Source: Lucinisca nassula (lineage: Eukaryota; Mollusca; Bivalvia; Lucinida; Lucinidae). From it: a stretch of DNA of 64,000 nt. This document shows, piece by piece, positions 1 to 64,000 of the stretch. Numbering within the stretch: position 1 is the first letter of the stretch; every line of letters starts with the position of its first letter. The notes under the pieces were generated by a model. The model had not been told where the DNA came from, made no database searches, and saw nothing but the letters and a program-made list of their open reading frames with translations. The position numbers were made by a program, and so were the translations under genes. The stretch covers positions 16,198,848 to 16,262,847 of the forward strand of contig OY757017.1 in the NCBI GenBank assembly GCA_963580285.1, given 5' to 3'.

Positions 1-920
1 AAAAACTCACCGACACCAAAAAACTCACCGACAAACCAACTCGCCGACAGCGACAACTCACCGACACGACAACTCACGAACAAAAGGGATTAATTTCTAG
101 TCACATTGATTATATAATTCGGTTTGCCTGATGTATATAACGGGTCTTGGTTTTATATACACTTTCATTATTGAGAAAAATGGCGACATTTACGTTCATG
201 AAATCTCAGAGAGGAAAAGACAAAATCGTCTTCGAGGGGTACATTTACAAGTTGGATCGAGAAAGAGGGGCAAAATTATACTGGCTTTGCCATCTGCCGG
301 ACTGCACTGGGCGAATAATAAAAGACTCTGATGACATAAAAACTACAAAACCACACAACCACAGCCCTGATTCTGCGAGTATTGAGGTACGTTTGTTCGT
401 AATCCTTTGTACGTACATATCTATTCGAATCGGGTTAAGCGTGTTTGGGTTATTTCCCTTACTATGAAATTACAAAATTTGTTCATTTATGTTTGGGTTG
501 TTTCCCTTACTTGGACCAAACGTAAACAAACGTATTTTTTCAATTGTCTCCACATTTGCAGAACGTACTGAAGGGAAACACTTCCTTGACTATCTTGAGG
601 GCTTGGCACATAACTTCACCTATCATATTTGAAGAACTATAAATACGGTGAAATATCAGTAAATTATGGTTAGAAATGGTTAGAAATATGTTGCTCCAGT
701 CTGTCTATTTATTTTTCAATTACTAGAAAAAAAAACAAATAAAATTCCTTTTTATTAGGCATATTCTATTCTATTCACATTGTTTCCCAAAAGTTGTCGT
801 TCCTGTTTGTAACAAAGATGGCGACCGTTCGGAGTTAAACTTATTTTGACTTGGAAAACCAAGTGTCGGTGAGTGTCGCTGAGTGTCGATGTAAGTGTCG
901 GTGAGTTTCGTTGAGTTTTC
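1..920. mobile_element. Small inverted-repeat element carrying a FLYWCH exon
   Basis: Positions 1-86 hold several copies of CTCACCGACA and variants. Positions 861-920 hold the same motif in reverse complement (TGTCGGTGAG and variants). The two clusters therefore form degenerate, repeated terminal inverted repeats about 900 bp apart. The left end may extend beyond the window, so no target-site duplication can be tested. The interior carries one FLYWCH zinc-finger exon and no transposase. FLYWCH fingers are common in Mutator-like elements, so a non-autonomous MULE-type element is the best guess, but superfamily is inference. Confidence 0.6.
180..386 (+). CDS. FLYWCH-type zinc-finger exon (partial gene)
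   Basis: The frame from ATG 180 encodes about 69 residues with the FLYWCH pattern: an F-x-G-Y-x-Y strand, then YWLCHLPDC and a downstream HNHSPD, giving a C-x4-C ... H-x-H zinc site. FLYWCH modules bind DNA or protein and are frequent in transposon-derived proteins. A good splice donor (GAG|GTACGT) sits at 386/387, and a matching acceptor (TTTGCAG) near 561 would add about 28 codons in phase before a stop. Reading straight through instead ends at 467. No transposase core follows, so this is either a tiny stand-alone FLYWCH protein or a remnant captured between the inverted repeats. The start is the first ATG giving the whole domain. The domain call is firm; the gene structure is not. Confidence 0.65.
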
Positions 921-1320
921 ATTATATAAAGTGGGGTTTAAGTGGTCTTCATTTTACGAACATGTTCACGTGATGCATAAATACATTAAAAAAAATAAAA
1001 TCAGAATGAGCTGGTTCTAAATATTACCATCAATCAACGTATTGAGCAATAAATAAGTTTTAGATAAATAAATAAATCGTAAATAAATAAATTACGATAA
1101 CACATCCGTGCGGCTTAGTAGGGTATTATTGATATCTAAAAAACAACAACACAAAAAAACAGTTATTTTGTTAATGAAAACTTATCGATACTCAAAACCG
1201 GTTCAAGAACATTTTTGCGTGGATATTGATCATGGGATCTTTTCTACGGTCATTCTCTCCCTTCCGCTGATTCAAGAAGGGAGTTATCAGACGTGACCTC
1301 TACTAATTATCCTCTTACGT
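921..1320. other. AT-rich intergenic with SINE and repeat fragments
   Basis: No gene is visible. Positions 1079-1140 match 12637-12690, so this is a dispersed repeat. Positions 1216-1292 carry the conserved central block of the tRNA-headed SINE family seen complete at 27838-28112, without its tRNA-like head. Confidence 0.5.
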
Positions 1321-1344
1321 ATATTGTAACAGATTATCTTTACC

Positions 1345-4000
1345 CCCTGGGTAGCTTTACCCCTGGGGGTAAAGATATCCCGGGATATCTATACCCCCAA
1401 CCTCGATATCTTGACCCCCGGGGTAAAGATATCCCGGCTGGGATATCTTTACCCCCGGGGGTAAAGCTAAACTGGCCAGGATATCTTTACCCCCACCCCA
1501 ACGTTTGGGTATAAACTATTTCTTAATACCCAATTTCTTCTTATATGTAAGTGAAGCAAGATAGTGGACTCGATGTTTCACTATAACATTTTTGTTTCAA
1601 TCATGACTCGGACTAAAGAACTACCCTTGGTAAGAAATACGACCATATTATAGAGGCAAATGATTATTTAATAACTTCTTCTTGTATATTTTATTATTCA
1701 AAATGTTGCTTATGACAATCTTTCATAATCTTGCATTATACCTGTCAGTTGTGAAATGGGTGGTGGTGGTGAGTGGAAAGGCGGGGGTAAAGCTAACCCG
1801 GCTGGGATATCTTTACCCCCGGGGGTAAAGCTAAACTGGCCAGGATATCTTTACCCCCACCCCAACTTTTGGGTATAAACTATTTTCTTAATGCCAAATT
1901 TCTTCTTATATGTAAGTGAAGCAAGATAGTGGACTCGATGTTTCACTTTAACATTTTTCGTTTCAATCATGACTCGGACTAATAGAACTACCCTTAGTAA
2001 GAAATATGACCATATTATAGAGGCAAATGATTATTTAATAACTTCTTTTTGTATATTTTCTTAATCAAAATGATGCTTATGACAATCTTTCATAATTTGC
2101 ATTATCCCTGTCAGTTGTGAAATGGGTGGTGGTGGTGAGTGAAAAGGCGGGGGTAAAGCTAAACTGGCTGGGATATCTTTACCCCATCCCCACTTTTGTG
2201 TATAAACTATTTTCTTAATGCCCAATTTCTTCTTATATGTAAGTGAAGCAAGATAGTCAACTTGGTGTTTCACTTTGCCATTTTTCATTACAATCATGAT
2301 TCAGACTAATAGAACTACCCTTAGTAAGAAATATGACCATATTAAAGAGGCAAATGAATATTTTAAAATTTCTTTTTGTATATTTTCTTATTCAAAATGT
2401 TGCTTATGACAATCTTTCATAATCTTGCATTATCCCTGTCAGTTGTGAAACGGGTGGTGGTGGTGGTGAGTGGAAAGGCGGGGCTAAAGATATCCAGGCT
2501 GGGATATCTTTACCCCCGGAGGTAAAGCTAAACTGGCCAGGATATCTTTACCCCCATCCACACTTTTGGGTATAAACTATTTTCTTGATGTTTCGCTTTA
2601 ACATTTTTCGTTTCAATCATGACTCGGACTAATAGAACTACCCTTAGTAAGAAATATGACCATATTAAAGAGGCAAATGAATATTTTATAACATCCTCTT
2701 GTATATTTTCTTATTCAAAATGTTGCTTATGACAATCTTTCATAATCTTGCATTATCCCTGTCAGTTGTGAAATGGGTGGTGGTGGTGAGTGGAAAGGCG
2801 GGGTTAAAGATATGCCGGCTGGGATATCTTTACCCCCGGGGGTAAAGCTAAACTGGCCAGGATATCTTTACCCCCATCCACACTTTTGGGTATAAACTAT
2901 TTTCTTAATGTCCAATTTCCTCTTATATGTAAGTGAAGCAAGATAGTGGACTCGATGATTCACTTTAACATTTTTCGTTTCAATCTTGACTCGGACTAAT
3001 AGAACTACCCTTAGTAAGAAATATGACCATATTATAGAGGCAAATGATTATTTAATAACTTCTTTTTGTATATTTTCTTATTCAAAATGTTGCTTATGAC
3101 AATCTTTCATAATCTTGCATTATCCTTGTCAGTTGTGAAATGGGTGGTGGATGTGAGTGGACAGTTAGGGGTGAAGATATCTCGGCTGGGATATCTTGCC
3201 ACCAGGAGGTAAAGGTAAACAGGCCAGGATATCTTTACCCCCAACCCCACTTTTGGTATTAACTATTTTGTCAATGCCAAATTTGTTCTTATATTTAACT
3301 GATAGTAGACTCATAATCTTGCATTATCCCTGTCATTTGTGAGTGGTGGTGGTTGTGGTGTGTGGAAAGGCGGGGGTGAAGATATCCCGGCTGGGATATC
3401 TTTCCCCCAGGGGGTAAAGCTAAACTGGCCAGGATATCTTTAACCCCATCCCCACCTTTGGGTATAAACTGTTTTGTTAATGCCCAATTTCTTTTTTTTA
3501 TATATGAAACTTAAGCAAGAAAGTGGACTCGATGTTTCATGTAAACATTTTTGTTTCAGTCATGACACTAATAGAACTACCCTTAGTAAAATATATACCT
3601 TATTATAGAGGCATATGACTGTTTAATAACTTCATTTTGTTTGTTTTCTTAGTCAACACCTTGCTTGTGACAATCTTTCATAATCTTGCATTATCCCTGT
3701 CAGTTGTGAGTGGGGGTGGTTGTGTTGGCGTGTGGCAAGGCGGGTGTGAAGATATTCCGGCTGGGATATCTTGCCCCTCCCCCGGGGGTAAAGCTAAACT
3801 GGCCAGGATATCTTTACCCCCATCCCCACTTTTTGGTATTTACTATTTTCTCAATGCCAAAATTGTTCTTATATTTAACTGAAGTAAGAAAGAGACTCAA
3901 TGTTTCACTTTAACATTTTTAGTTTCAAGAATGACTCTGACTAGCATAAAAACCCTTAGTAAGAAATGTGACCATATTATAGAGGCAACTGACTATTTAA
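1345..4000 (+). repeat. Plus-oriented arm of ~320 bp foldback units
   Basis: Seven or so head-to-tail units are recognisable by the recurring GGTGGTGGTGGTGAGTGG block near 1758, 2124, 2455, 2778, 3147, 3345 and 3710. Units differ in length (about 200-370 bp) and drift most towards 3100-4000. Confidence 0.75.
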
Positions 4001-4790
4001 CCCGGACATGCACATTTCTCAATAATGGAAGGTACATCTGATGTCCAATGGTTTATGGTTGACATTACGTTGCCACAAGCTAGCCTGCATGAATCAGGAT
4101 TTCACACCTCTACCATTGCTCATGGGTGGGGGTAAAGATATCCCGGCTGCGATATCTTCACCCGGGGGGGGGGGGGGGGCAAAATATCTCGGCTGGGATA
4201 CCTTCACCCCCACACTCCCAGTATTTACCCAAACAATCACACTTATACCATATAAGTTGCATGAATCAGTTTTTCACAACTTCTACCATTGCTCATCTGT
4301 GGGGTTGCAGATATTACGGCTGGGATAGCGTGACCCCTCCCCCAAAATCCAAGCACACTTCTCAACAATGGAAGGTACTACTGATGTCCAATGGTCTATG
4401 GTTGACATAACATTACCACAAGCTAGCTTGCATAAATCAGGATTTCACACCTCTACCATTGCTCATGGGTGGGGGTGAAGATATCCCGGCCGGGATACCT
4501 TCACCCCCGGGGGGGGGGGGGCAAAATATCCTGGCTGGGGTAGCTTGACCCCCACCCTACCTTCATTTCAAAAAACACAAACAAGCACACTTATACTATA
4601 TAGCGTGCATGAATCAGTTTTTCACAACTTCTACAATTGCGCATAGGTGGGGGGTGAAGATAGAGTGACCGCACCACACCCCAAATCCAAAACCCAAACA
4701 AGCACACTTCTCAACAATGAAGGTACTACTGATGTCCAATGGTCTGTGGTTGACATAACATCATCACAATCTAGCTTGCATGAATCTGGA
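4000..4790. repeat. Central spacer of the foldback: three ~330 bp units with poly-G tracts
   Basis: Between the two arms a different unit is repeated about three times: a block containing CTGATGTCCAATGGT...TTGACAT near 4038, 4381 and 4731, with GCATGAATCAG near 4089, 4260, 4430 and 4608. Runs of 16 G (4164-4179) and 13 G (4509-4521) adjoin the palindromic GC core. The orientation of the flanking 320 bp units switches across this segment. Confidence 0.7.
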
Positions 4791-7700
4791 TTTATTAAAT
4801 AATCATTTGCCTCTATAATATGGTCATATTTCTTACTAAGGGTAGTTCTATTAGTCCGAGTCATGATTGAAACGAAAAATGTTAAACTGAAACATCGAGT
4901 CCATTATCTTGTGGATGGGGGTAAAGATATCCTGGCCAGTTTAGCTTTACCCCCGGGGGTAAAGATTCCCAGCTGGGATATCTTTACCCCCGCCTTTCCA
5001 CTCACCACCACCACCCATTTCACAACTGACAGGGATAATGCAAGATTATGAAAGATTGTCATCAGCAACATCAGAAACGAAAAATGTTAAACTGAAACAT
5101 CGAGTCCATTATCTTGTGGATGGGGGTAAAGATATCCTGGCCAGTTTAGCTTTACCCCCGGGGGTAAAGATTCCCAGCTGGGATATCTTTACCCCCCGCC
5201 TTTCCACTCACCACCACCACCCATTTCACAACTGACAGGGATAATGCAAGATTATGAAAGATTGTCATCAGCAACATTTTGAATAAGAACATATACAAAA
5301 AGAAGTTATTAAATAATCATTTGCCTCTATAATATGGTCATATTTCTTACAAAGGGTAGTTCTATTAGTCCGAGTCATGATTGAAACGAAAAATGTTAAA
5401 CTGAAACATCGAGTCCACTATCTTGTGGATGGGGGTAAAGATATCCTGGCCAGTTTAGCTTTACCCCCGGGGGTAAAAATTCCCAGCTGGGATATCTTTA
5501 CCCCCGCCTTTCCACTCACCACCACCACCCATTTCACAACTGACAGGGATAATGCAAGATTATGAAAGATTGTCATAAGCATCATTTTGAATAAGAAAAT
5601 ATACAAAAAGAAGTTATCAAATAATCATTTGCCTCTATAATATGGTCATATTTCTTACTAAGGGTAGTTCTATTAGTCCGAGTCATGATTGGAAACGAAA
5701 AATGTTGAAGTGAAACATCGAGTCCATTATCTTGATTCACTTACATATAAGAAGAAATTGGGCATTAAGAAATAGTTTATACCCAAAAAGTTATCCTGGC
5801 CAATTTAGCTTTACCCCCGGGGGTAAAGATATCCCAGCCGATCACAGCCGGGATATCTTTACCCCCGCTTTCCACTCACCACCACCACCCATTTCACAAC
5901 TGACAAGGATAATGCAAGAGTATGAAAGATTGTCATAAGCATCATTTTGAATTAGAAAATATGCAAAAAAGAAGTTATTAAATAATCATTTGCCTCTATA
6001 AAATGGTCATATTTCTTACTAAGGGTAGTTCTATTAGTCCGAGTCATGATTGAAACAAAAATGTTAAACTGAAACATCGAGTCCATTATCTTGTGGATGG
6101 GGGTAAAGATATCCTGGCCAGTTTAGCTTTACCTCCGGGGGTTAAGATTCCCAGCTGGGATATCTTTACCCCCGCCTTTCCACTCACCACCACCACCCAT
6201 TTCACAACTGACAGGGATAATGCAAGATTATGAAAGATTGTGATAAGCAACATTTTGAATAAGAAAATATACAAAAAGAAGTTATTAAATAATCATTTGC
6301 CTCTATAATATGGTCATATTTCGTACTTAGGGTAGTTCTATTAGTCCGAGTCATGATTGAAACGAAAAATGTTAAACTGAAACATCGAGTCCACTATCTT
6401 GTGGATGGGGGTAAAGATATCCTGGGCAGTTTAGCTTTACCCCCGGGGGTAAAGATTCCCAGCTGGGATATCTTTACCCCCGCCTTTGCACTCACCACCA
6501 CCACACATTTCACAACTGACAGGGAAAATGCAAGATTATGAAAGATTGTCATAAACAACATTTTGAATAAGAAAATATACAAAAAAGAATTTATTAAATA
6601 ATCATTTGCCTCTATAATATGGTCATATTTCTTACTAAGGGTAGTTATATTAGTCCGAGTCATGATTGAAACGAATAATGTTAAACTGAAACATCGAGTC
6701 CACTATCTTGTGGATTTGGGTAAAGATATCCTGGCCAGTTTAGCTTTACCCCCGGCGGTAAAGATTCCCAGCTGGGATATCTTTACCCCCGCCTTTCCAC
6801 TCACCACCACCACCAATTTCACAACTGACAGGGATAATGCAAGTTTATGAAAGATTGTCATAAGCATCATTTTGAATGAGAAAATATACAAAGAGAAGTT
6901 ATTAAATAATCATTTGCCTCTATAATATGGTCCTATTTCTAACTAAGGGTAGTTCTGTTAGTCCAAGTCATGATTGAAAAGAAAAATGTTGAAGTGAAAC
7001 ATCGAGTCCACTATCTTGCTTCACTTACATATAAGAAGAAATTGGGCATTAAGAAATAGTTTATACCCAAAAGTTGGGGTGGGGGTAAAGTTATCCTAGC
7101 CAGTTTAGCTTTACCCCCGGGGGTAAAGATATCCCAGCCGGGATATCTTTACCCCCGCCTTTCCACTCACCACCACCACCCATTTCACAACTGACAGGGA
7201 TAATGCAAGATTATGAAAGATTGTCATAAGCATCATTTTGAATAAGAAAATATACAAAAAGAAGTTATTAAATAATCATTTGCCTCTATAAAATGGTCAT
7301 ATTTCTTACTAAGGGTAGTTCTATTAGTCCGAGTCATGATTGAAACAAAAAATGTTAAAGTGAAACATCGAGTCCTCTATCTTGTTTCACTTACATATAA
7401 GAAGAAAATGGGCATTAAGAAAATAGTTTATACCCAAAAGATGAGGTTGGGGTAAAGATATCCTGGCCAGTTTAGCTTTACCCCAGCGAGTAAAGAAATC
7501 CCAGCCGGGATATCTTAAATTTACCCCCGCCTTTCCACTCACCACCACCACCCATTTCAAAACTGACAGGGATAATGAAAGATTAGGAAAGACTGTCCTA
7601 AGAATCATTTTGAATTAGAAAATATACAAAAAGAAGTTATTAAATAATCCTTTGCCTCTATAATATGGTCGTATTTCTTACCAAGGGTAGTTCTATTAGT

Positions 7701-7997
7701 CCGAGTCATGATTGAAATGAAAAATGTTAAAGGGAAACATCGAGTCCACTATCTTGCTTCACTTACATATAAGAAGAAATTGGGTATTAAGAAATAGTTT
7801 ATACCCAAAAGTTGGGGTGGGGGTAAAGATATCCTGGCTAGTTTAGCTTTACCTCCGGGGGCAAAGATATCCCAGCCCGGATATCTTTACCCCAGCCTTT
7901 CCACTCACCACCACCACCCATTTCACAACTGACAGGGATAGTTGAGATTATGAAAGATTGTCATAAGCATCACTTTGTATAAGAAAATATACAAAAG
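4790..7997 (-). repeat. Minus-oriented arm (left part) of ~310-365 bp units
   Basis: About ten units are marked by CACTCACCACCACCACCC near 4999, 5206, 5514, 5874, 6181, 6488, 6799, 7165, 7535 and 7905. Each translates to a recurrent frame of about 62 codons that is a by-product of repetition. The segment 6184-7997 is closely matched by 9802 to about 11300, on the far side of the PLE insert. Confidence 0.75.
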
Positions 7998-9803
7998 GAG
8001 CTGAAACCGACCGAACTTTGAAGTATTGCTGAACCGCCTAGGAAGATCTTAGCCTGCCCAGAAAAAAGTGCTGCGAATCAGACTATTAATAAGGGTATGG
8101 ATTTTATAGATTTGCCCAGTATCTTCCGTGAGAGATCGGTGCTTTTTTCCATTCCTGCTTATTTTCAAAATACTGAAACACCTATAATTTGCTATAAATA
8201 TAACAAACCTGTTAGATCTATCATTTTTAATTTCAATAAACTTGTTTCAGATCTTGATATTGATACTAATACTCCTGATTCATGTGATTGTAAAAACTCA
8301 AAGTATTGCTATCCTGCTGCTGGTCATGTAATTACTGGCAATTTGAAAATTATTCCTGATTCTAGGATAAGGAATATAATTTCTAAAGGACCAAAATATC
8401 GGTTTCCTTCTAAAATTGATTTCAGTAAATGTAGAGATGAAATCGCTGCTTCCTTGAATGTATTCGGTAATAAATGGTGTAAGCGAGAGTATGTTGAGCA
8501 TAAAGCCCTTAAGGACTGGAAACTTAGCATTTTAAAACTAGTGAATAAACGCATTTCTTTCTATTCTCAAAATACTAACTTATTACCTCCTAAGCCCAAG
8601 ACGTCTTTACGTCATCTTAAACTAGGTATTCAAGAATTTCATAAGAAATTTGTTTTGGCCCCTGCAGATAAGGCCGCTAACAACGTCGTCGTTGTGTGAC
8701 GGCTCCACTATGTTAACACGCTTAAGCAGGAGCTTGGTGGTACTAAGGCCTATGAACTTCAGCCTTTAGCTGAAGAGAGAGCTATAGTAGATAAACATGT
8801 TTGTCTTTCAGCCACCAAGTTTGCTGTGTGTGTTAACGAAGGCCAAGACAAGCTTCCTACGCTATACTGGTTACCAAAACTTCATAAAAAACCTTACAAA
8901 GCACGGTTTATTGCAAATTCTAGCTCTTGCACTACCACTGAACTTTCTAAATTATTAACTTCCTGTCTTACTGCTATTAAAACGCATGTAATTAAATATT
9001 GTGATAAAGTCTTTGAAAGATCAGGAAGAAATCTGTTTTGGTCTATAATAATTCGAATGAGGGTTTAAATAAATTGAAATCTTGACATTTTCGTGCTTCT
9101 AGTCTGTCTACCTACGATTTTTCCACTCTTTACACTACACTTCCTCATAATCTTATAAAAGAAAAGCTTAATGATTTAATTGAATGGGCTTTTCACACAG
9201 AAGATTCTCTCTATCTTGCATGTAATGTCAGAAATGCATTTTTCACTTCTAAAGAGCATAAGAATTATACACTTTGGTCATGTCAGAAAGTGTGTGATGC
9301 CCTCAACTTTCTACTTGACAATATTTATATTAGATTCGGTACTAAGTTATTTAGACAAATTGTGGGTATTCCGATGGGTACTAATTGCGCACCTCTTGTG
9401 GCTGATCTGTTCTTGTATTGTTAAGAAAGAGACTTCATTTTGTCGCTTTCCATTGATAACCAATCTGAAATTATTGAAGCTTTTAGCTCTACTTCTAGAT
9501 ATTTAGATGATTTATTAAATATTGATAATACCTATTTGATGGTTTGATCAGTCAGATTTACCCCCTAGAACTTCAGTTAAATAAAGCAAATTCTTCTGAT
9601 ACCGAGGCCCCGTTTTTGGATTTACATCTATCTATTGTAGATGGATTTGTTTCGTGCAAAATTTATGATAAACGCGATAACTTTGATTTTGAGATTGTAA
9701 ATTTTCCTTTTTTGGATGGTGATGTTCCTCGTGCGCCATCCTATGGCGTTTATATTTCGCAATTAATTCGATTTGCTAGAGTGTAGTCATGTAACTGACT
9801 TCA
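7998..9803 (+). pseudogene. Penelope-like element copy 1, 3'-truncated and broken
   Basis: A near-identical shorter copy of the element at 14591. The frame opening at ATG 8097 shows PLE reverse-transcriptase landmarks: FVLAPADKAANNVVVV, then LPTLYWLPKLHKKPYKARF, the B-motif VGIPMGTNCAPLVADL, and the active site YLDD near 9505. It is dead. There is an in-frame TGA at 8697, a frameshift near 9055, TGA near 9085, TAA near 9421, and a one-base deletion after YLDD. The copy stops abruptly at about 9803 inside the region after the RT domain, at a TTCA shared with the foldback repeat. Losing the 3' rather than the 5' end is not what target-primed reverse transcription normally leaves, so recombination is likely. 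Confidence 0.85.
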
Positions 9804-12028
9804 CCACCACCACCCATTTCACAACTGACAGGGATAATGCAAGATTATGAAAGATTGTGATAAGCAACATTTTGAATAAGAAAATATACAAAAAGAAGTT
9901 ATTAAATAATCATTTGCCTCTATAATATGGTCATATTTCCTACTCAGGGTAGTTCTGTTAGTCCGAGTCATGATTGAAACGAAAAATGTTAAACTGAAAC
10001 ATCGAGTCCACTATCTTGTGGATGAGGGTAAAGATATCCTGGCCATTTTAGCTTTACCCCTGGGGGTAAAGATTCCCAGCTGGGATATCTTTACCCCCGC
10101 CTTTGCACTCACCACCACCACCAATTTCACAACTGACAGGGATAATGCAAGTTTATGAAAGGTTGTCATAAGCATCATTTTGAATGAGAAAATATACAAA
10201 GAGAAGTTATTAAATAATCATTTGCCTCTATAATATGGTCATATTTCTAACTAAGGGTAGTTCTGTTAGTCCGAGTCATGACTGAAAAGAAAAATGTTGA
10301 AGTGAAACATCGAGTCCACTATCTTGCTTCACTTACATATAAGAAGAAATTGGGCATTAAGAAATAGTTTATACCCAAAAGTTGGGGTGGGGGTAAAGTT
10401 ATCCTGGCCAGTTTAGCTTTACCCCCGGGGGTAAAGCTATCCCAGCCGGGATATCTTTACCCCCGCCTTTCCACTCACCACCACCACCCATTTCACAACT
10501 GACAGGGATAATGCAAGATTATGAAAGATTGTCATAAGCATCATTTTGAATAAGAAAATATACAAAAAGAAGTTATTAAATAATCATTTGCCTCTATAAA
10601 ATGGTCATATTTCTTACTAAGGGTAGTTCTATTAGTCCGAGTCATGATTGAAACAAAAAATGTTAAAGTGAAACATCGAGTCCTCTATCTTGTTTCACTT
10701 ACATATAAGAAGAAAATGGGCTTTAAGAGAATAGTTTATACCCAAAAGATGAGGTGGGGGTAAAGATATCCTAGCCAGTTTAGCTTTACCCCAGCTAGTA
10801 CAGAAATCCCAGCCGGGATATCTTAAATTTACCCCCGCCTTTCCACTCACCACCACCACCCATTTCAAAACTGACAGGGATAATGAAAGATTAGGAAAGA
10901 TTGTCATAAGCATCATTTTGAATAAGAAAATATACAAAAAGAAGTTATTAAATAATCCTTTGCCTCTATAATATGGTCGTATTTCTTACCAAGGGTAGTT
11001 CTATTAGTCCGAGTCATGATTGAAATGAAAAATGTTAAAGTGAAACATCGAGTCCACTATCTTGCTTCACTTACATATAAGAAGAAATTGGGTATTAAGA
11101 AATAGTTTATACCCAAAAGTTGGGGTGGGGGTAAAGATATCCTAGCCAGTTTAGCTTTACCTCCGGGGGTAAAGATATCCCAGCCGGGATATCTTTACCC
11201 CCGCCTTTCCACTCGCCTCCACCACCAATTTCACAACTGACAGGGATAATTGAGATTATGAAAGATTGTCATAAGCATCACTTTGTATAAGAAAATATAC
11301 AAAAGGAAGTTATTAAATAATCATTTGCCTCTATAATATGGTTATATTTCTTACTAAGGGTAGTTCTATTAGTCCGAGTCATGATTGAAACGAAAAATGT
11401 TAAAGTGAAACATCGAGTCCAATATCTTGCTTCACTTACATGTAAGAAGAAATTGGGGATTAAGAAAATGGTTTATACCCAAACGTTGGGGGCGAAGATA
11501 TCCTGGCCAGTTCAGCTTTAACCCCGGGGGTAAAGATATCCCAGCCAGGATATCTTTACCCCCGCCTTTCCAGTCACCACCACCACCCATTTCACAACTG
11601 ACAGGGATAATGCAAGATTATGAAAGATTGTCATAAGCAACATTTTGAATAAGAAAATATACAGAAAAAAGTTATTAAATAATCATTTGTCTCTATAATA
11701 TGGTCATGTTTCTTACTAAGGGTAGTTCTATTAGTCCGAGTCATGATTGAAACTAAAAATGTTAAAGTGAAACATCGAGTCCACTATCTTGCTTCAGTTA
11801 CATATAAGAAGAAATTGGGTATTAAGAAAATAGTTTATACCCAAAATTTGGGGTGGGGGTAAAGATATCCTGGCCAGTTTAGCTTTACCCCCGGGGGTAA
11901 AGATATCCCAGCCAGGATATCTTTACCCCCGGGGGTCAAGATATCCAGGGTGGGGGTAAAGATATCCCGGGATATCCTTACCCCCGGGGGTAAAGCTACC
12001 CAGGGGTCAAGATAAACTGTGACAATAT
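9804..12028 (-). repeat. Minus-oriented arm (right part) and terminal inverted repeat
   Basis: Six further minus-oriented units (marker near 9804, 10108, 10476, 10846, 11212, 11573) end in the outer terminal inverted repeat at about 11950-12028. Distinctive variants such as GATTGTGATAAGCAAC (9852, compare 6237) show this block duplicates 6184-7997, with one unit fewer. Confidence 0.75.
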
Positions 12029-12034
12029 GATTGC

Positions 12035-12128
12035 ACTAGAAAAGTCTGGATAGGTTAACTGACCGGCTCAAAAATGACATAAAAAAGTGTCGACTGGGCC
12101 ATTAAACTCCAATATAAACAAACAAAAG
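12035..12128 (+). repeat. SINE 3' tail fragment
   Basis: Matches the last 90 bp of the tRNA-headed SINE at 27838-28112, including the tail consensus GGCCATTAAACTCCAATA followed by A-rich sequence. The head is missing. Confidence 0.65.
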
Positions 12129-12158
12129 CCCAGTATACATGTAAATTCGATTCAAACG

Positions 12159-12201
<43 letters not shown>
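12159..12201. repeat. (TAA)n microsatellite
   Basis: About 14 uninterrupted ATA/TAA triplets. Confidence 0.95.
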
Positions 12202-12203
<2 letters not shown>

Positions 12204-12519
12204 TCAATTGGTACTCATTATCTAAATAGCACCAATACTCCATAGGAATAAAGAATGCACAGTAGTACCCATGACTCAATCTTTCCGGAAATAAGGTAAT
12301 CCATTATACCTTGCACGCACGTCCACTTATCTTCGGGCTTCCTGACGGTCAGTAGCCGGAACAGAATACACATTACACGTGTCATAAAAGCGATTATTCT
12401 CTTCTGCTTAAATACCCGTGATATTTTCCCCTGAGTGTATAAAACGTTGCTTATGGGCACAGAATCGCCAAATTGAAATCTTTCTACCTATGTTTTTGTG
12501 TTTATTAAGTCAAAATCAT

Positions 12520-12600
12520 GATCAAAACATAGGTTGTGTGTGCTCATTAGAACCACCTCGTTGAGGCGGTCCTACCGAGTACCCACAACCTATGTCTTGG
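12520..12600. repeat. Hairpin MITE copy
   Basis: A foldback with arms reading ACATAGGTTGTG and CACAACCTATGT around a GCCTC/GAGGC centre. It belongs to the palindromic family listed at 31413 and 35024. Confidence 0.65.
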
Positions 12601-12721
12601 AACAAGTTTTAAATAAATAAATCTTAACTAAATAAATTACGATAACACATCCTTGCGGCTTAGTAGGGTATTCTTGATATCTAAAAAAAAAAAAAAAACA
12701 AAAAAAAACAGTTTTGTTTGT

Positions 12722-13011
12722 TTGTAGGAGTTGAGGTTTAAAGTCCCCGTCAACACTGTATAGGTCATTTTGGAGACATTGCTTCCAATTTGTTGGACTT
12801 TTACTCGACATTGAGATGAAATGACATCGCAAGCCCAATCGACCAATGAAGCCAATAGGGTTTAAAGCATGGACGTGCAACTCGCACCGCTTTACCTGGG
12901 CAGGCTTTGATTCTCTAAGCCGTTTACCAGTACTCGTGTGCGGGTCGGTTTCAGCTCTGCTTGGAAGCATCACGCAGCCCATCTTTTTCTTAAAGCCCCG
13001 ATGGACGGGAG
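12722..13011 (-). repeat. Headless SINE-like repeat, full copy
   Basis: A dispersed ~290 bp repeat. In its own orientation it runs from a CCGTCCATCGGGGCTTGAAG-type start, through GATGCTTCCACGCAGAGCTG and CTGGTAAACCGCTTAGA, to a tail like GTTGACGGGGACGTTAAACC plus A-rich sequence. Other copies lie at 14329, 19500, 19634/21070, 21651, 27508, 30667, 36188 and 36377. No tRNA-like head is seen. The tail resembles that of the tRNA-headed SINE, suggesting the same LINE partner. Confidence 0.7.
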
Positions 13012-14328
13012 CCTACTCTTAAAAACAGTTAATTTGTTAATGAAAACTTGTATTCAATCAAAACAATGTGCGAACAGCGAAATGTCAGAAATGCGAACAG
13101 CGAAATGTCAGATTAGCCTGCACATACGGCATCTTTCTTTCTTCCTTTCTTTGTTTCTTTCTTTCAATTGTAATATTATTACTAGCAATGTTTATTTAAA
13201 TTGCTTAGTAAGTATAAAAATCTTAACGGGTCATTAAACATAAATAAATAAATAAACAAAAATAAATAAATAAGACGCAGATCAGAAACCGCAATTTAGA
13301 AGACGCAGATCAGACACCGCATTCTTAGATTGATTTACACTCCAAGGAGATGTCCAGGCGAAGATGTGTTCATTTCTGGGTCGGATTACACGCGTGTGTA
13401 GACGATAAAGCTTTTTATGAATACGCTCAAAATTTAATCGCAAAATGCCGCTATCAAATATTATTTTGAAATATTATAATTGCTATCAAAATGCACAATA
13501 TTGTGAACACAATGCGTCTGATGCGGGCGTTGTTTTACAATATTAACAGAAAGTGAAAATTTTAGCCGTTAAAGTAGGGTACTGTCGTTGTTTTTCCAAA
13601 GTTTTGTATGCTTCATATAAGGAGTAAGGGTTGTTAATTTGAAAATACAAGTGCCGGCAGCTAATTAAATAAAAGTTCCACCTATTTGATATCTTTTTGA
13701 AGGTATTTAAACGGAAAATGAGACTTAAGCAGAACAGACTTGTCAAATTGAAAAATTAATAAGTTATATTTGTTTAAAAATTATTTTCCATTAAAGCGCC
13801 TGCTATTTCCAACAAGAGATTCTGTACAGGTAAGCCAAGAAGGTCAGCTCACAGTAAAAGGCTTAATCCTTTGCGCCAAAGGCATAAATGTAAATACTAG
13901 TTGCGGATGGGTAGTGATGAGTATTCTGTGGTAACTAACGCCATGGCAAGTATAAACTAAATGTAACTTACATATGATTACACGTGTATAGCACAAAACT
14001 TAACCAAACGAAAATGTAAACCGAATTTTTTAAAGGTCATAGCTCTGTTAATATTTGGTGGACAGTAATTCTCGAAACTTAAGGCACATCTTCAGATCTT
14101 AGCCTTACTACATACACATTTTAGGCTTGATCGGATAAAAACTGTATAGTAGGAGTTATACGGAAACGAAAAAAAAAAGTTTACGAACGGACGGACACCA
14201 ACCCCATAACTTAATACGACCGTTTTTTTTTTTTTTTTTTTTGTTGTTGTTGTTGTTTTTCAAACGGGTATATAAAAAGATTTTTCCTAAGTCATCAGGC
14301 CTCCTATAGGGCCTAGGTTATCTATTTC
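13012..14328. other. AT-rich intergenic; nothing coding recognised
   Basis: Contains a TTTC-rich run (about 13135-13165), AAAT-type repeats near 13240-13270, a GAAGACGCAGATCAGA-type duplication near 13275/13300, and poly-A/poly-T tracts around 14168 and 14223-14243. The stretch around 14030-14210 ends in a CGGACGGACACC motif, typical of the 3' part of common invertebrate dispersed repeats. No gene is supported. Confidence 0.4.
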
Positions 14329-14560
14329 ATTTGTTGTTTACGACCCTGTTAGCACTGTATGAGTCGTTTTGAGACGATGCTTCCAATATGTCGCCCAATG
14401 AAACTAAATGGGTGAAATGCATGACTCGAGCCACTTTTCCTGGGCAGGCTTAGAACTTCTAGGCGATTTAACACTACTCATGTGCGGCCGGTATCAGCCC
14501 TGCGTGGAAGCATCATGCAACCCAATCTATTTCTTCAATCCCCGTTGGACGGGGGCCGAT
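14329..14560 (-). repeat. Headless SINE-like repeat copy
   Basis: A diverged, slightly shortened minus-strand copy. A plus-strand piece of the same repeat follows at 14591, so the two halves form an inverted pair immediately upstream of the PLE frame. Confidence 0.6.
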
Positions 14561-14590
14561 CAGACCTTGGGGCAATATATTGGACTGCAT

Positions 14591-16805
14591 GAGCTGAAAC
14601 CGACCGAACTTTGAAGTATTGCTGAACCGCCTAGGAAGATCTAAGCCTGCCCAGAAAAAAGTGCTGCGAATCAGACTATTAATAAGGGTATGGATTTTAT
14701 AGATTTGCCCAGTATCTTCCGTGAGAGATCGGTGCTTTTTTCCATTCCTGCTTATTTTCAAAATACTGAAACACCTATAATTTGCTATAAATATAACAAA
14801 CCTGTTAGATCTATCATTTTTAATTTCAATAAACTTGTTTCAGATCTTGATATTGATACTAATACTCCTGATTCATGTGATTGTAAAAACTCAAAGTATT
14901 GCTATCCTGCTGCTGGTCATGTAATTACTGGCAATTTGAAAATTATTCCTTATTCTAGGATAAGGAATATAATTTCTAAAGGACCGAAATATCGGTTTCC
15001 TTCTAAAATTGATTTCAGTAAATGTAGAGATGAAATCGCTGCTTCCTTGAATGAAATCGGTAATCGATGGTGTAAGCGAGAGTATGTTGAGCATAAAGCC
15101 CTTAAGGACTGGAAACTTAGCATTTTAAAACTAGTGAATAAACGCATTTCTTTCTATTCTCAAAATACTAACTTATTACCTCCTAAGCCCAAGACGTCTT
15201 TACGTCATCTTAAACTAGGTATTCAAGAATTTCATAAGAAATTTGTTTTGGCCCCTGCAGACAAGGCCGCTAACAACGTCGTCGTTGTGTGACGGCTCCA
15301 CTATGTTAACACGCTTAAGCAGGAGCTTGGTGGTACTAAGGCCTATGAACTTCAGCCTTTAGCTGAAGAGAGAGCTATAGTAGATAAACATGTTTGTCTT
15401 TCAGCCACCAAGTTTGCTGTGTGTGTTAACGAAGGCCAAGACAAGCTTCCTACGCTATACTGGTTACCAAAACTTCATAAAAAACCTTACAAAGCACGGT
15501 TTATTGCAAATTCTAGCTCTTGCACTACCACTGAACTTTCTAAATTATTAACTTCCTGTCTTACTGCTATTAAAACGCATGTAATTAAATATTGTGATAA
15601 AGTCTTTGAAAGATCAGGAAGAAATCTGTTTTGGTCTATAAAAACTTCGAATGAGGTTTTAAATAAATTGAAATCTAGACATTTTCGTGCTTCTAGTCTG
15701 TCTACCTACGATTTTTCCACTCTTTACACTACACTTCCTCATAATCTTATAAAAGAAAAGCTTAATGATTTAATTGAATGGGCTTTTCACACAGAAGATA
15801 CTCTCTATCTTGCATGTAATGTCAGAAATGCATTTTTCACTTCTAAAGAGCATAAGAATTATACACTTTGGTCATGTCAGAAAGTGTGTGATGCCCTCAC
15901 CTTTCTACTTGACAATATTTATATTAGATTCGGTACTAAGTTATTCAGACAAATTGTGGGTATTCCGATGGGTACTAATTGCGCACCTCTTGTGGCTGAT
16001 CTGTTCTTGTATTGTTATGAAAGAGACTTCATTTTGTCGCTTTCCATTGATAACCAATCCGAAATTATTGAAGCTTTTAGCTCTACTTCTAGATATTTAG
16101 ATGATTTATTAAATATTTTTTGATGGTTTGATCAGTCAGATTTACCCCCTAGAACTTCAGTTAAATAAAGCAAATTCTTCTGATACCGAGGCCCCGTTTT
16201 TGGATTTACATCTATCTATTGTAGATGGATTTGTTTCGTGCAAAATTTATGATAAACGCGATAACTTTGATTTTGAGATTGTAAATTTTCCTTTTTTGGA
16301 TGGTGATGTTCCTCGTGCGCCATCCTATGGCGTTTATATTTCGCAATTAATTCGATTTGCTAGAGTGTGTAGTCATGTAACTGACTTCAACACTCGTAAT
16401 AAATTATTAGCGGCTAAACTCCTTAATCAGGGTTATCGGTACCATAAACTACGCAAAGCCTTTTCAAAATTTTATAGACGTCATTCTGATTTAATTTCAA
16501 AATTCAATATTGGACTTAAATCTCTTCTGCAACAAGGTCTATCGGAACCCGAATTTTATGGTGACTTAGTATATAAATTCAGAAAAATATATAACCGCAA
16601 TGACTTCAGCACCCAATTTCGTAAAATCATTCTTCGATATAAAAAGATTGGGTACAACATGGATATTATACGACAGACTGCATGCATGGTAATTAACCCA
16701 ATCACGGTTGGCAACTTTGCTTCCCTCTTTAATTGCACGCCGGTGGGTCAGGCCTCAGATTCTATGACGGCTCCAACGTAAAGGCTTATTGAAAATTAGA
16801 GAGAT
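14591..16805 (+). mobile_element. Penelope-like retroelement copy 2 (coding part)
   Basis: A longer PLE copy. Its first 95 bp are a plus-strand piece of the headless SINE-like repeat, present identically in copy 1. Coding runs in three blocks: 14690-15292, 15293-16123 and 16128-16781. Landmarks in order are the N-terminal PLE region with FVLAPADKAANN, RT motifs with LPTLYWLPKLHKKPYKARF, the B-motif VGIPMGTNCAPL, the YLDD active site (about 16095), and the thumb/C-terminal region to a natural stop at 16781. No GIY-YIG endonuclease is seen downstream, so the copy belongs to an endonuclease-lacking or N-terminal-endonuclease type, or is 5'-truncated. Confidence 0.85.
14690..16781 (+). pseudogene. 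PLE reverse transcriptase ORF, one stop and one frameshift
   Basis: Reverse transcriptase that would copy element RNA at the target site. Two lesions interrupt it: a TGA at 15290-15292 within the motif after NNVVVV, and an 11 bp deletion just after YLDDLLNI near 16115 that shifts frame. Otherwise the protein would be about 700 residues with all RT motifs visible. The TGA is shared with copy 1 but the deletion is not, so the stop predates the split of the two copies. The frame also stays open upstream of ATG 14690 into the SINE-derived segment, so the true start is uncertain. Confidence 0.85.
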
Positions 16806-17438
16806 AATGTTGGTTGGTGCCTGATGCTCTGTCTCTGGTCGGGCTCTTCGGAGTCGAACTGTTGGTTTTCTTTTGCTCCAGCATTTCTGTGGTTTCTTGC
16901 TGTCGAGCCCTCACCGTTGTCTCACCTCTGTGGTTCTTTGATTTTTGTGTTCACGGAGATGTTGCACTGATGAGTTAGGAGGCCTTCATGCGGACTGAAC
17001 AAATTATTTGTCTAAATCGCGACGGAAGTAAGGGCGAGGATTGTGGCCACGTAAAATCGATTTAAGCCCCCCATTGGAAATCTTCCACTGACCGTTCCAA
17101 GGCGGCTCTTCTGTGGCGATTTATTTATGTTGTTGTTGTTACTTACTGTGTGTATCACTTGTGTCTTTTGGTTTTGGATGGCCATATGGCCATTTTGTGG
17201 GAAAGTAACTGTCCTTATGGCCTTCCTTTGTTTAGGTTTCCATTATGGTCTGGTCGCTTAATGTTTGTATTTCTTTCCCTTTGGTGTCTTTTATGGGTGG
17301 AGTAAGTTAATTGTATCAATTCCTGATCATTGTTTTACTTCTACTTTGTATCTTAAACCTCGGCAGTTTCTTTGAGCGGTACCTCCGCAAAAACCTGAAA
17401 TTTGCAATCCTTTTGTATATCTTTCTGGATCACAATAT
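16806..17438 (+). other. Probable PLE 3' untranslated region
   Basis: No coding. The sequence follows directly after the PLE stop and ends at the next transposon boundary (17438). It is GT-rich and has no A-tail or hammerhead core: a CTGATGAG at about 16968 lacks the matching GAAA. Assignment to the PLE rests on adjacency only. Confidence 0.4.
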
Positions 17439-17530
17439 CACAGTGTGGGAGCGGAAGTGAACGGCCATTTGCGATTGAACATCACTTGCGATTTGTACAG
17501 TGGACGATCAGTCACTTGCGGTATGATATT
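17439..17530 (+). repeat. Left terminal inverted repeat of the CACAGTG element
   Basis: Contains three copies of the ACTTGCGAT-type motif. It matches the reverse complement of 22565-22654 with few mismatches. Confidence 0.85.
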
Positions 17531-18729
17531 TTGGCCGACACGGTAAGTAATTCCATTTTTGTTCTGCGAACATAACGCTTATATGCGATATATATGTATT
17601 GCTGGTAAGATGGATGTTTTTATCATATTCAAACCACAGAAACATGTTATTTTTTGGATGGCATGAGAAGAGCTAGATTGTTGATCACTTTGTTTATCGT
17701 AATGCCATAACCGGTTGACACAAGTGTAAATATGCATAAAACGTGTGTTAAGAAGCATTTCCTTTGTTATTTAGCATTTTAGTCTTCTAATATTATCACT
17801 GATTGAATACAAATCAAAGACATCTTCAAAAATCTAAATCAGACCGAAGGACTGTTAAAAGTATGACACAGGGGAAAGGAAACGCTGTTCAGGTCACTTG
17901 CTTTTGTAAGTATTTGGATTGTACAGGTCAATTGCGATTAGTTTGAACGGTCACTTGTCAGGTGATATTCTGAATAGGCTTAAGTCTTTCGCTTACTGGA
18001 ACCTTTTTCCCCATCTCCACCCTACTAACTCATACTGTATTGATGTATCACAGCAGCTCCTCATTTCTGGCAAAAGAGAAAAGAGGAAAAAAATAATTAA
18101 CTCCTGCCATTAGCCCCACTTTAACAGAAATTATTTGTTTGTTTATTTATTTATCTGTGGTCTCCCGCTTGTGGTTTCGCTTGTTGGGAATGCTATATGT
18201 CTTATTCGGAACCATGTCGATCAGACATTTTATTTGATTAGACCACAGGGCCAGTGGTATACTATGGAGTCACTGGTAGGCTGTTCAGATGATCAAACGA
18301 TTTTTTTATGTGACACCAACGACAAGGTGAGTGTGGTCCGATTTCTGCACGACAATGCAGATATGCAACAACAAGCTCATAATAAGTCAAAGCTTTCACA
18401 TAAAAAAGAGGCCAACGGGCAGAGCTCTGGCATAAAACAGCTATCACATTTGTACAAGCCCATATTTGCTGTCATATTTGTACATGCTATACAAACTATA
18501 CATCAACAAACTCTCGACCACGATAGACCACTGCTTATCCTATAAGCTCGCCTAGAGCATTCGGCTCTGGTGAGCTAAAAAACTTGCCCTATCGTTAGCA
18601 AAATGTTGGGGTTACTTTTCAGTTAGTCTTCTATAAAGTGTTGGAAAGTTGTCTGCTTAACGTCTCCAACAGTTTTCCATTTGATATGATGTTACAAGCA
18701 AGTTGCACATGTGCCATTTTAAAGATGAA
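17531..18729. other. Transposon interior without a recognised gene
   Basis: AT-rich. Positions 18520-18585 carry the conserved 3' hairpin end of a dispersed repeat (TATCCTATAAGCTC ... TTCGGCTCTGGTGAGC) that also ends the element at 28113-30575. The frame at 18135-18545 starts with a hydrophobic stretch but overlaps this repeat and resembles no family known to me, so it is not called. Confidence 0.4.
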
Positions 18730-18789
18730 AAATAAAAATCTAAAATGAGATCCTTTAAGAGCAATGAAAACATTCATAAGAAAGAAGAT

Positions 18790-18835
18790 GGGTCATACTT
18801 AGTAGTTTCGGCTAATAAAGCCTCATCAGTGACCC
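18790..18835 (-). ncRNA. Hammerhead ribozyme A1 (type I)
   Basis: Read on the minus strand: stem I strand GGGUCA, core CUGAUGA, stem II GGCU/AGCC, core GAAA, short stem III ACU/AGU with a 4-nt loop, cleavage triplet GUA, then UGACCC closing stem I with six pairs. All invariant core bases are present. The predicted cut lies between 18795 and 18796. Confidence 0.88.
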
Positions 18836-19172
18836 TGTAATGATCCGGCAACAAGAGCCAGAGGAAGCATACTGCACTTTTGCGAATTTCGAATAGGCAG
18901 TCGATTCAAAGACTGATATAAATCAAAATTGGGTCCAAATAATTAAAAACCTGTCTAGAATATGAGTCTAAACCAATAATTTATTTCTGATTTCTCAGAA
19001 TATTCACGCTGATCTCAAAGGACCAAAAGTAAAATATAAACTGCACTATGGTTGATGTACGGGGAGACGTTTTACGGCCGCCACACGGCACAACACCAGC
19101 TGCAGTGAAGGCAAATAAAAATCTAAAATGAGATCCTTTAAGAGCAATGAAAACATTCATAAGAAAGAAGAT

Positions 19173-19218
19173 GGGTCATACTACGTAGTTTCGGCTAATA
19201 AAGCCTCATCAGTGACCC
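19173..19218 (-). ncRNA. Hammerhead ribozyme A2 (type I)
   Basis: Same core and stem I as A1. Stem III here is ACUA/UAGU, four pairs with a 2-nt loop, so the loop end differs from A1 while pairing is kept. The predicted cut lies between 19178 and 19179, 383 nt from the A1 site. Confidence 0.9.
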
Positions 19219-19499
19219 TGTAATGATCCGGCAACAAGAGCCAGAGGAAGCATACTGCACTTTTGCGAATTTCGAATAGGCAGCTCTTTTTTGACAAAAT
19301 TGCAGCATTAGCAACTTTGACATTTCATACTTCAGTCTGCAGGATCCTGGGTACAGACTGGCAATTAGAATATTGCCAAAGACAGTAAATTGTATAAAAC
19401 ATATTTCTGGTATATAACTTTAGACAGTATAATATGAGCTCAGCGTAGATCTAGAGTTTTGTAAAAGCTATACTGCATTAACCATATTCGTTCGTTTGG

Positions 19500-19620
19500 A
19501 CGGCAGGGCTTGAGATGTCATTTCACCTCAATGTCGGGTAAAGTCCCACAAAATTGGAAGCAACGTCTAAAATAACCTTCATAGTGTTGACGGGGACGTT
19601 AAATCCCGAATCAATAAAAA
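19500..19620 (+). repeat. Headless SINE-like repeat, 3' half
   Basis: Plus-strand 3' half of the ~290 bp repeat, ending GTTGACGGGGACGTTAAA and an A-rich tail. The minus-strand copy beginning at 19634 makes a head-to-head pair. Confidence 0.65.
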
Positions 19621-19633
19621 AACAATTGTTTGT

Positions 19634-21262
19634 TTGATTTGAGGTTCAACGTCCCCGTCTACACTGTATAAGTCATTTTCGAGACGTTGCTTCCAATTTT
19701 GTGGGAATTTTACCCGACATTGAGATGAAATGACATCCCAAGTCCTGTCGCCCAATCAAACCAATAGGGTTTGTCAGTGATTCTTGAAAAAATGACCCAA
19801 TTATGAAACCTAAAAGGTAGCAAAATGAACCTTATGGAATTTCGACTGATATGTTTTCATTCGGTTTATTTCCACATTTTAACATTTGACCCAAACTTTT
19901 ACCCACACCATTTCAATAGTTTTTGAGTTTTTGACAGTAAAACATGCTCGTTACGGAGGAGAGTTTATATTTGTAAGCCCATGTGTCTGTTTCATCCAAC
20001 AGTCTAGGCTAACCCAATGAGTGTATTTATGAAGTTAAACTCATAGCTTTTGCCAACAAACAACACTTCGTTGGGCTACTGATTGTCTGAATAAGTAACG
20101 CTCACTTCTAAAATTGCTCGCCTCCCTAACATTTTAACTCACCTCCGTAATATCTCTTCCGTAACGATAGATTTCTCCCCCCAGTCTGTAGCTAGGCCAA
20201 AATCCAATGCTTTGCTTTAGTGATTTGATATTACTAGCACAAATGGCACTCGATGCACACAAAGATGTTCCGATACCTATATCGGCTTAGGTTTTTACGT
20301 TACGGAGGAGAGAAAATACGGAAGTGGAGGTCAATTTGTTTTTATCAACCAAACCGTTGTTGTTGGACCAATGGTCAATATTATGTTTCATATCAGTACA
20401 ATCTTATGCAATATATATGGCAATTAGCTTAAAGTGTTCCTTTCCATCCACTGACCTTTTGAAAGCACCGTTACGGAGGTGAGGCTCTGAAAAGGGACAA
20501 ATTAATTATCCACTTTCAGATTTCATCTTATGTTTATTTAAAAAGAAGATCAAACACTTTATGGTTTATTTATCAGAGCATTCCTTTGGAGGGATATAAG
20601 ACATAGTTATAGGCAGATAATTATTCCTGTCTGCACACTTTGACCAGATATAGATCCGTTACGGTAGGTTAGTGCTGTTTTAGCGACACCCTATTTTACA
20701 GCATTGTGTCCAGACACTGAATGCAATAAGTCTTTAAATTCTGCTAATTGTTTCCTAAGCATCGTATCGTTGAACCGCAATTGCAATCCCATTCCATCTA
20801 AACAGTAAAAGGTTATCTATTTGCACATCAGTATGTAACCATGCCTTGTGACATGGCAAAAACGCATACCCCACTGGTATATTAATGGTGCTAACTCAGT
20901 AATCATACTAGAAGGCATTGGTTTTAGAATTGGAAGTAAGTTCCTGAATATGCCTCTTGGCTTATATGCCTTATTTACACCCATAGACTGCGTTGTTTAG
21001 CCACCATGAAGCGACAAACATTAGCAACAGGGTATATTCAAAATTGGGTCATTTTTTCAAGAATCACTGTTATATGCAGGGACAGCCCGACCCGCACCCC
21101 ATTCTATAAGTGGTTTGCACAAGAACCACGACTCTAGGTGCTATGGTATTTGACGGTCCGGCTTGCATCGCTTTGCCTGGGCAGGCTTAGATCCTCAAAG
21201 CGGTTTACCTGCGTGGAAGCATCATGCAGCCCATCTTTTCCTTCAAGCCCCGATGGGCGGGG
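19634..21262 (-). repeat. Headless SINE-like repeat split by a transposon
   Basis: The 3' part lies at 19634-19774 and the 5' part at about 21070-21262. The gap is exactly the TIR element at 19775-21069. The join falls in the AATAGGGTTT part of the repeat, intact in other copies, which dates the transposon as younger. Confidence 0.65.
19775..21069. mobile_element. 1.3 kb nested TIR transposon (CAGTGATTC ends)
   Basis: Inverted ends of about 28 bp beginning CAGTGATTCTTGAAAAAATG at 19775 and ending at 21069. The interior holds repeated CGTTACGGAGG(A/T)GAG-type motifs at about 19952, 20145, 20300, 20469 and 20657, probably subterminal binding sites. No protein is encoded. No clear target duplication is seen (TGT left, TTA right), so superfamily is open. 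Confidence 0.65.
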
Positions 21263-21650
21263 ACCGTAAAAACAGTTGTAACAAGTACCATGCATGGACT
21301 ACACAAAGGGTGCCATTCAGCTTCCGGGCAGAGGTGAAACCCACCTCACATTAATACAATCGCAAGGCGATCAAAATGTTATATTGACAGAGGAGATAAC
21401 TCAAATATCATGTCATGTCGGTTCTTCCGCATGGTACGTCTGCTCCACCTCATCACAAGAAACATCAATATGTCTCAAAGGTAATTAAGTTTTTGTCTAT
21501 GGATGGGTGGACGGGCGGGGGGGGGGCGTACGGATGGACAGACGCACGCCTCGATGATCATTATACCCCCGAACTTATTCTGTCAGGGGATAAATAGGTG
21601 GCTTTGCCAGTCATGAAATATATTTTTCTGCGCTTCACTCTATGAAATAA
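21263..21650. other. Dispersed-repeat remnant, no gene
   Basis: Holds a GGACGGGCGG-G-run/GGACAGACG motif around 21510-21545, typical of the 3' ends of common mollusc dispersed repeats. No supported coding. Confidence 0.35.
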
Positions 21651-21920
21651 ATTCGCCCCGTCCATCGGGGAATGAGGAAATAGAAAGGCTTAATGGTGCT
21701 TCCACGCAGAGCTGAAACTGACCACACATAAGTACTGGTGAACCGCTTAGAAGGACTAAGCCTGCCCAGGCAAAGTGGTGTGAGTGGTTTGGTTTCATTG
21801 GGCGGCAGGGCTTGAGATGTCATGTCATCTCAGTGTCGGTTAAAAGCCACAGCATTGGAAGAAGCGTCCGCAAGATAACCTGAATAGTGTTGACTTGGAC
21901 GTAGCACCTCAAATCATATA
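21651..21920 (+). repeat. Headless SINE-like repeat copy
   Basis: Near full-length plus-strand copy, diverged (internal deletion around 21780) with the tail motif GTTGACTTGGACGT. Confidence 0.65.
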
Positions 21921-22559
21921 AAGCGCGTGTTTTCACTTGATAACTCGGAAGTGAAAAGAGTTCAACACCATGCTGATGAAACAGTAGTAATGTCCCAATA
22001 GTATAAGAAGGAAGTGCTTTGGTTATTTGATGTCAGTATCTGATCAGACTTCTAAGAATAATCCTAAATCACAAAAAAACATGTTAAGTGTGAAATTACC
22101 ATCGCAAGTGACTGTTCAATTTCAATGCTCAACTTGGCAAGTGACTGTTCAACTCCAATAATTACAGATCGCAAGCGACCGTTCAATCCAATGTCAAGTG
22201 ACCGTTCAATTGATCTAAAGTGATGGGAATAGAAGTCAAGATTTAGCTGCCGTAGTTTACATTAGTGTATACATCCTTTTGGTCAGTAGGCTTTATAGTT
22301 TATTAAAGATGTCAGGAAAACTAAAAAAATGGCCTCTAAATATTAATCCGTCATTTAATCCACTTTTTAGTAACGTGTGCCAGCAACAGCGAAACACATG
22401 TCAACTGATCACCATCATTAATTCCACCGATAGGATCAATGACACCAACGAAATCATTATCAATAAAATGACACATATATTGACAACTTACACAAATAAA
22501 AGCAATGGCCAAAACCTCATGCTAATGGCTTCTGTGTTTACATATTTGATATACCACGT

Positions 22560-22654
22560 GATAATGTTATATCGCAAGTGACTGATCGTCCACTGTACAA
22601 ATCGCAAGTGATGTTCAATCGCAAATGACCGTTCACTTCCGCTCCTATACTGTG
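22560..22654 (-). repeat. Right terminal inverted repeat of the CACAGTG element
   Basis: Reverse complement of the left end. The cluster of CGCAAGTGAC motifs at 22095-22215 is the matching subterminal block. Confidence 0.85.
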
Positions 22655-22659
22655 AATAT

Positions 22660-23370
22660 AATTGTAAAAGAAACTGATTAGTAAAACGTCAAGTATTGAG
22701 TGGAAATAAAGAACACCACTCTCGGCTTATCAGATACAATAGCTCCCATCGAATGCACCAGCAAAATCTTTTAACAACTCAGTCTGTAACTGGTGGCAGG
22801 TCACTTAGTAGTCATGAAGTTTTTGAACAGAAAATATTGCAATCTGTGCTTGGGCTCAAGAACAATAAACAACGACCCATCAACGTTATGACTTTGTTTC
22901 GCTCCTTAAATATTTTATATAGTTGGAAGAGTTAGAAGGTTCGATCTTGGCACTGATGTTAATTCTAGTAGCAACGACATGAAAATGTTTTTACACACCC
23001 AGCGATATTTGTTATGTTTGGTTTTACGATCCTTTCAAGATTATTTCATTCACATCAAGCCGATCGTTAATCAGAGGTGAGCGAAAACTGGAGTACCCGA
23101 TGAAAACCCCCCTGACCTTCCGTTGCAGAACTTCTCATTATGTGACCTGAGCCATGCTCAAAACTACAGCGTTGAGAGACCTAATGATTAAGAGTCAGCA
23201 CTCTTATCTAGGCCCGTTACACCCAGCGATCTTTATAAATGAGGAAAATAACGTTCTCTGTCTTTCCAACATTTACATAATAACTATACGTATTTTTAGA
23301 GCTATCAGCGAACCGAAAGCTGTTCAGAATATATAAATCTGTTCCTATCTGTGTGAAGTAAACTTTGCAA
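22660..23370. other. Intergenic, nothing recognised
   Basis: No domain-bearing frame, RNA gene or clear repeat was recognised. Near 23160-23220 a stretch resembling CTTAATCATTAGGTCTTTC (seen again at 35590, opposite strand) suggests one more dispersed repeat. Confidence 0.3.
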
Positions 23371-23680
23371 GTTTTGTTTATTTGTATTTAACGGCCCAGT
23401 CAACACTGATTTACGTCATGTCTGGGCCTGTCAGTGTACCTATCCATGCTTTTCCTGAGCAGGCTTATCCGTAAGCGGTTTACCAGTTCAGTACACATTC
23501 TGTCGCCCAAAACTGACCCCTGCCCTTCCTGAATCAGCGGAAGGGAGAGAACGATCATAGAAAAGATTTCATAATCAATCTCCACGAAAGAATGTTGCCG
23601 ACCCCGGTAGGTATCGAACCCGAGTCTTCCTTATCACCAGTCAGACTGCATCCATTGAGCTACCACAGCCAGCCACACTT
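23371..23680 (-). repeat. tRNA-headed SINE, minus-strand copy
   Basis: Read on the minus strand: a tRNA-like head with A box TGGTAGCTCAATGG and B box GGTTCGATACC, then the conserved body (CTCTCCCTTCCGCTGATTCA) and a tail ending TTGACTGGGCCGTTAAAT plus A-rich sequence. It is the same family as 27838. ACTTTG near both ends may be part of a target duplication. Confidence 0.75.
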
Positions 23681-24036
23681 TGTGAGTAGTAGTAGTTATG
23701 TTCTGTTGTTTTTCGTTTCCATGGCCCCATGGACTTACTCCATAATGGCATTGCAAGACGTAAAATTTGCGAAAATGACTGCGGCTGTTATAAGTTCCCC
23801 ATAAGGGAAATAGGTACACCTTAAGGGGTAGGGGCCACTCCTGCAAAAGTAGTTTCTCTTTGGATATGTCTAAGGGGTATACTCTTAAAGGAAAGAATTT
23901 GCTCCTGGGGAGCAAAACTTCCCTTTTACAGTAGACCCCTTTTTCAGTTGGACAGCGCCAACAGAGTAGCAACCATAAGGTCCTTAAAGTTGTATTTCCA
24001 TCACGAAATCATACCTATAGAATTGTGATCCCCTTT
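23681..24036. other. Intergenic, nothing recognised
   Basis: Frames exist on both strands but show no family features. Confidence 0.3.
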
Positions 24037-24116
24037 AATATGTTCTATAAAAGGGTTATCCTTTGGAAGCAAGGAATACACCACAGAACTGAAAAAATGG
24101 TGTGAACATGTTTTCT

Positions 24117-24162
24117 GGGCCAGACTAGCTAGTTTCGGCCAATTAGGCCTCATCAGTGACCC
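24117..24162 (-). ncRNA. Hammerhead ribozyme B1 (type I)
   Basis: Minus strand: stem I GGGUCA pairs with UGGCCC (six pairs, one U-G); core CUGAUGA; stem II GGCC/GGCC with loop UAAUU; core GAAA; stem III ACUA/UAGU; cleavage after the canonical GUC. The predicted cut lies between 24122 and 24123. Every invariant hammerhead nucleotide is present. Confidence 0.92.
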
Positions 24163-24377
24163 TAAGATATTATCAAACTTCCACAATGGAATCAATGATC
24201 CCAAAGGACAAGAAAATATAATCTACACTATGATGTAGGACAAGGAGACGTTTTACCGCCGCCACACATTCCCATACACCAGTTGAAGTGAAGTTAAATA
24301 TGTTCTATAAAGGGGCTATCCTTTGGAAGCAAGGAATACACCACAGAACTGAAAAATATGGAGTGTACATGTTTTCT

Positions 24378-24423
24378 GGGCCAGACTAGCTAGTTTCGGC
24401 CAATTAGGCCTCATCAGTGACCC
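24378..24423 (-). ncRNA. Hammerhead ribozyme B2 (type I)
   Basis: Identical to B1 over the whole catalytic core and all three stems. The predicted cut lies between 24383 and 24384. Confidence 0.92.
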
Positions 24424-24499
24424 TCAGATATTTTCAAAATTCCACAATGGAATCAATGATCCCAAAAGTCAAGAAAATATAATCTTCACTTTCATATAG

Positions 24500-24714
24500 T
24501 AAAGCAAGGGTTTAAAGGGTATACATTAATTTCCGTATTCATGCTCTGAGACACTGGATTGTAGGTACTAGATAGAATTGCCTCGTCGAGGCGTTTCTGT
24601 CGACTCACCGCAATCTATGTTTTGGGCAAAAAAATATTCCAATTTTTCTTTTTAAAATTTCTTTTTCTTTGACCAAAAAATGACAATGTATTTGTATAGG
24701 TGTGTTTCGAAATA
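24500..24714. repeat. Hairpin MITE copy, diverged
   Basis: A central foldback (GATTGTAGG ... CAATCTATG, with GCCTCGTCGAGGC) plus a right end TGTATAGGTGTGTTTCG, like the family at 35024-35289. Confidence 0.55.
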
Positions 24715-25217
24715 AGGTAAAAATGGTAGACTAACTGCCACACCTGCCAGGTGAATACATTTCCCTTAAGATTTTTATTGTTGGAGTTGGAACGCTTGCT
24801 TTTCGGTCTGTTTCGCTTTTCAGACAGGCTGTGTCCTGTAATTGCAGTAAAGTATTGCATCATCGTTAAGGCTGATTGGTTGATCGCGTCACGTGCCCCT
24901 CCATGGAACAGTTACAAACTGGTCATTAGACCCGGTTTGCCCGCCTCATGGCGACCAAACCAATAATAATTGCACCCAAGGATGAATCGACCCGATTTTG
25001 TGATGCGGTAGTAAGCGCAACGTTATCGGTATTAGTAGATTGGTCTCCCTTGGTTTATTTGTAACGCATCACCTTATACATGTTATAAACAGTCGAACTT
25101 CGATGGCTCGAACCGCTTTGGGACCATGAAAATGTTTTCGAGCCACTGAAGGTAACTGCCAAGAGGCATACCGAGATACTTTTGAACATCTGTCGATGTT
25201 ATATAATGAAAATGTTT
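24715..25217. other. Intergenic, nothing recognised
   Basis: No supported feature. Confidence 0.3.
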
Positions 25218-25274
25218 GCTGTGTGTATTCATTAGAATCGCCTCACCGATGCGATTCTAATGAGTACACACAGC
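25218..25274. repeat. Hairpin MITE core
   Basis: A 57 bp near-perfect palindrome: GCTGTGTGTATTCATTAGAA paired to TTCTAATGAGTACACACAGC. Confidence 0.75.
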
Positions 25275-26291
25275 ATATATTTGGAAGATTAAAGACTAAA
25301 ATCTCCTTAATCATCCCTCACCATTTCTTATCTTGAGGATTTCCCTAGGGGCTCAAGTACGAGTTCGACACAGCCATGGTAAACGAGCCATCGTTGTTCG
25401 AGACATCGAAGTTCTACTGTATATCACTAGTCCATTTCAAAATGAAGGGGTGTCTGGTTGTGTTTTCTTCAAAATGTATTTCGAAAATTGAAAATTGCTG
25501 AACTTTTTGCAAACAGAGTAGGTCATGATCAGACGCCGCGTTGTGTGTCGACTGGTCGTCGGTCAATTCCCGTTTCGGGGTTTGCATGACAAAATGGGTT
25601 AATCTGTACACGCAGTCATAAATAGTTCCTGTGTAAAATGTATAATAATTGAAAAGTAAACAGAAGGAAGGTGCTTTCATGAAATCAGTTGACAGAAAAC
25701 ACTCACTATTACATTCAGTTCCACCGACAGTTACATCTTTAGACATGAGGAACTTTTGAAACTGTTTTGAATAGGGAGCAATATTTTCTCGCGGATAACT
25801 CTTGTCAAGAGTGGTTGCTGTGATTAGGCCATCTGCAGCAAGGTCAAATTTTAGTCTAATGATAAATCTTGGTCGATTGTCGATTACAATCGACCAAAAA
25901 TGGGGTTCAAGGGGTTCAAAATTATATCGGTATGTTTACGTGATGTGTTGATCTCGTAGCTTTTTGATTGTTGCTTCTCGCCCTATAGGGCTTGATTCAG
26001 GGCTTCCCAGATTTTTGGACGAATCTTTAAACCGCGGTCCCGTCTTCGTATGACCATAGTTGTTGGTAGGATGTAAAACTCCAAACAAACGCACACTTTT
26101 TGATTGTCCCTCATATTCATCATCCCATTTTAGACGGAGACCTCTAAACTGTGGCAATGATAAACAGTACAGGGACCAGATCAGACGCCGCGTCTGATAA
26201 GGGTCCTTAACAAACCGTTGAGTCAATTTTATAAATATATTTCTGATCATATCTCAAGTTCGGTTTGGATTCTTGTAAGATATAATTGAGC
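25275..26291. other. Intergenic with a MITE end
   Basis: Minus-strand frames of 104-110 codons (25414-25746, 25936-26250) show no recognisable domain and are not called. Positions 25885-25945 match the right end of the hairpin MITE family (ATTATATCGGTATGTTTACG). Confidence 0.35.
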
Positions 26292-26519
26292 CGGGGCACA
26301 CCATTTCCTACAATTTACATGTGCGCCCAGCGAAAAATCAGACCAGCCTTCACAGTCATATAGTCTGACCAGAGAGTTCTCTTGCTGCACGAAGGAGCAT
26401 TGGGCCCTTAGCTATCCTTAGAGCGCACAAGGAAAACTCGGATCAGACTGCGCGGAAGCGCAGGCTGATCTGAGTCTTCGCTGGGCGCACATGTAAATTG
26501 TAGGAAATGATGTGCCCCG
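26292..26519. mobile_element. 228 bp MITE with ~45 bp inverted ends
   Basis: The ends begin CGGGGCACA and share GTGCGCCCAGCGAA; left 26292-26336, right 26476-26519. The inner part includes a palindrome around GCGCGGAAGCGC (26449-26460). Related palindromic sequence occurs at 33440-33475. No clear target duplication. Confidence 0.7.
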
Positions 26520-27410
26520 ACACATACAGTGTCAACAACAAAATGGGTAATTTGAATTAAAAAGTAAATACACTCAGTCCAACAGTACAGATAGTTATCA
26601 AGGTTAATTCAAGAGGTCATCTCAATATTGTAAGTAAACATGTAACATATTTTATAATTCGGTAATCAACAAGTGGATTAAATATGCAAATTAGTTAGAT
26701 ACGCACCGTAACGTTACAGGTCGGACATCCCTTTAACGGCGGCGCGTTTATTTATAGCTGGTTCAATTTGACATGAGATGACCTTTATGCAAAGAATAAA
26801 TCAGTCATTGTTATGGCCTAACGGGTCGGCTTTCGTAAACTTCTCGTGAATTTTCGGCATCTCGTCAATGGCGACTAATTTACTGACTTTTATGTATTGA
26901 ATAACAATATTGACGTCTTCGGAAAATGGCGAAGATAATAATATGTAATCAGTCGGGTGTGGAATTATGATAATAGATGTCACCAGTCTCATGTCAAATT
27001 GTTCGGACTATACTAATGGCGGAATGTTGATATTTTTGTAAAAGAAAATCTAGACTAAAATGCGTTTTTTAATGTCATTTGATAAAATGAGTCTTGCATT
27101 ATTAAATGTTTCAAAGAGATAAAATGCTCAGCGAAGCCTCGCATTTTACACCTTTTCCTCAATTCGCTTAATAGATTCAATAATACATTCTCCACCATAT
27201 TTATTTCTCGTAATTGTATCAGTTTCACTATATACAGTAAAAAAATCGACAACTCGAACATAGATAGATGGTTTACCATGGGTACTAAGAACTCATTCCG
27301 GAATCCTTGAGCGAATATTTTAGGGTAGTGTTCCTTATTTGATGTATAAAAGTTATTTTGTGCGTACTCATTAGAAACGCCTCGACGAGGCGATTCTTAT
27401 GGATAAGTTA
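26520..27410. other. Intergenic, nothing coding recognised
   Basis: AT-rich. One degraded hairpin half lies at 27360-27400 next to the intact one at 27411. No gene supported. Confidence 0.3.
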
Positions 27411-27459
27411 TGTTTTGTGTACTCATTAGAATCGTCTCTTCTAATGAGTACACACAACA
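27411..27459. repeat. Hairpin MITE core
   Basis: A short foldback with arms TGTGTACTCATTAGA and TCTAATGAGTACACA. Confidence 0.7.
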
Positions 27460-27507
27460 TTACTTTATTTTATAGAAGATCATAAAATATTAAACTGATC
27501 TTTACGG

Positions 27508-27800
27508 CCCCCGTCCATCGGGGCTTGAAGAAAACGATGGGCTGCATGATGCTTCCACGCAGAGCTGAAATCCGACCGCACCCGAGCACTGGTAAACCGC
27601 TTAGAGGATCAAAGTCTGTCCAGGCAAAGCGGTGCAAGTCGGAACTCCTCCATGCTTATAAACCCTATTGGTTTCATTGGGCGGCAGGGCTTGAGGTGTC
27701 ATTTCATCTCATTGTAGGGTAAAAGCCACACAAAATTGGAAGCAACGTCTCTAAAATACCATCCACAGTGTTGACGGGGACGTTAAACCTCAAATCAAAC
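27508..27800 (+). repeat. Headless SINE-like repeat, full copy
   Basis: One of the best-preserved copies: start CCCCGTCCATCGGGGCTTGA (itself a small hairpin), box GATGCTTCCACGCAGAGCTG, tail GTTGACGGGGACGTTAAACC plus CAAATCAAA. It sits directly upstream of a tRNA-headed SINE. Confidence 0.75.
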
Positions 27801-27837
27801 ACATCAATATCTCCATTATTCAACATGGCCGGCCTCG

Positions 27838-28112
27838 GTAGCTCAGTCGGATCCGCGTCTGACTGGTGATCAGGAGGACGCGGGTTCGAAACCTGCCGCA
27901 ACGTGGAGATTGATCATGAGATCTTGTCTACGGTCATTCTCTCCCTTCCGCTGATTCAAGAAGGACAGTTGTCAGGTTTAGGCGGAAGAATGTGCACTGT
28001 ACTGGTATACCACTTACGTATAAGTCTGCCCAGGAAAAGTGTGGATTGGTAACTGACCGACTCAAAAATGACCTAATATAGTGTTGACTTGGCCGTTAAA
28101 CTCCAATACAAA
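27838..28112 (+). repeat. tRNA-headed SINE, full-length copy
   Basis: A tRNA-like head (about 27840-27900) with A box TAGCTCAGTCGG and B box GGTTCGAAACC, RNA polymerase III promoter elements. Then comes a conserved body (TCATTCTCTCCCTTCCGCTG) and the tail GTTGACTTGGCCGTTAAACT followed by an A-rich end. The head is not a functional tRNA gene: it merges into the body with no acceptor stem or CCA-side closure. Named molluscan SINE families exist, but I cannot assign one from sequence alone. Confidence 0.8.
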
Positions 28113-30575
28113 CAAGAGGCCCATGGGCCACAATGCTCACCAGAGCTCAGGGAGGCACTGCCCACTGGCAGCAATGTATTTTAATTAACCATGGAAGCCC
28201 TGCAAACAAGGATGCTACAGATAAAATTTCGACCCAATCAGACTAGTGGCTTCAGAGGTCTGATGTCGCTGGAAGACAACAGATGACAATTGACAATATC
28301 CCATCTGTGGCAACAAATAGGCCAAAAAGAACATTATTTAAGGAACATGTCTATGAAAGTTTGACAAAATATTTTCAGGGGCATTAATGCCATTTTTCAA
28401 TTTTCCCCATTATAAGTCAATGGAAACTCTTAACTTGCCATAGCAAATAAACCAAAGAGCCAAATTTCATAAACCAGAGCGCAGGTGGGCACTGCCCATT
28501 GGAGAACTGATTGGTGTCACTAATTGGGTCTTATAAAAAGTAACAGAGACATATATGGTTTAGCGGTGGGGATATGTATGGTTCCTGAGACGTAAGGCCT
28601 TTTAAGCAATGGAGGGATTCGGGCATGGCAGATCCCAGAAAAGCCCAAGATTGTTGTCACTGAATATGTCTTATCATAAAGATCAAGGATATATATGGTT
28701 AAATGGTGGGGATCTGAACGGTTTCTGAGATATGAGGCCCTTTTTTGAAGTGGAAGGGAGAGAAATGGCCCCTGCGGACCCCTCAAGACAGGGTTGACTG
28801 AATAACAATTAAACAAGAATACATATGATTATAGGATGGGGATTGGAATGGTTTCTGAGATATATGGCCTATTATTAAGTGGAGTATTATTATCAGGAAC
28901 AAGAATATATATGGTTTAGGGTTGGGGATCTGATCGGTTTCTGAGATATATGGATTTTATTTAAGTAAAGGGTAGGGGCATGGCCCGTGCCACCCCGGGG
29001 GACCCCCATGCTGGTGTCACTGTTTGCGTCTTATAATAAGGAACAAGGATATATACGGTTTAGGGATGGGCTCTGAACAGTTTCTCAGATATATGGTCTT
29101 TTGTGAAGTCGAGGGGTGGTGTGTGGCCCGGGCGCACCCTGGGTGACCCCTAGGTTGGTGTATTATCATAAGGAAAAAGAATATATATGGTTTTTGGGTG
29201 GGGATCTGTAAGGGTTCTGGAATATTTAGCCCATTATGAAGTGGAGGGGGGTGGGCATGGCCCCCGCACATCCCGGAGGACCCCAAGTTGGTGTCACTGA
29301 ATGCGACTTATCATAAGGAACGAGAATATATATGGTTTACGGGTGAGGATCAGTCAGGTTACTGAAATAATGGGCCTTTAATGAAGTGGAGGGGATGGGG
29401 CATGGTCTCGGCACTTCCCGGGGGACCCCTAGGTTGGTGTCACTGAGTCCATCTTATCATAAGGTACAAGAGCATATATGGTTTAGGGGTGGGGATCTCA
29501 ATGGTTTCCGAGATAAATGGCATTTTATGAAGTGGAGGGGTTGGGACATGTCCCCGGCACATCCCGGGGGACCCCCAGGTTGGTGTCACATAATGCATCT
29601 TAGCATAAGGAACAAGAATATATATAGTTTAGGGGTGGGGATCTGAACGCTTTCTGAGATAAATGGCATTTTATGAAATAGAGGGGGCAGGGCATGTCCC
29701 CGGCACATCCCGGGGGACCCCCAGGTTGGTGTCACTTAATGCATCTTATCATAAGGAACAAGAATATATATGGTTAAGGGGTTGGGATCTGTAAGGTTTC
29801 TGAGATATAAAGCATTTTATGAAGTGGAGGGGGGGCGGGGCATGGCACCGGCACAACCTAGAGGACCCCCAGGTTGACATTAAAGCATATGGCTGAGAGA
29901 AGTTTACTCAAGGAACATGTCTATGTAAGTTTTGTCAAAATATCTGCAGTAAATGCCGTTTTTCAGTTTTCCCCATTATAAGTCAATGGAAACTCTAAGT
30001 TGCCATAGCAACAAAACTAAAAGGCCAAATTTCATATAAAACATAAAACCTGTAAAGGCAAATATGGTGAATATTTTCATCAAGTCTCAGCCTCCTAGAG
30101 CATATGGTTTCTGAGGAGATGATTTTTTAAGTATTTTTTTTGTTCTATTTTTTTTTTTTTTTTTTTTTGCATTTTGGTTTCCATGGAAACCAATAAAAAT
30201 GAGCAGAAGGCCTAAAATCATACGGCAGATAGTAGATTGCCTATGGAACATTTCTATGAAAGTTTTGTCAATATAACTGCAGAGGCTTGGCAGCAAATGC
30301 CATTTTTCAATTTTCCCCATTATAAGTCTATGGAAACTACAAGTTGCCATAGAAACCAAACTAATAAGGCGATTTTCATAAAAAAAACCCACAAACTTTC
30401 AATCCCCCAGCCCAAGGATGCAACAGATAAAATTTGGGCCCAATCGGTCCAGTGGCTTTTGAGGAGATGTCGTTTGAATGTGTTGACGGACGCAGACGCA
30501 GACGACGCAGACGACGGACAACTGCCTATCCTATAAGCTCCCCCGGAGCCTTCGGCTCTGGTGTGCTAATAACAA
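28113..30575 (+). mobile_element. 2.4 kb dispersed repeat with internal tandem array
   Basis: Begins AAGAGGCCCATGGGCCACAA, a start shared by many mollusc dispersed repeats (a diverged one starts at 60931), and ends with a hairpin around CCCCCGGAGCCTTCGGCTCT (also at 18545 and, loosely, 50915). GGACGCAGACGCAGACGACG precedes the end. Segments at 28370-28440, 29920-30010 and 30240-30350 are diverged repeats of each other (TTTTCCCCATTATAAGTC). Nothing coding; it is a non-autonomous element of unknown class. Confidence 0.6.
28510..29880 (+). repeat. Ten tandem ~140 bp units inside the dispersed repeat
   Basis: The marker ATATATATGGTTTAGGGGTG recurs near 28551, 28688, 28820, 28910, 29050, 29181, 29325, 29470, 29619 and 29763, with spacing 131-149 bp except for one 90 bp gap. 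Confidence 0.85.
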
Positions 30576-30666
30576 TTAAGCTACATGGTCTGAAATAATG
30601 GTTAAACCTTAATAGTTTGAACTACCCCTGTTTCGACCAAAGGTGATCGAATTTCGAGTCTTTGTT

Positions 30667-30950
30667 TGTTTTATTTGAGGTTTTATGTCCCCGCCAACAC
30701 TATTTAGGTCATTTTAGGGACCTTGCTTCTAATTTTGTGGGACTTTTACCCGACATTGAGATGAAATGACAACTCAGTCTCTGCCGTCCAAACAAACCAA
30801 AAGGGTTAATATCTAGGGACGGTCCGACACTCACCACTTTGCCGGGGCAGGCTTAGACCTCTTAGCGCCGGGATGTGCGGCCGGTTTCAGCTATGCGTGG
30901 AAGCATCGTGCAGACCAATCTATTTCTTCAAGCCCCGATCGGTGGGGGCG
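30667..30950 (-). repeat. Headless SINE-like repeat copy
   Basis: Minus-strand copy, near full length, with the tail-side block at 30667-30760. Confidence 0.7.
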
Positions 30951-31011
30951 ACGAATTTCGCAAAAGAACTGCCATCGCTGGTGAGTGGTGATTGGGAAAA
31001 TGGGCCATAAC

Positions 31012-31034
31012 GGGGGGGGGGGGGGGGGGGGGGG
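31012..31034. repeat. Poly-G run of 23
   Basis: An uninterrupted homopolymer of 23 G, prone to length error in sequencing. Confidence 0.9.
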
Positions 31035-31412
31035 TTAAACTTTGACGTCAGAGTGCTGTGTAAAAGAAAGCTTGTTGTAATACATTGACTCGGCGTATAT
31101 GCTTAGTTATTGGCAGTGTAGACACAGATCAGATGCCATAGAATGTGACGTTTGACCACGGACTACATTTTTTTGTCAAAAGTTTCAGGATTTTTAGGGT
31201 TAAACGAAGCAGTCGAACGTCATTTTCAGCCACCATTTTCCCAGCCTACACTCAGCGAAAATCGACTCAGTAGTAGTGAAAGTGCTTTGATTCATAATAC
31301 TGACCAAAACTTCTAACTGGCCTCATTACGGAGGTTCTAACGAGCAACAGACAGGAAGCGTATTTTATGATAATTGAAGATACATGTAGTTTTCCTTATT
31401 CCTCCAAATAAA

Positions 31413-31470
31413 CCTATGTTGTGGGTATTCATTAGAACGAAGTGGTTCTAACGAATACCCACAGCATAGG
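31413..31470. repeat. Hairpin MITE core, near-perfect palindrome
   Basis: 58 bp: CCTATGTTGTGGGTATTCAT pairs with the end GAATACCCACAGCATAGG across a loop of about 5 bases. It lies about 230 bp upstream of the sulfotransferase-like coding sequence. Confidence 0.85.
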
Positions 31471-31640
31471 TAAGAAACTCGTATCCTTCAGTTATCACAG
31501 AATACAAACCTTATCTATTTCTTTGAACCTATGTTTAGAGTATAAATTAGCAAAATATAATACATTTTCATCAGAAAAGTAACTTTTGTGGAAAAACGAA
31601 AGAATGCTCTATGTCACACGTGAGTGTTATCTTAATTTAT

Positions 31641-31652
31641 TTATTTTTCTAG
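31641..31652 (+). promoter_or_regulatory. Likely 3' splice acceptor before the sulfotransferase exon
   Basis: TTATTTTTCTAG: a pyrimidine-rich tract ending in AG, 45 bases upstream of the ATG. The same TAG is the in-frame stop bounding the open frame. It implies an upstream, probably non-coding exon not identified here. Confidence 0.5.
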
Positions 31653-31697
31653 ATATCTTCAACCAGTCAAGCGCAGCTTTTGTGGCCATTCTTGGAT

Positions 31698-32987
31698 ATG
31701 GGTCGTACATGGGAATCCGTGCTGGCATTCTTTACACTTGTTTTGACTTCTTCAGTTTATGTATTGTATGTTTTCCTCCAAAAACTAGTGACTGTCATTA
31801 ATAGTGGAATTAATATTTTTATATACGGTAAAACCCACTCGTATGGGAAGACAGCACAATATGGTCGAGTATTATGGAAACGAAAGATTTCCATGTTTCA
31901 AACGTCCTCTTCAATGGATTTCCTTTGCCTTTATTTGTCTCGTGTAGAATCAGACTATGTGCTTCGACCCAATGTGTCTCTTTACTGTGTTTCAAAACAT
32001 GAAGCAATCTTCGTTGAAACCCCAGAAAACCTCAATATTTACAAGTCAGATGAAAATCCTTTTTTGTACCTGGCGCAGTACAATCGAAGCACCAGTATCA
32101 TAAAAATGGCTATGGAAACATTTCACTCAATATCTGAAATGATTGGCGATCCGTTAGTCCCGGTAATCTGGCTGTCCAACACTGGGCGATGTGGCTCAAC
32201 CATGTTAAGTCAGATCTTCGAAGCAGTTCCTGGAACATTAGTTCTGTCTGAACCTGATGCACCTCTGAAAGTGTGTGACTTGCAGTCTTTGAATGAAGTT
32301 TCTAAGAGGGAATTTGACGACATCCTGCGTTCTACAGTTCGAAGCTTGTGCAAACCTCGTGCCAACACGGAAAGAATATTCGTGAAAACGCGTTCAGTCT
32401 GTGCCTCATTGATGACGTCATTGTCTGATTTATTTCCAAAACATGTCATACAAATGTTCATGTATAGGAACTGTTATGATTCCGTAGCTTCTTGGGGTCC
32501 GTCTATGGGCGTAACACCGTATGGTATACTAGTCCGAGCATGCGCAGACAACGAACTACTTTCTTCTGTGATGCCGTTCTTCCGGAAGCAGTTCCGATTT
32601 GAAATACAGTGCAAACTAAATGATTCACCCGATATTCCACTCACCAACACATACGAACAGATAATCCATATGTGGGCTAATTTCATGATTTTGGCACGTG
32701 ACGCGATGTCACGTGACAAATATATTTTGGCCGTTAAATATGAGGACATAGTATCTAACCCACAAGGAGTCATAAAAACAATATTTATTCGCCTGGGGAT
32801 AGACCTGACATACATGCAGAGAGCTACACAGTCACTTGAAAGGGATTCTCAAAGAGGTTCGGCAATCAGCGGCAGACGACTTAAAAATGACCCTCGTCGC
32901 CATATTTCTGATGAAAACAGAAAAATAGCAGACGCCATACTATCAAGTTATAATTTACCACGTATGGGTGAAAAGTTCGCACTGTGA
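31698..32987 (+). CDS. Sulfotransferase-like type II membrane protein
   Basis: Predicted to move a sulfuryl group from PAPS to an acceptor, probably a glycan or lipid in the Golgi; substrate unknown. The 429 residues start at the first in-frame ATG. A short N-terminus precedes one hydrophobic segment (about residues 6-34), a signal anchor giving type II topology. The P-loop-like 5'-phosphosulfate motif TGRCGST is at about 162-168. The 3'-phosphate-binding motif YRNCYDSVASW is at about 256-266, with the expected Arg and Ser. The catalytic part is uninterrupted. A polypyrimidine tract with AG at 31651-31652 suggests a spliced 5' leader exon; the frame is open from that acceptor, so a few more N-terminal residues are possible. 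Fold call solid, substrate not. Confidence 0.8.
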   Translation: MGRTWESVLAFFTLVLTSSVYVLYVFLQKLVTVINSGINIFIYGKTHSYGKTAQYGRVLWKRKISMFQTSSSMDFLCLYLSRVESDYVLRPNVSLYCVSKHEAIFVETPENLNIYKSDENPFLYLAQYNRSTSIIKMAMETFHSISEMIGDPLVPVIWLSNTGRCGSTMLSQIFEAVPGTLVLSEPDAPLKVCDLQSLNEVSKREFDDILRSTVRSLCKPRANTERIFVKTRSVCASLMTSLSDLFPKHVIQMFMYRNCYDSVASWGPSMGVTPYGILVRACADNELLSSVMPFFRKQFRFEIQCKLNDSPDIPLTNTYEQIIHMWANFMILARDAMSRDKYILAVKYEDIVSNPQGVIKTIFIRLGIDLTYMQRATQSLERDSQRGSAISGRRLKNDPRRHISDENRKIADAILSSYNLPRMGEKFAL

Positions 32988-33688
32988 ATTTTAACGTAAT
33001 CCAGGCAGATCTTGACCAAACCAACAATAAGATTTGTGCGACCAGCGAAGACACAGATCAGTCTGCGCACGTGCGCAGTGTTTTCAATGCACTGTTCGCA
33101 TGAACCCCCGACACCCGCCGCTTGGCTATGCAAAGAGCAATACGCGCATCCCCGGTCCAGACTGAGTATCTGTGGCTCTCCCGAGTCTTTCCGCATGGAG
33201 ACGGGCTTTTCTGAGTCTTTGCTTCTGGAGACTGGGTTGATTTACGGGCTTGTCTGAGTCTATGCTATTCGGGCATGTCATCTTGTAGGTTTTGCTCTCC
33301 CTTGTCTCGCTTGTATGTAATGAAATCCCATTCAGGATTTCACGACAGTACGAGGCAGTCCTAACAGGTACCCGAGGTCTGCCATCACAACCAGCGCACA
33401 ACAAAACCTACAATTAGACTTTTGCGACCATCGAAGACTTAGATCAGACTGCGCGGAAGCGCAGTCTGATCTCAGTCTTCGCTGATCACATGAACCTTCT
33501 GTAGCCTACGGGCAATAAAAAGAGATACTTGACAACCTCAACGGTTTGTCATGTTGGGTGGACGAGCAGGCTAATCTGAGCCTTTGTAGATCGCGCGTGT
33601 ATTGTCGGTTTTGTCGTGCAGCGGCTCGTCAAACGCAGGAATAGAATTGTGTACATTTCTGTAATTCTCAGTTTTCTCTATATGAAGC
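32988..33688. other. 3' flank with palindromic repeat pieces
   Basis: Positions 33440-33475 contain a near-perfect palindrome (ATCAGACTGCGCGGAAGCGC and its complement) related to the MITE at 26292. Similar GCGACCAGCGAAGA sequence starts near 33037. An AATAAA at 33514-33519 could serve as a polyadenylation signal for the upstream gene, but it is distant and lies within repeat-derived sequence. Confidence 0.45.
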
Positions 33689-33949
33689 CATAGTGAAAAC
33701 ACGCCTTTATAATTCTGACCCCATTGAACCCCATTTTTATATAGTAAAACTGGCGTTTACAGGGGTAAACCTTATTTTACTTATTTAAATTGTATGTATT
33801 CGCCACCTCGATGAGGCGGCTCTAACGAGTATCCACAATCTGTATTTTGAGCAGAAATAAGAAAAAATAGCACAATTATTCATCTTTCAATTATCGCTGT
33901 TCCGGCGGTAAAACTTACCATGTGTTTGTATACGTGTTTTCGTAATTTG
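33689..33949. mobile_element. Hairpin MITE, longer form
   Basis: Left end GTGAAAACACGCCTTTATAA, right end ATACGTGTTTTCGTAAT, with half of the central palindrome (CCACCTCGATGAGGCGG) between. Diverged relative of 35024-35289. Confidence 0.55.
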
Positions 33950-35023
33950 TCTATTTAAAACATGAACTTGTGAGTTTGATGTCACAGCTTACCTTACTCT
34001 CAGATAGGTCCTTTAAGGCATTTGTTCTTGATTATTGAGGACTATCATTTCAGTACATAATAGTATGTAGCCCTCAGTGCTGACTAAAGAGAAGTCCTCT
34101 GTCTGCAACAGGTAAGGGGCCTTCTTGGGGAAAATCAATGATTGACTAACTGTGTACCTTATTGATTTTCATCTTTAGTGCCTCTGTCAGGGGATTCAAC
34201 AGGAGCTACTAATCACCATATTAAAAGGCGCCTTTGATCTGCTATAGACAGTATATCACAGGGGGCAATAAAACAATTATGAACACACGGTGTGTCCTAC
34301 TGTTTAAGAATAAATGCCTTTAAGGTCATGTTCGTGTAGTGAAGATTCGTGTCATCACGCCAGCAAAGTCGTGTAATAAATAGAGTTTATTTGTTTTTTT
34401 TTTTTGTTTTTTTCATCGATTACGGTGAAATAATTCACAAGTGTTCTAAGGCTTCCGAGTAAAAAACGAGTGAGTGATAACGATTTTTTTTTACACGACA
34501 GCCTTAGAACACGAGTGAACAATTTCTCCGTAATCAATCAAAACAACAAAATAAACTATTAATTACATTTCCATTCATATTTTACCTTTGTATTTTCAAA
34601 TTCAACCGTTCTGATTTCCAACCAAAATAGTTCCAGTCAGGGTATGGATTTCCGGAGGCGTGGTTTAGTTCGAAAATCAGTCGCCATCTTGTTTTTATTT
34701 CAATGCGAAAATCATCCTGCCCTTCAAATACAGATGAGCAAATGTCATGAAATTAAGACTGTATTTTCAAGAAAATAATACTTTATCTTCGTGCTGCAGG
34801 TCTCTCCTCAAAAACGTCAAATGGACGCGAAAATTGAAGTCTGATTTCTATGATTTTATTTTTTTTTTCGCCAAACGTCAACTATTGTTACTGTTGTTAC
34901 CAACGACGTCAGCAACGTCGCCTCGCAATTATGACGTCAAAACGTTCGAAACGAAGAAATGAAATAATTCACTGTTGAACGAGTATCGTGTTTTCTTTAT
35001 CCGAGAAAAATAGGTAATTTATT
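33950..35023. other. AT-rich intergenic, nothing recognised
   Basis: No gene recognised. A pair of inverted stretches around 34425-34520 (AATAATTCACAAGTGTTCTA against TAGAACACGAGTGAACAATT) suggests one further degraded foldback. Confidence 0.35.
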
Positions 35024-35289
35024 CATTACGCAAACACGCCTATATAAATACATTGCAACCTTAATCGCCGAAAAAATGAAAATTTTAAGATGAAAAATTG
35101 TGATATTTTTCTTATTTCTGCTCAAAATATAGATTGTGGGCACTCGTTAGAACCGCCTCATTGAGTACCCACAATCTATATTTTACAGCAGAAATAAGAA
35201 AAATAAGGTATACACCCGGAAACCACAGTTTTACTATATAAAAATGGGATTCAAGAGGGTCAAAATTATATAGGCGTGTTTTCGTGATG
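35024..35289. mobile_element. Hairpin MITE, best complete copy (266 bp)
   Basis: Terminal inverted repeats of 24 bp: CATTACGCAAACACGCCTAT at 35024 against the reverse complement of the end at 35289. An inner palindrome is centred near 35155 with arms CTGCTCAAAATATAGATTGT and ACAATCTATATTTTACAGCAG-like sequence. Palindrome within TIRs is the family's defining plan. No protein is encoded and no clear target duplication is seen. Confidence 0.75.
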
Positions 35290-35639
35290 GTTAGAAATGT
35301 AATAAAGGATCTTACATGAGCAACTGTAGTATCTTTATTAAACGAGTTCAGGAAAAGGGATAGAATGCAGTAATATTAAAAAATATCACAATTTCATATC
35401 TGATATTTTTTATGTTTTGTTGGTAAAATTTTCAATATACATGTATTTGAAAAAGCGTGTTTTCGTAAGGTCTCGTGGATGCCATAGGTATACATATAAA
35501 ATACTTTGGACATATCGATATAGGTGTGAAAGGTTCAGCTTTCGGATTGTTTGTATGATCAAAGATAAAATTTGAGGCGCGCTGACACTTAATCATTAGG
35601 TCTTTCACCGCTGTGGGTTCGAGCCTCGCTTTGGTCACA

Positions 35640-35805
35640 TATGAGAGCCAAGTTCTCAATGAGGCGGTTCTAACGAGTACCCACAACCTATGTCTTGGAG
35701 CAGAAATAAGAAAAAATAATGTATAACCCTGTAAACCCCAGTTTTCTTTTTATAAGGTGGGGTGAAGGGGATGTTCATTTCATGCCGCATTTGATCACGT
35801 GATGA
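35640..35805. repeat. Hairpin MITE, right half
   Basis: Half palindrome GAGGCGGTTCTAACGAGTAC at 35660 followed by the right-side arm, ending near CACGTGATG at 35803. Confidence 0.6.
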
Positions 35806-35898
35806 CGTATTAATGATGGTGCAATAGGAGCCGTGTCTAATGGTGTGAGAACTTGTGGTCCGATTCTCTTACTTCTTTAACGTCTCATCTAGATCGAC

Positions 35899-36118
35899 CG
35901 GCCCCGATAGCTCAGTTGGTGGAGTGTCCGCTCCGGGGAACGGGAGGTCATGGGTTCGATCCCGGGCCGCGACATACCAAAGTCGTTAAAAATGGTACTA
36001 GCTGCTCCTCGCTTGGCACTCAGAATTACGGGGTAGAGCTAGGACTGGTTGACCCAGTGTCAGGATAATGTGACTGGGTGTGGTATCATGTAATGTGTCT
36101 GGGACATGATACCTCACA
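35899..36118 (+). repeat. Complete tRNA-headed SINE with 15 bp target duplication
   Basis: A tRNA-like head with A box TAGCTCAGTTGG and B box GGTTCGATCCC (35900-35974), a body beginning TACCAAAGTCGTTAAAAATG, and a 3' end with the self-complementary pair GTATCATGTAATG / GACATGATACC. It is flanked by CTCATCTAGATCGAC at 35884-35898 and again at 36119-36133, a perfect 15 bp target-site duplication, so both ends are exact. Its body differs from the SINE at 27838 and looks like the widely shared metazoan SINE central domain type; that match is from memory. Confidence 0.88.
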
Positions 36119-36187
36119 CTCATCTAGATCGACACTATTTATAGGAATATTTACCAGTTTACAGGGTACATCGAGTCTTGGACAAAT

Positions 36188-36372
36188 AGACTGGGCTGCA
36201 CGGTGCTTCCACGCAGAGCTGAAACCGACCGAACTCGAAAACTGGTAAACCGCTTAGAATGGGCTAAGCCTGCCCATTAAAAGTGGTGCGAGTCGTACCG
36301 CTCCTTAAACCCTAGCGGTTTCTCTGGGCGGTAGGGCTAGAGATATCATCTCAGTGTCGGATAAAAGTCCCA
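36188..36372 (+). repeat. Headless SINE-like repeat, 3'-truncated copy
   Basis: Breaks off after GTCGGATAAAAGTCCCAC, and the next copy starts at 36377. Confidence 0.65.
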
Positions 36373-36376
36373 CTTA

Positions 36377-36752
36377 CGGTCCCGCCCACCGGGGCTTGAA
36401 GAAATGGATGGGCTGCATGTTGCTTCCACGCAGAGCTGAACCCGACCATACACGAGTACTGGTAAACCGCTTAGAGGATCTGAACCTTCTCAGGCAAGGG
36501 GATGTGAGTCGGTCCGTCCATGCTTATAAACCCTATTGGTTTCATTGGGCGACTGGGCTTGAGATGTCATTCCATCACAATGTCGGGTAAAAGTCCCACA
36601 ATATTGGAAGCAACGTCTCCAAAATGACCTATACCGTGTTGACGGGGACATTAAACCTCAAACCAAACAATTAAAAGTCCGACATAATCGGAAGCAACGT
36701 CTCCAAAATGACCTGAATAGTGTTGATCGGGACGTATCACCTCAACACAAAC
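36377..36752 (+). repeat. Headless SINE-like repeat plus extra 3' tail
   Basis: A full copy (36377-36671) ending GTTGACGGGGACATTAAACC, followed by a second diverged 3' piece (36675-36752) with its own tail GTTGATCGGGACGTATCACC. Confidence 0.7.
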
Positions 36753-36779
36753 AAACACAACCAGTCTAGAAGGATAAAC

Positions 36780-36966
36780 AGTGTGGGTTGACAAAACACC
36801 TCTATACATGTATGACACATGGAATTTTCCCTCTTACAGCCGCTGGGACAGGTCAGTTGCCACTTTAAAGTGTGTGTGGACAAAACACCTTTGAATGACA
36901 GGAATTTTCCATCTTGCAGCTTTGGACAGGAGGCCAATTACCACTTTGAAGTGTGTGTGGTTAAAG
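36780..36966 (+). repeat. Two tandem ~90 bp units
   Basis: GTGTGTGTGGACAAAACACC and GGAATTTTCC blocks recur at about 36781-36876 and 36877-36966. Confidence 0.6.
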
Positions 36967-37087
36967 TTATTTATTGTAATTTTTCCAAAATTCGCGTATG
37001 TTGAGTAAATAGTGTAGACTTGGATCAGATGATATGCTTATGTAGTTTAATTCATTTTACAAACATAACAATGCAAATGTGACACAA

Positions 37088-37242
37088 CTTAATATCTTGT
37101 TCGCTCAAGTTAATCTTATGTGCGAACAATATATTATCTTGTTCGCTCAACATAGATCTTGTGAAGACAACATAATATCTTGTACGCACAAGCTATTACC
37201 TTGTTCGCACAACTTAATATCTTGTGCGCACAAGATCATCTT
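37088..37242. repeat. Short repeats of ATCTTGTTCGCACAAC type
   Basis: Six to seven ~24 bp units, several in opposite orientation (GTGCGCACAAG / CTTGTGCGCAC), so the stretch is palindromic as well as tandem. Confidence 0.7.
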
Positions 37243-37400
37243 AAAAAACAAAAACAAAACAACAAAAAAAAACATGTCCCTTCCCGGGTTCCGTAGATAC
37301 ATAATATATCGGCCGCCAGAATATTGGGATGCACTGAAGACCATCGATAAATAATCGTATATTGTTAAAGGTCCGTGAAGTTGGCTGTTGGTTGTTAGTT

Positions 37401-40400
37401 GGATATTCAGATGTGTATTCGAACACACATCTAGAATAAACATCCAGGTGTGTATTCAGATGTGTATTCGAACGCACATCCAGATTAAACATCCAGGTGT
37501 GTATTCAGATGTGTATTCGAACACACATCTAGAATAAACATCCAGGTGTGTATTCAGATGTGTATTCGAACGCACATCCAGAATAAACATCCAGGTGTGT
37601 ATTCAGATGTGTATTCGAACGCACATCCAGAATAAACATCCAGGTGTGTATTCAGATGTGTATTCGAACACACATCCAGATTAAACATCCAGGTGTGTAT
37701 TCAGATGTGTATTCGAACACACATCTAGAATAAACATCCAGGTGTGTATTCAGATGTGTATTCGAACGCACATCCAGAATAAACATCCAGGTGTGTATTC
37801 AGATGTGTATTCGAACGCACATCCAGAATGAACATCCAGGTGTGTATTCAGATGTGTATTCGAACGCACATCCAGAATAAACATCCAGGTGTGTATTCAT
37901 ATGTGTATTCGAACGCACATCTAGAATAAACATCCAGGTGTGTATTCAGATGTGTATTCGAACGCACATCCAGAATGAACATCCAGGTGTGTATTCAGAT
38001 GTGTATTCGAACGCACATCTAGAATGAACATCCAGGTGTGTATTCAGATGTGTATTCGAACGCACATCCAGAATGAACATCCAGGTGTGTATTCAGATGT
38101 GTATTCGAACGCACATCCAGAATAAACATCCAGGTGTGTATTCAGATGTGTATTCGAACGCACATCCAGAATGAACATCCAGGTGTGTATTCAGATGTGT
38201 ATTCGAACGCACATCCAGAATAAACATCCAGGTGTGTATTCATATGTGTATTCGAACGCACATCTAGAATAAACATCCAGGTGTGTATTCAGATGTGTAT
38301 TCGAACGCACATCCAGAATGAACATCCAGGTGTGTATTCAGATGTGTATTCGAACGCACATCTAGAATGAACATCCAGGTGTGTATTCAGATGTGTATTC
38401 GAACGCACATCCAGAATGAACATCCAGGTGTGTATTCAGATGTGTATTCGAACGCACATCCAGATTAAACATCCAGGTGTGTATTCAGATGTGTATTCGA
38501 ACGCACATCCAGAATAAACATCCAGGTGTGTATTCAGATGTGTATTCGAACGCACATCCAGAATGAACATCCAGGTGGGTATTCAGATGTGTATTCGAAC
38601 GCACATCCAGAATAAACATCCAGGTGTGTATTCATATGTGTATTCGAACGCACATCTAGAATAAACATCCAGGTGTGTATTCAGATGTGTATTCGAACGC
38701 ACATCCAGAATGAACATCCAGGTGTGTATTCATATGTGTATTCGAACGCACATCTAGAATGAACATCCAGGTGTGTATTCAGATGTGTATTCGAACGCAC
38801 ATCCAGAATGAACATCCAGGTGTGTATTCAGATGTGTATTCGAACGCACATCCAGATTAAACATCCAGGTGTGTATTCAGATGTGTATTCGAACGCACAT
38901 CCAGATTAAACATCCAGGTGTGTATTCATATGTGTATTCGAACGCACATCTAGAATGAACATCCAGGTGTGTATTCAGATGTGTATTCGAACGCACATCT
39001 AGAATGAACATCCAGGTGTGTATTCAGATGTGTATTCGAACGCACATCCAGAATGAACATCCAGGTGTGTATTCAGATGTGTATTCGAACGCACATCTAG
39101 AATAAACATCCAGGTGTGTATTCAGATGTGTATTCGAACGCACATCCAGAATAAACATCCAGGTGTGTATTCATATGTGTATTCGAACGCACATCTAGAA
39201 TAAACATCCAGGTGTGTATTCAGATGTGTATTCGAACGCACATCCAGAATGAACATCCAGGTGTGTATTCAGATGTGTATTCGAACGCACATCCAGATTA
39301 AACATCCAGGTGTGTATTCAGATGTGTATTCGAACGCACATCCAGAATAAACATCCAGGTGTGTATTCAGATGTGTATTCGAACGCACATCCAGAATGAA
39401 CATCCAGGTGGGTATTCAGATGTGTATTCGAACGCACATCCAGAATAAACATCCAGGTGTGTATTCATATGTGTATTCGAACGCACATCTAGAATAAACA
39501 TCCAGGTGTGTATTCAGATGTGTATTCGAACGCACATCCAGAATGAACATCCAGGTGTGTATTCATATGTGTATTCGAACGCACATCTAGAATGAACATC
39601 CAGGTGTGTATTCAGATGTGTATTCGAACGCACATCCAGAATGAACATCCAGGTGTGTATTCAGATGTGTATTCGAACGCACATCCAGATTAAACATCCA
39701 GGTGTGTATTCAGATGTGTATTCGAACGCACATCCAGATTAAACATCCAGGTGTGTATTCATATGTGTATTCGAACGCACATCTAGAATGAACATCCAGG
39801 TGTGTATTCAGATGTGTATTCGAACGCACATCTAGAATGAACATCCAGGTGTGTATTCAGATGTGTATTCGAACGCACATCCAGAATGAACATCCAGGTG
39901 TGTATTCAGATGTGTATTCGAACGCACATCTAGAATAAACATCCAGGTGTGTATTCAGATGTGTATTCGAACGCACATCCAGAATAAACATCCAGGTGTG
40001 TATTCATATGTGTATTCGAACGCACATCTAGAATAAACATCCAGGTGTGTATTCAGATGTGTATTCGAACGCACATCTAGAATGAACATCCAGGTGTGTA
40101 TTCAGATGTGTATTCGAACGCACATCTAGAATGAACATCCAGGTGTGTATTCAGATGTGTATTCGAACGCACATCCAGAATGAACATCCAGGTGTGTATT
40201 CAGATGTGTATTCGAACGCACATCCAGAATGAACATCCAGGTGTGTATTCAGATGTGTATTCGAACGCACATCCAGAATGAACATCCAGGTGTGTATTCA
40301 GATGTGTATTCGAACGCACATCCAGATTAAACATCCAGGTGTGTATTCAGATGTGTATTCGAACGCACATCCAGATTAAACATCCAGGTGTGTATTCAGA

Positions 40401-43235
40401 TGTGTATTCGAACGCACATCCAGAATAAACATCCAGGTGTGTATTCAGACGTGTATTCGAACGCACATCCAGAATTAACATCCAGGTGTGTATTCAGATG
40501 TGTATTCGAACACACATCTAGAGTAAACATCCAGGTGTGTATTCAGATGTGTATTCGAAGGCACATCCAGAATAAACATCCAGGTGTGTATTCAGACGTG
40601 TATTCGAACGCACATCCAGAATAAACATCCAGGTGTGTATTCAGACGTGTATTCGAACGCACATCCAGAATAAACATCCAGGTGTGTATTCAGATGTGTA
40701 TTCGCACACACATCTAGAATAAACATCCAGGTGTTTATTCAGACGTGTATTCGAACGCACATCTTGAATAAACATCCAGGTGTGTATTCAGTGTGTATTC
40801 AGACGTGTATTCGAACGCACATCCAGAATAAACATCCAGGTGTGTATTCAGATGTGTATTCGAACGCACATGGAGAATGAACATCCAGGTGTGTATTCAG
40901 ACGTGTATTCGAACGCACATCTAGAATAAACATCCAGGTGTGTATTCAGATGTGTATTCGAACGCACATCCAGAATAAACATCCAGGTGTGTATTCATAT
41001 GTGTATTCGAACGCACATCTAGAATAAACATCCAGGTGTGTATTCAGATGTGTATTCGAACGCACATCCAGAATGAACATCCAGGTGTGTATTCAGATGT
41101 GTATTCGAACGCACATCCAGATTAAACATCCAGGTGTGTATTCAGATGTGTATTCGAACGCACATCCAGAATAAACATCCAGGTGTGTATTCAGATGTGT
41201 ATTCGAACGCACATCCAGAATGAACATCCAGGTGGGTATTCAGATGTGTATTCGAACGCACATCCAGAATAAACATCCAGGTGTGTATTCATATGTGTAT
41301 TCGAACGCACATCTAGAATAAACATCCAGGTGTGTATTCAGATGTGTATTCGAACGCACATCCAGAATGAACATCCAGGTGTGTATTCATATGTGTATTC
41401 GAACGCACATCTAGAATGAACATCCAGGTGTGTATTCAGATGTGTATTCGAACGCACATCCAGAATGAACATCCAGGTGTGTATTCAGATGTGTATTCGA
41501 ACGCACATCCAGATTAAACATCCAGGTGTGTATTCAGATGTGTATTCGAACGCACATCCAGATTAAACATCCAGGTGTGTATTCATATGTGTATTCGAAC
41601 GCACATCTAGAATGAACATCCAGGTGTGTATTCAGATGTGTATTCGAACGCACATCTAGAATGAACATCCAGGTGTGTATTCAGATGTGTATTCGAACGC
41701 ACATCCAGAATGAACATCCAGGTGTGTATTCAGATGTGTATTCGAACGCACATCTAGAATAAACATCCAGGTGTGTATTCAGATGTGTATTCGAACGCAC
41801 ATCCAGAATAAACATCCAGGTGTGTATTCATATGTGTATTCGAACGCACATCTAGAATAAACATCCAGGTGTGTATTCAGATGTGTATTCGAACGCACAT
41901 CTAGAATGAACATCCAGGTGTGTATTCAGATGTGTATTCGAACGCACATCTAGAATGAACATCCAGGTGTGTATTCAGATGTGTATTCGAACGCACATCC
42001 AGAATGAACATCCAGGTGTGTATTCAGATGTGTATTCGAACGCACATCCAGAATGAACATCCAGGTGTGTATTCAGATGTGTATTCGAACGCACATCCAG
42101 AATGAACATCCAGGTGTGTATTCAGATGTGTATTCGAACGCACATCCAGATTAAACATCCAGGTGTGTATTCAGATGTGTATTCGAACGCACATCCAGAT
42201 TAAACATCCAGGTGTGTATTCAGATGTGTATTCGAACGCACATCCAGAATAAACATCCAGGTGTGTATTCAGACGTGTATTCGAACGCACATCCAGAATT
42301 AACATCCAGGTGTGTATTCAGATGTGTATTCGAACACACATCTAGAGTAAACATCCAGGTGTGTATTCAGATGTGTATTCGAAGGCACATCCAGAATAAA
42401 CATCCAGGTGTGTATTCAGACGTGTATTCGAACGCACATCCAGAATAAACATCCAGGTGTGTATTCAGACGTGTATTCGAACGCACATCCAGAATAAACA
42501 TCCAGGTGTGTATTCAGATGTGTATTCGCACACACATCTAGAATAAACATCCAGGTGTTTATTCAGACGTGTATTCGAACGCACATCTTGAATAAACATC
42601 CAGGTGTGTATTCAGTGTGTATTCAGACGTGTATTCGAACGCACATCCAGAATAAACATCCAGGTGTGTATTCAGATGTGTATTCGAACGCACATGGAGA
42701 ATGAACATCCAGGTGTGTATTCAGACGTGTATTCGAACGCACATCTTGAATAAACATCCAGGTGTGTATTCAGATGTGTATTCGAAGGCACATCCAGAAT
42801 AAACATCCAGGTGTGTATTCAGATGTGTATTCGAAGGCACATCCAGAATAAACATCCAGGTGTGTATTCAGACGTGTATTCGAACGCACATCCAGAATAA
42901 ACATCCAGGTGTGTATTCAGATGTGTATTCGAACGCACATCGAGAATGAACATCCATGTGTGTATTCAGACGTGTATTCGAAGGCACATCTTGAATAAAC
43001 ATCCAGGTGTGTATTCAGATGTGTATTCGAACGCACATCCAGAATAAACATCCAGGTGTGTATTCAGACGTGTATTCGAACGCACATCTTGAATAAACAT
43101 CCAGGTGTGTATTCAGATGTGTATTCGCACACACATCTAGAATAAACATCCAGGTGTGTATTCAGACGTGTATTCGAACGCACATCTTGAATAAACATCC
43201 AGGTGTGTATTCAGTGTGTTCAGACGTGTATTCGA
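37401..43235. repeat. 49 bp satellite array, left part (~119 units)
   Basis: Head-to-tail 49 bp units containing AACATCCAGGTGTGTATTCA and GTGTATTCGAACGCACATC. Units differ at a few diagnostic sites (CCAGAAT/CTAGAAT/TTGAAT; CAGATG/CATATG/CAGACG). Higher-order structure is visible. A 17-unit block repeats (marker GGTGGGTATTCAG at about 38575 and 39408), and a 1824 bp block repeats (38.9-40.9 kb against 40.8-42.7 kb). The 1824 bp equals 37 units plus an 11 bp insertion. Frames of up to 78 codons are by-products. Confidence 0.95.
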
Positions 43236-45420
43236 CACTGTTTTTCAGTATATAGGTCCATTCCATAATTTCTATGTTTTAAAACCAGCTATAACAAAAA
43301 CTTCTCCTTTTTGGGCCTCAAACGATCAAGAAATATTTAATTCTTAAGAAGAATGTACTTTTTACTGTTTTGAAACAAATTTACCTCCAAAATAAACAAA
43401 AGATGGCATAAAATTCTAACCTTCGTTACTGTCGCCGTCAATTATGTACATGTTAAAACTACAATATTACATAAATACTTGTGTTTGGCAGTATCATATG
43501 TATGTGTATATCTTAGCATGGTTATTCTTCCTTGAAAAAAAAATGCTTTAGGCAATTAAGAGCTGACAGGTTCCGTATATTATGAGATCGAGTTGGTGTC
43601 GCCGAATTTTGCATTTTCCTAAATCTTTCGTTACTGCCCTTTTGTCACTGATAAAAATAGACAAATTTTTGTACCATAATCATTTTTATCAATTGTCTTC
43701 GTTTTATCATCATACTTCTGACGACTAAACACCTGAGATAAACAGTAAAATCGAAAGTACGGCATATGTACATCTTAAGATAGAATGTCTGTAACGAAAA
43801 GTAAATCGTCAAACCTTCGTGAGCACACACTATTCTATAAATGAAAACAATAATTCAAATTATCCTTTTTAAATATAACAACCTCCAAATATCAATGAAA
43901 AAATGCATTTCTTAGTTATACAATGAGAATGTTTAATTTTTAACGCACTGTTACCTGTGTGCTTTTAACCTACGTTACTAAAACCTTCGTGATGCATTTT
44001 CGAAAAATAATGTTCGTATTTGCCTAGCTCCTTATTAGCTTTGTATATTATGACGTCATCAGTAAATTTAATACCAGGAGGCATTTAAAAGCCACCCGCT
44101 ATATTGTATGTTTACAAAAGGTAGAAGAACAGGCATTGACAGCTTCAGAATACCAAAGGTGAGTTGTTTAAAGTTATCAGTGTTGTTTCCAAAGATTTAT
44201 TTTCGATGTCACTTTTTACATACTTTAAAATGGATGTTTCACTTTGCTAAAGAATCAGTTTTGCGATTGTGACGCAATATATGACTTGAAACGTAATTAA
44301 AACGAATTAAACCTTCGTTACGAGTTGGTAACGAAGGTTTTGATCATTTAAATGAGTTTGAAATTTCATTTTGCACAATTGTATCCAAGCAAATAAGCAT
44401 TTAAACTAAAAGCCAAGTGATATAGTATATAACATTTTAAAAAGAGATCGCATAAGGCACTTTTTGTAGACAAAGTATACCTAAGAAGTTTTCAGAAATT
44501 TTAGCTTCACATTAATGTTCATATATTACATTCCATACTTACCCAAAACTATTCTGCACGACAAAAGTTACTTGGCTGGGCCTTAAAAATCTATTTACTT
44601 CTTTTAGGGGGCTATTGACACCATCAGGAGATCTGGCTTTGTCTTGAAAGGTCATAGCTTTTAGTAACGAAGGTTAGAAAAAAATAACGAAGGTTTTATC
44701 TATTTCAGACCGACAATGCCAAAGAGTAGAGCAGAAATCAAAATTGCATACAGTCAGAGAATGAAAGAAAAAGACAAAAGTTGTTGCTAAAGTCGTCGTG
44801 TTTGTTTTATATAACGTTTGTCAGTTTTTGTTAAACCTTCGATACATTTTAACACTTTTCTATATATCCACGTAAAGGAAACTAACGTCGTTGAAACATC
44901 CCGAAATTTATTTCAATGTAACAAGACAATAACATTTGACAATTTCATATGTAGATTTCTGTTTAGTTTTATTCATTTTTGCTGTATCTTATTTGAAACA
45001 TGCTGCTTTTAAATAAAATAGCAAATGAAGAAGCAGCATGAAACTTCAATATTTTCACTACACATAAATCTTGAAAGAAATAACTGAAAACGTTTAAAGT
45101 TGCGTTTTATTTAAAATAAAAATAATCATCTGTGAAATAAAGGGTATAGAAAGTGTTTAAAACTGATTTTTATCAATTCAATGCCCCCAAAATAACCCAA
45201 CATGCAGACAACGAAGGTTTTATGTCACATTTTTGAACTTTTGACAGCTTACTTTAACAGTGTGTTACTCGAAAACAGACAAAGTGTTGCATTCAATAAT
45301 TTTGCAGTAAGTACTTCGATTATAGTTTGATCAGTTGTTGGTATTTGCTGGTTAATCTGAAAAACTTCACTTTTTTGTTCTTTGCAACCAAGCAATGGAC
45401 CTATATACTGAAAAACAGTG
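43236..45420. mobile_element. 2.2 kb CACTA/EnSpm-type transposon in the satellite
   Basis: Perfect 27 bp inverted ends beginning CACTGTTTTTCAGTATATAG, 3 bp target duplication CGA at 43233-43235 and 45421-45423, and restoration of the satellite unit when the insert is removed. The motif AACCTTCGTTAC or its complement recurs at about 43420, 43625, 43810, 43965, 44312, 44325, 44660, 44685, 44833 and 45210. CACTG ends, a 3 bp duplication and subterminal repeats in both orientations fit the CACTA (EnSpm) superfamily. No transposase is present, so it is a non-autonomous derivative. Confidence 0.88.
44716..44790 (+). pseudogene. Remnant 5' coding exon of the parent transposon
   Basis: After a good acceptor (CTATTTCAG at 44708) the ATG at 44716 opens a 24-residue frame beginning MPKSRAEIKIAYSQRMKEKD, a basic N-terminus of a type often found at the start of transposon-encoded proteins. 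It runs into a stop at 44790. A donor-like AAAG|GTGAGT at about 44158-44163, after a TATATTGTATG stretch, may be the end of the preceding leader exon. The reading is that the internal deletion removed the rest of the gene. Confidence 0.4.
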
Positions 45421-48289
45421 CGAACGCACATCTTGAATAAACATCCAGGTGTGTATTCAGATGTGTATTCGAAGGCACATCCAGAATAAACATCCAGGTG
45501 TGTATTCAGATGTGTATTCGAAGGCACATCCAGAATAAACATCCAGGTGTGTATTCAGACGTGTATTCGAACGCACATCCAGAATAAACATCCAGGTGTG
45601 TATTCAGATGTGTATTCGAACGCACATCGAGAATGAACATCCATGTGTGTATTCAGACCTGTATTCGAAAGCACATCTTGAATAAACATCCAGGTGTGTA
45701 TTCAGATGTGTATTCGAACGCACATCCAGAATAAACATCCAGGTGTGTATTCAGACGTGTATTCGAACGCACATCCAGAATAAACATCCAGGTGTGTATT
45801 CAGATGTGTATTCGCACACACATCTAGAATAAACATCCAGGTGTGTATTCAGACGTGTATTCGAACGCACATCTTGAATAAACATCCAGGTGTGTATTCA
45901 GTGTGTATTCAGACGTGTATTCGAACGCACATCCAGAATAAACATCCAGGTGTGTATTCAGATGTGTATTCGAACGCACATCGAGAATGAACATCTAGGT
46001 GTGTATTCAGACGTGTATTCGAACGCACATCTTGAATAAACATCCAGGTGTGTATTCAGGTGTGTATTCGAACGCACATCCAGAATAAACATCCAGGTGT
46101 GTATTCAGACGTGTATTCGAACACACATCTAGAATAAACATCCAGGTGTGTATTCAGATGTGTATTCGAACGCACATCCAGAATAAACATCCAGGTGTGT
46201 ATTCAGACGTGTATTCGAACGCACATCTTGAATAAACATCCAGGTGTGTATTCAGTGTGTATTCAGACGTGTATTCGAACGCACATCCAGAATAAACATC
46301 CAGGTGTGTATTCAGATGTGTATTCGAACGCACATCGAGAATGAACATCTAGGTGTGTATTCAGACGTGTATTCGAACGCACATCTTGAATAAACATCCA
46401 GGTGTGTATTCAGATGTGTATTCGAACGCACATCCAGAATAAACATCCAGGTGTGTATTCAGACGTGTATTCGAACGCACATCCAGAATAAACATCCAGG
46501 TGTGTATTCAGATGTGTATTCGCACACACATCTAGAATAAACATCCAGGTGTGTATTCAGATGTGTATTCGAACGCACATCCAGAATAAACATCCAGGTG
46601 TGTATTCAGACGTGTATTCGAACGCACATCGAGAATGAACATCCAGGTGTGTATTCAGACGTGTATTCGAACGCACATCTTGAATAAACATTCAGGTGTG
46701 TATTCAGATGTGTATTCGAAGGCACATCCAGAATAAACATCCAGGTGTGTATTCAGTGTGTATTCAGACGTGTATTCGAACGCACATCCAGAATAAACAT
46801 CCAGGTGTGTATTCAGATGTGTATTCGAAGGCACATCCAGAATGAACATCCAGGTGTGTATTCAGACGTGTATTCGAACGCACATCTTGAATAAACATCC
46901 AGGTGTGTATTCAGATGTGTATTCGAACGCACATCCAGAATAAACATCCAGGTGTGTATTCAGACGTGTATTCGAACGCACATCCAGAATAAACATCCAG
47001 GTGTGTATTCAGATGTGTATTCGCACAAACATCTAGAATAAACATCCAAGTGTGTATTCAGACGTGTATTCGAACGCACATCCAGAATAAACATCCAAGT
47101 GTGTATTCAGACGTGTATTCGAACGCACATCCAGAATAAACATCCAGGTGTGTATTCAGACGTGTATTCGAACGCACATCTTGAATAAACATCCAGGTGT
47201 GTATTCAGAAATGTATTCGAACGCACATCTAGAATAAATATCCAGGTGTGTATTCAGACGTGTATTCGAACGCACATCCAGAATAAACATCCAGGTGTGT
47301 ATTCAGATGTGTATTCGAAGGCACATCCAGAATAAACATCCAGGTGTGTATTCAGATGTGTATTCGAAGGCACATCCAGAATAAACATCCAGGTGTGTAT
47401 TCAGACGTGTATTCGAACGCACATCCAGAATAAACATCCAGGTGTGTATTCAGATGTGTATTCGAACGCACATCCAGATTAAACATCCAGGTGTGTATTC
47501 AGACGTGTATTCGAACGCACATCTTGAATAAACATTCAGGTGTGTATTCAGATGTGTATTCGAAGGCACATCCAGAATAAACATCCAGGTGTGTATTCAG
47601 TGTGTATTCAGACGTGTATTCGAACGCACATCCAGAATAAACATCCAGGTGTGTATTCAGATGTGTATTCGAACGCACATCCAGAATAAACATCCAGGTG
47701 TGTATTCATATGTGTATTCGAACGCACATCTTGAATAAACATCCAGGTGTGTATTCAGATGTGTATTCGAACGCACATCCAGAATAAACATCCAGGTGTG
47801 TATTCAGACGTGTATTCGAACGCACATCCAGAATAAACATCCAGGTGTGTATTCAGATGTGTATTCGCACACACATCTAGAATAAACATCCAGGTGTGTA
47901 TTCAGACGTGTATTCGAACGCACATCCAGAATAAACATCCAGGTGTGTATTCAGACGTGTATTCGAACGCACATCTTGAATAAACATCCAGGTGTGTATT
48001 CAGAAATGTATTCGAACGCACATCTAGAATAAATATCCAGGTGTGTATTCAGACGTGTATTCGAACGCACATCCAGAATAAACATCCAGGTGTGTATTCA
48101 GATGTGTATTCGAACGCACATCGAGAATAAACATCCAGGTGTGTATTCAGACGTGTATTCGAACGCACATCCAGAATAAACACCCAGGTGTGTATTCAGA
48201 TGTGTATTCGAACGCACATCCAGAATAAACATCCAGGTGTGTATTCAGATGTGTATTCAAACGCACATCTAGAATAAACATGCAGGTGT
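45421..48289. repeat. 49 bp satellite array, right part (~58 units)
   Basis: Continuation of the same satellite beyond the transposon. It has its own higher-order repeat: 46655-46849 recurs at 47499-47693, offset 844 bp, that is 17 units plus the 11 bp GTGTGTATTCA-type insertion. The CAGACG and TTGAAT variants dominate here, unlike the left end. Confidence 0.95.
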
Positions 48290-51200
48290 GATCGTCGGAA
48301 CTGACGGCTATAGGTAAAATATCGCGTCGACCCCAAGTCGAGTCTGCACATGTTGCTACTGACTAAATTGTATAACACAGGGTTGTCATTTTACATATTT
48401 TGTAAATGAATGAATAATTTAATTCAGAAGCTTATAAATGACGATATTCTTAGTTATTTTCTCAATACAGTACATTTTGTGTGCGGTAACAATTATTGTG
48501 CATCCGTACGTGTTATTGTCTTAAAATTTCCAGTGAAAGGCCATAGATTCGGGAGGCAAGTCAGATCATTCTACCAGAAATTATTTATATGTATTATTTT
48601 CTACACCAGTTGGTAATTAACCGTAATTAACGTAGATAAGAAAGTGAGTGAGAGCCTACCTTTCTTTAAAAAGTCTATCAAGGAGAAGAAAACATAATAA
48701 CCAGTATAATTATTCAATTTTTTAATATTTTAATATGTAATAATTTCCTTTGTACAACATGTTATTGACAGGAGACTGTACATTGTACTAAAAGCTATAT
48801 ATCTTTTATTCTAGATCCTGAAAACAATGAAACTGTTGAATAAAAATTGAGAAACTACGTCACATAAATGTATTATGCCCCCCAGCCCCCAGTGTTGAGA
48901 GCGTTCAGTTACAACATTTATGAAAATATCAAAGCTTTGTATCAAACATTAGTTTCTGATTTTAGTAGCTACTACGAGTATCATATTTGCCTTATTTGTG
49001 CAATCTTTACTAACAGATGTAAGTAAATATTCTTGAAAAACTTAGCTAATATTAGGAAAAACAAGGCTTTATACCCGATTCCAGCAATTTCCATTTGGTG
49101 ATTGATATGAAATTTGTGAAAATCGTGCGATCTGTTTTGTTCAAACGCAGGATTTATATGGAAGAGATAGGCCTATTCGGAGTGAAATTTTCGTGAGCGA
49201 CGGCCATATTATTTTCAGGACCTGGATAACATAGAGAATTTGAAATAAGTTTTTTGTTTCTGCACACAACAGTATTATATGTGTATTCATTTTCTGAGTT
49301 AGAAAATTTCCAAAACAATGGTAGCGGTTTCAATTAGCCTAAACATTCAGAAAAATGGTGTTATTCAAACACGCAACCAAACTGCCCCATTAGAGAAAAA
49401 TATCAATTTCTTCGTTGCATATTGACATACAACTATATTCAACCACAACAAAAATGGTTTCAATGCAAAATTTTCCCGAAATAAGTAAGTTATAACTAAG
49501 GATCTAGACCTGTTTGCAATATTGCAGTTCATTGAAGAGAAATTATTTCAGAACCATTAAAAAAGATGAGCTCTGTCATTATGCTTCTCCATGTATAATG
49601 TCGTTTCTCTACGTGAAACGGGTTAAGGGTTAACGGTGACGAACAAACGAACAGACATACTCACGTGACGGTATTAGTGGGATTACCCTTTGATGTGCCG
49701 TTGATATTTTTAACTCCGCAAGCTCGATTATTATTTTTTTTATAACCCCACACACCGTTTTAACACTACAATCACGGAATGAAACTATACTAGAAATTGC
49801 GCCGCCGTCGCCGACGCGTATCCCTCTGCTGCGCTGTGTTACTAACAAAGCATCATCAACCAATGTGAATGAACTGTCAATGGGAGTGGAATCGGTATAG
49901 GAACCAAGCACATGTAGTTGAAGCCTTATTAGGGTTTGAGGGGAGGGGCTTAGTGGGTTGGGACTCGGTAGTGAGTAGTAGGGGCAGTCATAGTTCAGGA
50001 TGACTGTGTTGCCATAAATATAACCAGTGTCAATATGAAAGAAATCGGTATAAAATATAGAAATAATAGCAATATTAAGTTTTGAGGGGGTGTATAAGTG
50101 GTTTGGTACCCTTGTGTGGGTAGTTTGGGCAGGAATAATTCAGATTGACCGCGTTGTCCTAAGCTTGTTCAGTAGCAAAAGAAATTAAGAAGTTCTCAAA
50201 GATACACAGGAATCAAGTGAATTACCATTTATGACCCCATGCCTCCAACCAATTCGTAATTTTTGACCCAGGGATCGGATTGAAGTCCGAAATAATGCAC
50301 GGGCGCATTATTGGTCACAATAATTATTATAAAGTTTTAAAGATCTAGTATTACGGTGTAGGAAAATTTACATGACAATCGGACGGACGGACGGACAGAC
50401 AGACGGAAGGCGAGTATCACCACAATATCCCACGCTATAGCGGAGCGGGTTGATAATAATCCCTACAATGTCAGTTTGATCAAACACACTTATCGAAATG
50501 ACACGGCCTGGGCAAAATATTTTTGAAATCCGAAAAAGAGTTTCTGAGGAGAAGATTTTTAAAGATTTACTATATTGCCATTTTGGGAAAAAATGGTCAC
50601 GCACCCTGGCGGCCATGTTTTTTAATGAAATGACACATCTTGGTCAATTTTGGTAGAGGGTCACCTATAGAGCATTTCTGCCAAATATTTTTAAAAGAAT
50701 TTTAAAGAATTTCATTTCGGTTGCCATGGCAACCAAAGTTCGATATGGATTTCAATTCTTTTGGCAATTTTGGAAGAGGACTACCCAAGGAACATATCTG
50801 TGAAGTAATAAGTAAATCTGTCCAGTGGCGATGGTCTTTTTATAAATTGTTGACGAACAACAGACGACGCACGATTGACGACGGACGACGAACATAGAGC
50901 AGTTACAATAGCCCACCCTGAGCCTTTGACTCAGATGGGCTAATACAAGTAATGTAAGTATATGCACTAAATAAAATGAAACAATTCCTTCAGAAAAACG
51001 GCCTCGCTGAGGACAAAAATTGACAAAGAAGTGCTATATTTACTAAATATATTAATTAGTTTGTCATAATAATATTTTGGAAGATCATTGGGTAATGCGG
51101 CGCACTGAATATAAATAAAATGACCCTTTAAGAAAAGAATATTACTTTCAGAAATCATTTTTACAAGTATTTTAAACGGTTGCCAATCTCCAGATCAAAC

Positions 51201-51597
51201 TTCACACTAATGGAATTATATTTTGATTAATCTTTTGTTGAAAAGGCGATTGGCAATGCAAGACAATAATATCAAAATCCTTTGCCGTGCAGTCTGAAAA
51301 CGAAGAATATGCTTTCCAATTAATTTTGAAAGGAGACAACAAGGATATGTCAAAAGCTTAGGTCTTGGTAGACATTTTCAACGATTTCTCGCATTTTCTA
51401 TATAAATGTAGCTAAAAACATGTCAACCCGTTTGGGGGTTACTATATTTCTTCACAACTAGACAAGACTACCGAACAAATAGGCCTATATGTACATCTAT
51501 GTTTTTTGGTTTCAAAGATTGAAGGACCGGAACAGCTTAATCTTTGTTGACTAGACGCTCAAGTCCACCAACGATCTTGAGATTTATACCAAACCGC
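48290..51597. other. Intergenic, AT-rich, with dispersed-repeat ends
   Basis: No gene recognised. Positions 50375-50460 (GACGGACGGACGGACAGACA) and 50860-50945 (GACGACGGACGACGAAC followed by CACCCTGAGCCTTTGACTCA) are 3' ends of common dispersed repeats. A minus-strand frame at 49630-49911 shows no family features and is not called. Confidence 0.4.
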
Positions 51598-51943
51598 TCA
51601 ATCGTCATTCGTCTGTATCTGGCAGTACAATGCGTGTGTTGGGAAATACCTTTCACGAATGTCTGTTGGAGGCATGCTCAAACGTCCAATAAGGCCATCG
51701 TACCAGTACTGAATTCCGTGTAGACAAACGATGGCACAGAAGTGCCCCGGTACATGCATTGTTACCCCTGCCAGGATAAAAGAGTTGCTGTTTATTGAAA
51801 CGTTATTAGAATGCATGAGTTTATCAAATGAAAGTCTACCGTACAGACATAGTTCGTAAACTCGCACGACAAAAACTGGACATTTCTGCAGTATAACTCT
51901 CTTCTCATCTCGTACATGTCTGCTAGATCTAGTGTCTTCGTGA
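51598..51943 (-). CDS. Terminal coding exon with the peptidase His box
   Basis: Acceptor TTTGTATTACAG at 51944. 114 residues then stop TGA at 51598. Contains FILAGVTMHVPGHFCAIV and QYWYDGL, matching the His box and following strand of USP-type peptidases. The phase matches exon 2 exactly. Confidence 0.8.
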
Positions 51944-54900
51944 CTGTAATACAAAAACAAAATTCATACTACATTGCTTATAAAAACCATTTTATCGCTA
52001 GTGCAATATCTTAAAATAAGAGTGACATTTTTTAAAATCATCTTTTATGTCCTAACATGATATTTTCCTTACATTTTTAGGCAGATGTTTTTCTTAAGGG
52101 ATTTGTTGAAATTGTATTTATGCATGCATATTCCAAAATCGTTAGACATATTTTAAATGCCTGCTCGAATCTAATCTGATTGAAAAGTCAATTTATAAAT
52201 CTAGATGATTATCTGGTAAGCGTGTTAATTGTTAGTTAAAAGTTCATATAGTTATCTTGAAAATTAAGTGGTTAAGAGTTACGTGACGGGTTAACCACAT
52301 AATTATCTAGATAATTAAGAGGTTAACTGTTGGCAGAAGTTTGCCACCATACATATGCCCAGTAAGTTGAAGATAGTTTAAATTAATTTTGATATGCATT
52401 GATTAACATCACGTAGACATACAGGACTATGTTGAACTGCACAAATTTAAATAATTCATAAAGATGCAGTTACAAAATTGTAGCCATCCTTTTCAAATTA
52501 TGCACCATATAGACAAGAATTGGTCGTAAAGTTCCAAAACTAGGTCAAGTAGAGTTATGGTTCTTTGTCACTGCACACCCTCTCAGCGTGTTCTATGTTT
52601 GTGTGCAGTAACAAGTTTGTATCTCCCAAAATGTCGAAGTTATGCTCCGGACAAGAAATTGTCATAAAGGGAGATAATTCAAAAACTAGGTCAGGAAGAG
52701 TTATTGTTCTTTGACACCCTGCACACCCTCTCAATGTATTCTATGTATGTGTCAAGTTACAAGTTTGTATCTTCAATACTTTTCGAGATATGCTTCGGAC
52801 AAGAAAACGTGACAGACGGACGGACGGACGACGGAGAAGAGATCCCTATATGTCGCGGCTACTCCGTAGCAGGCGGCACAAAAAAACGACTGGTTACTGA
52901 TTTCGTGACCGGTTAACATCCCTTAACTTAAAAGCTGGGGTGGACGTGTAGAAGATATGCGCCTTTCCAACACGTGCACGATTGATAATGGGCTGGCAAT
53001 TATTCATATCTTCTTCCAGATGAACAAAGCTTAAAAGCTTTTATTTCATGTTATAATATTATACTAGAATATTACTCTTACCCTGAACTATTATCATCCG
53101 AGCCAGTATCACCTATATAACACGCAGTTTCAGCATGCATCCACTTGTCAACTATCTGCTGAACACTGTCTATGTCATCTCCAAGTCTGAATAAAAAATA
53201 AGTTTATGGAAAATGCGTGCCAGTGCTGCTAAACCTTGACTATTTATTGATGTCTTTATCTTCGTTTTATGGCACTCGTTGATATACATTTTCCGATCGC
53301 AACTAATCTTACATTGAGAAAACATCAGATAAGAAGTACATGTACATGGAAACGTGACCTAATCCTTACCCATTCGAAACTCCTAACCGTGTGTAAATAA
53401 CTGTTACACACGGGTACGATATAAATAATATATTATTTCTTAATTAATACCTCCTACGCGAGATGTATACGCTCCATTAATCCCTACATTGGAGCCTCAC
53501 ATAAATGGCAGATATATAAAAAATGTGTTCTGAGAAACGAGGTCTTTTGAAAATAAGGAAATCAATTCAAATAGAGATAACTTAAGACTCGGTTTTATTG
53601 AGTCTATTCGTGAGCAGCAATGGTAGTACTACGTTACTCAAAAACTCAATTACCACAACAAAAATAACATATAAAAAGTACCATAAACGTCTGCGTGGAT
53701 TTGCGTTCCTATAACACCAAATAAAAACATTAACTTGTTCGAATCAGCATCATGTTTTATAACATGTCAGTAATAAACAGTGTTGTCAAGTTTCACACGC
53801 CGAAGATTTTCGAGTTCCACAAATGATATGACTAAGTAGCAATAATTTGGAGCAGGAAAAGGACTACGTTATCCAAAAAGTAAATAAAGATATACGTCGT
53901 ATCGACAAATTGTATTACGTAAGCTTATTTTCCTCGTATTACATCAGTTAAGTTGATAAGATGTTAAACTAAGCGGTTAAGAATAGTTACAAATGTAAAT
54001 CATTCATGTCTCACCCATTCTCTGGAATACGTAAGCCAAAGGTTTCCCTTGTTTCTTTGACGGGTTCTGTACAGTTAGGGTCCCGACATCGTGACACTGT
54101 CTTTGTCCTCCAGTGCTTATCGAAATGCACCATCATAAATTCGGATTCGTCTCCGAAGAGGTTGGTGCTGGCACATGGTGTCAGCCTAGCCCAAACTAAC
54201 TTGGCCTGGTTGAAATCACCTTCATTCATCAGCGCAAGGACTGTTCGAAGTGTTGTAAATGTTACACTATCTTCCGCGGAAATTAGATCCCTGAATGTTT
54301 TGTTCATCTGGAAGAAGATATGAATAATTGTCAGCCCATTATCAATCGTGCACGTGTTGGAAAGGCGCATATCTTCTACACGTCCACCCCATTTCATTAC
54401 ACTAGGCAGGTGTTCGTTTGAAGCCTGAACTTCTGGTTTTTCTTTTCTTTGCCTTTCTTTCGGAATTTTATGATAAAGATTTCCTTTCCGACGTTTTCCC
54501 TTTTTCCACACTTCTTCCTCGACATTTAAGTCTGTGTCAACACGTTTCCTTTTCCTGGTTGTTTTTTTTAAGTTTGCTGATGGGAACATCTCTAATGCCA
54601 GTCGCCCCTGTATGGCTGCCTTAACCTTCATAACAAATGTTGCTGGTCGACGATCCCTTTCTGATTGTGTAACATTTGTCTTCAAATACTTGAACCAGTT
54701 TTCTACGGGAGAGTTAGTATCCCTTGTTATATGAATATCGTTAATTCTTGATAGCATGATGCCTGACCATAGTGGAAATATAGGGAAATAATTACATATA
54801 AGCAAGTCTGGTAATTCTGGCAGAAACAGGTCGTTGTCCGTAGAAACACTGGCTTCCTTTAAACCCTTTTGCACGTCTAACTTAACACCCTCAAATAACC

Positions 54901-57900
54901 TTGTGAAAGGCGATGCATCTCGGATAGATATCTTTGACATTTCTTTTTCTCCATCTGGAATTTGACTATCCGATGACTCTATGTCTTCGGGTACATCTTC
55001 TTCGACATTCCTTATTAGTCCTTGCAAATGCACCTTTGCCAACGTGACTTCTTCTGTCTGTCTTTCGGACAGAGTGACAATGCACACATCTTCAAAGATT
55101 TTCAGTCCTTGTTCTAAGCTGACCGTATTTTGCAGTAAAGCGAAGCATTGTAAAACGAATGTTCTTGTTGCCTTTTTAACGAGTTTGCCGAATTTTTTTT
55201 TCATTGCTCTTATCAAGTCTTGTATCATATGACTTGCACAAAGATGATGTACTGTTACATTTAAATCCATTTTGTTGTGCAGAATTTCGAAACATTTTTG
55301 AATGTACATTTTGACGTTCATGTTATTATGGACTTGTAGACTTGCTTGTATAATGGCATAACTGAAGTCACTTTCGACTTTTCTTACATTTAACAGATGA
55401 CCTTTCAAACTGACATGTCTTCGTAGAGTCTGGACGAAATGCGAAATCCTCGGGATACTATGTTGTGTAGAAATCATATCCCCTACAGAAACAGGGACGC
55501 CTGCATCTGGAAGCATAACAACCAAGGAGTACAAATATGGTCGTTTCTGACGCTCTATATTTCGCACAACACTTCCAGTTGCATCAAAGTAAAGATCAAG
55601 AGACTTGGAAGATGACATGGTTTGGATTAATTTTAATTGCTCATCTGAAAACATGAGTAATACAAAAGGTTCCAAACCTATTTCTCTTATATAGGGCGTA
55701 CACATTGTATCATCATTCTCCTTTAGAATCTGAAGTTCGCGCATTATATCTGGGTGCAAGTGTTCTTTAGAATACAATTCAGACACCATTTTCCGTAGAA
55801 CTTCTTGATTCGGAACAGATGAAAAATTTCCTAATTTAAGTTCTTCTTTATTTGCATTCACCAGATTTTCGTTAAATATGACTGCTGAAGACGAGCTCTT
55901 AATTCTTTCAGACATCATCTGGCGATCATCTGCAGTTATATTTCTTCGGTTTATTTCAAGCTTGTCATGGCGAATGTGACCCTTTACGGTATAATATACA
56001 TTCCTTTCGTCTTCGTTCTGGATTTTAAAGTGGAAAGTTGCTCCACATCTGTCACCTTTACATACGGCCTTTCCTGCAACAAATGGAGAATTTGCTTTGC
56101 GACTGTTTTTATTGCACACTCTATGATCTTTAAAGGCCAATACGCAGCCAGGATGTCTTGATAGTATTTTCGATGCAAATACATTTGTCCATGGTTGTTG
56201 AAGTCTCCTCTTCTTTATGCGTTTCTGTCCATAATACTTAATTTCTGGTTTAATTAAATCCCATTCAAGGTCAGTCAAAGTGAAGACAAACTGCTCTCCC
56301 TCACAGTTGAGGTCATATCCTTCATTCTGGTCGTGAATTAAATTCTCTGACTCAAAGTAAGCATCATACAAACTATCAACCCCCTTTACTGTTTCACTTG
56401 CTTCACTATCATCATACCGTCCTCTTTGAGGCATTTCATGGCTCTTTTTAGGTTCTGGATCATCTACATTTTCCTGTTGGTTATCTCCTTCTTTTCTCTT
56501 TTTCTTTTGTTTTGTCTTCAACTTTTTAGTTCTAAATTCTTTTCCTGTATCACTTAGTTCACATCTATCGTCTTTTTCTTCTCTTTGTGTTATTTCTTGG
56601 CTCTCGCTGGGTTCTTGATATTCTACATTTTTCAAGTGGATATCTCCTTCTTTCCCCTTTATCTTTTGTTTTGTCTTCGACTTCTTATTTGTAACTTCCT
56701 TTCCTGTGTCACTTAATTCACATCCATCGTCTTTTTCTTCTCTCTGTGTTATTTCTTGGCTCTCGCTGGGTTCTTGATATTCTACATTTTTCAAGTGGAT
56801 ATCTCCTCCTTTCCTTATTTTCTTTTGTTTTGTCTTCGACTTCTTATTTGTAACTTCCTTTGCTGTATCACTTAATTCACATCCATCGTCTTTTTCTTTT
56901 CTATGTGTTATTTCATGGCTCTCTCTGGGTTCTGGATATTCTATATTTTCCGGGTTGTTTTCTCCTTCTTTCCTCTTTTTCTTTCGTTTTGTCTTCGACT
57001 TCTTATTTGTAACTTCCTTTCCTGTGTCACTTAATTCACATCCATCGTCTTTTTCTTCTCTATGTGTTATTTCATGGCTCTCTCTGGGTTCTAGATATTC
57101 TATATTTTCCGGGTTGTTTTCTCTTTCTTTCCCCTTTTTCTTTTGTTTTGTCTTCGACTTCTTATTTGTAACTTCCTTTCCTGTATCACTTGATTCACAT
57201 CCATCGTCTCTTTCTTCTCTATGTGTTATTTCATGGCTCTCTCTGGGTTCTGGATATTCTATATTTTCCGGGTTGTTTTCTCTTTCTTTCCCCTTTTTCT
57301 TTTGTTTTGTCTTCGACTTCTTATTTGTAACATACTTTCCTGTATCACTTAATTCACATCTATCGTCTTTTTCTTCTCTATGTGTTATTTCATGGCTCTC
57401 TCTGGATTCTGGATATTCTATATTTTCCGGGTTGTTTTCTCTTTCTTTCCCCTTTTTCTTTTGTTTTGTCTTCGACTTCTTATTTGTAACTTCCTTTCCT
57501 GTATCACTTGATTCACATCCATCGTCTTTTTCTTCTCTATGTGTTATTTCATGGCTCTCTCTGGGTTTTGGATATTCTATATTTTCCGGGTTGTTTTCTC
57601 TTTCTTTCCTAATTTTCTTTCGTTTTGTCTTCGACTTCTTATTTGTAACTTCCTTTCCTGTATCACTTGATTCACATCCATCGTCTTTTTCTTCTCTAAG
57701 TGTTATTTCATGGCTCTCTCTGGGTTCTGGATATTCTATATTTTCCGTGTTGTTTTCTCTTTCTTTCCCCTTTTTCTTTTGTTTTGTCTTCGACTTCTTA
57801 TTTGTAACTTCCTTTCCTGTATCGCTTAATTCACATCCAACGTCTTTTTCCTCTCTATGTGTTATTTCATGGCTCTCTCTGGATTCTGGATATTCTATAT

Positions 57901-60397
57901 TTTCCGGGTTGTTTTCTCTATCTTTCCTAATTTTCTTTTGTTTTGTCTTCGACTTCTTATTTGTAACTTCCTTTCCTGTGTCACTTAATTCACATCCATC
58001 GTCTTTTTCTTCTCTCTGTGTTATTTCTTGGCTCTCGCTGGGTTCTTGATATTCTACATTTTTCAAGTGGATATCTCCTCCTTTCCTTATTTTCTTTTGT
58101 TTTGTCTTCGACTTCTTATTTGTAACTTCCTTTGCTGTATCACTTAATTCACATCCATCGTCTTTTTCTTTTCTATGTGTTATTTCATGGCTCTCTCTGG
58201 GTTCTGGATATTCTATATTTTCCGGGTTGTTTTCTCCTTCTTTACTCGTTTTCTTTTGTTTTGTCTTCGACTTCTTATTTGTAACTTCCTTTCCTGTATC
58301 ACTTAATTCACATCCATCGTCTTTTTCTTTTCTATGTGTTATTTCATGGCTCTCTCTGGGTTCTGGATATTCTATATTTTCCGGGTTGTTTTCTCCTTCT
58401 TTCCTCGTTTTCTTTTGTTTTGTCTTCGACTTCTTATTTGTAACTTCCTTTCCTGTGTCACTTAATTCACATCCATCGTCTTTTTCTTCTCTATGTGTTA
58501 TTTCATGGCTCTCTCTGGGTTCTAGATATTCTATATTTTCCGGGTTGTTTTCTCTTTCTTTCCCCTTTTTCTTTTGTTTTGTCTTCGACTTCTTATTTGT
58601 AACTTCCTTTCCTGTATCACTTGATTCACATCCATCGTCTCTTTCTTCTCTATGTGTTATTTCATGGCTCTCTCTGGGTTCTGGATATTCTATATTTTCC
58701 GGGTTGTTTTCTCTTTCTTTCCTAATTTTCTTTTGTTTTGTCTTCGACTTCTTATTTGTAACATACTTTCCTGTATCACTTAATTCACATCTATCGTCTT
58801 TTTCTTCTCTATGTGTTATTTCATGGCTCTCTCTGGATTCTGGATATTCTATATTTTCCGGGTTGTTTTCTCTTTCTTTCCCCTTTTTCTTTTGTTTTGT
58901 CTTCGACTTCTTATTTGTAACTTCCTTTCCTGTATCACTTGATTCACATCCATCGTCTTTTTCTTCTCTATGTGTTATTTCATGGCTCTCTCTGGGTTTT
59001 GGATATTCTATATTTTCCGGGTTGTTTTCTCTTTCTTTCCTAATTTTCTTTCGTTTTGTCTTCGACTTCTTATTTGTAACTTCCTTTCCTGTATCACTTG
59101 ATTCACATCCATCGTCTTTTTCTTCTCTAAGTGTTATTTCATGGCTCTCTCTGGGTTCTGGATATTCTATATTTTCCGTGTTGTTTTCTCTTTCTTTCCC
59201 CTTTTTCTTTTGTTTTGTCTTCGACTTCTTATTTGTAACTTCCTTTCCTGTATCGCTTAATTCACATCCATCGTCTTTTTCCTCTCTATGTGTTATTTCA
59301 TGGCTCTCTCTGGATTCTGGATATTCTATATTTTCCGGGTTGTTTTCTCTATCTTTCCTAATTTTCTTTTGTTTTGTCTTCGACTTCTTATTTGTAACTT
59401 CCTTTCCTGTGTCACTTAATTCACATCCATCGTCTTTTTCTTCTCTCTGTGTTATTTCTTGGCTCTCGCTGGGTTCTTGATATTCTACATTTTTCAAGTG
59501 GATATCTCCTCCTTTCCTTATTTTCTTTTGTTTTGTCTTCGACTTCTTATTTGTAACTTCCTTTGCTGTATCACTTAATTCACATCCATCGTCTTTTTCT
59601 TTTCTATGTGTTATTTCATGGCTCTCTCTGGGTTCTGGATATTCTATATTTTCCGGGTTGTTTTCTCCTTCTTTCCTCGTTTTCTTTTGTTTTGTCTTCG
59701 ACTTCTTATTTGTAACTTCCTTTCCTGTATCACTTAATTCACATCCATCGTCTTTTTCTTTTCTATGTGTTATTTCATGGCTCTCTCTGGGTTCTGGATA
59801 TTCTATATTTTCCGGGTTGTTTTCTCCTTCTTTCCTCGTTTTCTTTTGTTTTGTCTTCGACTTCTTATTTGTAACTTCCTTTGCTGTATCACTTAATTCA
59901 CATCCATCGTCTTTTTCTTTTCTATGTGTTATTTCATGGCTCTCTCTGGGTTCTGGATATTCTATATTTTCCGGGTTGTTTTCTCCTTCTTTCCTCGTTT
60001 TCGTTTGTTTTGTCTTCGACTTCTTATTTGTAACATCCTTTCCTGTATCACTTAATTCACAGCCATCGTCTTGTCCTTCAATATGAGTGATTACATGGCT
60101 TTGTCTAGGCTCTTGATAAACTACATTTTCCGCGAGGCTGTCTATTTCTTCCGTTTTCTTCATTTTACGGGTATCAAACGTTGTGTCTGTAATTTGTTTG
60201 ACTGTTTCATTTGTCTCACTTTCACAATCTCTGTCTTCTTTTTGAGGTTTAATCTCATTTACATCTACTATCGGGTTTTTGTCTCCTTCATCTGCTTTCT
60301 TCGTTTTCAGTTTACGCCTTTCTGTGCGTATATGAAGTATAGTGTCTCTCAAACGTTTAATATCATCCCTTGTTTTCCCACTTTCCGCCATGCTTTG
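51598..60397 (-). CDS. Repeat-rich transposase-like protein with USP-like peptidase (spliced)
   Basis: Three coding exons are read on the minus strand: 60391-54015, 53186-53082 and 51943-51598, with GT-AG boundaries in perfect phase (2+1, 2+1). They give about 2275 residues. The ATG at 60391 has a good context and lies six bases after an acceptor (TTTTATTTCAG), so an upstream leader exon is likely. Domains in order: charged N-terminus (1-87); about 23 repeats of 53 residues (about 88-1302); C-x4-C...H-x2-H finger (about 1440-1475); DDE-type core with YFDATG (about 1603), ESDFSYA and SPVENWF; lysine-rich linker; USP-like peptidase with Cys box NTCTIDN (about 2014), CRDPNC ribbon, and His box PGHFCAIV (about 2228) with WYDGL. 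Likely a transposon protein or a domesticated derivative; intactness suggests recent function. Confidence 0.75.
52525..52900 (+). repeat. Dispersed repeat with internal duplication, in intron 2
   Basis: Blocks around AACTAGGTCAAGTAGAGTTA (52537) and AACTAGGTCAGGAAGAGTTA (52684) start two ~150 bp direct copies, followed by GACAGACGGACGGACGGACG and CGCGGCTACTCCGTAGCAGG, the 3' end type of a common dispersed repeat. Confidence 0.6.
52936..53034 (+). pseudogene. Inverted copy of the peptidase Cys-box segment
   Basis: On the plus strand, 52936-53027 is about 97% identical to the minus-strand coding sequence 54393-54302 and still reads WGGRVEDMRLSNTCTIDNGL, then stops at 53032. It lies inside intron 2 of the gene and opposite to it. 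Confidence 0.8.
53082..53186 (-). CDS. Second coding exon of the transposase-peptidase gene
   Basis: 105 bp between TTTTTTATTCAG and GG|GTAAGAG. It encodes 34 whole codons (LGDDIDSVQQIVDKWMHAET...), read in the phase set by exon 1. The acidic-helix pattern after the zinc ribbon fits a USP-like fold. Confidence 0.75.
53187..54014 (-). other. Intron 1 of the transposase-peptidase gene
   Basis: 828 bp with GT-AG ends, AT-rich. No embedded feature recognised. Confidence 0.7.
54015..60397 (-). CDS. Main exon: 53-residue repeats, DDE core, Cys box
   Basis: Starts at the acceptor before ATG 60391 and ends at the donor GG|GTGAG at 54015/54014. Without splicing it would stop at the TGA within that donor. 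It holds the entire repeat region and transposase-like core and the first half of the peptidase, including the candidate catalytic Cys and the zinc-ribbon cysteines. The three acidic candidates (D in YFDATG, D in ESDF, E in SPVENWF) are spaced as in RNase H-fold transposases with a CxxH insertion (LCASH). Confidence 0.8.
56486..60130 (-). repeat. Coding minisatellite of 159 bp (53 codons)
   Basis: About 22 full units and two degenerate ones with the pattern ENIEYPEPRESHEITH...DDGCELSDTGKEVTNKKSK, ending in a basic KQKKxRKE stretch. All units keep frame. Variants show a 9-unit higher-order copy: units 4-11 match units 13-20 in order, so 1431 bp was duplicated as a block. Acidic and basic patches alternate within each unit. 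The antisense strand is also open over long stretches, which is a shadow. Confidence 0.92.
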
Positions 60398-60540
60398 CTG
60401 AAATAAAATTACACTTATGGTCCAACATGAAAAATGTTATTGGAGTTTGTTAAAAATTCTTACGGTCTACGGATTTCAACGGTCTACTACAGTGCCCCTA
60501 AAGAACGGTGCCCCTAAATTGACATGGTGTGCACTTTTTT

Positions 60541-60925
60541 TCACATGTACGACTCTTTTTTTATTTCGTTAAAACTTAATAATGAAATTCTTATTCTGTT
60601 TAAACGAAATGATTATTTCGCTATCGAAGCCCTTATTTTGTTATAACGAAATAGCGAAGCTTCGTTATTTCGTTTAAACGAAATAATTATTTCGTTATAG
60701 CGAAATAACGAAGGACATATTTCGTTATAACGAAGCTTCGTTATTGTTTAAACGATTTAATTATTTCTTGAGAACGAAATAACGCAATCCTTATTTGGTT
60801 AAAACGAAATCATTATTGCGTTAAAACAAAATAACGAAGCTTTGTTTATTCGCAATACATGTATAGAGATAAGGACTTTGTTATTTCGTTTTAACGAAAT
60901 TAAATAAAAGAATCACACATGCGAA
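60541..60925. mobile_element. Palindromic MITE rich in TTTCGTTATAACGAAA
   Basis: About a dozen interlocking palindromes of CGTTATAACG / CGTTTAAACG / GAAGCTTC type. Outer ends TCACATGTACGACTCTTTTT and the reverse complement of the end near 60920 are diverged inverted repeats. Nothing is encoded. It lies about 150 bp upstream of the transposase-peptidase coding start. Confidence 0.7.
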
Positions 60926-61290
60926 ATAAGAGGGCCATATTGGCTCTATATCGCTCACCTTAGTATCTTGGCTCTATTGCTTAAGGACAAAATGAAGAAC
61001 GAGACAAGTTGTGAACAGGGGAGGGGGTTGTCACGTTTTAAGAAGGATAAGGATTGGGGGCTTCTCAAAGCAGGGATGCGTTTAGTTTATACTAATTTAT
61101 TATCCCCCGCCGATGAAATCGGGAGGGGGATATAGTTTTGGCGTTGTCCGTCCGTCCGTCTGTTCGGAAATTCCATCATTTCTGGTTTAAGGGGTATTTC
61201 TTTTGTTCTTTTCTTTTGTTTGCTTAGCAGCATAAGCCCCTAAACTTTTTGTTCACGGAATGAACCTATTGTTCTCTTATGAGCGTAAAG
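60926..61290. other. Starts of two common dispersed repeats, no gene
   Basis: 60931 begins AGAGGGCCATATTGGCTCTA (compare 28113). 61103-61165 has TATCCCCCGCCGATGAAATC with an internal inverted CCCCGC/GGGAGGG pair and TCCGTCCGTCCGTC. Confidence 0.5.
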
Positions 61291-61530
61291 TTAGTTCCCG
61301 GTTCCCGGTTCCCGGTTCCCGATTCCAGTTCCCGGTTCCCGGTTCCCGATTCCAGTTCCCGGTTCCCGATTCCAGTTCCCGGTTCCCGGTTCCCGATTCC
61401 AGTTCCCGGTTCCCGATTCCAGTTCCCGGTTCCCGATTCCAGTTCCCGGTTCCGCATTCCAGTTCCCGGTTCCCGATTCCCGGTTCCCGTATACGATGTT
61501 GTTCCCGATTCCAGTTCCCGGTTCCCGGTC
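61291..61530. repeat. Minisatellite of GGTTCCC / GATTCCAGTTCCC
   Basis: Alternation of the 6-mer CCCGGT and the 20-mer GTTCCCGGTTCCCGATTCCA. Short pieces recur at 62196-62282 and 63141-63226, there also in inverted orientation (AACCGGGAACCAGGAACTAG). Confidence 0.9.
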
Positions 61531-64000
61531 GTCCGTGCCGCAGTGGCCCGGAGAAAGGGCAGTGGACACATACTGCATTAGACCACACTGCAGCTTAGCA
61601 GCGGAAGTAACGGAGGCTCTCTTTAAGTGATGATCATCCGTGCCGCAGGGCCCCGCGGAGAAAGAGCAGTGGACACATACTGCATTACACCACATCATGG
61701 CTAAGCGGCGGGAGGAACGGAGACTCTCTATGATGACCATCCGTCCCGCGGTTGCCCGGCGACAGAACAGTGGACACATACTGCATTAGACTACATCGCG
61801 GCTAAATGGCGAGAGTAACGGAAACTCTCTAGAGTTGATGACTTTCCGTCTCGCAGTGGCCCTTTGACATGGAAATGGACATGTACCCCTTTAGGCCAAT
61901 ATGCGGATAGGCTGCTGGAGTAGCGGAGAATCGCTATAGGTGATGATCATCCGTCCCGCTGTGGCCCGTCGACAAGACAGTGGACACATGCTACAATAGA
62001 CCACGCTGCGGCTAAGCGGCGGGAGTAGCGGAGACTCTCTTAAGGCGATGATCATCCGTGCCGCAGTGGCCCGGAGAAAGGGCAATGGACACATACTGCA
62101 TTAGACCACACCGCGTCTAAGGGTTATACTGAGTTAGCTGCAGCCCGTTGAATAGCTGCTATTTTCTTTCTGTAGATTTTCTGCATATCGGGAACCGAGA
62201 TCTAGTTCCCGGTTCCGATTTAAAAAGGAACCGGGAACCAGGAACTAGTTCCCGGTTCTCGCTAGTTCCCGGTTCCCGATTTGATTTTACTATGTTAAGA
62301 GCTGCCTGCGTTAGATAGAAATGTTTTATTCAGTTATCAGCTGATAAGGAATGACATCCTTACTCACAGTTCACCCGCGCCGCAAATCTTTTAAAACCCG
62401 CGCAGCCCCGCATTGAGCGGGCGGAACAAAGCAACTAGACCGCAAGTTTGCGCGGGTTATAGGTCATGATCATCCGTGCCGCAGTGTGCCGGCGACAGGG
62501 CAGTGGACACATACTGCATTAGACCACACCGCGGCATAGCGGCGGGAGTAACGGAGATTCTCTATAGGTGATGACCATCCATGCCACAGTGGCCTGGAGA
62601 AAGGGCAGTGGACACATACTGCATTACACCACATCGCGGCTAAGCGGTGTGAGTAACGGAGACTCTCTATAGGCGATGACCATCCGTCGCGCGGTAGCCC
62701 GGCGACAGGACAGTGGACACATACTGCATCAGACCACACCGCGGCTAAATGGCGAGAGTAACGGAAACTCTCTAGAGTTGATGACTATCCGTCCCGCAGC
62801 GGCCCGGTGACATGGAAATTGACATGTACTCCTTGAGACCAATATGCGGATAGGCTGCGGATGTAGCGGAGAATCGCTATAGGTGATGATCATCCGTCCC
62901 GCTGTGGCCCGTCGACAAGACAGTGGACACATGCTACAACAGATCACGCTGCGGCTAAACGGCGGGAGTAGCGGAGACTCTCTTAAGGGTGATGATCATC
63001 CGTGCCGCAGTGGCCCGGAGAAAGGGCAGTGGACACATACTGCATTAGACCACACCGCATCTAAGGGTTATACTGAGTTAGCTGCAGCCCGTTGAATAGC
63101 TGCTATTTTTTTTTTGTAGGTTTTCTGCAAATCGGGAACCGAAATCTAGTTCCCGGTTCCCGATTTAAAAAGGAACCGGGAACCAGGAACTAGTTCCCGG
63201 TTCCCGCTAGTTCCCGGTTCCCGATTTGATTTTACTATGTTAAGAGCAGCCTGCGTTAGATAGAAATGTTTTATAAAGTTATCAGCTGTTAAGGAATGAC
63301 ATCCTGACTCACAGTTCACCTGCATCGCAAATCTTTTAAAACCCGCGCAGCCCCGCATTGAGCGGGCGGAACAAAGCAACTAGACCGCAAGTTTGCGCGG
63401 GTCATAGGTCATGATCAACCGTGCCGCAGTTTGCCGGCGACAGGGCAGTGGACACATACTGCATTAGACCACACCGCGGCCAAGCGGCGGGAGTAACGGA
63501 GATTCTCTAAAGGTGATGACCATCTGTGCCGCAGTGGCCCGGAGAAAGAGCAGTGGACACATACTGCATTACACCACATCGCGGCTAAGCGGTGTGAGTA
63601 ACAGAGACTCTCTATAGGCGATGACCATCCGTCTCGCGGTAGCCCCCGCGACAGGACAGTGGACACATACTGAATTAGATCACACCGTAGTGGGAGTAAC
63701 GGACACTCTCTATAGTTGATGACCATCCGTAACGCATTGGCCCGGAGAAAGGGCAGTGAACACAAACTGCATTAGACCACACCGTGGTTAAGTGGTGGGA
63801 GTAACGGAGATTCTCTTTAGGTGATGATCATCCGTCCCGCTGTGGCCCGGCGACAAGACAGTGGACACAAAATACATTAAACCACGCTGCGGCTAAGCAG
63901 CGGGAGTAGCGGAGACTCTCTTAAAGTGATGATTATCCATGCCGCAGTTGCCCGGAAAAAAGGGCAGTGGAGACATACTGCATTAGACCACACCGCGTCT
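61531..64000. repeat. ~105 bp tandem units in a ~946 bp higher-order repeat, to window end
   Basis: Units contain GATCATCCGTGCCGCAGTGG, GGCAGTGGACACATACTGCA and CGGCGGGAGTAACGGAGACT, period near 105 bp. The array is interrupted by a different ~350 bp block (GGTTATACTGAGTTAGCTGC to GCAAGTTTGCGCGGGT) at about 62113-62460 and again at 63059-63410. The whole pattern therefore repeats with a period of about 946 bp. Open frames on the minus strand arise because the unit is close to a multiple of three. Confidence 0.9.

Follow-up and report, generated by a model that had tools for sequence, protein, structure and literature searches.

The 64,000-nt stretch of the Lucinisca nassula genome analysed here (the window; contig OY757017.1, positions 16,198,848 to 16,262,847, forward strand) carries a hammerhead retrozyme dimer on its minus strand, family A, which we assign on good grounds to the metazoan non-LTR retrozymes as a fresh family of a kind already known. 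The main value of family A is its insertion map, which points to one mechanism: the family is probably a non-autonomous animal retrozyme whose RNA circle is copied into the genome by target-primed reverse transcription beginning at a single internal site, as the junctions and lengths of its genomic copies indicate.

The two type I hammerheads reported in the first-pass annotation of the window stood up to a check of the sequence, being identical over 46 nt, 261 nt apart on the minus strand and complete in their core bases, and the cuts predicted for them (24383/24384 and 24122/24123) are correctly placed (Table 1). The direct repeat around them is real: one stretch of 147 nt matches at 92% with a spacing of 261, another of 63 nt at 95% with a spacing of 260, and the repeat extends from 24034/24037 to 24499; the boundaries of the insertion are those over which stand-alone loci L029-L048 match the window (24037..24499) and outside of which, in its flanks, they do not. 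The unit position at which the inserted copy ends, 87, recurs inside the full unit at 24297. The A unit has 261 nt, a G+C content of 41% and a longest stop-to-stop reading of 51 aa, and the circular fold of its consensus is predicted at -69.7 kcal/mol with 66% of bases paired. Stem III, given four pairs in the first pass, is more than a simple hairpin, its ten bases forming a perfect palindrome. The predicted energy of this palindrome is +1.5 kcal/mol when folded on itself (3 bp, 4-nt loop) and -13.7 kcal/mol as a 10-bp self-duplex, and because the self-duplex is far more stable, family A likely acts through a dimeric ribozyme, to go by these modelled energies. Rfam gave no match at the window hammerheads at gathering score; weak matches below it were to Hammerhead_3 (22.3 bits), HH9 (17.6) and RAGATH-1 (19.7), scores that are presumably low because helix III is tiny.

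Table 1. Coordinates of the retrozymes and associated elements in the window.
Feature	Position	Strand	Remarks
Upstream type I hammerhead A, perfect	24378..24423	-	cut between 24384 and 24383
Downstream type I hammerhead A, perfect, identical to upstream one	24117..24162	-	cut between 24123 and 24122
Retrozyme A insertion	24037..24499	-	one full 261-nt unit between a 116-nt 5' part and a 3' part of about 87 nt
Full A unit	24123..24383	-	predicted 261-nt self-cleaved RNA or circle
3' terminus of inserted A copy	24037	-	unit position 87
Hairpin domain just 3' of start point	24224..24292	-	unit about 92-160; conserved with family B
Retrozyme family B	18730..19283	-	5' partial unit, full 383-nt unit, 66-nt 3' partial unit
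Family B hammerhead, intact	19173..19218	-	cut between 19179 and 19178
Family B hammerhead, two changes in stem III	18790..18835	-	cut between 18796 and 18795
Element with broken RT reading resembling Penelope-like RTs	14591..17348	+	fixed 3' end 17348
Larger LINE-like repeat carrying the retrozyme as antisense passenger	22655..24967		flanks common to L002-L028

Scanning the 2.93 Gb genome with the 46-mer of the A ribozyme (<=3 mismatches) returned 42,571 sites (21,359 + 21,212), and the same scan with the reversed 46-mer as control returned 0, so that the window dimer being a unique fossil with no dimers elsewhere, the outcome named beforehand as refuting, is excluded. The identification as a retrozyme was likewise borne out, the element belonging to the animal kind. 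The first-pass annotation was right about the A dimer and missed a second dimer in the window, of the related family B (Table 1), whose ribozyme has 30,491 genome sites (15,299 + 15,192; control 0). The two 46-mers differ at seven places and the counts therefore do not overlap, giving together 73,062 ribozyme sites, about 25 per Mb. The stems are conserved from A to B: pair 4 of stem II is changed on both sides (C-G to U-A), a U-G pair of stem I is U-A in B, and helix III, with CG in place of the central GC, remains palindromic. In an alignment of 48 of the 52 distinct A and B ribozymes, standard pairs filled 93.9% of the cells of 14 stem pairs, a figure lifted somewhat by the exclusion of four broken or 5'-truncated ribozymes, compared with 17-42% when the partners were slid by 1-3 columns. 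The aligned rows are related to one another; in shuffle controls on them the covariation score was above 500 of 500 shuffles, and neither the number of two-sided-change pairs (1 observed vs 1.6 expected) nor that of pair types (13 observed vs 13.1 expected) was above the shuffles.

The unit of family B has 383 nt, a G+C content of 38% and a longest stop-to-stop reading of 46 aa, and its consensus is predicted to fold as a circle at -91.1 kcal/mol. Near 5.15 Mb on contig C1, five perfect B ribozymes stand at exact 383-nt spacing, an array that would suggest very recent activity of the family. B copies end at unit 65-67 in seven of nine cases (the other two being a later insertion and a locus edge), and this end aligns with the A end to within one or two bases. 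The segment beside the start point is the part that A and B have most clearly in common after the ribozyme, and in both circular folds the start point adjoins a hairpin domain, that of A being listed in Table 1. The consensus fold of the wider segment has 33 pairs, of which 22 are the same in A and B, seven have one-sided and four two-sided changes and none is broken, counts that lean in favour of the structure since it was derived from the same two sequences. We infer that the hairpin domain at unit 92-160 is the structure recognised by the reverse transcriptase, and propose it as such.

The best genome matches of the A unit could not serve as typical copies, as L009-L028 are all one nested family, and stand-alone loci were sampled anew. 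Perfect ribozymes taken in order along contig C1 yielded 20 loci of about 10 kb; a second batch of 20 took 746 bases each from sites at which just one perfect ribozyme is listed, and its lengths are therefore biased to short copies. The first 20 loci lack the window flanks and the second 20 include one nested host copy (L052), which was left out of the end statistics together with L038, two old fragments merged by the aligner. The 3' end is in view in 33 of the 40 loci and the 5' end in 37. Of the visible 3' ends, 32 of 33 fall at unit position 86-91 (the remaining one at 72), typically after ..GAACATATT and not at the ribozyme cut; this modifies the first-pass reading, in that integrated copies do not run from cut to cut. 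The 5' ends spread over unit 8-258 with a hotspot at 146-154 that holds 11 of the 37, a number reached in 0 of 20,000 simulations over the whole unit and also in 0 of 20,000 within the range allowed to single-unit copies by the selection for a perfect ribozyme. Complete copies (n=32) measure 142-1753 nt, or 0.5 to 6.8 units, 11 of them being shorter than one unit, and their lengths cluster at 198-204 nt (five copies) and 463-468 nt (three copies), i.e. 203 + 261n, a series that the window copy (463 nt) fits with n = 1.

All six arrays with at least two full units are more homogeneous internally (differences of 1.0-14.7) than in comparison with one another (17.8-29.8). The two units of L046 share seven variants and differ from each other at one place, and the six full units of array L034 are 0.4-1.5% from the consensus (L037, 0.8%; L044, 1.1%). 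To judge from these sequences, recent activity does exist in family A elsewhere than in the window copy. Locus L039 also contains old retrozyme copies in minus sense (1015-1438 and 3671-3939), about 75% identical to A and perhaps of an older family, the second of which sits in an RT-element reading.

Empty sites were looked for at 45 junctions (31 + 14), and 17 were readable by eye. CTT lies directly before the junction in 11 of the 17 (e.g. GACTT, GGCTT, CACTT; a single repeat family contributes three of the 11), two are ambiguous (L053, L041-B2) and four have TTT, ATT or CTC. In L037 an A copy was inserted in a family B ribozyme at GGCTT, its 5' side not being B sequence. RCTT stands at the 5' flank of 12 of 41 A copies against a null of 6.6% (nominal p 9e-6, for a motif picked after part of the flanks had been seen) and of one of eight B copies. 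A preference for sites ending in TT could result simply from the TT that is common to target and copy at the 3' junction. Few or no target bases are lost on insertion, and no target duplication above the cross-locus null was found in 21 copies or, in a second test, in 18 copies. Two apparent duplications were rejected: that of 64 nt in L041 is a tandem repeat that served as target, and the 9-nt match 30 nt downstream of L046 copy 2 falls within the null.

Target-primed reverse transcription, as in R2 and LINEs, typically leaves a fixed internal end, 5' ends that vary and short microhomology. In the mechanism proposed for family A, multimeric transcripts would be cut by dimeric hammerheads and a host ligase would circularise the 261-nt product. 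The hairpin at unit 92-160 would be bound by a reverse transcriptase, which would be primed by a genomic end nicked at a CTT site and terminating in AA; copying would start opposite unit 87-90 and make 0.5 to 6.8 laps of the circle, and the enzyme, still holding the hairpin, would tend to stall at its far side (unit 146-154), so that copies of about 203 + 261n nt result, the window copy having n = 1. The template is most simply a circle, since copies run unbroken through several cut sites and their fixed end lies away from the ribozyme cut, and homogeneous arrays are expected because one circle would template an array.

The copy ends could also be those of a linear RNA, starting near unit 146-154 and ending near 87 (or of multimers of it), that is retroposed in the manner of a SINE by a LINE or PLE enzyme, the ribozymes being incidental or only trimming. 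The 5' hotspot and fixed 3' end would then be the two ends of the RNA, a TTTT run lies about 12 nt before the end, and PAc, the Poseidon element of Anolis, inserts in vitro without need for ribozyme cleavage, according to excerpts of its description (PMC11167929). The junctions inspected have no poly(A) tail, however, multi-unit copies would require long transcripts escaping several ribozymes, and near-identical units with array-specific variants, as in L046, are less natural for an old multi-unit source; we consider this course of events unlikely. Tandem units and homogeneous arrays would also be accounted for by ordinary satellite DNA that spreads through unequal exchange or DNA circles and never as RNA. 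This agrees poorly with tens of thousands of sites, with 11 of 32 complete copies below one unit, with one fixed 3' end beside ragged 5' ends, with clean empty sites and with a ribozyme stem pair that A and B both retain through a change on both sides, and is strongly disfavoured, to the point of being barely credible.

Target-primed copying of a circle concerns the family as a whole; the window copy itself lies antisense in a larger LINE-like repeat, and its flanks are shared, over about 22655-24967, in 20 of 20 loci from the top of the match list (L009-L028). Because these flanks are shared, the window copy must have multiplied within the larger repeat, the retrozyme having landed antisense in the LINE-like element once and then been multiplied along with it. 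The recent activity that the first-pass annotation read from the perfect ribozymes accordingly does not apply to this copy, whose 5' partial unit differs by 8% from its full unit, a distance that makes the insertion old. The left edge of the repeat at 22655 is the point where the window diverges from other LINE-like copies, and the true left end may lie elsewhere. On the right, locus C678 (L004, L011) continues past the edge into a reading with a CCHC knuckle, which has no Pfam match, and L020 on C12 has the same first 25 bases past the edge; a stretch beyond it in C678 reads by eye like the start of an APE endonuclease. That the window ribozymes are maintained because the LINE-like host uses them, for instance in trimming an antisense transcript, would agree with the dimer standing at the same place in the host copies and with both window ribozymes being perfect, but it is highly improbable given that just 11 of 41 ribozymes are perfect in the nested copies L009-L028 (24 of 41 with <=1 change), a rate that does not suggest special upkeep and that is not comparable with the one in the stand-alone sample, which was selected for a perfect ribozyme.

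As mobiliser of the circle, the RT element of the window (Table 1) is a weak candidate. Its Penelope-like class is assigned tentatively from motifs, its score with Pfam RVT_1 is below cut-off (15.6 of 29.6 bits), and its two window copies (7998-9807 and 14591-17348, plus strand) are 98% identical over 1.8 kb and have broken frames. Elsewhere in the genome the element occurs as 5'-truncated copies whose 3' end, fixed at 17348, is U-rich, and CTT occurs in three of six readable targets (one more is ambiguous). It was rejected as a proven partner, RCTT being at the 5' flank of 3 of 24 copies, two of which are one copy in overlapping loci, and comparison with A and B gave no convincing similarity (best E 0.031). 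Locus L041 was considered as a template switch between the RT element and family B and set aside, since its junctions fit a 5'-truncated RT element inserted in a B array at CTT. By eye, the 11 bases TTGCCTTCACT were noted immediately ahead of the 3' end in several copies of the RT element (L036 and L042 among them) and also immediately past the start point of family B (unit 64-74). The genome further contains GIY-YIG Penelope-like elements, several with open frames of 763-820 aa among 138 matches listed, and three pairs with a period of about 3.8-4.0 kb (C6:100216705-100220969, C6:63493014-63497094 and C5:145336487-145340768) are consistent with a head-to-tail arrangement. None of the three junctions read from these matches (L069-L071) gave a hammerhead in a scan needing a CTGANGA-type core plus stems, which minimal hammerheads could escape, and comparison with A and B gave no convincing similarity, the best value (E 0.015) being a 16-nt match in L072, which lies inside a reading frame and is not a junction.

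Comparison with known systems draws on excerpts of the papers cited. Metazoan non-LTR retrozymes have type I hammerheads, tandem units of 170-400 nt, G+C below 50%, arrangements from dimers to multimers and no LTRs (PMC7229834), all of which are found in A and B. Their target duplications, when present, exceed 4 bp (PMC7229834); family A, with no LTR-type ends and no 4-bp target duplication, fits them. Amphibian members have a weak palindromic helix III that favours dimeric action (PMC7229834), like the palindrome of A, and the newt and axolotl hammerhead satellites resemble the families here in this helix, in a dimeric ribozyme, which is likely here, and in great abundance, with 126,247 motifs counted in axolotl, whereas their unit is 330-350 bp and those of A and B are 261 and 383 nt (PMC7229834). 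Differences from the members described in the excerpts of PMC7229834 are the fixed insertion end, start point and target motif, which are visible here and unmapped there, the density of about 25 ribozymes per Mb and the presence of one copy inside a LINE-like repeat. Plant LTR retrozymes have a circular RNA life cycle like that predicted for A, share the ribozyme dimer with it, and differ in type III ribozymes, LTRs, PBS and 4-bp target duplications (PMC7229834, PMC7761336); A was rejected as a plant-type LTR retrozyme on its type I topology and ragged 5' ends. For family A, the circle, the ligase and the enzyme would follow by analogy, supported by RNA blots and circle clones from other animals (PMC7229834).

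Metazoan retrozymes coexist with PLEs (PMC7229834), which are also in the genome here, and PLEs were proposed in 2020 as candidate mobilisers of retrozymes (Cervera & de la Pena, PMC7229834). In PAc, a Penelope-like element, reverse transcription starts internally, 111-118 nt into the ORF, with the hammerhead cut at 26, so that the start lies 85-92 nt downstream of the cut, and genomic copies end there (Frangieh 2024; PMC11167929). The corresponding distance is 86-91 nt in A and 65-67 nt in B. PAc cleavage favours AT-rich DNA, chiefly ATT (PMC11167929). Compared with the excerpts of that paper, the start-site sequence differs and the TT shared at the retrozyme 3' junction is set down as a further difference, and PAc encodes an RT plus GIY-YIG whereas the retrozymes here encode nothing. 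One Penelope insertion has microhomology and lacks a duplication, and others have 8-10-bp duplications, according to passages of PMC3846280. Family A was rejected as an autonomous PLE, its unit being non-coding and an RT plus GIY-YIG frame being absent from the element; the likeness of A and B to PLEs would be one of working, not of membership, and A may work with a PLE.

More generally, and with somewhat less than even confidence, animal retrozymes could be RNA-circle satellites of Penelope-type reverse transcriptases, with a protein-bound hairpin setting a fixed start 65-90 nt past the cut and an enzyme that copies in laps until it reaches that hairpin once more. If this is true, the number of laps can be read from the genome, and hammerhead and start site, given the spacing shared with Poseidon, would form a single module, either inherited from PLEs or captured from them. 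A fixed start, lap lengths and a CTT preference are definite, testable predictions, and 73,062 ribozyme sites in two families let the return of circular ribozyme RNAs to the genome be read from junctions. No earlier integration map of animal retrozymes was found among open-licence PMC papers, which is not proof of absence.

The COX1 of this genome reads cleanly with the invertebrate mitochondrial code, and among the 120 matches listed of 7,999 one is at 93% and the others, from molluscs and insects alike, are at 67-71%. Other features of the window include repeats of about 366 nt with GGGGGTAAAGATATCC-type palindromes around the first RT-element copy (1420-11946) and a satellite with a 49-nt unit and about 220 copies over 10.9 kb (37404-48290), in which Rfam miRNA matches are far below gathering score. 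A 444-aa open frame at 31653-32987 (plus strand) resembles a sulfotransferase, with a Pfam score just under cut-off. An open frame of 2141 aa at 54011-60436 (minus strand) has no Pfam match and includes a 53-residue repeat present about 23 times (159-nt unit, 93% matches). At 61532-63997 there are blocks of a tandem repeat with a 105-nt unit, and GTTCCCG-type simple repeats lie nearby.
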